Of a stretch of DNA of 64,000 nt, positions 1 through 64,000 are shown one piece after another; positions within the stretch are counted from its first letter, which is position 1, and the number at the start of each line of letters is the position of its first letter. Position numbers and translations under genes: made by a program. The DNA is from Gigantopelta aegis. Its lineage: Eukaryota; Mollusca; Gastropoda; Neomphalida; Peltospiridae. The stretch spans positions 37,960,492 through 38,024,491 of the forward strand of contig NC_054701.1 in NCBI RefSeq assembly GCF_016097555.1. Reading direction: 5' to 3'. The notes under the pieces were generated by a model, which was given only the letters and a program-made list of their open reading frames with translations, did no database searches and had not been told where the DNA came from.

Positions 1-157
1 GTGTAAGTGGTTTACACCTACCCATTGAGCCTTGCGCAGCACTCACTCAGGGTTTGGAGTCGATATCTGGATGAAAAATCCCATGCCTCGACTGGGATCC
101 GAACCCAGTACTACCAGCCTGTAGACCGATGGCCTAACCATGACGCCACCGATGCCG
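1..157 (-). repeat. tRNA-derived SINE, copy 1
   Basis: Read on the minus strand this begins with a tRNA-like head. An A-box-like stretch (GGCGTCATGGTTAGGC) is followed about 40 bases later by a B-box-like GGTTCGGATCCCAG, then a short unrelated body that ends near base 1. A second, diverged copy with the same orientation and the same body (CACCTACCCATTGAGC on the plus strand) lies at 27393-27508. Two copies with a shared non-tRNA body mark it as a SINE rather than a working tRNA gene. It directly abuts the 5' truncated end of the LINE that follows. Confidence 0.7.
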
Positions 158-3100
158 ATCAAATTTTGATGAATTAAGTATTTTAATTAACAAACATAAT
201 CCTATTGCAGTGTGTCTTCAAGAAAGTTTTGGAAAGATACTGATCATATTACCATGAGACGATTTAACCTCTATCATGTTTCAAAAAACTGACAATAGAG
301 CATTTGGAGGTGTTTCCATTCTTGTTAATGAAAACATTCCTCAGAATATAGTGACATTAAATACTAATTTACAAGCTGTTGCTGTAAAAGTCACGGCTCA
401 TAAAACTATTACTCTGTGCTCCTCGTAATCATTTTAATTTTAATCCAAGGGATCTTCAAGATCTTATTAACCAGCTCCCTACTCCGTTTATTATTATGGG
501 AACTTTTAATGGCTACCATACTTTGTGGGGATGTGAGGTTGTAAATATTAGAGGTAAACAATTGCAAGACTTAATTCTCAAAAATGACTTACTTTTATTA
601 AATGATAAAAGTCATACATATTTTCATTCTGCAAGTGGTTCTTTCACTTCTATAGACTTAACCCTTTGTAGTCCTTCACTTTTTCTTGATGTTTCCTGGA
701 AAGTTAGTTCAAACCCTTGTGGTAGTGACCACTTTCCCAATATTTTGGAGAATGATGGACCTCCATTGCTTGAAAGGGTTCAAAGATGGAAGTTGGCGAA
801 GGCAAATTGGAGTCAGTTTCGGCATCTGTGTAGCACTCGACTGCAACAATTTGCCATTGTTGATGCTGATGATCCCATGTCTTTGTTCACTTCCATCTTG
901 AAGGATATTGCAGATGAAACTATTCCTAAGACTTCGGCAGTGCCAAAGCGTTTCAATAAACTATGGTTTATTGACACGTACAAGGATGCATTCAAAGAGC
1001 GAAATAGGCTCCTTGAGAGGTCCAAACGTGAACCTACTGGGGATAACCTAGATGCATTTCGTATTGCTAGAGCTAAGGCTCGAAGAGAGATTAGACAGAG
1101 TAAGAAAACATCTTGGAGAACGTTTGTCTCCAAGTTGAATTCACAAACATCAGTGAAATCTGTCTGGAATAGGATCCGTAAAATCAAAAGTAAAGAATCC
1201 AGTAATACAGTTCATCATTTGTCTGTTAATGACACGGGTGTTACGTCTCATCGTGACATTGCCAATGCATTGGCAGACAACTTTTCTCATAACTCATCTT
1301 CTGCTTTCAGTATAGATGCATTTACATCTGTTAGAACTAAAGCTGAAAACCAGTCCATTAATTTTTCATCTGAAAATGATGAAGTATACAACAGGCATTT
1401 CTCTTTGTAGGAATTGCAGGATGCTCTTCATAGAGCCCATAATACTTCAGTAGGACGAGATGAAATTCATTATCAGTTATTAAAACATTTACCGGAATCA
1501 TATCTGATGGTTGTTTTGAATATTTTAATAACATCTGGATTTCTGGAGACTTTCCTTCTGATTGGAGGAAAGCAATTATTATTCCTATTCCCATTGGTAA
1601 GGATTCAACAAATGCTACTAGTTGTCGCCCTATCGCTTTGACAAGTTGCATGTGTTAAACCATGGAACGAATGATCAATTTTAGACTTGTCTGGTATCTT
1701 GAATCTCACAAATTGCTTACTAATGTGCAATGTGGGTTTATATCTAGACGTAGCACGGTTGATCATCTTGTTAGATTTGAAACGTTTTGTAGGGAAGCTT
1801 TCATCCATAATCAGCACTTGGTTTCAGTATTGCTGTTTTATTTGGAGAAAGCTTACGCTACCACGTGGAGGTATGGGATTTTAAACGACCTCCATGGCAT
1901 GGGTCTTAGAGGTAGACTTCATGTTTTTATATCTCAATTTTTAAGAGATAGATCTTTTAAAGTCCGGGTGGGGTCGACGTTGTCTGACATTCACCCACAG
2001 GAGATGGGTGTGCCTCAAGGTAATATCCTGTCTGTAACTTTATTTTCTGTGAAAATTAACAGCATCACCCAGTGTTTAACACCTGGTGTGGATTGCTCGT
2101 TATATGTCGATAATTTTCAGATGTGCTATAGATCGTCAAATATGAGTATCATTGAACGTAGGTTGCAGCTTTGTTTCAATAAACTTCATCAATGGACAAC
2201 TAAAAATGGCTTTAGATTCTCAAAGGCAAAAACGGTTTGTATGCATATCTGCTAGAAAAGAGGTCTTCACTTAGATCCACAGTTGTTTTTGGACAAAAAT
2301 CCAATTCCAGTTGTGGAGGAGACCAAATTTCTGGGGGTTATATTTGACAGGAAGCTATCTTTTGTGCTCCATCTTAAATATGTTAAAAAGAGGGGCTTAA
2401 AAGCTCTCAGTATTTTATAAGTTATTGGTAATACGGAATGGGGAGCAGACCGAAAGGTTATGTTCTGTTTGTATAGATCTTTAGTTAGATCAAAAATTGA
2501 TTATTGATGCATTGTGTATGGGTCGGCACGCAAGTCTAACTTGCAGATGCTAGATCCTATACACAACCAGGAACTTAGGCTTTGCCTTGGTGCATTTAGA
2601 ACATCTCCTGTAGAGAGCTTGTACGTTGATACACACGAACCTTGTTTGGGTGCTAGACGTGCCAAGCTTTCTCTGCAGTATGCTACCAAGATTAAATCTT
2701 TACCGAACCATCCTACACATGAAGCGGTGTTTGACAACACATATATGAAGTTGTTTGATGCAAGGCCAAATGCTATTAGTACATTTGGTCTTCGCATTCA
2801 GCGTTTTTTGTTGATTTCCAACATTGATTTAACTGAAACTCCTTCATATTTTGTTTTACCACCTTGGTGTATTACACCACCTAAAATTGTGTTTGATCTG
2901 GCGCATCTGAAGAAAGATCGTACAGATGCTGTTGTTTATAAACAGTTTTTCATGGAAATTCAAGACAGGTACCGTGATTACATTCCCGTGTATACAGACG
3001 GATCACGGGATGGGAATTCTCTGGCTTGTGCTACAGTTTTTCCATCAGACACAATACTTGCCATGAGACTGCCTAGCTCAGCATCGATCTTTAGTGCTGA

Positions 3101-3955
3101 AGTTTGGGCAGTCATTACAGCCTTAGATGAAATCAAAGATTCGATTGTATCCAAATTTATTATTTTTACCAACTCACTTTCGTGTCTCCAAGCTTTACGC
3201 ATTATGAAGCTGGACCATCCCTTAATTGGTGATACGAAAGTGTGTCTTTTTATCCATTGCCAATAAAGACATTGTATTTTGTTGGGTGCCCAGCCATGTT
3301 GGCATCAGGGGTAATGAAAAGGCAGATTCAGCTGCCCAGTCTGCTTTGGATTTGCCTCATGCCAGGGTTGGTGTGCCGTATACTGATTTTAAATATAGTA
3401 TTAACCAATTAATTTTTTCGTCGTGGCAACATGATTGGGACGGTGCGGTTGCGAACAAGCTTCGTGCTACCAAGCCAGTCTTGGGACAGTGGCCGTCCTC
3501 CTACAGACAGTGCAAGAAGGATGAAATAGTATTGTGTCGTGCTCGCATCGGTCATACATATTTTTACCCATTCATTTATCTTGAAGAAAGATCATCCACC
3601 TCAGCGTGTGCATTGTCAGTGTATTCTGAAGGTTCGCCACATTTTGGAGGAGTGTAAGCATCTGAAAATATATTTTTAGTCAGAAAAATGTGATGTAATC
3701 ATTTCGATTCCACCCAGAATTTGTTTTACAATTTTTACGTGATAATGACTTTTACATTAAATTTTAATTTTATATATCTGTGATATTTGTATTTTTTGCA
3801 CAGTTCTTTACACTGTGTTTTTATTTAACTATTGAATTTTTATATTGATGCGGTTCATCATTTAATGTTTTGCATTTACCATAGTTTGACACCCAATAAC
3901 CGATGTATTTTTCATGCTGGGGTGTCGTTAAACATTCATTCATTCTTTTCGATTA
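158..3955 (+). mobile_element. Decayed LINE (I/Jockey-superfamily type) with endonuclease, RT and RNase H
   Basis: Translated pieces in order give an apurinic-type endonuclease (VCLQES near 205-235; an FNGYHTLWG block near 505; GSDHFP near 725), a linker rich in basic residues, a reverse transcriptase (VPQGNILS near 2010; the catalytic box reads YVDN near 2105, where YADD/FADD is usual) and a C-terminal RNase H (YTDGSRDG near 2990; VPSHVGIRGNEKAD near 3285). RNase H after RT is typical of I-type LINEs such as I and Nimb. Several frameshifts and stops (for example at 1408 and 2252) break the frame, and active-site Asp residues read Asn in both RT and RNase H, so it is dead. The element is truncated at about 160, inside the endonuclease. 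The 3' end carries a conserved tail (GACACCCAATA, then GGTGTCGTTAAAC) and an (ATTC)n terminus near 3940. Confidence 0.85.
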
Positions 3956-4047
3956 GCAGCAAGGGATCTTTTATATGCACCATTCCACAGACAGGATAGT
4001 AAATAAAATGTGTTGAGTGCGTCGTTAAATAAAACATTTCTTTCTTT
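3946..4047. repeat. Rearranged SINE (family A) fragment
   Basis: The left half (3946-4000) is the SINE middle in minus orientation (AGCAAGGGATCTTTTATATG). The right half (4000-4047) is the 3' tail of the same family in plus orientation (GTGCGTCGTTAAATAAAAC). The two halves are fused head to head at about 4000, which suggests an inversion or a template switch during insertion. It lies at the 3' end of the LINE. Confidence 0.7.
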
Positions 4048-4575
4048 CTAATAGTAATATAAGCGTAAAACAGAACGACAGCCAGTCTTAATGTGGGTAG
4101 CAGACGTTTCGTCCCCGAACCAGTTCGCCACAAATCAGTTCGACCCCACTACATGCATATGATGAAATAGTGCACATCTGGCTATGTATCTACATAAACA
4201 TCACACCGGTCCCAAATTTGTTTGTCACTTTATTGCTTATCTGTAGGTGGGAGTCTTAAACTGTAATATTTTATGTGCTAATAAAGTGGGTTTTTAAGGG
4301 GTTTCTTTTGTGAACCTATTAATGATTTTTGGTATGTTTGTGTGGGTGGGAGGGAAGTTCCAATTCACATATAAATACGTGTAATTATATACTCATTTGT
4401 ATTGTCATTTTGCAAATACATGTCAAACACGACATTTTTCGCACTGGTTAAAATTACTTTTATGAAAATGGTGTTTTCGCGTGCTTTAAATTATTGTTTT
4501 GAAAAGGGCGTTCGCGCGCATACAAAAATTAAAATATCAGAAAAATATTTCTATTAAGTTGGTCGCCCTGGCACG
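4048..4575. other. Intergenic, no gene seen
   Basis: AT-rich sequence between the SINE fragments. I see no coding exon, no RNA gene and no clear repeat here. Confidence 0.5.
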
Positions 4576-4769
4576 GTTTGAGCTATCCTGCCTGTGGGAA
4601 GCGCAAATAAAAGATCCCTTGCTGCTAATCGGAAAGAGTAGCCCATGTAGTGGCGACAGCGGGTTTCCTCTCAAAATCTGTGTGGTCCTTAACCATATGT
4701 CTGACGCCATATAACCGTAAATAAAATGTGTTGAGTGCGTTGTTAAATAAAACATTTCTTTCTTTCATC
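4576..4769 (+). repeat. SINE family A, 5' truncated
   Basis: It carries the family A middle and tail: TAAAAGATCCCTTGCTGCTAA, a GGCGACAGCGGGTTTCC block, ACCATATGTCTGACGCC, and the tail GTTAAATAAAACATTTC followed by (TTTC)n. The tRNA-like head is missing. Full-length relatives lie at 26399-26720 and 53412-53745. Confidence 0.85.
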
Positions 4770-4899
4770 AATTTTTTTTTTTTTTTAATAACTATAGTGA
4801 TCAATGAACTCTCACCGGGAAGTCAACTGTGTAGTGAGACTATAAACATCGGCAGATTACAACTTAGGCCGCTTCAGCAGGCACGGCGGAAGAAGTAGG

Positions 4900-5107
4900 C
4901 ATGGGGGGGGGGGGGGGGGGCCTGACTGAGATCGAGGGTGGAAAACAGAGTTTCTAGGTGGTTTCTAGGTGGTTCGGGGGTATGCTCCTCCGTAAAATTA
5001 AAAAAAACAGGATGTCCTGAAATCATCGCGCTTCTGGGGGCCTCGTGATTATGTGTACACTTATTTCCCCCCAGATCATTAATTTTTCCCCTCTTCCAGC
5101 GGGGGTT

Positions 5108-5204
<97 letters not shown>

Positions 5205-5345
5205 GCACTCGGATACTTAAACCGGCTCTGCCTGAAATGCAATTTCCTACATTCTACAAGTAAAATTCATCTCTAATATTTATGATTCAAAATTATTCTT
5301 GAGCACCCACCACCACCACCACCACCACCACCCCACCCCGCCCCC
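4900..5345. repeat. Simple-repeat cluster upstream of the kinase gene
   Basis: A G homopolymer (4903-4920), an A tract running into (TA)n (5110-5201) and (CCA)n with a C-rich run (5308-5346). Open frames across them encode only low-complexity peptides and are not genes. The cluster lies within about 600 bp upstream of the kinase start codon, so the true promoter may be the remaining 5350-5517 segment. No TATA box is clear there. Confidence 0.85.
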
Positions 5346-5517
5346 CTTGCTCCGCCGTGCCTGTTCATGTAAAGAAAAAACTTGAACTTTAACTTGTTCA
5401 CTGTCCCATTATCTGATAACACACACGGAAGTATTTCCAGTTGGACGGGGATTTTCCCTTTCAAAGCTACGAAAAAACCCAAACCTGACAACAAAGAAAA
5501 CAGAAAACAAAAACAAT

Positions 5518-8500
5518 ATGTCGGCCTTGTCGTTTGAAGGTTTGATCGGGAGAGGAGGATTTGCTGCCGTCTACCTTGTAAAAGACACGAGCGACGGAGA
5601 TCAAGTAAATATACAAGAGTTTTGTTTACATGTCGGTAAACTGTATTCATACGCAGTTTTGTCCTGTATTTGTCTACTGTACAAGCATACGTATCCATTA
5701 CAGTGATTACTGCCAGAGTTATTGAACGGAAAAGACGTATTTTCCCGGAACGCCCGTGCTCTCCATTCTAGAGCTTTCCAATTGTACAACTTTTATTTGG
5801 CTAATTTTAGTTGAATCTTTTTAAAGACTTAATCGCTGTTATAAAGTTTGATATTACTAGGCTTGGTGTATTTACTGGAGTTTTATTTGTGTGGTGGTTT
5901 ATGAACGATCGTTAACTAAACGGTGTTGATATACAAAGTGGCTATATATACGATGGCCGTGTATATAGCCTCCGCTAACGCGAGCTGGCTATATACACAG
6001 CAAAAATGTATATATGGGCGGTAAATAAATATTTGATTGATCCATATTTCCGAATCATCTGGAACAGGAGGAATACATACTAAGCACAAATAGGTAGCGG
6101 AGGCTATACACACGGTCTCTGATACAGACTGGGGGAGCGACAGAAACCTCTTCTCATGATTTACAACTCTCAACATATTGGCCAGACTACAATGTGGCTC
6201 TCAGACGTTTGGCTGTGAACCTACCAGTCTTCTCAACAAACCACTTAATTCAAAATCAAGCTCTTATAATAATTGGTAGAGTATTTGTCTGCATGCCCAT
6301 AGATAGTCTGCATGCTGAGTTGACAGTTCCTTCCTTGCTGGTTAGGAGACAAGCTCATTGTCTCAAATACTGGTTAAAGGGGCATTCCTGAGTTTGCTGC
6401 AATTTTTAATACGTTATCAACTAACAGAGACTTTTTAACGATTGTAATTACATATCAAATATATTTTTCTGCATAATATATTAGTAGCTGTATATTAAAC
6501 GTGTTTCTGGTCGTTCTAATATTTGTATTAGGTTAAATTTCATTTTATTTCCTAATCCAGTTTAGGCTTCTTACAAATATTAATATCTATGGTTTTCCAT
6601 CAAACTCCTGACGGGCGTATCATGTACCTCACCGGTACTCTTGTTTCATTATTATTAAACATAAAATATACTTAGTGAACTGAAAAAAGATTAAAAGTAA
6701 ATATCAAAACAGTAACTGTACCGTTATTATTACAAGGGATGACAGCTTATTTATTGTTGAACCGTAGCTATGGTGCAGTGTGCGTGTTTTATTTTCAGTA
6801 AAATGTTCAACATACACTCCTTCTAGTCACTTGAAGTGTTATGGTCGGCCTGATGACGAGATATTTGTAAATATACATGTACATATATAGAAACTCAAAC
6901 TTTACCAATTACTTGGTTGTGGGACGGGGAGGGATGGAGGGGGCATTCAGTATTGGTGACAGATTTCCTGATAAAAATTATGACGTTATTAAAGAAAACT
7001 TTTTAAATTTTATATCACATTAAATATATTCTGACACTTTGATGTAATATAATTAAAAGATAAAGATTGCACTGGCACGTCACTGCAGACTGACTATGCT
7101 GTACATGATAAATTGTCATCCCTTTACAACCCCATTGTTCTTGATCGTGCACGTGTCATTCGCGTGTTAACTGTTAGGTCACTTTGTAAACAAAACAAAT
7201 AACAAACTCCTCATCAGATTTATTTACAATTCAGATTTGGAAACATGTTAACGGTATAATTAACTTGCAAAATGCCGTGGACAATATTTTTACCTCAATA
7301 TTTTTATTTATTTATTTATTTTTCATTTACTTTTTTTTTTCTTCTTTTTTTTTTGGCCGTGGTCATTTTCTTATTTGCAGAGGTTGGATACATATTTGTA
7401 ATTTTGTTTTATTTCTGCAAATCATCAGGTATAAAAAATAAAATTCACATTTTCCTCAAATATAATTTGTCAACGTAAAGGAGGGGACAATTAAGACCAT
7501 TTGGCCTGGTATGCGTTTTCAACGATATATAATGCACATTATTGCTTAATATCAACAAGTATAATCATATAGTTAATTAATAAAACGGTTAAATGTGACG
7601 GCTATGATATATAACGGGCGCAGCCATTTTGTACCATCCCATTGAATACGCCCTCTGGCGAGCTGGTGGTTACGTAATACCTAACGTGTCACGTCAGGAA
7701 TTAGTCTTCGAACTAAAGAAACGAAACATACCAGATTTTTGCGAATGCATCGCAATGTTCTGTAATAATAGCCATCCCAGTAAACCAGGAACAATTATAT
7801 ATTGTTTTTCAATACAAAATAAACCACCATTATCAAAGTCTTGAAGTAACTGTATTATGGTTTGTACATAAATTAATCCATGTACTGAAATAATAATCGG
7901 AGTGTTTTCTTGTTTAATTGGTCTTTCTCTCCGTGGCCTGTACCTGTGGTTCCTGATTGGCAGGTGTATATTTAGACGGTCCCCAGACACTGTGTCTAAA
8001 CACACTAAAAAGACGTGCCTCTTTTATTAAGATCACAGGGTATTGTGTGGTAACCGCACGGATACCCCTCCAATCGTAATGGGCATTATCAGCCATCCTG
8101 TTTTATTACTGTAAGTAATTCTGTAAAACCCTTGATTAAGTAGACTTTTCCATCTAAAATCACAAAACTTACCAATTACGTCGTCCCCCCCCCCCCCCCC
8201 CCCCTCCCAAAAAAAAGAAAAGAAGAAAAGTATCACTTGGGTATCGTGAGTGGTCGTTTTAGCTCGAACCTAGGGTACCTACCAATAGGCCTAATAATAT
8301 GCATTTTTTCTTTGGATTTTTTAAAAAAGAAAAATATTGTAACTCCGTTTCGTTCTATTGATGCAAATTGAAATATATTTAGTTAAATAGTTTATTATAC
8401 TATCAAGTCATATATGTTGTTTTACAAGTCAGGTTGATGAAAGCGAAGCGCCTTGTCGTAAATTAGAGCGTTTGTTTACATTGTGGATTGAAGAGATGGA

Positions 8501-11500
8501 CGGAGCTAACGTCATTTCGCCCCAAGCTATACCACCGGTCGTCACAAAAACGAAACAAAATGGCTGCCAGTTAGCAGGAATATTTTTTTTTTATTATTAA
8601 CTCTAAAATTACGCGTTTTTCATTTGTTAAAGTGTCAGTATGTGTTGGTGGTCCGGGTATGCATCTTTCCAACACATAAGGCTCTTGTTTTGAGTTGACC
8701 CTACCTTTAAGGATATGCTAAAATGACAATACAAACCATGGCCCCCCTAAATTTTTGCGATCGTTATAATTTTATTATATATTTTAATTTTGTTACAATC
8801 TCCCTCCAAACCTCCCCCAAAGTTCCCTTGGCATTCCACCTCATGTCACTGCTCCCCCCCCCCCCCCCCCCCCCCCCCAAATGGATTTTCTGGATCCACC
8901 ACTGTTCATTTAAGAACTTACCACATATATTTTTGGTTGAAGACTATATGACTCCTAGGGAGGGAAAAAACATGGATTATTTGTCTTTAATTCATCGTTA
9001 TAAACACAACGGTAAGCACCCTTTAACTAAATTGATTGCCGCAAAGTGTATAGATGGAAATGTTTTTAATTATATCAATTTAATGAGATATATGTTAAAA
9101 ACTTTTTCATCAGTATTGGACTAACTTGTTTGGTTGACGTTCCTGTAAGGTTGTAGTGCGCCAATCGGTGACATCAAAGTGTTACGGCCCACTTGGCGTT
9201 CTAATGGGACTTAGTGCTTTGATATTTACCAAGATAGTTTTAACCATATGGGTAACATATAGAGAATAATACATGAGTGGCCGTTAGATACCATTTATCT
9301 CACAACGAGTTGTTTTAAAATGTATCTAACGAGAGAAAGCCAGTTTGATACGTTTTTAAACCAATTTACATATCCTCAAAAAAACAAAATTATATACCTA
9401 AAAAACCAGGTTTTTAGCACATTTCAAATTTTTTTTGACTAAAATATATTTACAACGCTTTGCACTTGTAGCTGATTTACGCGTCACAGACACATGATTG
9501 TCAGGTTAACTATACGTCACAGTGTAATCTATTTCCATCGTGTTGTTTTTCATTGGATGTATGGCATTGGTGACCTGGTCATCGTCTAAGAACAGCTTGC
9601 CGTTTGTCTTGAAATTGTTAACAAACGTACGTGTGTAAACAGGTTATGTGTTGTCATAAATAACGCACGGTGTTCTCACCAACGGGTGTGTAAGAAAATG
9701 TATTTATGTCATATCTTCAATCTACCGATAATGCAATATATAACTATGATATGATACATAACGTGTTTATTCCACAGTATGCTCTCAAAGTTGTGGACCT
9801 CGGGAAATTTGGATCCGATTTGTTGGAAAAGGCCTTACAGGAAGTTGAATTAATGAAACAACTCGATCACAACCACGTGGTTCAGTACATCGCATCATAC
9901 AAGAAGGGCACAAACATCTTCCTGTTCACAGAGTACTGTGACGGCGGGGATCTGTCTCAGTTTCTTAGAGAATCTAAGGAACAACTACCGGAAGAACTTG
10001 TCGTCTGTTGGATGTGGCAGATGTCGTCTGCACTTTGGGTAAGGATCTTTCCAAAATAATATGAGGGTTATGTGACAGGAGGTCTTTTTTGGCCCAACAC
10101 CACTAATAAGAAGAAATTAAATAATGTGGCATTATTTGTCTTTATGTTTAACTCATAACGTCATGTATTAATTAAGAATTGACCGCAGTTATTTTTTGGT
10201 ATACACAATATGACTCCCCGTATAGTTTAGGGGCCCTTAAATATTACACAATCATATTTTGGTCAAAATTAGATACCCCTCCTACCCCCATGTAACGCTC
10301 CGTAACGCCAGACAATACGACCCCCAAATATTACGTAACGCTTGGAGACGCACGAACCCTCCCCCCCCCCCCCCCCCCCCCATATACACACTTTCACTAA
10401 TAAGTCATTTGATGAATATTATTTTATTTTAAGAGAGAGCACAAAACAAATTTTTATGTAATATAACTGAGCGTTACGTAACGCTGGTCAGTAGACCCAC
10501 CTGTAACGCCGCATAACGTTTGGACCTACACCTACTGAGCCCCTCGAGCGTAACGTAATATTTGAATGGCCCCTTAAACGTTTTATAGGTTTTATAGTAT
10601 TACTCCGATGTATTGCATGTTAGTAGATTAATATATTATTTAGATGGCTACACAATCAGTATAGTTCCGTTAACTATATTATTCTTTTTTATTTTTCGTG
10701 TCATCAGTTTTAATTTTATGTCAAAATAATTATTTACAGTACATGCACTCCATGGACATCATTCACAGAGATTTGAAACCAGAAAACATCTATTTGTCGA
10801 AAGACGCCAATCTTAAACTGGGTGACCTTGGCATTGCCAGGTAATTGCTTTTAAAGGGAATCGGTCAGGGATTATGTGGCGTCAAATATATAAACTATTA
10901 AACAAGTTTTCATTCATGTTAATCGAAAAGGGAAAAATTAACCACCGTCATATTTGTTTTATATTCTAAATTGTATTCGCTTATTACCAATGTTATACAT
11001 TATCAGTGAAATCTTTACTCAGTTCGACTTTACATTACGTGAAATTGCATTTCCGGGTTAGCGAAACATTTTAAGAGTCTATAAATTTGGCACCAAACAT
11101 CGATGGTCATTTCTCTCTACTGTTACGGATTTAATGTATTCTGTATTGATGAAATGGTTGTTTCACGTGGTGCTGTCCACCACTGTGACACTGTGTAACA
11201 TATGATTTCAGGCTGTTGTCTTTGTATATGTGCTAGTGCCCTATGTATTATAGTAAATGTATACAGTTGATAATTTCTACTAGTCCAGATAAAACATTCA
11301 CTAGCCAGGATCGAGGGCTAGTGCATTTGTCGAACCCTGTATACAGTATCTACTCTTTCCATATTCTCTGTTTCATAATCAAAGGACGGAACATTTTCTG
11401 TGCATATTTGCTCCAGACATAGACATAGCTGTCTTAGCTGTTGAAACAGTAATTGTAGTTGAGGGATGTGAACTGTGGGTGGTGTTTGGCCGTGGTAGAA

Positions 11501-14500
11501 AAACGTGGTACAAATATATGCAGACACAAACCAGCGCGAATAAACCGGGATGACAAAGAGCATGAGGATTACTTCTATTTGATGCAATCTCCGTATATGG
11601 AAGAGTCTCTGCCTTCAATGGGATAAAGAAGAATAGATTGTTTGGGATGTTTGAACATCAATACCACCTCTTCATCCACCATTTGACCAACTGTCAAAGG
11701 CGCAAAGCCATTTATCAGAGAAATGAAAATGGACGAAATAGAATGCTTTGTCGTGCTCTACAGCAACATTTCACAACTGTCTAAAGTAAATGAAGCCAGT
11801 GGAATGTGTTTGCATATGGGAATCGCCAAATAGAAAAACATTTCCACCAACTCAAGCTGCTTTACTTCTTCATATCAAACTGCCAGTATACCAGCCAGGC
11901 CACAAAGAGAGTCGGTTGAGCGTTCGCCTGGAGTGCTTGCGTCGCAGGATCGAACCACCTGAGTGAATCCATTAATGTTACTGGGGGTTTTCTCGTTCCA
12001 ACTAGTGCACCACAAATGGTCAAATGCCATGGTATGTGCTTTCTTATTTGCGGAAAAGTGCATATAAAAGATCCCTTGCTGCTAATAGAAAAATGTAGCG
12101 GATTTCATCTGATGATTACGAATAAGAATTAACAAATGTTTGACATCCATTAGCCGATTATTCATTAATTAATATGCTCTAGAGGTGTCGTTAAACAAAA
12201 CAAACTTTAACTTTCAATCAGCAGCAGACTCGGGTTAAAAAAAGAACTGTATGAAGCATACTTCTGGAGGCTTCAAAGTACTGTCGGGAACTAATCAAAT
12301 GTAACTGCATATCAAACTGCAGAGACCGGTACAAATGTTAAAAAGCCAAACTCGAGTGCATGCATTTGTATTTGTGTGTTGGACAGTGTACCCATATGAA
12401 TTTATTATAACATGTTATTTAGTTTTCGATGATTATTGCAAGGTAAATTGTATTAATGGCGCAGAAAGTATGAAACGTAAATATAACAATATAACAGTAT
12501 GAGTGAAATGGTCATAAGTGATCCAATTACCTCAAAACTTGTTTTATATAATTTACATTAAGAATATGTCAAAGAGTCCTCGATGCTTGATGCGCGGTCG
12601 GTCTAGGATCGATCCCCTTTGGTGAGCCCATTGGGCTATTTCTCGTTCCAGCCAGTGCACACGACTGGTATATCAAAGGCCGTGGCATGTGCTATCCTGT
12701 CTGTGGAATGGTGCATATAAAAGATCCTTTGCTACTAATGGAAAAATGTTGCGGATTTCCTCTGTGAGACTATATCATGTCAGAATTACCAAATGTTTGA
12801 CATCCAGTAGCCGATGATTAATAAATCAATGTGCTCTAGTGGTGTCGTTAAACAAAACAAACTTCTTTTCAGGGAACTGGACGCGGATAATTTGGCGTTC
12901 ACAGTTGCGGGTACCCCGTGTTATATGAGTCCTGAAATTTTCTTCCAGCATGGATATAACCATAAGGTAAATTTCACCTGCATTTCAAAGCACGGTCAAT
13001 CAAATGCTGTTTAAATCACGATAATGTAGCCAAGGACAAGAATTCCGCGGACAATGACTCGCCTGTACTACATGAATTGATTTGGTGTCGCTCATGATTG
13101 CATCCAGATGCTCATTTCAAAACATGTTAATACAATTAATACATGTTTAATTGACTTTAATAGAGAAATAATTTGCGATGCAAAATTCGTGATTAATCTA
13201 ATGGGTAAAAGACAACAACAAATCAACCCAAAAAACAAACAAACAAACATTGTTTTAACATGCATTAAGAAAATCTTGCCTTTCAAATTCGCTAAAGTGA
13301 AACAATAAACATTTAAGAAAAAAACCCCACTATTTCTTCAAAGAAAGATGTATTTTATAGTATTTTCGATAAAACCTTCTTTATGAAAATTAAATGATAT
13401 CCCAAAAGCCGATATTTGATTTTAAAAAACCCAAAAAAAACAACAACAAAGCTATCACAAAATCAGATCTCTAGCAGCGGATATGTTAAGTTTATGGGTG
13501 TGATTTGTTTGCTGATCTCTCTCCACACCTCCACCTCATAAAAACAAACAAACAAGACCTACAAAACACAATGCAGTGTTTAACGGAGGAATACAATGGA
13601 TTTATTTCTTTTTAATCTTATATGTAATATTTAATATCTTCAGTTATCTCGGTCGACTGCTGGATGTTACTATGGAAGATTGTCATAGATATATTTTATA
13701 AATATTGTAGACTTACTTTGTTTCATACACGACGCTGACATCATCATCAACTACAACACAACCTAATACAACTAGTACAACAATCCCTTCTACCACCACC
13801 ACCACAACAACAACAATAACCACGACGACAACAACTACACTACCACCACCAACTACAGCAGCAGCCAAGAAAGTACCTCTACCTAGAAACATCCATGGTA
13901 TTAGTTCAGTAACATTAATTTACTGTTATGTGTTGTTGTTTTTAATTGTCAGGCTGATATTTGGAGTCTGGGGTGTATTGTATATGAGCTGGCCACCAGG
14001 AAGAAAGCGCACGACGGTGCAGAATTATTACTCTTGTATAAAATGCATGATGCCCCAAACTTTCTCGGTGGCGAGGTACGTACGGCTACATTTTATTTTT
14101 GATAATAATCATTCAGACATTAGGATGATCTGAAAATCAATTAAACTACATTAATCTACTGGTTTTCTTAAAGGGACATACCCTAGTTTTTAAACACTAA
14201 GGCATGTGTTTTTACTATTGGAGCCGTTTTTGATAACTGAAATCATACTTTACTTAGATTTTATTGTTTGGATTATCCATTTCCGTACATTCGAAGTGTT
14301 TTTGGTCATCCCTGTGTTTCTAATATCACAAAATGCATTTCTCATCTTTTTAAAAACGCACATGCGTCTGAGAAGTAAGAGTTATGGAATCGAGTTTTAG
14401 TCTAATTTTAGAGGGTATTTCATCATTTCAAAGTCACACACTCATGTTTCACTCAATTGTAACTTTATCCAAGTGTGTTACAGGTTTGTAGATTAACTAA

Positions 14501-15011
14501 ACTTAGTGTGCATTTTCATGGGCTAAAACTAGGGTCTGTCCCTTTAGAATGTGATTATTATTCTAGTAAAGTATGGTCTATACTAGTGCTGTTTTATTAT
14601 TTATTTAATTTTTATGTGGTTTCTTTTATGGGTTTTAGTTTTGCTCGAGTCATGTCTTTTAATTTTATTTAAAGGAACAGACCCTAGTTTTTAAACACAA
14701 AGGCACATTTGTCACTGTTAGAGCCGTTTATGACCACTGAAATAAAACATTACTTATATTTTATTGTTTAGATTATCCATTTCCGTACATCCAGTGTTTC
14801 AGGTCATCCTGGTATTTTTAATACCACAAAATGCATTTCTGAGATGTAACGGTTATTGAGTCGAGTGTTTGTCTATTTTTAAAGTATTTCACCGTTTCAA
14901 CGTTACAGACTCCTCTTTCATTCTGTTATAACGTTATACAAATGTGTTACAGGTTTGTAAAGTAATAAAACTTAGTGTTCATTTTTACGAGTTGAAACTG
15001 GGGTCTGCGAC

Positions 15012-15092
<81 letters not shown>

Positions 15093-16522
15093 TCAAATGA
15101 AGCTTGTTATCGGTGTGCCGCTAGGGTGCTCTATACTGTTACAGTAGATCGGTTACACATATAATAATAACTTGGATATATTACACTTTGACTTCCATGG
15201 TTTATTTACATACAATACTGTTTCGTACAGGTCGCGATGTTTGTGCGAACCTGCACTCGTCAGTGCATAAACCAGAGTGATTTGTATAGAACATTAATTA
15301 CAGCAACGTGTCTCTTCTAATCATGTTAAATTACTCAAGAAGTATTTGTCTTTATGTCCACATTTGCTGACCAGTTCGTTTCGCTTATTCAGGGACGCCG
15401 TTTTAGGATTGAAAATAATAAAGTACTTCTGGCAAATACAAAGGCCGCAACGCTTCGACGCTTTCGAATAGTGTGGAGCACGGCATAGAATTTTCCAACT
15501 GATTGCGTACTCAAGATTGTTCTCTTTCAAGTGCCAGATATGTTTACTGAGTTCTGTATCGTTGCGCCCCGCCCGGAATTGGCCACTGGCGAGATCAGAG
15601 GCTAAATCCGGGGTGGGCGTGCCTGAACCTCTGTGGATAGGGGCACGTAAAATTTAATAGAGTTCCCAATCCCAATATCGTTGCCCAACAACAACCAAAA
15701 TTACCATACATTAACCAGTTAATGAAACTAAAGGTCAACATAGAACTATACTTGATATATTTTAAATCGTATTACATTTTTTTATGTCTTATTGTTATTT
15801 TATGAAAATTTAATTTTTATTATTATTATTATTTATTTATTTTATTTATACCTATATATTGTAATACCAATAATTATAAAGTACACAGTTGTAACTGAAA
15901 TTTTCTGAATAATTATATTTTACAATATACCTCTACTTTGTTACATCGCAGAATGCATCTATATGGTTAATACACATATCTCTATAATGTAATATCATGT
16001 ATTTATATTATTAATACACATATCTTTATAATGTAATGTCATGTCATGTATTTGTATTTGTATTCATATATGTACCAATCAATGTATCCTCCTGTTAACC
16101 ATCTTGTCAAAATCAGAATATGTATGAAATCGCTTTTTTTATAATTTAATATATCTGATATTGATATCTGACATTATTATATTTACTCAACATAGAAATA
16201 TATGCCCAATATCTCTGCAATCTATTTTGGAACCCCCCTTTTCAAAATCCTATGTACGCCCATGATGTTCCTCTTACGCCGTTGCATAACGGCCTGGCTG
16301 TAATAAAGTTCCGTTCTGTTCTGTTGCGCTTCGTGCTGTGATTAAAAGAGGCCTTGTGGTTAGAATACCTCGCCTTGAAATCGGTCGCCGTTAACCCTAC
16401 ATAGGTCTCTATTTTATCCCCACAGGTCACTATGGCTTGGTACACAATGCTCTTATTATATATATTATATATATAATAGTGTTAATTTTTACGAGTTGAA
16501 ACTAGGGTCTGCGACTTTAATT

Positions 16523-16580
<58 letters not shown>

Positions 16581-17399
16581 TCGAACCTGTCTATGGCGGC
16601 CACTCGTGGGACATGACAAAAGTGGCCGCCATAGAGAGGTGGCCGCCGTATGCAGGTCATATATAAGTCCGAATTTTTAAAAACAATTACACGTATGTTG
16701 CAATAGAACTATTAAGGAGCCATATACATGTGCAAAAACGTTAACGCGATCGGCTTACTGGGTTTAGGTGGCATTTTGAAAATAAATATCAGAAATAAAC
16801 TGCAGCAGTATTTAATTCCTTCTAGAGTTGACACGTTTAACTCCAGTTGTTTTAGGCTAGATACCCTCTTATCAATTGCGTTTAATGACCACCGCCGATG
16901 ACTAGTACATCGCACCGTTAATCCAGATTAAAAATACTTGTTAATTAACGAACACAGCTAAGCGACCGACGACCTTTAAAGGACCGCTGTTTATCAAGCC
17001 AATTGGTTATATCAACAAAAACATCTTACGGTTTTTTTTTACGATTGCCGACATTTCTTTATAACTTGCACTAAAAACAATTGTGGCCGCGATAGCAGGT
17101 TCATTTTCGCTTTTTTATGACAAAAGTGTGGCCGCTGGCCGCGTTGAGCAGGTGGTTGCCATATAGAGGTAAAATATATAGTAAAATTCATTGGGGGGAC
17201 CTGAGGGTGGCCGCCATGGACAGGTGGCCGCCATATGGAGGTGGCCGCGAAGGCAGGTTTGACTGTATATCAAAATTAAAATCGTAGATCCTAGTTGAAA
17301 CTTGTAAAAATAATAACACTATTTTGTTTTAAAAGCTTACCTATCCAACCTAATTTTCGGCATGTTCCTGGAAAGGGTTTTTTTAGGCCTTAGGTGTGA

Positions 17400-17447
<48 letters not shown>

Positions 17448-20400
17448 AGATTTACACGTGCGTTTGCTTTATGTCTAAATGTGTGTAGTTATGGTTTCGA
17501 CTCGGTAAAACACTATTAACAGTCTGTTGATCTATTTATAGTTGCATTTTATTTTCCTACTTACAGAATTTAATTCTACCTGAAAATTACAGTGACGAAC
17601 TCAAAAACCTTGTCATTGCTATGTCGGATACAGACGTAGACGTCAGACCGAGTGCAGACGAAATCATTTCAACGTCACCAGTTAAAGAATACGCTTCTTC
17701 GAAGAAACCCGTTAGTATACTTGAGTGTTCTCTCTTTTGTGTGTGTGTGGGGCTATACACGTGTACCCAATTGTTGCTACTTATGCTAGGCTTAGACTAT
17801 TAACGGTTACGAAGGAGTTGGTCAACTTGACAGTTCCGTTGTAATTTACGACGGGTGCGCTCAGCTTAACGACTAATCAGTCGTAGGAGTTGTATACGAC
17901 GAGAATCGAGTTGTAAGAGCGTTCAGACTAGCAACTGGACAGTCGTGGACGTCGTGAGATCAACGAGTTGACCAACTCCGTCGTGACAGTTGGTAGTCTG
18001 ATACTAGCATTACTCTGACAAAAATAATAAAGAAAGCTTTACACAGAGCTGTCAACCAGTAAATGTTTCAAGTCGTGAGATTCACTCTATAGGTCTGGTT
18101 CAGGGGATGCTGTACCTAGTTAGGTAGGGGCTATCATGGGGGCGAAGGTTCCATTCACCCACACCCAATCCCACCCCCCCCCCCCAAAAAAAACAAAAAA
18201 AAAACCCACAAAAAAAAACAAACACTATTATTACTGTTTATTAGATATATTTTAAGGTCTCTGATAGCAATACGTTTCACATGTGAAAAACAATACAGCA
18301 ATACTGACAATAACCAAAACAAGATTTTATAACCTCAACCTCAAAGGAAGCAAAATGTTTTCTTTGTGTCTATCAGGGTCAATTTATTAGTAATTTTAAA
18401 CTACCTCTTGTGACTGTCTATAAAGACAAACAATTCAAATGTGATATGTGTTTAAAATATACTAGTATACGAATCGGTCTGATTTAAAGCACAATTCTAC
18501 TTTCTCGCATCATGATGCCAAACTGTTATGCAAGAAGTGTCAACAAGAACAAAACATGTTTATCGAAAGAAACAAATATAGCATATCTGAAAAAGTTGAC
18601 TTGATATGCATCATTTCTGTGAAATGTCCATTAAAGTCGCAGACCCTAGTTTCAACCCCTGAAAATGGACACTAAGTTTGGTTAACCTAGCCCCCTGTAA
18701 GACATCGCGATAAGATATAACACAGTTTGTGACGTTGAAACGGAGAAATACCCGTAAAAAGTAGATTAGAGCTCTTCATAACTGCTACTTTTCAGAGAGA
18801 CGAATTTTTTTTAAAACAATATGATAAATTTGCATTTCATGGATTTACACTGTCTTTTAACTGACCTCTTGCATTTTATATTGATGTTGTTAATCACTTC
18901 ATTTTTGCATTTGCCATAGTTCGACACCCAATAGCCGATGTATTTTTCGTGTTGGGTTTATCGTTAATCATTCATTCATTCATTCATTCATGGATGCATT
19001 TCATGGTATTAGAAACAACTGAATGACCCTAAATCCAACAATTGTCTTATTTCAGTTTTTAAAAACAGCTATAATTGTGAAAATAGCGTCGTAGTGTTTC
19101 TTCTTCTTCTTCATTCAAATTTGTAAAAATTGTCTCATACAGATATTCCGATCTGAGTCATGAATTGGTCAGTTGTTTGCAGGTCCTCCCTGGATCCCCA
19201 GAGCTTCTGATGTAGGTCTGTTCCATGCGGCCAGAAGTGGCTTCTCTCCGAGTTGTGTAGTGGACATTCTTGTAGGATATGTTCTGGTGTTTGCAGGCCT
19301 GTACCACATTGACAGTCGCTTGTGTGACATATATTGAGCTTGTGAAGATGGAAGTTTAGGCGGCAGTGGCCTGTGCGAAGTCTGAAGATTGTAGTCTGGG
19401 CTCATCTTTCAAGTGTCTCCCATGTGCCATAGTTTGTCACCCTTGTAGTGTTTTCCATCTTTCCTTCTGTTTTCACCTTGTCTTGTTTCCTGAATCATCT
19501 TGCTTCCACATTTTGCTAGTGAATCTGCTTTTTCGTTTCCAGCAATGTTGCAGTGTGCTGGGGTCCACTGCAAAGATGTTGTTGTGGTTGTTGATAGCTG
19601 TGACAGTAGGGTGTAGATTTTTCGTGATGTTGTGTCTTCTGGAGACGAGAGCTTTTGGAGTACTGATCTGTAGTCGGTGAAGATTACTGCATGTGATGGT
19701 GGGAAGAGTTCTTGGCTGAGAATCACTAGTGCTTCATGGATTGCTTTTGCTTCTGCTTTAATGTTTGAAGAGAGTGATCCAGTTGGTATAGATTTGGTAT
19801 TTCCATTTGGGAATTTTATGTAGATTCCCCCTCCTCCGTTTTTGATGGCTTCTTCTGCTGATCCATCAGTGTATATATGTGTCCAGATTGATTTGTTGAA
19901 GTTTTTTCTATGTGTTCCAGAGTCAGGTTTTTCAGTATATCTGGTGTCATATCTTCTTTCCTGGTGATGCCTGGGATGTCAAGAAAAATTTAGAATTTGA
20001 CTGTTGGGAGTTGCCATACGTTCACATTTGTCAGTGGTTCACACTGTTTCGGATATTTTGAGATGACGTCAGCATGTTTTCCGGTTAGGTATTGTGTTAT
20101 ATGTCTTGTACGTTTCAGTTTCAGTCTGTTTCTGCAGCATTCTTGCATGGATTTGTGCGCTGGGTGATCTGGGAGTCTTTTTAACTTCTCGTTGTGTATT
20201 AGAAGCTTGGTTTCTCGTCGCTCTTCTAGGGACTGAAGACAACAGGTCTTTTCCATTCCATTTATTGGTGTTGTTTTTATTCCGCCAGTTATGATTCACA
20301 GACCTGAATTCTGGACTTTATTTAGTCTAGAGGTGTTGCCCTTTGCTGCTGTTGTCCAGGATTATGATCCGTATTCCATGATTGGCCTGGCTGATCCAGT

Positions 20401-23400
20401 ATAGACTTGTTTTAGAGTTTTGCTGTTATTTCCCCACTTGGTGTCTGCCAGTTTCTTCATGATGGAAAGTCTCTGTATGGGTTTAGATTCCATCTTCTGG
20501 ATTTGGTCTCTCCATGTTAGTCACTTGTCAAGCTTGACTCCTAGATATGTTGGTGTGTCAGTCTGTGGAAGATCCGTGTCCTCAGTATACAGTCTGTATG
20601 TTTCTGTCTTGTTTGAGAGGGAAAAACATTTTGTGACCGTTTTGTTGCCGTTGATCTCAACTTTCTAGATTTTGAACCACTCATTTATGAGGTTAAGGGT
20701 ATCTTGTACTCGGCACATCGCAACGTTTAGTTTCTCAGCAGAGCTTCAGATGGCAAGATCATCTGCATGGAGAGCGTGTGATACATACATGGAGAAATTT
20801 GTTGACACATCATTTATGTTGATGTTGAACAGAGTTGGAGATATAACACCTCCCTGTGGGACACCTTCGTGGGATCTTGATTAGGTTGCCTTTCATCCCA
20901 TCCAGGAATACTCTTCCTGGCCTGTCCTTTAGGTAACTGCTTATCCAGTGGTACATGTCTTCACCTATGTTGTGGCTTGTCAGCTTCTTAAGCAGTCCAT
21001 CTTTCCATACCTTGTCAAAAGCTTTTGATAGATCTATGAATGCAGCAATTGTTTTTTTTCTTGTCCTGGAAGGCATTTTCTATTTGTTGTGTGAGGTATA
21101 GTAGCTGATCTTCTGTGCTATGATGTTTCATGAATGCTGACTGGTGCTTGTTAAGAATGTTCTTCTCTTCAAGGTACCAACATAGCCGAGTGTTGATAAT
21201 TCTTTCCAGCGTTTTACCGGGGGAGGTGAGGAGACTGATGGGCCTGTAACTGCTTTTGTAATTTCTATTTTTGCCTTTCTTCAGGATAGGGATTATGATT
21301 GCATCTTTCCATTTTCCGGGGAAGCATCCACTTTTCTAGGAGAGATTGAATATTTCCAAAAGCTTCTTTTTTGCCACTTGTCCAAGATTGGTGATCATCT
21401 CATTTGTAATTCTATCTTTTCCTGGGGCTTTCTTCTTTTTGAGTTTTTTTATTGCTTGGTCAAGCTTATATTCTGTTATTTCATCCATCAGTCATAATGT
21501 TTCAAAAATAGGGTCTGTTACTTTAATCATCAATCGTTTTAGTTCGGTTTTGGTTTTGGTTTTTCATTAATTTAAATTGTTCATTTGATTCAAGTTTATA
21601 TCAGATAATGGTTTATCCTTTTCACGACAACAACAACAGTAATAATAATAAAACGTACATGATTATTAAATAACATAGAGCCTAGTTTATCGTGGGTTTT
21701 GAGGTTTTTGTTTGTTTGTTTGTTGTTGGGGTTTTTTGCTGCTGTTAATTTTTCACCACGTAAGACAAATTTGATAATCAGTGCTATAAATCAGTGTTTA
21801 TTTTGTGGTTTCTAAAATTGCGAATTGTATCCGATTTATGTCTGGCAATCTCTATTCTAATATAGGATTGCTGAATACAAATACATATGTTGTACATCTG
21901 AAAAATCACACTGGGGTGGGGGTGTCGTAAAATGAGCGTCTACAAAATGATTATTGTTCAAAATACAGTGAATCGAAATAAAATATCGTGTTTTGTTTTC
22001 GTTCTTTTAACTACATAAACATTACTTTGTTTTTGTTTGATTTGTTTCTTTTTTTTAAAATTGCTTTTCTTTGTTTCGTTGGGGTTTTTGGGGGTTTCTT
22101 TTTTGTTTTTGTAAAAAAAGAATCTTCTTTTTTTTTCTTCTTTTCTGTTGTTGTTGATGTTATTGCTTGATAGCAAAATGGAATCATCATAAATGTCTAA
22201 TAATTTTCTTTAGTGCCCAACCCATATTCCTCGAATAAAACAATTATTTATGGCTATAACACTCGTTCCGAATGGGAGCAAAGAATGGAGAATTGAAAAA
22301 ATGAGAGGTAATTGGATGTTACTATAAAAACTGAGAAAACAACCGTCATGAGCAGAACTAATTTCCTACTAACCTGCAAAAGGCGTAGCGCCCATTACGC
22401 ACAGTACGCATGTGCGTAATGCAAACAAATCCGGGAATAGGTCGAGGCTGTCTGTAATTGTTGTGTAAAATATCCTCTTAAAATTGACTCAAAAAAAGAA
22501 AGAAAAAAAATGCCTCAGAATGCATCTACAGGCTTCCTAAGTTTCGATTTTTTTACGGGGTGGGGGTGGGGGGGGGGGGGGGGGTGACACCCCGAATCAT
22601 CCCGCTCGGACACACCTTCGGCGTGCGTAATACTAAAAACATTTTGTCTACGCCCTTGCCTGCTAATCCAATGTCATGCACAGAATTTATTTCCTAGTGA
22701 CATGATAACACATAGCAACGGCAAGGTTATCATGCTAGTAACGGAGATGTTATCTAGTCATAACACACCGGATTATCAGGTAGTGGTTAATGGGTCACGG
22801 AAAGCATGGCTGTGTGATAACAAGCCAATATCACAAGACAGTAACCAGTTTATGTATCCTGCAATCCACATAAAACGAAAAATTAATTAAATGAACCATT
22901 TTATTTCACAAGTTTGCCGTTTTCCGGAGTAATATGCCCACACGTGTTGAAAAGCCTGTCGCCTATAATATTAATACACCAAAACAAAATAGTTCTTAAA
23001 TAACAACAATTTATTTTTTACTTTTTAAATGAAAAATTGTCTTGAAAACGGTTTCTAAAAATCAAAACAATCAACGGGAAATAAAATAATAAGCAACTTT
23101 GAACAATACAACATTCCTTTGCTTGTTATAGTAGTTCCATCCTAAAAAGCTATATTTTTAGTCAGTGGCCAAAAACATCGAAATTTATCAAGTCATCATA
23201 TCTTGACAATACATATAGTGATTGCAGGATAAAGTTTAATATATTTATTGTTTAAATATTATTCTGAAGTCGTTTTTTTTAAAACGTATTTTAACATGAT
23301 TCGAACTGGACTCTGATAAGGCAGGGTAAAGTGAGGTAGTATACTTATATAAGCAGGGCAGTACCCAACTTGAAATAACTGGGGGTGCAGTTAAAATAAT

Positions 23401-25907
23401 AATAATAATTTTTAAAAATAATAATAATTAAAAATTAAAATAAATAAATCCTGGCATAGAAATTTACAGTTTTCGCCAACTAGAAATTTACAGTTTTTGC
23501 CAGCTTGACATTAAAGTGAAGGGTCGCCTTTTTTGTATTTTTCAAGGGGTGTGGGACATTACTTACCCACTCTCTTCCGCCACCTCTTCTAGTCATGCCT
23601 ACGTTAAAGTGACAGATCCTAGTTCTTAGAGACCAAGGCATATTGTTTTACTATTACAGCCGTTTATGATCACTGAAATCAAACATTGCTTATATTTTAT
23701 TGTTTAGATTATCCATTTGCGTACAACCATTTTTTTTCTAGTCATTCTGGTGTTTCTAATACCATAAAATGCATTTTTCATATGTTAAAAAACGCACGTG
23801 CGTCTGAGAAGTAACGGTTAGGGAGTCGATTAGTCTATTTTAAGGAGATTTCCCTGTTTTAACGTCACAGACGCTAGTTTCAGTATGCTGTAACTTTATC
23901 AAAATGTGTTACAGCTTTGTAAATTAACTAAACTTTATTTAAGTTTTTAAATCGTAGATACTCTTAGATGCATTCAGATCTGGGACGTCTCTAACCAGCT
24001 TTTCTGTACTTTTATTTTCGTTGTTTGTAGCCTTTGGATATAATTAAATCTACCGGTTACAAAACTGCCTGGGGCACAGACGAGGCGCAAACTGTGAATC
24101 TTCACCCGTTTATTCCATCAAATAATTTTAAAGCTCAAGACGTCATGTTCCCTGCAAACAGAAAGAAGTTGCGTAAAACAGTCCTCCCTGACTCAGGAAA
24201 AGGGCCGATGAAAGTCAAGCCTGTCACTCGGAGAGAGGGCGCTACCGGAGGAGGAATCGAAATGCAGGAATTCAAAACATTCATGGATACTATGATGGAT
24301 AAAACCAAACATGACGTAAGGAATATTTAAAGGGGCAGTCTCCAAAAAAATTTAATGACAAAATAAAAAAATAAAAATTTTGTTTTTTTTGGCGAATGTT
24401 TAGATTAGACCTTAAATTACACACATCCATAAAAAATTGTATTCAAATATTTCATTTCATATTTATTACTATTTTATAAATTTTATATTATTGCAAAAAC
24501 CAATTAATACTGCTTCTGTTTCAAATAGGTACCTGATCGATATTTTCAATGTAGGTCTACTATATATTTAGCTATTCTAATGTTAATTATACGCAGATTA
24601 TATGTATGTTCTATTAATTTGTAGTTATTTATATTTTTTTAAAACGTAAAAAATTAAAAAATTTGCATCTGTGAGAATGTACTTTTAATGCTATAATAAC
24701 ACAAATAAAAAGAAACGAAGACAACCTACTTTTGAATACAAACATATTGTTAAAATATGTAATTCTGTGTATTTATTTATACAGTGAAAGCCCTCAAAAC
24801 CGGACCCTCAGTAAACCGGAATTCCCTCAAAACCGGACGTTTTACACGGTCCCGTGATTTGCGTATCTTTTAACACTAAAATTTACCCCTCTAAACCGGA
24901 AACCCCTCTAAACTGAACACCGGACAAACAATTCGGTCCGAATGTGTCAATTTAGTGTAAATCGTCCCCATGAAAACCGAATGACCAAACCACTACCAGT
25001 CAATGTGGCACCACTAATTGCTCCTAATGTCACTCCAGCCGGATTACCTGTCTGCGAACACATAATGTGCACATGCTCGGGTTTGCTATTATCAATGTAA
25101 TCACAGTTACACGCCCCTAAGTAGGCAAGGTTGGCAACATGTCAATAAACATTTAACAAAAGACCCATCGCCAGCGTAGATATTTAATTTACACAAACAT
25201 TGTGTTGGTTACGATAAGCCGAGTTCGGATTTGAGTTTGATGCTTTAAGTCACGAAGGTGATTTACGGTCTATATATTCCTTCACAAACGTGTAACATGA
25301 TTTGCTTCAAAGATCGAAAAAAAATAACAATGAATTTAACTCACTGTCTTCCTATCGTGTGAATTTGTTGCTCTTTTAAAAACATTTATTTAGCTAAATA
25401 AAGAGTAAACAACAGTAACGTTGGCTTTGCATGGTCGAACAGATGTTAGTAACATTTTATTTTCATATCGATTTTCAAAATAACAAAACGACCAGCTAAA
25501 CGTCGCCGTGTTGAACTATCACACGATTATAAACTTTAAATAATTAAAAGTTTCGAAAATAAACCTAAACTAACGTTAAGATTTTGGGGTGAAAAGTTTA
25601 GTATCGGAAATTCAGCAGTTGGAGACATTATCAAGAAGCGAGAGGTTTATAAAGCAGAGTTTGCAAAGATCATTAGCAGAAATAAACGATAAGCTGAACT
25701 ATTTAATGGGGAAGGGAAGGTAGTTACGTAAATTCAGACCCCTGAAAACCGGACACCTCTGATAACCGGACATTTTACTTGGTCCCATTGATGTCCGGTT
25801 TAGATGGGTTTCACTGTATATGTGTATATATGTATGTATGTATGTGTGCGTGAGCACCTTATTTCGAAATGACAAAACATTAATTTTCCATATTCAAAAT
25901 ATATCTG

Positions 25908-25988
<81 letters not shown>

Positions 25989-28295
25989 CACCAACAACAA
26001 AAATGCTGATATGATATATTCTTTAATATATAATACTTGAACTTAGATTCTACTATCCCTTTGAAATCATGTGCATTGTTTAGGTATACATAATGATATA
26101 AATGTTGAGACATTATCAATAAAGTGTAGTCACCATTTTTGACAGGAAAAGGTCAGCACTCTGGCAACAAGCTCGGTGTCTGCGGAAACGAGAGGTAATT
26201 AAGCTTCATTTTAGATGAACTCCACTTTACTTTCCACACAAATGAAATGGGAAGTCTTCATTGCAATGTGCAAATCTTATAAACAAGTTGTTGTGAACCA
26301 AGTTTCCATACACCTCCAGTGTGTACTTGGAGCCTTATTACGGTGTACACACATGGGATACGTGTAGATGTGTATATTTGGAGGGTTTCCTTTACATTGG
26401 AGACGTAGCCCAGTGGTACAGCGCTCGCTCGATGCGCGGTCGGTGTGGGATCGATCCCCGTCGGTGGGCCCATTGGGCTATTTCTCGTTCCAGCCAGTGT
26501 ACCACGACTGGTATATCAAATGCCGTGGTATGTACTACCCTGTCTGTGGGATGGTGCATATAAAAGATCCCTTGCTGCTAATCGAAAAGAGTAGCCCATG
26601 AAGTGGCGACAGTGGGTTTCCTCTCTCAATATCTGTGTGGTTCTTAACCATATGTCTAACGCCATATAACCTTAAATACAATGTTTTGAGTGCGTCGTTA
26701 AATAAAACTTTTCTTTCTTTTACCTTTTATATCATGATTAATCAGCCTATTAAACACTTTGATACAACAAACAAAACTTTAATATTATTTGTGTGGGGGT
26801 CATCTCTATGTTCCCTCAGTTCTATGTTCCCTCAGGGTTAGGGTTAGAGTTAGGGTTAGGGTTAAAGTTAGGGTTAGCTGAGGAAACATAGAGTCGAGGG
26901 AATATAGACATGATCCCATTTGTATGGGATACAATGATTACTGATGGTCATAATAATTATTGGCTCTGGTTATAATAATGTGTTCTAACATCAAACTGAC
27001 GTTGCCTAAATATTAATACTTGGCTTCAGCATTGGAAACAGTAGACATGCTTTATGATGTCAGACGCATATATACAACATCGCAATAGCAGTTTTCGCCA
27101 GGGTTGGCAAATGATCGCTGCCGCTCCTCTCCACACTCTCCTCGAACGTTTTAGGAGTTTGGCAATTTGATCGCCTTGCAGTAATTTGTTTAATACATTT
27201 TATTTGAACTTCTTGTGACTGCTCGCCTAGCATCACTTCAAGGGAGTGATAATTCCTTTATCCTTCAACTTATTTTCGTGCTTATATCCAATTAAGGTTC
27301 AAGCACGCTGTCCTGGGTATATACCTCAGCTATATGGGCTGTCTGTCCAGAACAGTGAGTTAGTTGTTACTTGGTTAGTTATAGAGAAGAGGGTGTAGTG
27401 GCCTTACACCTACCCATTGAGCCCTTAAGAACTCGCTCTGGATTGGAGCCGGTACCGGGCTGCGAACCTCGTAGTCCGATGGCGTAACCACAGCGCCACC
27501 GAGGCCGATAAAGAGTGATCATTGCGAATACCGCTGTAACATGATGATCGTTATGTATTCAACAATTGTTTTTATATTTTAATCAACCATATGAAACCAT
27601 TAACCGTTGTTGCATCATAAATGACGAAATTACATCCACTGCAAAAGAATAACATTTAATAAATGACACTATATATAAAGTTTATTTGTTTTGTTTAACG
27701 ACAACACTAGAACACATTGATTTATTAATCATCGGCTATTGGATGTCAAACATATGGTCATTTTGACACAGTCCTAGAGAGGAAACCCGCTACATTTTTC
27801 CATTAGTAGCAAGGAATATTTAATATGCACCATCCCACAGACAGGACAGCACATATCACGGCCTTTGATATACCAGTCGTGGTGCACTGGGCTCACCGAT
27901 GGGGATCGATCCTAAACCGACCACGCATAAGGCGTGGGCTTTACCACTGGGCTACATCCCACCCCTCTATATATAATAACATTTTAATTGATACCAAATC
28001 TTTCTCGCTTGAATTAGTTTATTTACCATTCCCAAATGAGTTCCATAAATTGTTTATGATACTGATATGCAAATATTATAATTTAGTTGCCGATGACATT
28101 TTTAATACAGACGATTGGCTTCTTAGCATACCTGTAATTTATATTTTTAATGCAGAAGATTAGTGTTTTAGCATACCTGTAATATATATTTTTAATACAG
28201 AAGATTCGTGTTTTAGCATACCTGTAATTTATATTTTTCAGAACGACGAATAGATTTGCTGCTAAAACAAATCGTGCTTTTGCAACAGTGAGTTA

Positions 28296-28342
<47 letters not shown>

Positions 28343-29934
28343 ATATTAATTTACATTTAAAATGATCCAGTACAGATCAATTACACAATATAAAAGCTGT
28401 GATTAATACACTCATTTTATCTTCAAATATATACTCTTCAAAAGAAGAAACGCAAAACCACATTGTCGTAACATTTGGAGAATTGATTTAATTATTGAAT
28501 GGTGAGTCCGATAATTACCAAATGTTGCAGGATTGTTCACAATTCACTCTAGTCCATTGTGAGTAAGTGATAGGACACACCACCAAGGTCAAGGTCATCT
28601 GGAGTCAATACCGGGTGTGGCCTCCGCGTGTGTTGACAACTGCCTGGCACCGCCTGCCCATTGAAGCAACCAGAGTACGGATGACGTCCCGGGGGATGGT
28701 GGCCCACTCGGCCTGCAAGGCTGCTGCCAGCTCGGGCAGGGTCTGGGGCTGTGGTTGTCGCTGTCGGAGGCGTCGGTCCAACTCGTCCCATAGATGCTCA
28801 ATTGGGTTCAAATCCGGTGATATCGATGGCCAAGGAAGGACATTAATGTTGTTGTTCTGTAGGAAAGCCGTTGTGAGACGTGCTGTGTGAGGCCTGGCGT
28901 TGTCATGTTGGAACACTGCGTTGGCGTTGGCCATAACTGGAACGATGTGTGGCCGGAGGATCTGGTCAATGTAGCCCTATGCATTCAGGTTGCCCTGCAC
29001 GTGGACCAGGTCAGTTCTGCCAGTGTGTGAAATGGCTGCCCACACCATGACACTACCCCCGCCGAATCTGTCCACTTCCTGCACGCAGTTTGCCGCATAA
29101 CGTTCACCACGACGCCTATACACGCGACATCTTCCATCGTGACGTCAGAGCAGAAATCGGGACTCGTCACTGAACCACACCTGTCTCCATCGCAGTTGAG
29201 GCCATTGTCGATGAATCAGGCACCACTGCAGTCGGAGTCGACGGTGTTGTGGTGTTAAGATGACACCTCGATTTGGACATCTGGCACGAATTCCTACCTC
29301 ACGTAGGCGGTTCCGTACGGTCTGGTCGGATATCCTGCGCAAACCTGGTATTGCTGCGGCTGTGGAGGTGGCAGTAGTCCATCGTTCCCGAAGGTGGCGT
29401 ACCCGGATGTAGCGGTCCTGCCCGGGGGTAGTGACCCGTGGTCGACCGGATCTACGGAGGTCACGTGTTGATCCATGTTGCTGGTAACGGTCCCACAGTC
29501 TGGAGATGGTGCTTGGGGACACATGGAATGCCCTGGCAACGGCCGTTCTGGATTCGCCTGCGTCTAGTCGGCCGATGGCATTGTTTCTCTGCGGTTCACT
29601 GAGACGTGGCATGTCCTGGATTGTCAACTGTCGGCCAGATACAGAGGCCAGGCAAGCGAACACCCTGCACTTTTATACTGTCGGTGTTCATGCTGCACGT
29701 GCAGACAACGCACGTGCAGTGGTGACATGGTTTGCACGTGGCTGCGTTTTTGCGAATATTCACATTTTGGAACTTTATTGTACAGTAGCTGCGTTTTATC
29801 GAATGTAACCGTGGGAATGTGTTTGGGACATGCAATGACCTTATATTCACAAAGCATGAACCGGTAGGAAACATAAAATCGGAGTTATAACCCATTTGTA
29901 CCCTTTTGCGTTTCTTTTTTTGAAGAGTATATAT

Positions 29935-29968
<34 letters not shown>

Positions 29969-31748
29969 TAGAAGTGGGGAAGGCGTGGGGCGGGGATAAT
30001 TCTTGTAATGTTAACAACAATGACGACTTTTAATAACAGCTTGTTGTAACAACTTTTAGTAACAATATCATATTTATATAGATTTGTTTCGGTTTCGATT
30101 TTCTAAGTGAAAATTGTTTAGCTATGGCTAACATTTGATGAAACTATGCTGGTAATTCTGTATTTTTTATATTTTAACTTTTTAGACACTGTCAACGTGA
30201 AATCGGCATGGAAACTTTCGTAGCAGTATATCGGATCATGTCGGAGGCTAAAACCCCTGTAGAACTAAAGGTAAAAAGATCACAATTCATTTTAATAAAC
30301 AAATTTATTTCAGGGCCATACCCTCCGGAGGTGGGGGGGGGGGGCAGGAGGGCAGTTTCCCCTCTGAGGACCTCACTTTTTTCTCTTTTTTTACTGCAGA
30401 AAATAGCATACACATCTCAGGGTATAATTTGTATAGTGTTTCATTTGTTTATAAAAAGTAGTGCCCCCCCCCCCCCCCTCAAGGATTTTGATCAGGATAC
30501 GGCCCTGTATTTTCATATTTTATTGGTATAATACTTTTATTCCATATCATGATTATGTAGGTGACTACGGTTAGTGTGGGGAATAAAGGATTCCCCACTA
30601 TGGTGATGAGAAGTATGACAATGGTAGCAATAATTATTATTATGTGATACATCGGCACAGGTGCTGATGATATTCGGTGTATCAAATGGCCAATTTCATA
30701 TATGTATGGTATGAGTGCGTTATGGAAACCTGGGGGTGAACAATGGTCCACCCATTGTGCATTTTATTTGTCTGGGTTTTTGTAGGCCGAGGTAAAAGAC
30801 TGGTTTTCATTTTTCGAAAAAAGTAACAGACACAGATCGACGCTGACATATCTGCGACAGATTTGCAAATTTGAACAGGCGTAAGTTCAGTCAACCGCTT
30901 GTCGCTAACGCCCGCTAGACAGATTTTTATGCTACACAGTAAACCGAATTACCACTTCGGGAACCAATCAAATAGTTTGCGAATGTCAGCGAAACGTATG
31001 CTGGTTGAACTTAGGGCTGGTTTCAACTTGGCTGATTCATCACCAACCCGAAACATACCTTCTGCGACTGTCCCCATACACAGTTTCTTTGGTTTGTATC
31101 ATTATACACGTTATGGAAACCAGGCCACGATTACACTGTTTGTTAAACCTGTTAACTTTATCCACGAACCCACTGTTCTGGACAGACAGGCCAGATAGCT
31201 GTTCCTGTGTGTGTGTGTGTGTGTATGTATGTGTTTGTGTGTTTATGTATGTGTGTTTATGTATGTGTATGTGTGTGTTTCTCTGTGTGTGTATGTGTGT
31301 GTTCCTGTGTGTGTGTGTGTTCCTGTGTGTGTGTTCCTGTGTGTGTGTGTGTGTTCCTGTGTGTGTGTGTATTCCTGTGTGTGTTCCTCTGTGTGTGTGT
31401 TCCTGTGTGTGTGTGTGTGTGTGTGTGTATGTACTTGAAGCACATGATAGTGTGTGTGTGCCTGATGCGCATGGTAGTGTGCGCGTGTCTGAAGCACATG
31501 GTAGTGTACGTGTGTGTGTGTGTGTGAAGCACATGGTAGTGTGTGTGTGTGTGTGTGTGTGTGTGATTTGCACGTAGTACTTATGAGTGAACTAATTTTC
31601 TTTTGTATTCATGCAGAATGCTCTTGCATCACTAATGGGAGAGGATGGCGCTGAACGCTTTGAACCAAAGTTACGTTTTCTGAGGATGTACGAGTTGGCC
31701 TTTGATCGCTCTCTGCAAATCATGAGGCATAGCAAACAGGATTCTTAA
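5518..31748 (+). CDS. NIMA-related (NEK-like) serine/threonine protein kinase, 12 exons seen
   Basis: Exons: 5518-5604, 9778-10038, 10740-10840, 12873-12966, 13953-14075, 17567-17710, 24031-24315, 26146-26194, 28242-28287, 30186-30270, 30786-30880, 31617-31748; about 500 residues. The first eleven join in frame at GT-AG borders. The N-terminal 255 residues are a complete kinase domain: Gly loop GRGGFA (11-16), ATP Lys33 in YALK, catalytic HRDLKPEN (125-132), metal-binding DLG (145-147, where DFG is commoner; several NEKs use DLG), activation segment GTPCYMSPE (163-171), ADIWSLG (182-188) and Arg249 in RPS. GTPxYMSPE is characteristic of NEKs, which act in the cell cycle, centrosomes and cilia. 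The tail (256-500) has a basic GTGGG-rich linker and predicted helical segments that I do not recognise. Exon 11 ends in phase 2 but exon 12 is open in phase 0, so a small exon in 30881-31616 is probably missing from this model. Start: first ATG in frame with the Gly loop. Confidence 0.85.
5957..6115. repeat. Short foldback element in kinase intron 1
   Basis: The outer 21 bases form inverted arms (CCGTGTATATAGCCTCCGC at 5957 and its near complement at 6095-6115) around a loop of about 117 bp. Probably a small MITE or a remnant; no second copy seen in the window. Confidence 0.5.
6376..6590. repeat. MITE fragment, family of 56645-56963
   Basis: It begins AAAGGGGCATTCCTGAGTTT and keeps internal blocks (TCTGCATAATATATTAG, TTTCTGGTCGTTCTAATATT) shared with the complete element at 56645-56963. 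Only one arm is recognisable. It sits in intron 1 of the kinase gene. Confidence 0.65.
6591..9777. other. Rest of kinase intron 1
   Basis: No coding exon recognised. It holds a T-rich tract (7305-7360), C homopolymers (8184-8203, 8854-8878) and short stretches that look like worn repeat ends (CAGCCATTTTGTACCATCCC near 7621). An open frame of 133 codons at 8723-9124 crosses the C run and has no domain I recognise. Confidence 0.5.
10225..10580. repeat. MITE with inverted ends in kinase intron 2
   Basis: The ends are imperfect inverted repeats: GTTTAGGGGCCCTTAAATATT on the left, and on the right the complement of AATATTTGAATGGCCCCTTA. The interior is itself partly palindromic, with repeated GCGTTACGTAACGC-like blocks, and carries a C homopolymer at 10360-10381. 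About 356 bp with no coding capacity, so a non-autonomous DNA element. Confidence 0.65.
11265..11340. repeat. Repeat end fragment with CTAGCCA blocks
   Basis: It contains ACTAGTCCAG, CACTAGCCAGG and GGGCTAGTGCATTTGTCGAACCCTG. Similar ACTAGCCA blocks fill the hAT-like MITE at 46687-47018, so this is probably the end of a related element. Confidence 0.35.
11398..11885 (+). pseudogene. Decayed coding remnant with ADTD and FVVLYSN motifs, probably repeat-borne
   Basis: Plus-strand translation gives separated blocks: [11 protein letters not shown] near 11415, [16 protein letters not shown] near 11471 and [19 protein letters not shown] near 11727, then a QIEKHFHQL block near 11834. Their order and spacing match, from memory, a multi-copy family of uncharacterised proteins predicted in many invertebrate genomes (ADTDxxVLA ... 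ELWxxFG ... FxxLxYD). The frame is broken in several places. It sits in intron 3 of the kinase gene just upstream of a SINE. I do not know the function; family assignment is recollection and needs a database search. Confidence 0.4.
11897..12215 (+). repeat. SINE family B, variant head
   Basis: The middle (GTGCATATAAAAGATCCCTT) and tail (TTTGACATCCATTAGCCGAT, then GGTGTCGTTAAACAAAACAA) are family B. The tRNA-like head (GTTCGCCTGGAGTGCTTGCG, then CAGGATCGAACCACCTGA) differs clearly from the other copies, so this is a separate or older subfamily. Kinase intron 3. Confidence 0.75.
12572..12870 (+). repeat. SINE family B whose tail abuts kinase exon 4
   Basis: A nearly full copy: a head with TTGATGCGCGGTCGG and GGATCGATCCCC (B-box-like), TGGGCTATTTCTCGTTCCAG, AAAAGATCCTTTGCTACTAA, and the tail GGTGTCGTTAAACAAAACAA ending ACTTCTTTTC at 12870. 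The next two bases, AG at 12871-12872, are the splice acceptor of kinase exon 4, so the SINE tail forms the pyrimidine tract. Confidence 0.88.
12967..13952. other. Kinase intron 4
   Basis: AT-rich, with A-rich runs and a CAA/CCA-rich stretch (13745-13870). No coding exon or known repeat seen. Confidence 0.5.
14168..14547 (+). repeat. MITE family M1, copy 1 (complete)
   Basis: About 380 bp. It starts AAAGGGACATACCCTAGTTT and ends with the inverted form AAACTAGGGTCTGTCCCTTT. Internal landmarks shared by all copies are TTATTGTTTGGATTATCCAT, ACAAAATGCATTTCTCAT, GCGTCTGAGAAGTAA and TGTGTTACAGGTTTGTA. There is no coding capacity, so a non-autonomous DNA element. Other copies: 14671-15016, 18631-21535 (minus, interrupted), 23602-23955, 62102-62761 (interrupted), with fragments at 16479 and 21505. 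Confidence 0.85.
14671..15016 (+). repeat. MITE family M1, copy 2
   Basis: It starts AAAGGAACAGACCCTAGTTT and ends GAAACTGGGGTCTGCGACTT, followed directly by a (TA)n run. It lies about 120 bp from copy 1 in the same orientation and shares its internal landmarks, but lacks the block containing the GCACATGCG motif. Confidence 0.85.
15017..15090. repeat. (TA)n microsatellite
   Basis: Perfect or near-perfect TA dinucleotides directly after MITE M1 copy 2. Confidence 0.95.
15574..15665 (+). repeat. Short interspersed repeat, copy 1
   Basis: The segment with CACTGGCGAGATCAGAGG and GGGCGTGCCTGAACCTCTG matches 55305-55395 (CACTGGCGACGTCAGAGG, CAGGCGTGTTCGAAACC). It is probably a truncated SINE. The last part of the second copy also appears inside the SINE at 60612. 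Confidence 0.6.
15666..16478. other. Part of kinase intron 5
   Basis: AT-rich with TATTATTATT runs and a 56-bp tandem pair (TACACATATCTNTATAATGTAAT-like units near 15971 and 16014). A worn coding-like stretch on the minus strand at 16242-16445 ([17 protein letters not shown]) resembles the GIY-YIG endonuclease region of Penelope-like elements; it is short and not conclusive. Confidence 0.4.
16479..16577 (+). repeat. MITE M1 end fragment plus (TA)n
   Basis: 16479-16524 is the right end of family M1 (GAGTTGAAACTAGGGTCTGC), followed by a (TA)n run, the same arrangement as at 14990-15090. The pair suggests a local duplication of the M1 end with its microsatellite. Confidence 0.7.
16578..17265. 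mobile_element. Non-autonomous pogo/Tigger-like DNA transposon
   Basis: The termini are inverted: CAGTCGAACCTGTCTATGGC on the left, and on the right GGCAGGTTTGACTG (complement CAGTCAAACCTGCC). TA lies on both sides, as expected for a TA target duplication. Sub-terminal GTGGCCGCCAT motifs repeat at both ends in both orientations, a common pattern for transposase binding sites. 688 bp with no transposase frame. Kinase intron 5, inserted in a (TA)n tract. Confidence 0.75.
17400..17447. repeat. (GT)n microsatellite
   Basis: A GT dinucleotide run about 120 bp upstream of kinase exon 6. Confidence 0.95.
17785..18008. repeat. Small MITE with about 45-bp inverted ends
   Basis: The left end GCTAGGCTTAGACTATTAAC and the GAAGGAGTTGGTCAACTT block pair with the right end (GAGTTGACCAACTCCGTC, TGGTAGTCTGATACTAGC). 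The interior is rich in GTCGT/ACGAC motifs. 224 bp, no coding capacity. It lies just inside kinase intron 6. Confidence 0.65.
18843..18994 (+). mobile_element. 5' truncated LINE 3' end inserted in MITE M1
   Basis: This 152-bp piece matches the last 150 bp of the LINE at 158-3955: CCATAGTTCGACACCCAATA, then ATCATTCATTCATTCATT. It is flanked by a 12-bp direct duplication TGCATTTCATGG (18831-18842 and 18995-19006) that lies within MITE sequence. The duplication and the (ATTC)n tail are direct evidence of target-primed insertion. Confidence 0.88.
19095..21500 (-). mobile_element. Second LINE (RT and RNase H), 5' truncated, minus strand
   Basis: The minus-strand translation gives a linker [11 protein letters not shown] near 21440, RT blocks (SYRPISLL near 21230; [14 protein letters not shown] near 21030; [11 protein letters not shown] near 20910; VPQGG in another frame near 20855), a LHADDLAI-like active-site box near 20760 and an RNase H domain ([11 protein letters not shown] near 19680; [20 protein letters not shown] near 19555). 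The frame shifts near 20880 and stops recur in the 20000-20700 part, so it is dead. The 3' end at the left has a (GAA)n tail (19098-19112 read on plus as TTC repeats), unlike the (ATTC)n tail of the first LINE, so it is a different family. It sits inside MITE M1. Confidence 0.82.
21536..23601. other. Rest of kinase intron 6
   Basis: It holds T/G-rich low-complexity tracts (22020-22150), a G homopolymer (22556-22584) and AT-rich sequence. A candidate exon at 22214-22307 was examined and rejected on phase. No other gene signal. Confidence 0.5.
23602..23955 (+). repeat. MITE family M1, copy with damaged right end
   Basis: It starts TTAAAGTGACAGATCCTAGT and keeps the landmarks TTATTGTTTAGATTATCCAT, GCACGTGCGTCTGAGAAGTA and TGTGTTACAGCTTTGTAAA. 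The right terminal repeat is lost. It ends about 80 bp before kinase exon 7. Confidence 0.82.
24782..25816. mobile_element. pogo/Tigger-like DNA transposon, decayed
   Basis: The termini are CAGTGAAAGCCCTCAAAACC on the left and the complement of TCCGGTTTAGATGGGTTTCA then CTG on the right, with TA at both edges. Short AAACCGGAC motifs repeat near both ends. A plus-strand remnant at about 25492-25690 reads [11 protein letters not shown], then [11 protein letters not shown] and [12 protein letters not shown], which resembles the N-terminal CENP-B-type helix-turn-helix of Tigger transposases. The DDE domain is absent, so it is an internally deleted copy. 1,035 bp, kinase intron 7. Confidence 0.8.
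25913..25986. repeat. (GA)n microsatellite
   Basis: A near-perfect GA run about 160 bp upstream of kinase exon 8. Frames across it encode only Arg-Glu or Ser-Leu repeats. Confidence 0.95.
26399..26720 (+). repeat. SINE family A, full length
   Basis: The best family A reference copy here. tRNA-like head with an A-box-like GTAGCCCAGTGGTACAGCGC and B-box-like GGGATCGATCCC; shared middle TTTCTCGTTCCAGCCAGTG and TAAAAGATCCCTTGCTGC; family A body with GTGGCGACAGTGGGTTTCC and ACCATATGTCTAACGCC; tail GTGCGTCGTTAAATAAAAC then TTTCTTTC. Kinase intron 8. Confidence 0.9.
26802..26914. repeat. Hairpin with an internal TTAGGG array
   Basis: The left arm carries CTCTATGTTCCCTCAG twice (26804-26835). Then comes an array of about seven TTAGGG-like units, some altered to TTAGAG or TTAAAG (26836-26877), then a right arm complementary to the left (CTGAGGAAACATAGAG, GAGGGAATATAGACATGA). 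The array is the vertebrate/mollusc-type telomere motif, here internal to a gene intron. Confidence 0.8.
27393..27508 (-). repeat. tRNA-derived SINE, copy 2
   Basis: The same family and orientation as 1-157. The minus strand reads GGCCTCGGTGGCGCTGTGGT, then an interrupted B-box-like GGTTCGCAGCCCGGTACCGG, then the shared body (plus strand CACCTACCCATTGAGC). Confidence 0.7.
27681..27966 (-). repeat. SINE family B, near full length
   Basis: Minus-oriented: tail first (TTTGTTTAACGACAACACTA, ATCATCGGCTATTGGATGTC), then the shared middle (GCACCATCCCACAGACAGG), and a head ending GGGCTACATCCCACCCC at 27966. Confidence 0.88.
28299..28340. repeat. (GT)n microsatellite
   Basis: A GT run 10 bp after the donor site of kinase exon 9 (GTGAGT at 28288). 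Confidence 0.95.
28431..29930 (-). mobile_element. Tc1-type DNA transposon, copy 1, transposase frame interrupted
   Basis: The 1.5-kb element has inverted ends ATACTCTTCAAAAGAAGAAA (left) and TTTCTTTTTTTGAAGAGTAT (right), next to TA. The minus strand encodes a Tc1 transposase in pieces: N-terminal helix-turn-helix DNA-binding region ([20 protein letters not shown]), then [20 protein letters not shown] and [14 protein letters not shown]. The second Asp and the Glu are 34 residues apart (DD34E). Compared with the copy at 62779, two C-to-T changes give stops: TGA where copy 2 has CGA near 29147, and TAG where copy 2 has CAG near 28979. It lies in kinase intron 9, antisense to the host gene. Confidence 0.92.
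29937..29967. repeat. (GT)n microsatellite beside the Tc1 element
   Basis: A GT run starting 6 bp after the right end of the Tc1 element. Confidence 0.95.
31205..31565. repeat. Compound (GT)n minisatellite
   Basis: GT runs interrupted by TTCCT to give 14-20 bp units, then three units of about 50 bp with GAAGCACATGGTAGTGTG. The 190-codon frame across it is Cys-Val repeat and is not a gene. It fills most of the last kinase intron, just where the exon phases do not match. Confidence 0.92.
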
Positions 31749-32290
31749 TGCATCTGATATTTACTTTTTGAGCCAACAAATGGTACGGAATAACCATATT
31801 GACCTATTTCGGCTGGCCCTGGCCTACTTAAAGAGGGGTTGTGTTGAAAAGCAATAGCAGTCATCAGTTTGCATAATCTTATCGACTTTCGATTATACAA
31901 TTATATTAACCCATTTCGGCTGGCCCTGACCTACTTAAAAAGGGGTTGTGTGTAGTATCCGTTTAATCGTTCTCTACAAATAATGGGAAAGAGCAACTAG
32001 GATTCTTAGTGCATCTGACATTTAATTTTAAGCCAAGATTCGACCTATTTCGGCTAGCCCAGACCTGGTGTGGCCCTGACCTACTTAGAGAGGGGTTATG
32101 TGCAGTATCCGTTTAATCGTTCTCTACAAATAATGGGGAAGAGCAACTAGGATTCTTAGTGCATCTGACATTTAATTTTGAGTCAAGAATTGACCTATTT
32201 CGGCTGGCCCAGACCTGCTGTGACCCTGATCTATTTAAAGTGGGGTTGCGTGCAACGTCCACCCTAGCCCTGACTGCTTGTTATGACCCA
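31700..32290 (+). repeat. Tandem copies of the kinase terminal coding sequence and 3' flank
   Basis: Bases 31700-31765 are the last 15 codons, the stop and early 3' UTR (ATCGCTCTCTGCAAATCATG, GGATTCTTAATGCATCTGA). Matching blocks recur at about 31965 and 32112 (ATCGTTCTCTACAAATAATG, GGATTCTTAGTGCATCTGA). The two later units are about 147 bp apart and share a GACCTATTTCGGCTGGCCC segment also present at 31800 and 31910. Translated in the kinase frame, the later copies still read FNRSLQIMGKSN then a stop, against [15 protein letters not shown]. Confidence 0.85.
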
Positions 32291-33300
32291 GACCGTGAGA
32301 GCTCTATATCTGTACGGATTATTTAAACATTAATACATGTTCACAGTTCGTCGTCAATGGGTACTGTAAATAGTACATTAGCTTGGAATGTTGAATGTCT
32401 TGACGTCGAGGATTCTTCTCTCCGATGCCTTGTGTCGATCGCTAGACTCCGAGACTCTAATGGACTCCGAGACTTATACAAATTGTATGCGTGTGACGTC
32501 ATTAGAGATTGAGTCTGGGCCCATATTTTCGAAGCAATCATAAACCTAGCGCACACGGCCAACATTTGTCGGCCAACAATGTTTTTTGACAAATGTTAGT
32601 CATGTGCGGCAATTTGTAACAAAAACAACTGTTGCCAACAATTGTTGGAGAGATCGAACATGTTCAATTTTCTTGGCAACAAACTCGCCATCTATAACAA
32701 AAATCGTCCATGTGCGGCAAACTCCAAACAATATTGGCGATAAAACTGCTGCACTGACCAATCACTGAATCAGCGTGAAGTATGTTGTCATGTGATGTGT
32801 ATAATATAATGGCGGAATGTATGGGGGGGAGTGTTATATGACCACAGACCACAATTAAGTACGCTATGTTTCTATATAGCGTTAGTGACTATAACATTTT
32901 ATTATTATCAGCAGGCCCATGGATTTTGTATGTACCTTTGCCTGCCCGAGGAAAACATACCCTGAAAAGGACAACCCCTGTTGTCCAGCTCTTTCTTCCA
33001 GGATATTGATTTGAACAAACACACCCACTAACCTGGCCGGAGTACTCCCATTTTACACAAATACACTACTTGCATGGGCCGGACTTACCACAAACAAGTC
33101 CTCAGTGTCAACAAGTTACACATGTATACAAGCTTCATCTTCAGTCAAATAGTTTTCACTTCAAAGCTGTCTGCCATGAAATAATCAGTCAAACAGCAGA
33201 CTACTTGCGTGGACAAATTTCCGGATTTTGGGAAGATAACTGATCTGAGGCCATATAATCTTATTATCATTATTATTATTATGCATATTATCATTATTAT
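32291..33300. other. Intergenic, no gene seen
   Basis: The part at 32545-32790 has repeated AACATTTGTCGGCCAACA-like and TGTGCGGCAA blocks in both orientations, which looks like a worn hAT-type MITE; its ends are unclear. An (ATT)n tract lies at 33260-33302. Confidence 0.45.
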
Positions 33301-33307
33301 TAGTCGG

Positions 33308-33634
33308 GATCTTTTATATGCACCATCCCACATACAGGATAGCACATACCATGGTAGTAGTCCAGTGGTAAAGTGCTTGCCTGATGTGTTGTCAGTTTGG
33401 GATCGATTCCAGTTGGTGGGCCTATTGGGCTATTTCTCGTTCCAACCAGTGCACCACGACTGGTATATCAAAAGTCGTGGTATGTGCTATCTTATGTGTG
33501 GGATGGTGAACATAAAAGATCCCTTGCTACTACTAATGGAAAAAATGTAGCGGGTGACTACTATATGTCAAATATTATCAAATATTTGACATCCAATAGC
33601 CGATGATTACTAAATCAATGTGCTCTAGTAGTAA
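33308..33634 (+). repeat. SINE family B copy preceded by an inverted fragment
   Basis: 33308-33353 is the SINE middle in minus orientation (GGATCTTTTATATGCACCAT). From 33354 the same SINE runs in plus orientation (CCAGTGGTAAAGTGCTTGCC, CAACCAGTGCACCACGACTG) to a family B tail (GACATCCAATAGCCGATGAT) ending near 33634. The head-to-head arrangement repeats that seen at 3946-4047. Confidence 0.8.
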
Positions 33635-33870
33635 ATAAAATGCTGTAATAATTTGTCAACTTGAGGGCCACCAGTCTTTCACCTGGTGTAATTGAATTGA
33701 TATCTGATCATCGAATAAGGGAATATATCGCCCAACCTTTTTAAAAAGATTATCGAAGCCATCAGTAGTTTTAAAAGCGAAACACCGGGAGGTGGGATCT
33801 TGGCGTTAGTTATGTCAGGGGGTCTGAACATGCATGGCACGAACTGCCTATGGGGATCCGTGAGTATGCT

Positions 33871-34622
33871 AGTAGTATGGGGGCCTGTTTGGGGCCACGA
33901 CCTACTTTCCGTGACCGTGATGACCTTGCCACGTGACCTGATCCTGACCTACTTAGACTGGCCTCGTCCTACTTACAGGACAGTGACTTTGGTGTGCAGG
34001 TGCGTATCACCCCTAGGCTTGACGAGGACAACGATCGCCCATAGTGAATAACTATTAAAGCCGTGTGTAATATCCGCCCACTCGGGAGTTATTTAGTAGG
34101 GTCGTGTGCAACGCCCCCGCCCTAACCCTAACCAAGGCTGGTCCCGACCCGTCGACTTAGTCCAGTCCGTGAGCTACATCATGTACATAGAAACGATGAA
34201 GAACTCAAACCAAACGAAATTATGACCACTGTCGACGACGTTTTTCAATGTCAAAAACTATGAACACGGTCTATATCATTATGTCATTTGTACATTTCGT
34301 AGCTCACGGACTGAATCAAATCGACGGGTCGGGACCAGCCTTGGTTGGGGTTAGGGCGGGGGCGTTGCACACGACCCTACTAAATAAGTCCGAATGGGCT
34401 GATATTACACACGGCTTTAACAGGGCCAAGGCCACGACAGGTATCCACTATGGGCGATCGTTGTCCTCGTCAAGCGTAGAGGTGACACGCACCTGTACAC
34501 CAAGGTCACTGTCCTCTAAATAGGACGGGGCCAGTCTAAGTAGGCCAGGGCCCGGTCACGTGGCAAGGTCATCAAGGTCAAGGAAAGTAGGTGATGGCCC
34601 CAAACAGGCCCCCATACTACTT
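33871..34622. repeat. Long inverted repeat, arms about 310-320 bp
   Basis: The left arm 33871-34177 (AGTAGTATGGGGGCCTGTTT ... GTCCGTGAGCTAC) pairs with the right arm 34299-34622 (GTAGCTCACGGACTGAATCA ... AACAGGCCCCCATACTAC). The 120-bp spacer holds no gene. Arms contain CCTGACCTACTTAGA and GTGTGCAACG motifs also present in the tandem region at 31800-32260, so the two repeats share ancestry. Confidence 0.88.
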
Positions 34623-34624
34623 GT

Positions 34625-35786
34625 GCTCTCTGGAAAATTTTCAAATATAGATTAATACAATGGTACTTTTTAGTGGTGATTTTGGACTATTTTAAGGGGT
34701 TTTTGTTGGGGGGGGGGGGTGTTTGTTGTCGTTGGGGGAGTTTTCTGGGGGGAGGATTGAGGGAAAAAGAGCTCATGGACCAACTTGTGGAAAGGGCAAC
34801 TCAATGAAAAAAATTAATAATAAAACAATAACACACAAAAATAAGAAAAAACAAAACAAACATGTTCATGTTAAAATACATTTCAAGATATCAAAAATGG
34901 TTTTGTGGATCCAGGAGTTGGTGAGGGGACGGGGAGGGGGAGGGGGAGGGGCTAATTTGCATGCTATTCTGGGAAGTGTTTTGAAATATAGATGGCTTGA
35001 AACGCAATTTTCTCACATCTGAATAACAAAATCGACATTTAAAAATGGTTTTCGACTAAAAAAATTCTTTGTATCACCTTTTTTTCAAATCTTTAAAATT
35101 TTATATCCCTTTTTAGCTCAGTTATGACGTTCGTCAGCGAAGTTTTTCTAATGCTGATTTGTGCGACATCCGACCGTTGTACAGTTTTGATTTAATATTT
35201 CTGACACAATGACCCTTTAATTTTTACCCTTCACAATCTAATAGATATTTTATAAATTTTAGACATTTGAATATTTATTACTTTATTACTTTTTAAATTT
35301 TAAATTTAAAGACTATTTTCACTAAGACCTTTGATTGGATGGTTTTGAAACTTAGTACTATAATTCTCTGAGGCAATCTTTACAAACTAATAGAGAAATA
35401 TTGTGGAATTTTTATTAAATTTTTTAAAATGTGTTTTTTCTTGTTGACACAAACTGTCGAATGAAAACAATTTTCACGTTTAGTTTTGATTTCTACCTAA
35501 AATAAACGGACATAACGGTTCTTAAAGCTCAACCATATGTAAATGTGGTTTTAAACTCAAGAAAATATACAATAATTTTTGTTATATATTATGGCTCTAT
35601 TATACACACTATTTTGTCCATAATCATAAATATTTTCCACAGATGGGGGTCAGTGGGTGGTCTTAGACCCCCATCCAATTGCCTGGGTTTTGATACCAAT
35701 GGTGCATACTTTCATCAACACGTAACTCCGACTAAATGTAACAAATTCACATTGTGCTTCTCTCTCATTGGTGATCACCAAATCTC
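34625..35786. other. Intergenic, no gene seen
   Basis: AT-rich, with a G homopolymer (34709-34720) and a GGGGA-rich stretch (34924-34951). No conserved coding or repeat signal. Confidence 0.5.
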
Positions 35787-37870
35787 CAGCAGCCTTGACT
35801 ATTAATGAAATCCCAGTCATGTAAAGCATGGGCACACAGGCGTAAATCAATGGCAGCCCTGCCTATTGATGGTATCCCAGTCATATAAAGCATCTGCACT
35901 CCTGCTTAAATAACCGGGAGTACCCATTAACAACATCCCAGTCATATAAAGCATAGGCACACAAGCTCAAATCACTGGCAGCCCTGCCTATTAATGACAT
36001 CTCAGTCATGTAAAGCATGGGCACACAGGCTTAATTTACCTGCAGCCCCGCCTATTAATGACATCTCAGTCATATAAAGCATGGGCACACAGGCTTAATT
36101 TACCTGCAGCCCCGCCTATTAATGACATCTCAGTCATGTGAAGCATGGGCACACAGGCTTAATTTACCTGCAGCCCCGCCTATTAATGACATCTCAGTCA
36201 TGTGAAGCATGGGCACACAGGCTTAATTTACCGGCAGCCCCGACTATTAATGACATCTCAGTCATGTGAAGCATGGGCACACAGGCTTAATTTACCTGCA
36301 GCCCTGCCTATTAATGACATCTCAGTCATGTGAAGCATGGGCACACAGGCTTAATTTACCGGCAGCCCTGCCTATTAATGACATCTCAGTCATATAAAGC
36401 ATGGGCACACAGGCTCAAATCACTGGCAGCCCTGCCTATTAATGACATCTCAGTCATGTAAAGCATGGACACACAGGCTGAATTTACCTGCAGCCCTGCC
36501 TATTAATGACATCTCAGTCATATAAAGCATGGGCACACAGGCTGAATTTACCTGCAGCCCTGCCTATTAATGACATCTCAGTCATATAAAGCATGGGCAC
36601 ACAGGCTGAATTTACCTAAGCATGGGCACACAGGCTTAATTTACCGGCAGCCCCGCCTATTAATGACATCTCAGTCATGTGAAGCATGGACACACAGGCT
36701 TAATTTACCGGCAGCCCCGCCTATTAATGACATCTCAGTCATGTGAAGCATGGACACACAGGCTTAATTTACCGGCAGCCCTGCCTATTAATGACATCTC
36801 AGTCATGTGAAGCATGGACACACAGGCTTAATTTACCGGCAGCCCCGCCTATTAATGACATCTCAGTCATGTGAAGCATGGGCACACAGGCTTAATTTAC
36901 CGGCAGCCCCGCCTATTAATGACATCTCAGTCATGTAAAGCATGGGCACACAGGCTTAATTTACCGGCAGCCCTGACTATTAATGACATCTCAGCCATGT
37001 AAAGCATGGGCACACAGGCTTAATTTACCGGCAGCCCCGCCTATTAATGACATCTCAGTCATGTAAAGCATGGACACACAGGATTAATTTACCGGCAGCC
37101 CTGACTATTAATGACATCTCAGCCATGTAAAGCATGGACACACAGGCTTAATTTACCGGCAGCCCTGCCTATTAATGACATCTCAGTCATATAAAGCATG
37201 GGCACACAGGCTCAAATCACTGGCAGCCCTGCCTATCAATGACATCTCAGTCATGTAAAGCATGGACACACAGGCTGAATTTACCTGCAGCCCTGCCTAT
37301 TAATGACATCTCAGTCATGTAAAGCATGGACACACAGGCTTAATTTACCGGCAGCCCCGACTATTAATGACATCTCAGCCATGTAAAGCATGGGCACACA
37401 GGCTTAATTTACCTGCAGCCCCGCCTATTAATGACATCTCAGTCATGTGAAGCATGGGCACACAGGCTTAATTTACCTGCAGCCCCGCCTATTAATGACA
37501 TCTCAGTCATGTGAAGCATGGACACACAGGCTTAATTTACCTGCAGCCCCGCCTATTAATGACATCTCAGTCATGTGAAGCATGGGCACACAGGCTTAAT
37601 TTACCGGCAGCCCCGACTATTAATGACATCTCAGATATGTAAAACATGGGCACACAGGCTTAAATCACTGGCAGCCTTGAATATTAATGGAATCCCAATC
37701 ATGGACACACAGGCTTAAATCACCAGTAGCCCTGAATGTTACCGACATCCCAAAGTAAGGCCCAGTCATATAAAAGCATGGGCACAGAGGCTTAAATCAC
37801 TGACAGTCCTGTCTACAGATGGCATACCAGTCATGCAAAGCATTGCCACACCGGTTTAAATCACCCTCAA
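35787..37870 (+). repeat. 64-bp minisatellite, about 32 units
   Basis: The unit contains CCTATTAATGACATCTCAGT, CATGTGAAGCATGGGCACAC and AGGCTTAATTTACC; successive CCTATTAATG starts are 64 bp apart (36051, 36115). Units in the middle (36000-37640) are almost identical and fall into variants (GTGAAG or GTAAAG; GGGCAC or GGACAC; TACCTG or TACCGG). Units at both edges are clearly diverged. One unit is cut short near 36615. There are no spacers, so it is not a CRISPR array. Confidence 0.95.
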
Positions 37871-40376
37871 CTAATTTAGCAGGCATCGAAATAAGCATTG
37901 TGTCTGGTAACCCATTTACAGGTTACCACAAAATATAGCCTGGTAACCTATAGGTTAGAATTGAATTCCTGTTACTATACTACTTTTAATGCCCTTACAT
38001 GTGTGCCAGATGATTATTTTAGTAGACATGTATTTATGATTCATTCTTTTTTTATCACTGTTCTTAATGCATTACATGTAATTCTTTTACAAGTATGTGA
38101 CTCATATTTAATAACTAAACTATTGAATAAATAAATTAATGAAAAGAAAAGTTTTTTTTTTTCTCTTCTCTTATTTTATCATACAACAATAAAAGATAAT
38201 AATAATTCTGAAATTGTATCGGTGCACAAGAACATCGGTACAAGAAAAGAAATCCGGAAGTAAATTTATCTAGTAGGCGCTGCTTAAACGCGGATTGCCA
38301 AAATAGCTTGCAATTGCACAAGTGCACATGAACATCGGTGCAATTTCGTACAAGAAAATGAAACGCGGAAGTAAATTCATCTAGTGGACGCTACTTAAAC
38401 TTGGAATAACTATAATTGCTTGCAATTGCACAAGTGCCGCGAACATCGATGCAATTCCTTACAAGAAAATGAAACGTGGAAGTACGGAATGTATTACCTG
38501 TTTTACGTTCGGAAACGAAACTACCGTTCATTGAAATTTGTGTTGAGAACGAAACACCGTTCTTGACTTTTCTTACATGTGGTAAACTCCCGGTAACCTG
38601 AACGACCGTTCTTGACTTATGTATAAATAACATAAAACATTATTACATCTAATGAGTTATAATTGTTTCAAGGTACATAATTGTCACATGTGTTTATGAT
38701 ACAAAATTTCCATAAATACAGAAAGAATCACATAGACAGGTGTTGTGCTAACACACATGAAATTAATTGAAATAAATGGCCATAAATGCAATAAACAAAT
38801 TCCAGCATACATAGTGTTACTTTGGAAAATCTACATTATCAGATAATTTCTGGAACTGTTTTCACATAACAACTCAACACAGAATAAATACAAACAAACA
38901 GAAAGTATCTGAGCAAAATCTTAAAACATTGCAATGCCATATGTACTTGTACTGTTACAAACACAGGGTATAAAATTTGAATTTTTCAGACTTCTAAAGA
39001 CAGCGCCGACTTTGTATCGACTGTGATGCTGATTTCAAAAGCATACATTGTATCTTTCTCACACTGGTAATGTAGGCTTATTTTCTTTTTTAAAAACTCA
39101 GTGATAATTGTTTTTTACAGATTTTCTGCCAAACGATTACAGATTTTGCATGAAAGATCTGTCATTTGTTGATTTCATGCCCTGAACACCTAATAAATGG
39201 AAGTAAAAATGAATATATGAACCGCACACACCCGTATGTACAAACATATGTATATATTTTTATTATTGTAAATAAATATTATCATCAAATCTGTTTAAAA
39301 GAACCATCAGATGATATAGTTTGTCGTGGCATGCATTTTTATGTCATGATAATAATAAAAAAACTTGAATTTTACCAGAGAAAAAGGAAGATTAAAGAAG
39401 ATTTTAACAATTGTTGACACGGTTGTCCTCTACACTGACAAAATTAACTATCTTTTGGATCAAATATACAGAGTAGTAATTTTTTTTTTTTTTTTAAACC
39501 ATGCTTTTAGTGATATATACAATAAAATGACATCAAAAGTTCTATATCAAACTTATATGGCCATTAAATAGAATTCATATATGGTTGAACACAAATTGGA
39601 TTTCAAAGTCAAAACAGACCACACTTTGATTATTGCTTCTCAAGAACAAGTCCTGGAACATTTTGTTCAGTAGTGTGTTGTGTTACAGAGATCGCTACAC
39701 AATTCTAAAATGTTAAAATTGTAGCTGCCAATCAATTTTAAAACTGATGAGTAACTGATGTGATTCAAAATACTGAAAACAAAATGTTCCCTGCAAATAA
39801 GCAAGCTGGAAACAATGTTTTGCTTCTCTGGAATCAGTAGAATATTGAAGGTGGGTTCAAATTCACAATCTGGTGAAGACCGAACACATGCTACCTTCAT
39901 AAGCATTTGATACTGAGGATGGGGCAAATTCTTGAATTCTGGCAAAAAATACAGAGTTATGCAGGCAAAATTATCTTGCCTGAAATCTTTTAAGCATGTA
40001 TTTCTATCATTCTACCCACAATATTAGCTGTTATCCATGTAAAAAATGCGTAGTGATTTTTTTTTTACTACCCTATATAGCTGTTTGGCATGAATAATGT
40101 TTGTTATCCAGATTCAGGCATTTTTGTTTAGTTCGGGCAAAAATCAGCCTGTCCCACTACAAAAATGAGCCTGTATGCCTGTTTACCATACGAATCTTGT
40201 AATTTCTTGCACTCTGAAATGGGATTTACTTCATTTAAAACTGACTGACAGGTAAAGTTCCAGTCGTCCTTTGAACCCATCACTGCAAGGATAGTGGAGA
40301 ACACACAAGCAGCAGACATCATTGAGCATGTTTCTGTAAGTAGAGCTGTAGGGGCACACTGTCCACACCAGTGACA
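37871..40376. other. 3' flank of the SGF29 gene
   Basis: It contains a three-unit tandem repeat at 38220-38490 (about 100-110 bp units with AAGAACATCGGT, ACAAGAAAATGAAACG and CTTGCAATTGCACAAGTG) and a T tract near 39480. 39960-40170 matches 58440-58650 (ATCATTCTACCCACAATATT, TTATCCATGTAAAAA and AGGCATTTTTGTTTAG-like blocks), so it is an interspersed repeat. The SGF29 3' UTR extends into this part from 40376 downward; I could not fix the polyadenylation site. Confidence 0.55.
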
Positions 40377-43300
40377 TTATCTCTTCTTGTCCTCCTTGCA
40401 CACAATGATGTATCTCTGCGCCACCATCAGAGGAGGTGAGTACCCATCTGGGTAAGACGTGTCTTCAAACAGCACCGAGTAGTCATCCTGTGGCTGTCAA
40501 CAACACAAATATATTAAAAAGTAATAACACAAAAAAGAGAGAAATGAATGAACGCTTTAATACAATGAAATTTAAATAACACAGAAAAAGTATGCATCAA
40601 ATGGCTGCAATGGAAGAAGAAAAAGAAAATTAGTTTTAAAAAAAAAAAAATACTACTGTATATTGCCGTGTATTAGCCGACTCCTTGTATAAGCCGACCT
40701 CTTAGTTTGACCCTAAATATCAAGTATAAAATCATCGGCCTCATGTATAAGCCGAAGTCATCTTTTGTCCAGTTGTACATTGTATTGGTTTCAATAATAC
40801 TGTCAACAGACAGACTTGTGCTTTTCTTTTTCATTGTATTTTTTCCCATTTAATTATTACAGACACGGTAATCGTCATCGCAATGCTAATGTCTTCCATG
40901 CCATGCAAAAATAATTTAGCACCGATAAATCATAACAGGAAAATAAACAATTCAAGCTGTAACAACATATCACTGCACATAAGTAATTAAATTATTCACT
41001 GGACAGCAAATAATAAACTCATTAAGGCATGTTTAATCTCCGTTTTCCCCTCCACACAGAAAAACGATTCTGTGGTCCAGGGCTGTTGTTTACACAAAAT
41101 TGTGTAATCCAATCAAATAAGAGATTACAAAATAGACAGAGGTGTCAAACAAAGATGGCGGAACACGTTTTTACCATTAAAATGACAATAAAACAAGTAA
41201 TTTTTATTATTATTCATCAAACTATTAATGCATTCAAGAACAAAAAACTACATAATATTGCATGATGGAGTGTATTATTTACATTGTGCACAAATTATTG
41301 TTACATAAGCTGTGAAAGGCTCTACGGGTCTGATCAAAATTTGTAAGTCGGGGTTGGGAGTGTTTTCGATCGGAATTTTATGAATTTGTTGCCTCTGTGT
41401 ATAAGCCAACTCTCTTCTTTTGGAAAGTATTTCTAGACTTCAAAAGTCGGCTAATACACGGCAATATACGGTAGTTCTTCCCATCCTCCATGAATATTGT
41501 TTTTTGGGTTTCGTAAATAATTTCAGTTTAATCTGCTAGAAGAAGAAAAGCAAATTTAGAAAATAATCCACTCAGAAATAAATAAGTTGTAATACAAGTA
41601 TACTGCAGTAGAACAAAAAGACGTTTTCTGATGGAAAGGACTAGATGCTTTAGAAAGCTTCACAGTAATAAAAAAATATATATATAATGAAAAAATAATT
41701 GATTAATCTTACCCCGGCTGGTGATTCATCGACAAGAGCTCGATAAAAACATGTAGTTTGTGGATATAGAGCTAGAACAAGCTGGAAAAAAATAATAATA
41801 TCAAAACAAGTATTACTTTTGTCCTCTAATTTATAAGGAAAAAAAAGCAATACACAAACGTGAGTAAATACTTTGCTTTTGTTAACCTAAGTATTTCATT
41901 TGTTACACAAATGGAAGATTTTGTGAGTTAATTAATAAAAGGATTCAATATTAAACGAATGGGGAAGGAAAAGGACTACACTAATTTGGAGGTCAGTGTA
42001 TACAATGAAAAGAAATGAAGTCTCTAAATTAGTCGATAGGTTTGACCTTGGTAATCTACAAACTAGAATAATATAAATAAAACTGTAGGATGGGACTCAC
42101 AATGGTTATACTAATGAAACTAACATACTGTTCTCTTAGAAAATAATGCTTCACTGTAGAGTGTGACTCACAATGGTTATAATAATGAAACCAACATACT
42201 GTTCTCTTAGGAAATAATGCTTCACTGTAGGGTGTGTCTCATAATGGTTATAATAATGAAACCAACATACTGTTCTCTTAGGAAATAATGCTTCACTGTA
42301 GGGTGTGTCTCATAATGGTTATAATAATGAAACCAACATACTGTTCTCTTAGAAAATAATGCTTCACTGTAGAGTGTGACTCACAATGGTTATAATAATG
42401 AAACCAACATACTGTTCTCTTAGGAAATAATGCTTCACTGTAGGGTGTGTCTCATAATGGTTATAATAATGAAACCAACATACTGTTCTCTTAGAAAATA
42501 ATGCTTCACTGTAGGATGTGGCTCATAATGGTTATAATAATGAAACCAACATACTGTGCTCTTAGGAAATAATGCTTCACTGTAGGGTGTGGCTCATAAT
42601 GGTTATAATAATGAAACCAACATACTGTTCCCTTAGGAAATGATGCTTCACTGTAGGGTGTGACTCATAATGGTTATAATAATGAAACCAACATACTGTT
42701 CCCTTAGGAAATAATGCTTCGGGGTCGGTTTCAGGATTAGCTTTCCAGATCGGCAGTGGAACAATCCGCCGCCGGTTTATTGTGTGGCGTCTGAAATATA
42801 AATATGTAACTATCATAAAATCAAATAAAACAGTTAACTATACAGTTTTAAGTTTTAACTCGCATTTTTTCTTTTTTTAAATGAAGATTTACACAAGTAC
42901 CAGGTCGGTAAATATCAACCATAACTCGAAACAAGAACAGGAAATTTAATAATATCCTTTCAAAATGTTTCACTACCTTTAAGAGCAGCAAATTATTTGT
43001 CAAACAAGGGGAAAGATTTCAAAAAGAAAAGAAAATCATAGATGAAAATGACAATGGATCAGAAATTTTGCAAGGTCTTGAAAAGTAGAAGGTACCACGT
43101 CATTAAGTTAAAACATATTAACCACCACTCCAAACAAGAATAGGAAATATAACAATAACAACACTTTATTACATACCTATTCAATCTTATTATAGCGATA
43201 AAGACACTTTAAAACTGTGTGATAAACGTATTTCGTATTGCACATATATGCGATCTGGACCGGTACTTTTAAACGGGGAATTCCTTTTTATTTTTACTGC

Positions 43301-46300
43301 AGTTAGAGCCTTTTATTTACTGACGTCATACATGATTTACAAATTACATCACATCGTATTTGAAACATTACACAAGGCTGCCAAAGAGTACGATTCTTAA
43401 TGTTAAGCAAATCCATGAAAGGAGTTTCGATAATAGATTTAACAAAGTGTTGTTACGACGTTAAATTAGGAAATGTTTTTGTAAAACATAAAAGAAGGCA
43501 TGTAATAAATACAGAACTTCACATACGTTGTTTTCGCTTCCTATTTATTGCACTCATTTATTTTGCGAAAGAACATACTACTTGACTGCTACGCAGTCTT
43601 GTGGTATATATTCTTTCGCAAAATAAACTTGTGCAATAAATAGGAAGCAAAAACAATGTATGTGAAGTTCTGTAGATATATCACCTGGTTTAACCATGCT
43701 ATAAAAAATTTTCAAAAATTAAAAATCAGGGAAGAAAATTACTTGAAAAATAAATAAATCAAGAAACATTACAGGGTCTTGAAAAGCTCACAGTAAATGA
43801 GTTTTTTTCATTAAAGAAGACAAAAAATTTCAGGTAGCAATAAAATCTGGAATTCCATAAAAATCCATAGATTTTTTTATCTCTGACAAAAGAGTAACTT
43901 CACAAACAACTTACTCTTTTCCCTCCTCGGCATCTATGTCGTCAACTTCATATTTGTTCGTTGTTGGATTAAAGGAAACCACCTCGGCCAATATCCAGTT
44001 TTCTTCGCCGTCCTGACCTTTAACCCTTGCAGCCACTTTGTCTCCAGCTTTAGCAACATAGTTGTTGTCTGCTGGCACTGCTCCACATAACGGCGGCAGG
44101 CTGTGGACAACAAACACAATAACAGTCCAACTTATACTTCCTGTTGTTGTTTTCAAACTTGATAAACCAAGCCAAGCTAATTCTACATGATAAGAATTAT
44201 GCATGGCAATCATATTGTGTAGGAATCTTTATATTCTTTTTTATGAACATGCATATACTTTTAAATTGACATATACTTATAATATCAATGGGTAATAAAC
44301 AAAACTGGGTATGTTCAAAATCATGATTTTCAGAATTTTCTATCTCTTCAAATTACATAATGATGAACATTAACAGAATCAGTTATGTCCACTCGGTATG
44401 AAAATAAAAATATTCCATTATTTAAAAAAAAAAAAAAATATTGTTAATTTAGGGAGGGGATACATGCATATAATATGAGAGATGGAATGTTATATTATTT
44501 TGATCAATAAAATAATTGCTTTCTTTTCAGATCTTTCACAAAAAAAAAGTAACAATAAAACTTGTTAATCTAAAAACAATTACTGGTTGTCAGCCCTTGA
44601 TATGTACATTTTTTTTAAAAAGAGCTGAGAAAAATAATATTTATGTTGAAATTTTACCAATTATCGGCATACACCAATCAATCAAATTTCGATTATACAA
44701 TCGGTTAGAATTATATGAACTTAAAATGGATTTGGATTGTTAGAATCATTTACCTATTGAGGTATTCACTAGGATAGACCATACAAATCACTGACTTTTC
44801 CTCTAGTACCTGTTCAGTCTCTGGGTTTTTTACATACACTTGACAATAAGCCCATCCATATTTCTATCCTTAAAGCAGAAGACTCCTTGGAAGATTTAAG
44901 ACTGTTGGGATGTCTGGGGGTTTTTTTTCAAATTTATTTACTTTATTATAGTCGGTCAACAATACACCATAACTGAACATACCTTTCTCCTGGCTTGCTC
45001 ACCCACAATGGCAGAGTGACGGCATTCTGTTGTAGAAGGTTCATAAGAACACCTCTTCGCATTATTTGCTTAGGCCGGTCAGAATCTCCTGTGATAAAAT
45101 ACATCAAACATTTTAATATAACGATTTACTTAAATTTCGGTAACCGGTTATAAAAAAAACCTGAACTACAGTTCAAAGCAGCACCGGTGACTTGAAAACA
45201 GAAAGGAAATCTGCATTCAATATTAACATATAATGTAATAATACACTTTAAGCTAAATATACTGAAATATCTTATTTCATTTTTGTTCTTGTATTTTATC
45301 ACATAAATGCATACCATCTAGCACTAACCTGGAAAAGAATAACCTAGTGCACGACTGTCACCTCAGTTTGTGACACAGTAAAAAGAACATAAATGTTTTG
45401 TCCCAAAAGAAACTCACTGCTGGTTATGTTTAAATTATATGTGATTTTAAACTCCAGTACACTACTTGGAAATATTTGCTAGCAATGTTTATAATAAAAA
45501 GTGTCCTTAATCTTTTTCATACACTTTGTCTAACTGTAAAACATAAAATAACTTTAGAGACGAGCCCGATGTTTACAGAACAAATATACAGTAAGCACCA
45601 TTACCAAATCTTCTGTTTTGTGAAGCTCCTTTGATTTCACCAATCTTGTCCAGAGCCTTTCGTAATAATCTACAATTTTTCAAATAAAATGTGCATTAAA
45701 TAAATACATTGCAACATAAATTTATCAATGTCCATTAAAATAATAAATGCAGTACTTAGTATCCATTTAAAGTATTACCACCAAATCATTGACTTATTGG
45801 TTACAATAAAGTTAGTAAAGGAAAGAAATTGTTATTAAAAGTAGGTGTCTAAGAGTTGAAGTTTGTGAATACCATCTTTAGGTTAGGCAAAAAACAAAAG
45901 TCACTTCATAAAACCTAACTCTTAGGATTATGGAAATGATGTTCTAACTTTAATGACTGTCCAAAAATAGCTTGTACAAAAGCTGCTAATTTAGCTGGTT
46001 TCTGTGCTTCAATGAATCCCAGATTTCAGATTTTGGATAGGAAGCATAAGGTTATGAGATTGAATCCCAATATACTTATATTGTAACACAATTATGATTC
46101 CAGGAAAATCCAAAACAATATTCAATGCCTGGATAATTAACAGGTACATGTATTATAATGGGTTACAGCATTGATCCCCCATTAACATTTTCACTATTTC
46201 AATTAGTGTTTAATGCTATATAATAAAGGTTATCGTAAATGCTATGTCTGAGGAACACTGCATATAAAGAAGGAAATGTTTTATTTAACAACGTACTCAA

Positions 46301-49300
46301 CACATTTTATTTTACGGTTATATGGCGTCAGACATATGGTTAAGGACCACACATATATTGAGACAGGAAACCCACTGTCGCCACTTCATGGGCTACTCTT
46401 TTCGATTAGCAGCAAGGGATCTTTTATATGCACCATCCCACAGACAGGATAGTACATACCACGGCCTTTGTTACACCAGTTATGGAGCACTGGATGGAAC
46501 GAGAAATAGCCCAATGGGTCCACCGACGGAATACATATTGCTTCTGTTAATAAAGGGCTTGAAATAGCAGCCTGTGAAAAGCAGTCCAATTTTAGACCCT
46601 AGCTGCAGGTGAAATAGAAATTCACCTGCTAAAACTACAAAAAAAATCGGAGGTCATTTTTCAAGAGACAGATGTATGTATGTATGCAGGGCTTCTAGAA
46701 TTTTATAAAAATCCACTAGCCATGGGATTGGTGATTTTAAAAATGTACTAGCCATGATTAAAAATGTACTAGTCCTACTTTAAATAAATACAATTTTACA
46801 AATAGTAATAAACAAATATGTCACCTAAAGAGGGAGATTGAGCTTAAAAATCCTTAGATTGGGGTAGAAAGAGGGGGCAAGATATTCATATTTACAAAAA
46901 GCATTTGACAAGGGGTTTTTTTCCACTAGCCATCAGGCTAGTTATACTAATTATTTACTAGCTCAACACTGAATATTACTAGCCATGGGAGTGGGGCTAC
47001 CATAATCTAGAAGCCCTGGTATGATCATCTCATGTGCTGTTATATCTTAATTCCATAATGCTTTAAAGTATATTTTTCAGAGGTCCTAATTTTCCACACA
47101 CTGTTCCAAACCTTCCCTTTTCACACCATTGTTGTCTTATTTCCAACCGGTCATATAATTTTGTTAGCAGAATTTATTTTTATTGGCGTGTACGGTGTAT
47201 CACCACTGATTAGCTTTCCCTTTACCTTTGTTTAGTAACAATACTGTACATGTGTAATTTTAACATACTCAGCCTCTGCTTCGGCATCTTGCATTGCTGT
47301 GTTGTAAAGACTTCTTAACTTGTTCTTGTAGTAAGGAGTGACTGCAAGAATATAAAAACAGAAAAATACTGACTAACATCTAATAACAATGAAGTTACAC
47401 AATTACCAAGTTCAGTAAACCATTGCATTGTTTCTAAGGTCTGAAATAGTTATTGGTCGCATAATCAGAGACTTAATTCTTACAGCAACTTGGTTAACAG
47501 TTGATGCCAAGCAGACAATTTTTATTAAATGTAGTTCAAACAACAGTCATGTTGTTATAATAAACTACTACCATGTCGGTCACAAAAACAAGAAACAAAA
47601 AAAGAAAGACATGTTTTATTTAACGATGCTATCAACACATTTTATTTACGGTTATATGGCGTCAAACATATGGTTAAGGACCACACAGATGAGAGAGGAA
47701 ACCTGCTGTTGCTACTTCATGGGCTACTCTTTTCGATTAGCAGCTAGGGATCTTTTATATGCTTCATCCCACAGACAGGGTAGTACATACCACGGCCTTT
47801 GATATAACAGTGTACTGGCTTGAACGAGAAATAGCACAATGGGCCCACAGACAGGGATCGATCCCAGACTGACTGCACAGCAAGTGCTGTACCACTGGGC
47901 TACGTCCCACCCCTCGCCACAAAAACATGTCACTTTATAGAAGAAATAATCTGTGTACTACAGTATTACATCAATGAGCTCAACCAAAAATACTCCCAAC
48001 TGCTACCCTTATAAGCAAACTGTATAAAAGAAAAGCTAACATAACCAACTACTACCAGTTGCTGACATGCTTCTCCTGGTGTACCGAAGGACCAACAAAC
48101 TAAGTAGACCAATCAGGTGAAACTTAATGACAGAAACTCATCAAGAACATATTAGAACCAAACAGCCTACCACATTCAAGCCACTGGGAAACGTCATGAA
48201 ATCAAAACCAAAAAGCCTTTTTAAGGGCCAACAACAACCACCAGCCTCCTGGGAACTGTCTAGAACAACCTGCAATCACATCAACCAAAAGCCCTTTTAA
48301 ACAGACACATCCACTTCTTAACCAAAATATTCTAAATTAAGTGTCCAATCGCCTAAAGAAATTGTAATGCAACAGCATGAATCATGTTCAGGTTGAATAT
48401 TCCTTTAAGGGAAACATTGCAAATTGAACTGGACTGCCTGTATTCCTTTGTGCTGGCCTGTTTGAGTAATCCGTATCCAAAACTGTGCATTTTCTGGGTG
48501 TTTCATATAGGCCATTTTAAAAATAATTACTTAAAAAGGCTCATTTAATTTGAGAGTAAAAGAGCATAGATGGTGCACTATTTAATGGCAAGATGATGCT
48601 AGACTATTGAGACATGGCATAGTGCCACACTAAAACACTTTAGAAAAAACACTATCTACATCATTGCTGGTTGTCGCATGTATGTGCGGATCAGTGCACC
48701 GAGAAAAAAGTTGCTTACAATCATGCAATTTCAACTGCATGCAACAAAGTTGCAAAGGTCTGCAGTGGTCTTAACAAAGCCCTATATGCTGCTACAATAA
48801 TACCCACTTCTTTGTTCTTGCTGCATCCTTTCATGTGTCTTTGAGATGTTTGTCAAATTGTGCTCACCCCTGGATCTCTCTTCCTAGAAATAAAATATTA
48901 ACAATTTTTAAATTCCATCTGAACCTTGTGGATCAATCAATATAAATATTTCAACAAATCTTATATCCTGTTCAAGAGTAATCAGGTATTACATTAATTA
49001 TTAATCACCTAGTGAACATCTGGGTGTGTCGTACAAATGCTGTATGCACCTGCTGATGTATACTAGTTTCTAAATGACATTATTTCAGTAACCAACATCA
49101 TCTTCCCTGGTCTTAGCTAGGTCTGTGCATTTCCATGTCTCGCCGGGTTATGTTAAAGTAATTGTTAGATTTTATGTTATTAAAACATGGGTAATAAATA
49201 AAATATAACACTTGTTTTCACTAGATATCATTTCTACAAAATATGACAAGTTCCCATGATATCTGACTGAACAAAAGTAACCAGGTATTATATTAATTAT

Positions 49301-49486
49301 TACACCGATTCATAATCCCACCTGAACCTCATGTATCAAACGATACAGTTCTTTCAACAAGTCCTTTATCTTGTTCTCGGCAGCAGCTGCTGTGGTGCTA
49401 GGTTTATCTTCTGCTGGGGCAGGACTTGTGCAAGCTGCATTAGACTGGGGACCACCCCCACCAGAGGCAGTTTTGTTTCTTCCCAT
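40377..49486 (-). CDS. SGF29: SGF29 (CCDC101), SAGA-associated tandem-Tudor H3K4me3 reader
   Basis: Exons in transcript order: 49486-49322, 48883-48808, 47341-47269, 45669-45605, 45088-44983, 44100-43915, 42790-42697, 41781-41713, 40493-40377. All phases match and all introns are GT-AG; 316 residues (human protein 293). A Gly/Ala-rich N-terminus is longer than in human. Residues 36-140 are a predicted coiled coil with the conserved EERSRGEHNL and ADAEAE-like blocks. Residues about 165-310 are the tandem Tudor domain: DKVAARVK, WILAEVVSFNP, VDDID, WKANPETDPEALF, LYPQTTCFYRA, DDYSVLFEDTSY, VAQRYIVVCKE. Residues known in human to hold H3 Ala1 (D194, D196) and the H3K4me3 cage (Y238, Y245, F264) are present here as D216, D218, Y261, Y268 and F287. 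SGF29 brings the SAGA/ATAC acetyltransferase to active promoters in the nucleus. Start: first ATG in frame after a 5' UTR splice acceptor. Confidence 0.97.
40654..41474. mobile_element. Non-autonomous DNA transposon in the last SGF29 intron but one
   Basis: It lies in the 40494-41712 intron. The ends are inverted: TACTGTATATTGCCGTGTAT then TAGCCGAC, and the complement GTCGGCTAATACACGGCAAT then ATACGGTA. Sub-terminal TGTATAAGCCGA motifs recur (40687, 40746, 41398). About 820 bp; a 78-codon frame inside has no recognised domain. Superfamily not assigned. Confidence 0.75.
42061..42725. repeat. 71-bp tandem array that copies an SGF29 exon end
   Basis: About eight units 71 bp apart (AACATACTGTTCTCTTAGGA, then AATAATGCTTCACTGTAG, GGTTATAATAATGAAACC), with markers at 42148, 42219, 42290, 42361, 42432, 42502, 42572 and 42644. 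The last 29 bases of the SGF29 exon at 42697-42790 with its donor are the same sequence: on the minus strand each unit reads GAAGCATTATTTCCTAAG, then RGAACA and a GTATGT donor. The array therefore starts in coding sequence and runs into the intron. Confidence 0.93.
43505..43677. repeat. Foldback element, near-perfect hairpin in an SGF29 intron
   Basis: The arms are about 80 bases (43511-43590 and 43591-43673) and differ at few positions: ACAGAACTTCACATACGTTG pairs with TATGTGAAGTTCTGT, and TTATTTTGCGAAAGAA with TTCTTTCGCAAAATAA. The centre is GACTGCTACGCAGTC. No coding capacity. Confidence 0.85.
46270..46533 (-). repeat. SINE family A, head truncated
   Basis: Minus-oriented: GGAAATGTTTTATTTAACAA, AAACCCACTGTCGCCACTTC, GATTAGCAGCAAGGGATCTT, CCACAGACAGGATAGTACAT and GAACGAGAAATAGCCCAATG, stopping inside the head at about 46533. 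SGF29 intron between the coiled-coil exons. Confidence 0.88.
46687..47018. mobile_element. hAT-like MITE
   Basis: Terminal inverted repeat CAGGGCTTCTAGAATTTTAT on the left and ATAATCTAGAAGCCCTG on the right. Many CACTAGCCATGG/ACTAGCCATG motifs lie inside in the same orientation. GTATG lies on both sides, possibly part of a target duplication. CAGGG termini fit hAT elements; 332 bp, non-coding. Confidence 0.7.
47600..47917 (-). repeat. SINE family A
   Basis: Minus-oriented, from AAAGAAAGACATGTTTTATT to GGGCTACGTCCCACCCCTC. The B-box region reads GGGATCGATCCCAGACTGAC. SGF29 intron 2. Confidence 0.9.
47918..48807. other. Rest of SGF29 intron 2
   Basis: No exon or known repeat seen. A stretch of A/C-rich sequence (48000-48310) with recurrent CAACCA and AGCCTTTTTA words looks like worn tandem sequence. 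Confidence 0.4.
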
Positions 49487-49517
49487 CATACATTTAAGTG
49501 TAGTGTCAGTTCATAAT
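49487..49517 (-). other. SGF29: SGF29 5' UTR start of exon 2, with splice acceptor
   Basis: On the minus strand TCCTGTTTCAG ends at 49518 and is a good acceptor 31 bases before the start codon. An out-of-frame ATG lies 7 bases before the start. This implies an upstream non-coding exon that I could not place with certainty; 51560-51700 is the likeliest area. Confidence 0.55.
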
Positions 49518-49949
49518 CTGAAACAGGATAAACATTTTAAATATCATATAATGGCTCACAGGGCCAACTCTGGCACTCGCCAAATTTGCCAGCTGCATAT
49601 TTTCAAAACAACTTGCAAATTTGCCAAAATAATTCCAGAATTTTTTGTGTACGCCAGTGGAGAAGTACATCTACAAATCTACTTTGGCCAGCACTTGTCC
49701 ACCAATATTTTCACGTCTAAATATGTCATTAGTAGTACAACCGTGGACAATGTTTTTGATGGCTTAAAATTAAACAGCATTTTTTTTTTTTTTTACTTTT
49801 CACTAGAACCATTGAGGTATATTTTTCTTGTCTGAGATAAGTTTTACTTGTCAAGACAAATAGACAAATGCCTATTTCGAATGCTGTAACTGATAGTTTG
49901 TTATAATTTGTATTCATTTAATTTTTGCATAGGAGCATCAGGTTTCTTC

Positions 49950-51310
49950 ATGTAGCATCAGAACTGGTTAACAACATGTAAGTTTAGTGGCATGTTCAAC
50001 TCAGAATAATCAAACTAAAGGTCTGTGGCATCAGATTTATGAGGGGAAAAAATTTATATATTATTATTCTATTTACTATTATAATATATATGTGAGAATA
50101 ATGTTTGAGATGACTTTATGCAATACTTCAGCAATCATTGACAACCAAATGGTAGCCAGCTACTGTATCTGAAATGCGAATTTGTTCTTAAATCTGATGC
50201 CACAGACCTTTAGTTTGATTATTCTCAAGTTGAGCGTGCATGATATGACCACTAAACATCAGCACGACAGTCGAGTCACGTCTCCACACATTTTGTCCTA
50301 CGTTAGCACAACAATAATGGTCGAAATGGAGTGTGACATAGGGGCATCAGGTTTCTTCATTTAAAGTCCGAACCAAATTGTTAACTACAATAAATTGCTC
50401 TCCTACATTTATTTTTCATTGTATTTTACCCACATTTTGTCCAGATAGAAATCCTGGAAAAAAACATTACAATGACACAGATTCCACACACACCAGATGA
50501 TAACTATGTCACCTATATTGACTTCGCTGAGATTGCATAGGGCAAAAAGCATGTAATTTTGTGTGGGCTGCCATTTTGCCTTTTTATGGAATACTCTCCA
50601 AGAGGGGTGAAAGGATATGACTTAATCTAACAATGTCATAATGCGTTTTAATTTTTTTTAAAGAAGGTTATTTTTGTTTAAAGACACCACTAGAGCATAT
50701 TGATGTCATATTAATTAAGTCACATACTTCGGTGGCTTTTATCCCTCTTGAAGAGTATTCCATAAAAATGTAAAATGGCAGACGGCAAAAAACTGCACAT
50801 ATTTTGCCGTATGCGATCTCAGTCTCAGCTAAGTCAATATACGGTCTCATATGTGGAATCTGTGTCACTGTAATGGACATAATTTGGGGCAAATGTAATG
50901 GTAATTAAAGATAGGAGAGTAATTGGCATGAGTTCGGCCCGTAACCTCCTTTCATTGGTTAGGGTAGTTTTGGGGATAGGGTCTTTAGAGACTTTGATAT
51001 AGAGGGGTACATGTCAAACTCTTTCCAAGTAATTTATCTTAGTTGTTAACAATTTGGTTCAGACTTTAGTGTTGATACCTGTTACCAACATAAGTTTAAT
51101 GTCTCGGGAATAATCAGAACTTAGTTCATCAATATAAACTCGAATGTAAGTGCACATTGAGTACTTACATTCGAGTTTATCTTGAACTAATCAGAGCTAA
51201 AGTATGTGCCATATAATGTAGCATCAGATTTAGGACAAAATGTGTATTTCAGACACAGTAGCTGGCTACCATTTGGTGGTCGACGACCGCCGAAGTATTA
51301 CAGACAGTCA
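49950..51310. repeat. Large nested inverted repeat (foldback) in presumed SGF29 5' intron
   Basis: Paired segments, inside out: 50466-50650 with 50706-50882 (GACACAGATTCCAC against GTGGAATCTGTGTC; TTTTTATGGAATACTC against GAGTATTCCATAAAAA); 50366-50410 with 50912-51090 (CCGAACCAAATTGTTAAC against GTTAACAATTTGGTTC); 50125-50205 with 51213-51290 (ACCAAATGGTAGCCAGCTAC against GTAGCTGGCTACCATTTGGT). A smaller inverted pair lies at 49997-50035 and 50195-50230 (AATCAAACTAAAGGTCTGTG). The centre (50668-50710) is a piece of a SINE family B tail. Confidence 0.85.
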
Positions 51311-51559
51311 GAGACAGAGTCACCGAGTCTCAGAGCATGAGAGTGAATGTGACTCACTGACTGCCACTAGTGGCACTAGTCTACTGTCACTTCAACAGTT
51401 TAAGGAGAGTTGACCTACTTCCAAGCTCACCCAAATACTCCAATGTTACCCGAAGTTAACTTATACATAATAGTCTTCTAGAATAAATATTTTAACAAAT
51501 AATGCTGCAAGATATGCAATGCATATCAAGAATACAAAAAATCCTTACACAGACAAACA

Positions 51560-51700
51560 AAAACAAAAAGAGTCAATCTTCAAACCGGAAGTGTTTATTC
51601 TTTGTCACTTTGCGGTAATTTCTTCTGTTCCAAAAAGCACCGGTGGTGACTTGTATTTAATCCGCCTAGTCTGGAGGGACGTAAATATGTGGTTCAGTAT
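51560..51700. promoter_or_regulatory. Candidate SGF29 promoter
   Basis: An ACCGGAAGTG motif (51584-51593) matches the ETS-family core, frequent in promoters of housekeeping chromatin genes. It lies about 2.1 kb upstream of the SGF29 start, beyond the inverted repeat. No TATA box seen. A weak call based on one motif and position. Confidence 0.25.
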
Positions 51701-52185
51701 TGACTTAATGTGCCCCGTGCACTATTAATTCGCCTACAGATGACTCGGGACGATTCGTCTACCATCAAAAATAACTGTTGGACGATTCGTCCACTAGATT
51801 ATTCTTATCAGTTATTTAACTGACTAAATAAATGTACGTACACTTCGTCCAGGCATTAAATACTTAATAAGAGAATAACTAATATCGCTAAAATTAAATC
51901 CTATATCCGTGAAATAAGGAAAGAAAACATTTACAAATATATATAAATCTTCAAGAAAATCTTACAGATTTATAAATCTGAAATTTTTAATTTCTCTTCC
52001 TTCTGTTTCCCAGAAAACAAAGATAAACAGAAGGAAGAGCACGTAGGACAGTGGAAATAGGAGAAAGAAGAAGTAGAACCAAGATTAAGATAAAAGTCAG
52101 AGAATAGAACGAAGGGAAAGAGGAACAAGAAAAAGAAGAAGCATGGATAAATAGAAAATAAACTAAAATAGAAGAGAAATAGAAG
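51700..52185. other. Intergenic, no gene seen
   Basis: GATTCGTC motifs repeat at 51752 and 51784. The rest is purine-rich and AT-rich without coding signal. Confidence 0.4.
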
Positions 52186-52186
52186 A

Positions 52187-52495
52187 AAGAAAGAAAGAAA
52201 TGTTTTATTTAATGACGCACTCAACACATTATATATGTCAGACATATGGTTAAGAACCGCACAGATATTGAGAGAGGAAACCTGCTGTCGCCACTTCATG
52301 GGCCACTCTTAGCAGCTAGGGATCTTTTATGTGCACCATCCCACAGACAGGGTAGTACATACCACGGCCTTTGATATACCAGTCGTGGTGCACTGGCTGG
52401 AACGAGAAACAGCCCAATGGGCCCACCGACGGGGATCGATCCCACACCGACCGCGCATCTAGCAAGCGCTTTACCACTGGGCTACGTCCCGCCCC
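52187..52495 (-). repeat. SINE family A, full length
   Basis: Minus-oriented from AAGAAAGAAATGTTTTATTT to GGGCTACGTCCCGCCCC. The B-box region GGGATCGATCCCACACCGAC and A-box region are intact. It sits in the middle of a purine-rich tract (52000-52800). Confidence 0.92.
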
Positions 52496-53411
52496 TAGAA
52501 TAAAGATAACAAGGACAGTGAAAATAGGAGATAGAAAAAATAAATAGGAAAAAGAATAAGAGAAAAGAAAGGCAAAGGAAATAAACAGAGAGAAAAGGAA
52601 ATAACAGATAAACTGGAAGGAGGAGAGAAAATACAACAGGCAGAGAAAAGAAAACAAATGAACAAAATACAAGAGAAAAATAGACAAAAGAATAAATAGA
52701 AAGATGGGAATATGAATCGAAGACAGATGTAAAATAAAAGATATGATAAGGAGACAGAAAAATAATGACGAGAATGAAAATGTAAAGAACAAAAGAGAAA
52801 AACGTAGGGGACTGTCAGGGGCCTGCTTTACATTGCGTGGGGAAGTTTTACCCCTGTGAGAATAAGTCCCATACTATTAACGATTTATCACATGATTTGG
52901 TCAGACTGATGAAATGTTAACCCACGGTCAAGTCATAGCTTTTATCGTGCACACTCAGAACAAGCTGTTGTAGCACACGCCTGGCATGGGCGTCTTTCAT
53001 CGGCTCCTCTGTCCAGGACAGGAAAGGGTTTAGTGTGGGTGGTGGGAGAAGAGAGGGGGTCGCCTGCACTAGGATGTGCAAGGAAGCACAAGTAGTCCGA
53101 CCAGGGTCGGTAGCGGGCGAGGGTTGGTTTTGGTGCTATTATCCTAAATTTGTAAAGTCAAATAAAAAATGTTGCGTAATTTCTTGAAGGTAATTTTGTC
53201 GCATAATTTAGAACAGTTAATCGAAATTAAAAATGGAGCTAATTGGTTGATTTGAATTAGTTGATGAAAAGATAATTCCTTGCTAGAACCTTTTGGGATT
53301 GGGTAAAGTGGGACGGAATTATTTGTCTGATTCCCTCTGGGCGTGAATGCAAGTGCGCATGCGTATTAGGGATATAGTTTTCTTTTGCCTGACTCCCTAT
53401 CGAACGTAGGG
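52496..53411. other. Purine-rich tract and intergenic sequence
   Basis: 52496-52800 is a long AGAAA/GAAAA-rich tract that continues the one left of the SINE; its complement gives an open frame of Phe/Leu/Ser that I do not consider a gene. 52800-53400 shows no recognised feature. Confidence 0.5.
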
Positions 53412-53745
53412 GCGAGACGTAGCCCAGTGGTAAAGTGCTCGCTTGATGCGCGGTCGGTTTGGAATCGATCCCCCGTCAGTGGGCCCATTGGGCTATTTCT
53501 CGCTCCAGCCAATGCACCACGACTGGTACACCAAAGACCGTGGTATGTGCTATCCTGTCTATGGGATGGTGCATATAAAAGATCCCTTGCTGCTAATCGA
53601 AAAGAGTAACCCATGAATTGGCGACAGCGAGTTTCCTCCCTCAGTATCTGTGTGGTCCTTAACCATATGTTCGACGCCATATAGCCGTGAATAAAATGTG
53701 ATGAGTGCGTCGTTAAATAAAACATTTCCTTCCTTCCTTCCCTAT
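53412..53745 (+). repeat. SINE family A, full length
   Basis: From GAGACGTAGCCCAGTGGTAA to GTTAAATAAAACATTTCC and a (CTTC)n tail. Head, middle and body all present. Confidence 0.92.
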
Positions 53746-54370
53746 GGAACGTGCTGGGCCATTAGAAGTAGTTCGGATGCATTGTTATCATTAGTCAATG
53801 CATCCTGTGTGGTAGTGATGTATTTAATGTGTGTGCTGTATTATTGTTGTTACTTAATTATGTATATTTAGGCTGTACCTATATTGTCCTATGTCCCTAA
53901 TCGTAAACCAAACGTCAACTTCACCCGAAGAAAAAAAGTTTCCTCTTCTCTTGGATTTAAAGAAACATAAGGAGAGGGAAAGAATTAAATACAGAGTTAA
54001 TATGTATAAAAAAAATTCTTAGATACAGAAATAGTGTAATACATTGGCAACATAATATATTTTATAGTGTAATACATATACAATAATTCGAAATATATAC
54101 ATTTCAAAACTATGTTTAAATACAGAATTAAAATTGTCAATAAAAATACATATTTTTTTAATAACAGACACTTTTGGAAAAGTGATTAAAGAATTGTTTC
54201 CATTTGAAGGTGTTTGGCCTAGTACTGTAGTATTTACCTATGTATAATTCCCTTAAAATATGGACACTGAAATCGATAATGAAATTCATCACATGACATA
54301 TGTAGGCCTACGTGTAGGCCTTTAATGAATTATTAGTATTGCAAAGTAACGTCAATCGTTTTGTGACGCA
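53746..54370. other. Intergenic, no gene seen
   Basis: AT-rich; no coding or repeat signal recognised. Confidence 0.5.
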
Positions 54371-54372
54371 AT

Positions 54373-54975
54373 GTGCCTGCACCAGCCGCACCCACACCAA
54401 CGGGTCCGAAGAGAAAGAAGAGGAAGAGGAAACGCGCGCCAGAGGCGGAAAATGGGAGGACAAAGTTGGTGGCTAAACAACCAACGGCGACCACTTCTGT
54501 TAAACCACCCCCGGTCAGGAACGAGCAACCAACGGAAGCCGATCCGGGAAACGCGTCAAGGGCGAACCGGGGAGGGGAGGGTACCAAAACTGGCGGCTCA
54601 ACCGCCAGCGACGGCCCCTTTTACCCAACCGCCACCTGTGGAGCCCATGGGTGACCATCCGGCAAGTTCTACAGCCTCGCCATCGCCGCACTCAACTCCT
54701 CGCAAGAGGGAGGCGGCCTCAAGCGGGCGCCGAATCAGCTGAAATTCATGCCGATGAAGACCCGAAGAGAAGAGTATACCATGGACTCCTACCGCAACAT
54801 GGACCCAGCACACACCGGACTCCTGACGAGGACACGGCAGGATGGTGTCTACAGACAAACCACCAGATGCTACGGATCATGCATGGAGAGGATGAATCCC
54901 ATCACTGTGAAGTCGTTTCCGGACTTGCCAAAGATCATCCACAACTTCAAGCCGTCATCTGGATCGCTGTAGATC
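54373..54975 (+). pseudogene. Unidentified GC-rich reading frame with one internal stop
   Basis: A single frame stays open over about 600 bp except for one TGA at 54652-54654, in sequence far richer in GC than its flanks. The first part encodes a Lys/Arg cluster (GPKRKKRKRKRAPE) and a Pro/Thr-rich segment. The second part has GKFYSLAIAALNSS, KTRREEYTMDSYRNMDPAH and PITVKSFPDLPKIIHNFK and ends at a TAG (54970-54972). The frame has no ATG before 54748 and no intron signals, so it could be a processed or broken gene copy, or an exon of a gene I cannot see. I do not recognise the protein. Confidence 0.35.
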
Positions 54976-55259
54976 GTCAACCTTTCCTACCTCTGCCTCC
55001 AGATAAGGGCGTAGTCAGACTTTAAACTGTTTGGCCGTAGTTACAAATTTTATGTTTATTTTTTTATAAATAGTCTGACGCACTTTATTTTGACAGCCCG
55101 TCTAAATTGCTCAAATCACCTTAAAACCCTTTCAGCCGAGCACTCTAATTTTATTTTTGGACCTAATTTTGTTTTGCCAGACATGGTAAAATGTATCAGC
55201 TATCTTCTTTGGCTTTAGGTCTCTGACATAACTTCTAAATACTTTATTCCAAATTCCGC

Positions 55260-55400
55260 CCATATCAAACTTACTCCCCCCCCCCCCCCCCCCCCCCTGG
55301 CCCGGACTTAATCACTGGCGACGTCAGAGGTTAAGCCCGAGACAGGCGTGTTCGAAACCTTCGTGGTATATGAACACGTAAAAAAGGTTCAAGTTCAAGC
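55260..55400 (+). repeat. C homopolymer and short interspersed repeat, copy 2
   Basis: A C run (55277-55297), then the same repeat as at 15574-15665 (CACTGGCGACGTCAGAGG, GACAGGCGTGTTCGAAACC, TTCGTGGTATATGAACACGT). Confidence 0.6.
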
Positions 55401-55544
55401 TGTCACGCCACTGTCGTACATTATATTAGAAACTGTATTAAGAAAAAAATGTCTGTGTCTTAGGACCAATAAAAATTAATATCAACTTATTGGGTTAGAG
55501 TGTTTTCGTCGTATATATATTTTTTGGTCTATAAATTATATATA

Positions 55545-56520
55545 TAAATAACTAGAAAATGACAAGTACGTTATATTTTCAATTTCTTTTATTTCTTAAT
55601 GAGAAACAACAGCCTGAAAAAAACTCACTGTTATCACGAAAAGATAACGTTAATGTTATGGAGCTCCATTTTGCTATTTATTCTTTATTTTTGTCACTGG
55701 CGTAACCAGGATTTCATATTGGGAATATGCACTCTAATAAACCCCTACCCTGGTAAGTCCTGTTGTAAGACAGGTCAATACATAAGGTGGATCATGGCTA
55801 CGTTTCTAAAAGTATGAATAAAAATACAATGTAAATAGACGGACGTATTCGAGTAAAGTAGTAAATTGAAGCGTTCTTAAAATTATAAAACATTCTGACG
55901 TTTTTGACGTTACGTAAACTGGTAGGAATACAGTGCGCTACATTGTTGAAATTAAATTCTGTAGTTTGATGCTAAATTGATTTTTTAATATTACCAATAA
56001 AATCCACAAGTGCGAATTACATTTTAAGTAAAATCGAATTGGAGCGAGTTGATCAACCATTGGACGTAAAATGACCCAATCACTTTTTTTTTTAATTGGG
56101 GTTGGGAGAAGGCTGTATATACAGCGAATGGGGCGAATTGATCTTGCATGGTATCAATAATTCCTTCCTTCGAGAAATACCGAATGCATAGTAAAACGGC
56201 GCCCTATAGTATTAAGTTCTAATTATAGCGTTATCTCTCATGAGTCCTGAAAGGATTCTTCTATGCTTGTCGTAAAACCTATCATTGCACCAGTTCTGTT
56301 TCAACATGTTCGTGTGTATCATTTTGGTAAGCACGCTATATTATTATGCTGTGTTGGAACAAATGTTAGTAAGAGTATTATGTTTAGCAATATCAAATTC
56401 CAATTCAGCTTTTTTAATTAAATTAAAATAATACACATTCCTAGTCTAATACAGTTTCATTCAAGTGATATATTCATTATGTTCTATATTAGTAATGTGG
56501 TATAAAATATGTACATATCC
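55545..56520 (+). repeat. Segmental duplication, copy 1: promoter and exon 1 of the prokineticin-like gene
   Basis: This stretch is repeated in the same orientation at 61143-62070. Shared blocks run throughout: GAAAATGACAAGTACGTT, CTCACTGTTATCACGAAAAG, GTTATGGAGCTCCATTTTGC, TTCTGTAGTTTGATGCTAA, CGGCGCCCTATAGT, TTAGCGTTATCTCTCATGAG-like, and exon 1 with its donor. Small insertions and deletions separate the copies. Confidence 0.93.
56100..56305 (+). promoter_or_regulatory. Putative core promoter and 5' UTR of the prokineticin-like gene
   Basis: A TATA-like GCTGTATATACAG (56112) sits about 190 bp before the start codon; the paralogue has GGCTTTATATGCAT at the same place. Between there and the ATG, 56190-56305 is the best-conserved part of the duplication (ACGGCGCCCTATAGT, TTAAGTTCTAATTATAGCG). 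Conservation and position suggest promoter plus 5' UTR; the exact transcription start is not determined. Confidence 0.4.
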
Positions 56521-59500
56521 ACTACTTGTGATTTTGCAATAATTCGTATTAAAATATATAACGAACAATCTCCATTATTTAATGCTGTTTGAATATCCCC
56601 TACTTATTTTGAACAGTATATTTGTACGGTTATTGTTTTATTTTGTTAAAGGGACATTCCTGAGTTTGTTGCATTGGTAAGATGTTTCCGACTTATAAAA
56701 TATTTCCACGATTAAACTTACATGTACATATTAAATATATGTTTAGAATATTAGTGTCTGCATATTCAATGTGTTTCTGGTCGTCCTAATATTTGTAAGA
56801 AGCTCAAACTTAACCTAGTACAAATGTTAGAACGATCAGAAACACGTTTAATATATAGCCACTAATATTTTATGCAGAAAAATATATTTGATATGTAATT
56901 ACAATCGTTAAAAAGTCTCTGTTAGTCGACAACATCTAAAAAAATTGCAGGCATGTCCCTTTAACATGTTGTTTTTTTGTTTTTGTATTGTTGAATTTTT
57001 TTTCCGTTTTTTTTTCTTTGTAATCAAAATGTATCAGTATGACATTTATGTAGATCGCCTATGCTGTGGCAGCCGACGCTACCGTAAATAGCCCATGTAA
57101 AACGGGAACCGACTGCGCCAAAGACGAGTGTTGTGTGGTTGTCATACCTCGAAAAGGAAAACGTTTTAGCCTGACTCCCACATGTCAGAAACTGGGCACG
57201 GAAAACGTAAACACCGGTTAGGATCGTTTTTGTTCTTGTTTAAAGTTGTTGTTTTTCCTTTGCTTATGTCTGAAATGATCGCAATTTAAAATTTACAATG
57301 TGAAAAGTTGCAAGCACTCGATTCATTTTCTTCTTCTTTTTGAGGGACATTTTTTAGAATTTCATTCAAGCCAATCTTCTCCAACCTCTTTTTAAATTTT
57401 AATAAATACTTTATAGGCCCAAAATGCTGCTACTGATGCTGCTGTTACAGTACCGCCGCTGCTTCAGTTTTCATTTCTCTTTTGTGAAGTTCAAAATGAC
57501 CTTAAAGGCATATTGTCACAGAGCACTGACCTATTAAATAGCCTAACAAAGTATTACCTAAAAATATATAAAATTGATTTGTCCCTAAATGTACTTTATT
57601 CAACCATCTACGTAGCCACCATACTCCACTTATTAATGATATTTCGTAAAAAAAAAAAAAAAAATGGAATTATAGCAATGGTCTATAATTAAAAAACTAA
57701 TATTGTCAACAGGGTTGACATGGATTTAACTCCATCGTGGTTCAGTTAAGGTGATGTGATAGCTAGATTTGGTTTCCAAATATTCATTTATTATCCATTT
57801 TTGGAGAAATAAGGTACTTAAATCTGAGACAGTATGCCTTTAAACCTACACCGAGGTCTGACGCATAGTCCTGACACAACCCAATGCTATGCTAGGTGTG
57901 CTTTTTCTATGGTCAAGGATTAATATTACAATAAAGTATTTTAATAATATTCTCAAATAATACTTCATAATTCATTGGTTATTGCTTAACCTTTTGGGCA
58001 CACACACACGCACGCACACACGCACGCACTCGCGCGCGAGTGTGTATATAATTCAGATTGCTTTGTTAAAATATTGTCTTCTCTTATGGTACAGCTTATT
58101 AGTAAAGCAAATTTGTACATAACTATTGTTTGTTTTCATTATTTTTTGTTTAGACTGTTATGTTAAAAGCCACATGTCTCCAACTATGACGCAGTACATA
58201 GACAAATGTCCGTGTACTCCAGGCCATGAATGTGTTTCAACTGGAATCATTGAAGTGCCGCAAGGAGAACACGGTGAGATGATAAGCTATATTATATCCT
58301 CAGTGTAATAACATGAATAATTATCAATATAATATTAACGTACAAGTGGTCTTTGATGCAAAGTTGTCATTATGTTGAATACCCATAAGCTGATAAGATG
58401 GTGGGTGGGAAAGGGGTGGGGGTTGGTTATGGAGTAAACCTTCACATTTAAGCAAGCACGATGGAGATGTTTGGGCAAAAGGAGCAGACCTGAAAACGTT
58501 TATCATGTATTTCCATCATTGTATTCACAATATTAGTTGTAATCCATGCAAAAATATATAGTGATTTATTGCTGTTTATGAATAAATGTTGTTATTCATA
58601 TTCAGGCCTTTTTTTTTTAATTCAGGCTAAAATAAGCCTGCCCACCACACCGCATAAAAACGAAAATAAATTAATTAATTAAAAAGAAAGAGTTTGTTTT
58701 ATTTAACGACACCACTAGAGCACGTTGATTTATTAATCATCGGCTATTGGATGTCAAACATTTGGTAATTTTGATATATAGTCTTAGAGACGAAACCCGC
58801 TACATGTTTCCATTAGTAGCAAGGGATCTTTTATGTGCACCATCCCACAGAGAGGATAGCATATACCACGGCCGTTGATATACCAGTCATGGTGCACTGA
58901 CTGGAACGAGCCCAATGGGCCCACCGACGGGGATCGATCCCAAACCGACCGCGCATCAAGCGAGCGCTTTATCACTGGGCTATGTCCCGCCCCGGAATCT
59001 TAAAAAGTGCTAAAATGTAATTATTAAAGTATCTTCACAACTAAAATTTGAATTATGCAAGAAAAACCAACACAATCTAACCAACCAATCAATAAACTTT
59101 GAGTTTGAGTGCCTCTCAACCGCTCCACTCGAGTTCATGAAAATACTGGAAGCAATGCCCATGTTAGAAAAAGATAACAAGTGTGGGTGTTGAAGGGGAG
59201 GGGCGGGAGGGGAGGAGGTAACAGCACCATGTTTTGAACCATTATGTATATTCTCTACCACATTATGAATTCCAGGTAAATGTACCCGTCAGACGCATAG
59301 TGGAACTCAACAAGTGAATCATCCGTGTAATTCTGGTGCCGACTGTGCTGATGACGAGTGCTGCGTTTCTAACATAAGACCTCTTGGCAAGCGAAGTCTT
59401 TTTAATTCAGGACACTGTGAAAAACTTGGAACAAGACATTCCCGTAAGTAAAGAGAAAAGATGTACAATTTTTTAAAATTAAAACGTCCAAATTGAGTCA

Positions 59501-60440
59501 GCTAGTGTTTCGGTAACATCTGCGAACTGTTTGATTGGTTCCCGACGTGGACATTTGCTTTACTATGATGCGCATAAACCAGTCTACCGGACGTTTTTTT
59601 GCTTCTGTTAAAAGCACACATCACTTACTAGGAGTAAATGAAAAATAGAAGCACATAGATCTACAGTTTTAATAATAATGTGTCTTTATACAATATTCAA
59701 CTTTGTCCCTCTCCCACCTAATAGTTTTAGGCCCTGGTTCGACATTCACATCAATGCCATACTAAAAGGAAATGGGTATTTATGTTCCACTGGTATATCA
59801 AGTATTTATAAGTAAAGTATCTACACATAAATCGTGGTAATATTTGTGTTCTTCCTGGATTTTTAAAATATATTTTTTAATGTTTTAAAGACTGTTTGAT
59901 GAGGGATGCAGGTCATTCTGGCAAGCCAGCTCATCAGATGTTTCAGTGTCCATGTTCTGTAGGACTGAAATGTGTAGGAATTCATCAGTTTGACATGCCT
60001 CTTGGAGAAATAGGTTTGTGCAGTTTAAAGCAACTTGAATAAGTTCATATAGTATTTATACGGCAATAAAGAATATGGGGGAAAACAACATTGTAAAATT
60101 TGCAATATGTTATTTTGAATGTGGCGACAATCCTGCTTCTACGTAAATAATTTTATAGGCACATTCTTGTTACTAAATTTGTTTTAATATTATTTTTTTT
60201 TTTTTTTTTTTTTTTTATGAATTCTTGTATTGTTTCTCTTTTGTCATTTCGTTATCTTTTATATCAAATTCAGTGTACCAGTATAATTATTTTATGTTTT
60301 GCCTAGAAAACTAATTATTTTTATATTAATTTTTAAATGTATACCAATCAGATTTTTGTTTTATTTCATAGTGCGCCTTGATACTATTTGAATGTAATAA
60401 GATGGAATCTATTTTTGTTGTTGCAGGTCAATGCCATTGA
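56306..60440 (+). CDS. Secreted protein with two prokineticin/astakine-type domains
   Basis: Exons: 56306-56326, 57054-57216, 58154-58273, 59276-59443, 59891-60013, 60427-60440; all GT-AG with matching phases (0,1,1,1,1); 202 residues. A short signal peptide MFVCIILIAYAVAADA is split by intron 1. Domain 1 has ten Cys: C22, C28, C33, C34, C51, C63, C80, C82, C88, C104. Domain 2 has ten Cys with the same spacing pattern: C119, C125, C130, C131, C149, C159, C177, C179, C185, C201. The signatures DECC, CxKLGT and CPC(x)xGxxC match prokineticins (AVIT family), colipase-fold ligands of G-protein-coupled receptors, and arthropod astakines, blood-cell growth factors. The vertebrate AVIT N-terminus is absent. 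Each domain is coded by two exons with phase-1 borders. A polyadenylation signal AATAAA is at 60521. A Dickkopf-like assignment is possible but less good. Ligand role is inferred. Confidence 0.88.
56645..56963. repeat. Foldback MITE in intron 1 of the prokineticin-like gene
   Basis: About 319 bp: starts GTTAAAGGGACATTCCTGAG and ends TTGCAGGCATGTCCCTTTAA then C. The arms are long (TGTTTCTGGTCGTCCTAATA pairs with TGTTAGAACGATCAGAAACA), so almost the whole element can fold. A partial copy lies at 6376. Confidence 0.85.
57217..58153. other. Intron 2 of the prokineticin-like gene
   Basis: An A tract (57646-57664) and a (CA)n/(CGCA)n segment ending in the palindrome ACTCGCGCGCGAGT (58026-58039), prone to left-handed helix formation. 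No exon seen. Confidence 0.6.
58440..58660. repeat. Interspersed repeat shared with 39960-40170
   Basis: Shared words in order: ATTTCCATCATTGTATTCAC, AATATTAGTTGTAATCCATG, AAAAATATATAGTGATTT, GTTATTCATATTCAGGC and CTAAAATAAGCCTG. A family of unknown type; the ends are not clear. Confidence 0.55.
58688..58996 (-). repeat. SINE family B, full length
   Basis: Minus-oriented: AGTTTGTTTTATTTAACGAC, CATCGGCTATTGGATGTCAA, CCATTAGTAGCAAGGGATCT, GGATCGATCCCAAACCGACC and GGCTATGTCCCGCCCC. Intron 3 of the prokineticin-like gene. Confidence 0.92.
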
Positions 60441-60611
60441 ACTACTGCTGACAATGCAAGAGCCAAATGAGAGCTGTTTATACAGTGTTAATATATCATA
60501 CATAATATATTATATGTTTTAATAAAATGTTAATAAATTATATGTTTATTAAACATTACCATGGTGATCTTGTTTTCTTTAATGTTAACGCTGACCTTAG
60601 TTTGTGGAGTG

Positions 60612-60868
60612 TGGGACGTAGCCCAATGGTAAAACGCTCGCTTGATACGCGGTCGGTTTGGGATCGATCCCTGTCGGTGGGCTATTTTTTGTTCCAGCCA
60701 ATGCACCACGACTGGTATATCAAAGGCTGTGGTATGTGCTATCCTGTCTGTGGGATGGTGCATATAAAAGATCCCTTGCTACTAATGGAAATATGTAGCG
60801 AAACCTTCGTGGTATATGAGCATGTTAAAATTAACCGCTCTAGTGGTGTCATTAAACAAAAAAAACCT
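60612..60868 (+). repeat. Mosaic SINE family B copy
   Basis: A family B head and middle (GTAGCCCAATGGTAAAACGC, GGGATCGATCCCTGTCGGTG, AAAAGATCCCTTGCTACTAA), then 60801-60830 reads GAAACCTTCGTGGTATATGA, which is the 3' part of the repeat at 55345-55380, then the family B end TCTAGTGGTGTCATTAAAC. The piece between suggests a template switch between two repeats. It lies 170 bp after the prokineticin-like stop codon. Confidence 0.8.
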
Positions 60869-61142
60869 TAGTTTTTAGACAACTATCTGGTGTAAACTAT
60901 TTACATATATTACAGATTGTTTACTGACAATTTACATACTACTTATAACATTTTGATTGCTAGTAAATATATAGACCTACCTTATTTTCCTGGTGTTTGT
61001 AACAGGGATTAAGCAAGATCCTCAAAGTTATTAACAATCTGGTAAATATGGACAGAAAAGCAGCCAAATTCAAACCAAAATATAACATTAAACCTCTTTA
61101 AATGTATTTATTTGACATATACATTGTATAAAATATTATAAT

Positions 61143-62070
61143 ATGTAACTACAAAATGACAAGTACGTTCTATTTTCGATTTCTTTCTTTTTTAATGAGA
61201 AACAACAGCTTGAAAAAACTCACTGTTATCACGAAAAGATAACATTAATGTTATGGAGCTCCATTTTGCTAAAAATAAATTAAATTATAATTTATTTTTT
61301 AAATAAATCGCTGGCGTAGCCAGGATTTTATATTAGAGATAGCTACTCAAATAAACCCATACCTTAGTAAGTCCTGTTATGATTGTAAGGCACGTCAATA
61401 AATAAGGTGTGTACTCTGCATGGCTGTTTCTAAAAAATAATGGGTCCATAAAAAGAACAGTACATAAACAGATGGACGTTTTCGAGTTATGTACATTTAA
61501 TATTAAACCTACGTTTAAAAAATAAATTCTGTAGTTTGATGCTAATTTTATTTGAAAATATTACCAATAAAGTCCACAGGTGTTCGTTACGTTTTAAGTA
61601 AAATCGAATTAGGGCCAGTTGATAAGCATTGGGCGTGAAATGGCCAATATTTATCTTTTTTTTAATTTGGGTGGGAAAAGGCTTTATATGCATCAATTGG
61701 GAGCGAACTGATCTTGATATCAACAATTCATTTCTTCAAGAAAACGGCGCCCTATAGTCTTAAGTTCTAATTATAGCGTTATCTCTCATGAGACATTTAA
61801 GAGTTATTCTTATTCTATGCTTGTCGCAAAACCTATCACTGCACAGGTGTTACTTCAACATGTTCGTGTGTATCATTTTGGTAAGCACGCTATATTATTA
61901 TGCTGTGTTGAAACAAACGTTAGTAAGAGTATTATAATTATATAGCAATATAAATTTTAGATTCAGCTTATTTATTAAATTAAAACAATACACATTCTTT
62001 TTTTAAAGTGATATATAAATCATATATATTTACTATATTAGTAATGTGATATAAAATATGTACGTGCTAT
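61143..62070 (+). repeat. Segmental duplication, copy 2
   Basis: The second copy of 55545-56520 in direct orientation, about 5.6 kb downstream. Its left edge follows the end of the first gene by about 700 bp; its right edge stops shortly before MITE M1 at 62102. Confidence 0.92.
61860..61880 (+). CDS. Exon 1 of a tandem prokineticin-like paralogue (partial gene)
   Basis: ATGTTCGTGTGTATCATTTT then G, followed by GTAAGC, identical to exon 1 and the donor of the gene at 56306. It encodes MFVCIIL, the first half of the signal peptide. No second exon occurs in the remaining 2.1 kb, which is taken up by MITE M1 and a Tc1 element, so the rest must lie beyond the window or be lost. The conserved start codon, donor and promoter argue for a gene that is or recently was functional. 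Confidence 0.7.
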
Positions 62071-62101
62071 ACCAAATAAACTGATAAAATGAATTCTGTT
62101 T

Positions 62102-62761
62102 TAAAGGTACATACCCTAGTTTTTAAACAATAGGGCACATTTTTGACCATTATAGTTGTTTTTGATAACTGGAATCATACTTTAATTAGATTTTATGGTT
62201 TAGATTATCAATTTCCGTAAATTCGAAGTGTTTTGGTCATCCTGGTGTTTTTAATATCACAAAATGCATTTCTCATATTTTTAAAAACGCGCGTGCGTCT
62301 GAGAAGTAACAGTTATGGAGTCGAGTTTTAGTCTATTTGTAGAGGGTACTTCACTATTTCAATGAATGAATGAATGAATGTTTAACGACACCCCAGCACG
62401 AAATATACATCGGCTATTGGGTGTCAAACTATGGTAATGGAAACAAATAAGGTGATGATCAACATCAACAGAAAAATTCAAGATATAAATAAAAACAGTG
62501 TAAAGAACTGTGCAAAATACAAATATCACAGAGAGATACTGACTTTTACTCTAAACTTCAATGTGTGCTGTATTGGCCATTCTCAAAGAGAATGTTACAC
62601 CCCTGCACCACGGTGAGGTTACAGCACGCGCAGGGGCCACTATTTCAAAGTCACAGACTCATGTTTCTTTCAATTGTAACTATCCAAATGTGTTACAGGT
62701 TTGTAGATTAACTAAACTTAGTGTTAATTTTCACGGGTTGAAACTAGGGTCTGTCCCTTTA
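62102..62761 (+). repeat. MITE family M1 interrupted by a SINE-like insertion
   Basis: It starts TTAAAGGTACATACCCTAGT and ends AAACTAGGGTCTGTCCCTTT. Internal landmarks match 14168-14547. It is split at 62363-62637 by a retroposed element. Confidence 0.88.
62363..62637 (-). mobile_element. Retroposed SINE-like element with the LINE 3' tail
   Basis: An 11-bp direct duplication CACTATTTCAA flanks it (62352-62362 and 62638-62648). Read on the minus strand it begins GCCCCTGCGCGTGCTGTAAC, with CACCGTGGTGCAGGGGTG and ACATTCTCTTTGAGAATGGC, and ends in the tail found in the LINE at 158-3955 (TAGTTTGACACCCAATAGCC, GGGGTGTCGTTAAACATTC, (ATTC)n). The head is not the tRNA-like head of families A or B. 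275 bp, non-coding. Confidence 0.85.
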
Positions 62762-62778
62762 ATGAAAAACAAATTATA

Positions 62779-64000
62779 TACTCTTCAAAAGAAGAAACGC
62801 AAAACCACATTGTCGTAACATTTGGAGAATTGATTTAATTATTGAATGGCGAGTCCGATAATTACCAAATGTTGCAGGATTGTTCACAATTCACTCTAGT
62901 CCATTGTGAGTAAGTGATAGGACACACCACCAAGGTCAAGGTCATCTGGAGTCAATACCGGGTGTGGCCTCCGCGTGTGTTGACAACTGCCTGGCACCGC
63001 CTGCCCATTGAAGCAACCAGAGTACGGATGACGTCCCGGGGGATGGTGGCCCACTCGGCCTGCAAGGCTGCTGCCAGCTCGGGCAGGGTCTGGGGCTGTG
63101 GTTGTCGCTGTCGGAGGCGTCGGTCCAACTCGTCCCATAGATCCTCAATTGGGTTCAAATCCGGTGATGTCGATGGCCAAGGAAGGACATTAATGTTGTT
63201 GTTCTGTAGGAAAGCCGTTGTGAGACGTGCTGTGTGAGGCCTGGCGTTGTCATGTTGGAACACTGCGTTGGCCATAACTGGAACGATGTGTGGCCGGAGG
63301 ATCTGGTCAATGTAGCCCTGTGCATTCAGGTTGCCCTGCACGTGGACCAGGTCAGTTCTGCCAGTGTGTGAGATGGCTGCCCACACCATGACACTACCCC
63401 CGCCGAATCTGTCCACTCCCTGCACGCAGTTTGCCGCATAACGTTCACCACGACGCCTATACACGCGACATCTTCCATCATGACGTCGGAGCAGAAATCG
63501 GGACTCGTCACTGAACCACACCTGTCTCCATCGCAGTTGAGGCCATTGTCGGTGAATCTGGCACCACTGCAGTCGGAGTCGACGGTGTTGTGGTGTTAAG
63601 ATGACACCTCGAACTGGACGTCTGGCACGAATTCCTACCTCACGTAGGCGGTTCCGTACGGTCTGGTCGGATATCCTGCGCAAACCTGGTATTGCTGCGG
63701 CTGTGGAGGTGGCAGTAGTCAATCGTTCCCGAAGGTGGCGTACCCGGATGTAGCGGTCCTGCCCGGGGGTAGTGGCCCGTGGTCGACCGGATCTAGGGAG
63801 GTCACGTGTTGATCCATGTTGCTGGTAACGGTCCCACAGTCTGGAGATGGTGCTTGGGGACACATGGAATGCCCTGGCAACGGCCGTTCTGGATTCGCCT
63901 GCGTCTAGTCGGCCGATGGCATTGTTTCTCTGCGGTTCACTGAGACGTGGCATGTCCTGGATTGTCAACTGTCGGCCAGATACAGAGGCCAGGCAAGCGA
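62779..64000 (-). mobile_element. Tc1-type DNA transposon, copy 2, open transposase frame, cut by window end
   Basis: It starts with the same terminal repeat as the copy at 28431 (CTCTTCAAAAGAAGAAACGC). The minus-strand frame 62952-63968 encodes 338 residues without a stop: N-terminal paired helix-turn-helix ([27 protein letters not shown]), GRPR linker near residue 60, catalytic Asp in VWFSDESRF, Asp in [11 protein letters not shown] and Glu in [11 protein letters not shown] (DD34E). The frame remains open beyond this ATG to the window edge (ASVSGRQL), and copy 1 has an ATG further upstream, so the true start may lie outside. A 6-bp deletion relative to copy 1 (near 63270) keeps the frame. 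Confidence 0.93.

Follow-up and report, generated by a model that had tools for sequence, protein, structure and literature searches.

The stretch of Gigantopelta aegis DNA analysed here, hereafter the window (64 kb, GC content 37.5%), carries on its minus strand a gene for SGF29, the SAGA-associated Tudor protein. Four exons, denoted A to D, join in one reading frame of 154 residues up to a stop codon, with 109 residues of exons A to C matching the SGF29_Tudor family (Pfam PF07039) at E=1e-31. A solved SGF29 homologue also aligns with the product at E=7.6e-51, and the aligned block includes the junction of exons B and C. The intron between these two exons contains a tandem array of 71-bp units, the first of which begins inside exon B and runs through its splice donor. 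The features of the gene and of the array are as follows, with the basis of assignment in brackets.

43915..44100, minus strand: SGF29 exon A, start of the Tudor domain (translation, splice signals and Pfam PF07039)
42697..42790, minus strand: SGF29 exon B, 94 nt; the repeat unit begins with its final 24 nt (alignment to the solved SGF29)
42691..42696, minus strand: genuine exon B donor, GTATGT (the resulting protein aligns to the solved SGF29 across the junction)
41782..42696, minus strand: intron B–C, 915 nt, or 347 nt minus the eight extra units
41713..41781, minus strand: SGF29 exon C, 69 nt (translation and splice signals)
40377..40493, minus strand: SGF29 exon D, coding portion as far as its stop codon (lower limit calculated from 38 residues plus stop)
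42082..42720, minus strand: array of exactly nine 71-bp units (TRF score 1124; register from unit alignment)
42650..42720, minus strand: array unit 0, made up of 24 nt of exon, GTATGT and 41 nt of intron
42082..42649, minus strand: array units 1 to 8, following unit 0 without gaps, each with a copy of the exon end and an intact GTATGT
42625, 42554, 42483, 42412, 42341, 42270, 42199 and 42128, minus strand: first bases of the decoy donors

Elsewhere in the window there is a long array of ca 30 units of 64 bp (35789–37753), together with the remains of a Tc1/mariner-like transposase (28605–29672, with DDE_3 and HTH_Tnp_Tc3_2 matches). An ORF antisense to these remains (28567–28890) recurs nearly unchanged at 62914–63237, and a second Tc1/mariner-like copy is therefore indicated there. 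Pfam matches on the ORFs tested also identify broken retrotransposon pieces at 388–3657 (endonuclease and reverse transcriptase) and 19409–21335 (RNase H). On the plus strand, a kinase exon is found at 9694–10056 (Pkinase, E=1.4e-14) within the region 5386–10059, and an ORF at 5386–5703 reads like the start of a kinase, with no Pfam match of its own. No Rfam family matches the window at gathering thresholds. Outside the window, a 119-kb contig (C711:69091–69577; 33% GC over the 6 kb read) holds another SGF29 gene, the introns of which are very short. By eye, one of them occupies the position of intron B–C, and the contig, which holds no repeats in common with the window, looks like that of a co-sequenced compact eukaryote.

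Structure and turnover of the 71-bp array

The sequence-only reading had described a repeat which starts at the end of an SGF29 exon, takes in the GTATGT donor and recurs eight further times in the following intron, and this observation is confirmed. The 71-bp spacing is exact throughout all nine units, and unit 0 is the genuine end of exon B, such that the array stands in register with the real exon boundary. Some details of the earlier description need adjustment. The part of the exon end that is shared with the repeat amounts to 24 coding bases rather than 29, the exon B bases upstream of these having no match to the unit, and the statement that most copies keep GTATGT was right as to the donors but too low in its count, since all eight extra copies are intact. 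The range first put on the repeat, 42061–42790, consists of the array with 21 bp of intron and the rest of exon B.

A search of the window with the core pattern, allowing up to three mismatches, gave nine matches, all of them inside the array (none in 100 shuffles of the window), and the window contains no further copies beyond 42082–42720. Nor do neighbouring copies exist in the window at the other six SGF29 boundaries tested (the acceptor and donor of exon A, the acceptor of B, the acceptor and donor of C, and the acceptor of D). When the 639-bp array was compared with the whole genome, consisting of 1,149,253,464 bases (1.149 Gb) in 5216 contigs, one matching place was returned by a search that skips very common words. 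A dispersed mobile element was rejected in view of this single genomic match. The array core also had no exact match among prokaryote genome contigs, a negative result that was expected.

The units differ from each other by 0–9 bases, with a mean of 4.0 of 71. Units 3 and 5 are identical, as are units 4 and 7, and unit 8 at the far end is the most diverged, with 6–9 differences. As read from the alignment of the units, these differences form the pattern of block-wise turnover with the edge unit left out. Within the coding part, unit position 19 is G in units 0 and 1 only and A in the other seven, and the copies of the exon end would read EALFPKGT, EASFPKGT, EALFPKST, EALFSKRT or EALFPKRT. Thus the last bases of exon B belong to the array as one of its copies, and variants could pass between them and the other units. 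In terms of variable columns, the exon part has 4 of 24, the GTATGT motif 0 of 6 and the remainder 7 of 41. The likelihood of six invariant donor columns by chance is appreciable (P 0.35), and preservation of the donor is therefore no evidence of function. Similarly, because the exon part is as variable as the intron part, nothing shows selection to keep the donors; indeed, a signal of selection for keeping decoy donors is absent both from the SGF29 units and from the 15 arrays pooled (see below).

Consequences of the decoy donors

The proposal that the spliceosome meets a ladder of near-identical donors is borne out at the level of sequence, insofar as the 9-mer ACAGTATGT (ACA|GTATGT) is identical at all nine donors and absent elsewhere in the window on both strands. 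Against the textbook donor, the genuine exon B donor has five of nine matches, whereas each of two neighbouring donors has six. The possibility that donors are hidden by RNA structure was rejected, as the fold of the array transcript has a z value of −0.79 and 3 of 20 shuffles were at least as stable.

Depending on which later donor is used, the exon would be lengthened by 71 nt or a multiple thereof. Use of the first would shift the frame and lead to a stop in exon C, and use of any of donors 2–8 would lead to an in-frame stop 39 residues beyond the true junction, in the form of a TGA at the second unit-to-unit joint. The same stop is reached if intron B–C is retained in full. With donors 3 and 6 the added length is a multiple of three (213 and 426 nt), yet both extensions carry the stop. 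Every alternative donor thus leads to a premature stop, such that none of the eight can lengthen the Tudor domain, and the suggestion that a later donor might add in-frame Tudor sequence is excluded for this sequence, all eight alternatives truncating SGF29. The usual rule for nonsense decay places the stop more than 50 nt before the last junction; here the stops reached from decoy donors 1 and 2 (k=1 and k=2) lie 59 nt and 91 nt, respectively, before the C–D junction.

The hexamer CTACAG precedes each of the eight extra copies of the exon end, giving the layout CTACAG|T + 24 nt|GTATGT, which is that of a potential 25-nt micro-exon. A ladder of micro-exons was rejected, as inclusion reads KGT followed by a stop in 8/8 copies.

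Boundary arrays at other exons

At first sight the array might be taken for a single oddity, a view which sampling of other exons does not sustain. The sample consists of 122 Pfam exon hits of kinases and myosin heads on large contigs, at which arrays of period at least 15 and score at least 80 that cross an end of the hit were counted. The large contigs include C1–C15, which are of chromosome scale, C1–C14 amounting to 960 Mb or 83% of the assembly and C15 to at least 43.7 Mb. The kinase set, which was exploratory, contains the 30 best-scoring of 136 rows with 40 further large-contig rows from lower down, taken with 11 intervening large-contig rows skipped, their sequence unviewed, and without reaching the last of the 136. 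Eight of the first 30 are on small contigs, leaving 62 large-contig hits. The myosin set was taken after the kinases and judged by the same rule, and it holds 60 of the 63 large-contig rows among 80 rows overall, the 17 small-contig rows and the last three large-contig rows being left out. Its exons are not all independent, in that some stretches overlap or share a gene, the hits L080 and L133 for example being ca 2.3 kb apart.

The kinases gave 8 crossing arrays in 62 hits and the myosin heads 7 in 60, where exon ends are approximated by the ends of the Pfam hits. One crossing (L062) was dropped because the Pfam hit had run past the exon end into an intronic repeat, which reduces the total from 15 to 14. 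The remaining 14 of the 15 span a splice boundary, as judged from sequence, and they are found in 13 of the 122 exon hits, or about one in nine. They are as follows.

Donor arrays: L025, L027, L080, L083, L102, L133 and L134
Acceptor arrays: L056, L060, L061, L113 and L135
Arrays on both sides of one kinase exon: L047 (G000:C6:3044400-3046400), with 10 copies of the acceptor on its upstream side and 13 of the donor on its downstream side, counting the genuine sites

The last of these exons accordingly has nine extra acceptor copies, eight of them with AG, and 12 extra donor copies. Arrays that stop just short of a hit were left out of the 15, namely four of the myosin set (L088, L098, L107 and L111, 2–9 nt short) and three of the kinase set (L048, L054 and L068, 10–23 nt short). 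A high prevalence of boundary arrays is thereby supported by a sample of two gene families, and the SGF29 array is apparently one of many in the genome.

The GT or AG dinucleotide is kept in 111 of the 132 extra copies in 15 arrays including that of SGF29 (84%, as against 82% for flanking dinucleotides), these copy counts coming from loose matching in which some copies are possibly counted twice (for the L047 donor array, 22 as against 12 extra copies by stricter matching). The fraction of decoys that keep the splice dinucleotide falls to 0/5 at L133, 5/10 at L027 and 3/6 at L056, a loss which is a possible sign that decoys are selected against at certain loci.

Two tests of placement were made. 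When exon intervals were re-placed at random within the fetched stretches, the kinases had 8 crossings with 4.5 expected (P 0.07) and the myosins 7 with 5.6 expected (P 0.32). When instead the arrays were re-placed and kept out of exon bodies, a strict count gave 8 with 4.3 expected for the kinases (P 0.06), 7 with 7.1 expected for the myosins (P 0.61) and 15 with 11.5 expected for the pooled sets (P 0.14, a count that includes L062). Allowing array edges up to 25 nt outside, the same test gave 11 with 6.2 expected for the kinases (P 0.03), 11 with 9.8 expected for the myosins (P 0.36) and 22 with 15.9 expected for the pooled sets (P 0.04, again including L062). Exon ends are not avoided by arrays, and a preference for exon ends is not established; the hint of an excess stems from the exploratory kinase set and is without support in the myosin set. 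Nucleation of arrays at exon ends is, in the same way, not established by these random re-placements.

With regard to the small contigs, the eight kinase hits on them have no crossing arrays and two arrays in all, which are too few to serve as a control, and none of the six such loci tested (L026, L028–L031 and L033) shares repeats with the window. Haemocyan_bet_s, the beta-sandwich family of mollusc haemocyanin, has five matches, on the small contigs C2783 (four) and C5121, and none on C1–C15. An 8-kb piece of C2783 shares repeats with the window and with other loci in 51 matches (75–91% identity among the six matches listed), from which it follows that C2783 belongs to the same animal.

Mirages and the origin of the array

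The amphioxus Adh paper (Canestro 2002) is said to have given ‘mirages’ their name. The term is used in Ebner et al. 2010, following the earlier Adh work, for tandem repeats across the exon–intron boundaries of amphioxus globin genes, and this report (PMC3087553) describes regular splicing that, by RT-PCR, seems undisturbed, differences of length between haplotypes and, cited from the Adh work, somatic instability. A further paper (PMC3902484) adds PGBD5 as a similar case and states that no aberrant mRNAs arise from the splice-site duplicates of Adh and troponin C. As far as these excerpts go, the amphioxus mirages (Adh3, BflGb6 and BflGb9, with PGBD5 and troponin C likened to them) share with the SGF29 array a unit of exon edge, splice site and intron; they occur at either exon end, like the arrays sampled here; their unit lengths (10–72 bp in Adh3, 150–160 bp in the globins, 60 and 108 bp in PGBD5) are of the same order as 71 bp; and they too have many copies with splice signals and an edge unit which escapes homogenisation, an effect described in the excerpts for BflGb6 (PMC3087553).

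In this regard, the tandem unit in SGF29 holds coding sequence, a splice site and intron sequence; the array is continuous and in register with the genuine boundary; its copies carry splice signals, ACA|GTATGT being present in 8/8 of the extra ones; and there is homogenisation inside the array (pairs 3/5 and 4/7) alongside a diverged edge unit 8. With these four defining features, the SGF29 array is a mirage in its anatomy, its splicing outcome being read by analogy. It differs from the amphioxus mirages in that its host is a mollusc and not a cephalochordate, the latter being the range of mirages in these papers and not part of their definition, and in that it has nine units with all donors intact. 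Moreover, the frequency of about one exon in nine sampled here has no counterpart in the excerpts of the amphioxus reports (PMC3087553, PMC3902484). Among the papers listed by searches of an open-licence library, no report of boundary arrays in molluscs was recognised. What is new here, as far as these searches go, is the mollusc host and the sampled frequency of boundary minisatellites, the kind being already known from amphioxus.

Other systems are more distant. One paper on intron gain by tandem duplication (PMC4974935) covers potato RdRp, vertebrate ATP2A1 and 24-bp repeats in fission yeast, which have in common with SGF29 the intragenic duplication of a segment with splice signals; the SGF29 duplicates, however, all lie inside an intron that was already there, and the coding sequence has not been interrupted by a new one. 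An intron gained in this manner was rejected for SGF29, as A–D form one SGF29 frame with the duplicates inside intron B–C. The tandem dual-specific splice sites of polyubiquitin UBC (excerpts of PMC10809524) likewise form a tandem array which repeats a splice signal, but in that gene the coding monomers are bounded by AGGT sites, the use of which yields isoforms of variable monomer number, whereas the SGF29 alternatives give stops. Work on competing donors and tandem repeats in human genes, as represented in excerpts (PMC5585400, PMC2812944), has only indirect bearing.

The SGF29 array is, with good probability, a neutral minisatellite, in which a boundary segment was duplicated and expanded to nine units and in which splicing takes place at the exon-proximal copy. 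A 71-bp segment straddling the 3′ edge of exon B would have been tandemly duplicated, seeding an array in which the usual turnover of minisatellites, by unequal exchange, slippage or conversion, could then raise the number of copies to nine, each step of expansion adding one more donor, as the unit holds both exon end and donor. The copy joined to the exon body would stay under coding constraint, and the other copies would drift with the intron. The spliceosome would pair the exon-proximal donor with the upstream acceptor, presumably because it is transcribed earliest and makes the exon as short as it can be (94 nt), and the remaining copies would be spliced out with the intron. If a later donor were used now and then, the product would be a truncated and probably decay-prone transcript and not a longer protein. 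Since the genuine site lies closest to the exon body in donor and acceptor arrays alike, a single ‘shortest exon wins’ rule, as inferred from anatomy and the amphioxus reports, would give normal mRNA. Slightly against a neutral origin is the looser pooled count of the placement test, which is a little above random (22 with 15.9 expected, P 0.04) and would not be expected from an indifferent process.

It is conceivable that the decoys act instead as poison donors, whose leaky use yields nonsense transcripts such that the array length tunes SGF29 output. The sharing of the genuine 9-mer by 8/8 decoys, all leading to a premature stop, would suit such a role, as would the weakness of the genuine donor relative to its two neighbours and, by the usual 50-nt rule, the distance of the k=1 and k=2 stops from the C–D junction, which is sufficient for decay. 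The donors, however, are no more conserved than the rest of the unit, in SGF29 or in the pooled arrays, similar donor and acceptor arrays in unrelated genes make a gene-specific role improbable, and the amphioxus precedents have normal mRNA in the excerpts (PMC3087553, PMC3902484). On balance we regard this role as unlikely. It is also very unlikely that the array is an intermediate in the gain of an intron or exon, each extra copy of the exon end becoming a micro-exon by virtue of its CTACAG. The acceptor–exon–donor layout in 8/8 extra copies would lend itself to this, and there is precedent in that a boundary tandem duplication created the potato intron (excerpts of PMC4974935) and that mirages have been proposed as a source of introns (excerpts of PMC3087553). 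Set against this are the immediate stop on inclusion in all eight copies, a first decoy intron of only 46 nt with no long pyrimidine tract by eye, and an exon B which is unsplit, with the SGF29 protein intact.

There is also a very small probability that one or two real units were inflated to nine during assembly. According to its report (PMC7895826), in which transcriptomes of tissues were produced as well, the published Gigantopelta aegis genome (1.15 Gb, 15 pseudo-chromosomes, 37.22% GC) is a polished wtdbg2 assembly of PacBio reads, and this origin leaves some room for such an artefact. The units, however, differ among themselves in an ordered way, and 639 bp is short by comparison with the 8000-base minimum read length of the assembly (excerpts of PMC7895826). 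Moreover, other exons carry arrays of many unit lengths, and with such parallels an artefact restricted to this locus is unlikely.

Returning to the neutral minisatellite, a more general proposition would be that in this mollusc lineage exon edges across the whole genome give rise to minisatellites or attract them, with thousands of exons having ladders of near-perfect decoys by extrapolation, with splicing obeying a strict ‘shortest exon wins’ rule, and with a possible link between the birth of arrays at exon ends and transcription or splicing. We consider this proposition unlikely.

Within the mirage class the SGF29 array on its own is ordinary. Taken with the sampled exons, it shows boundary minisatellites, known from amphioxus, in a mollusc as well, and it gives raw material for testing intron and exon gain. 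To our knowledge, the choice among identical competing splice sites has been studied mainly in built constructs. The genome of Gigantopelta aegis offers natural ones, with near-identical donors and acceptors in up to a dozen repeats and at both ends of exons, and would thereby provide a natural test of whether the exon-proximal site always wins, of how leakage depends on copy number and of what a genome tolerates.
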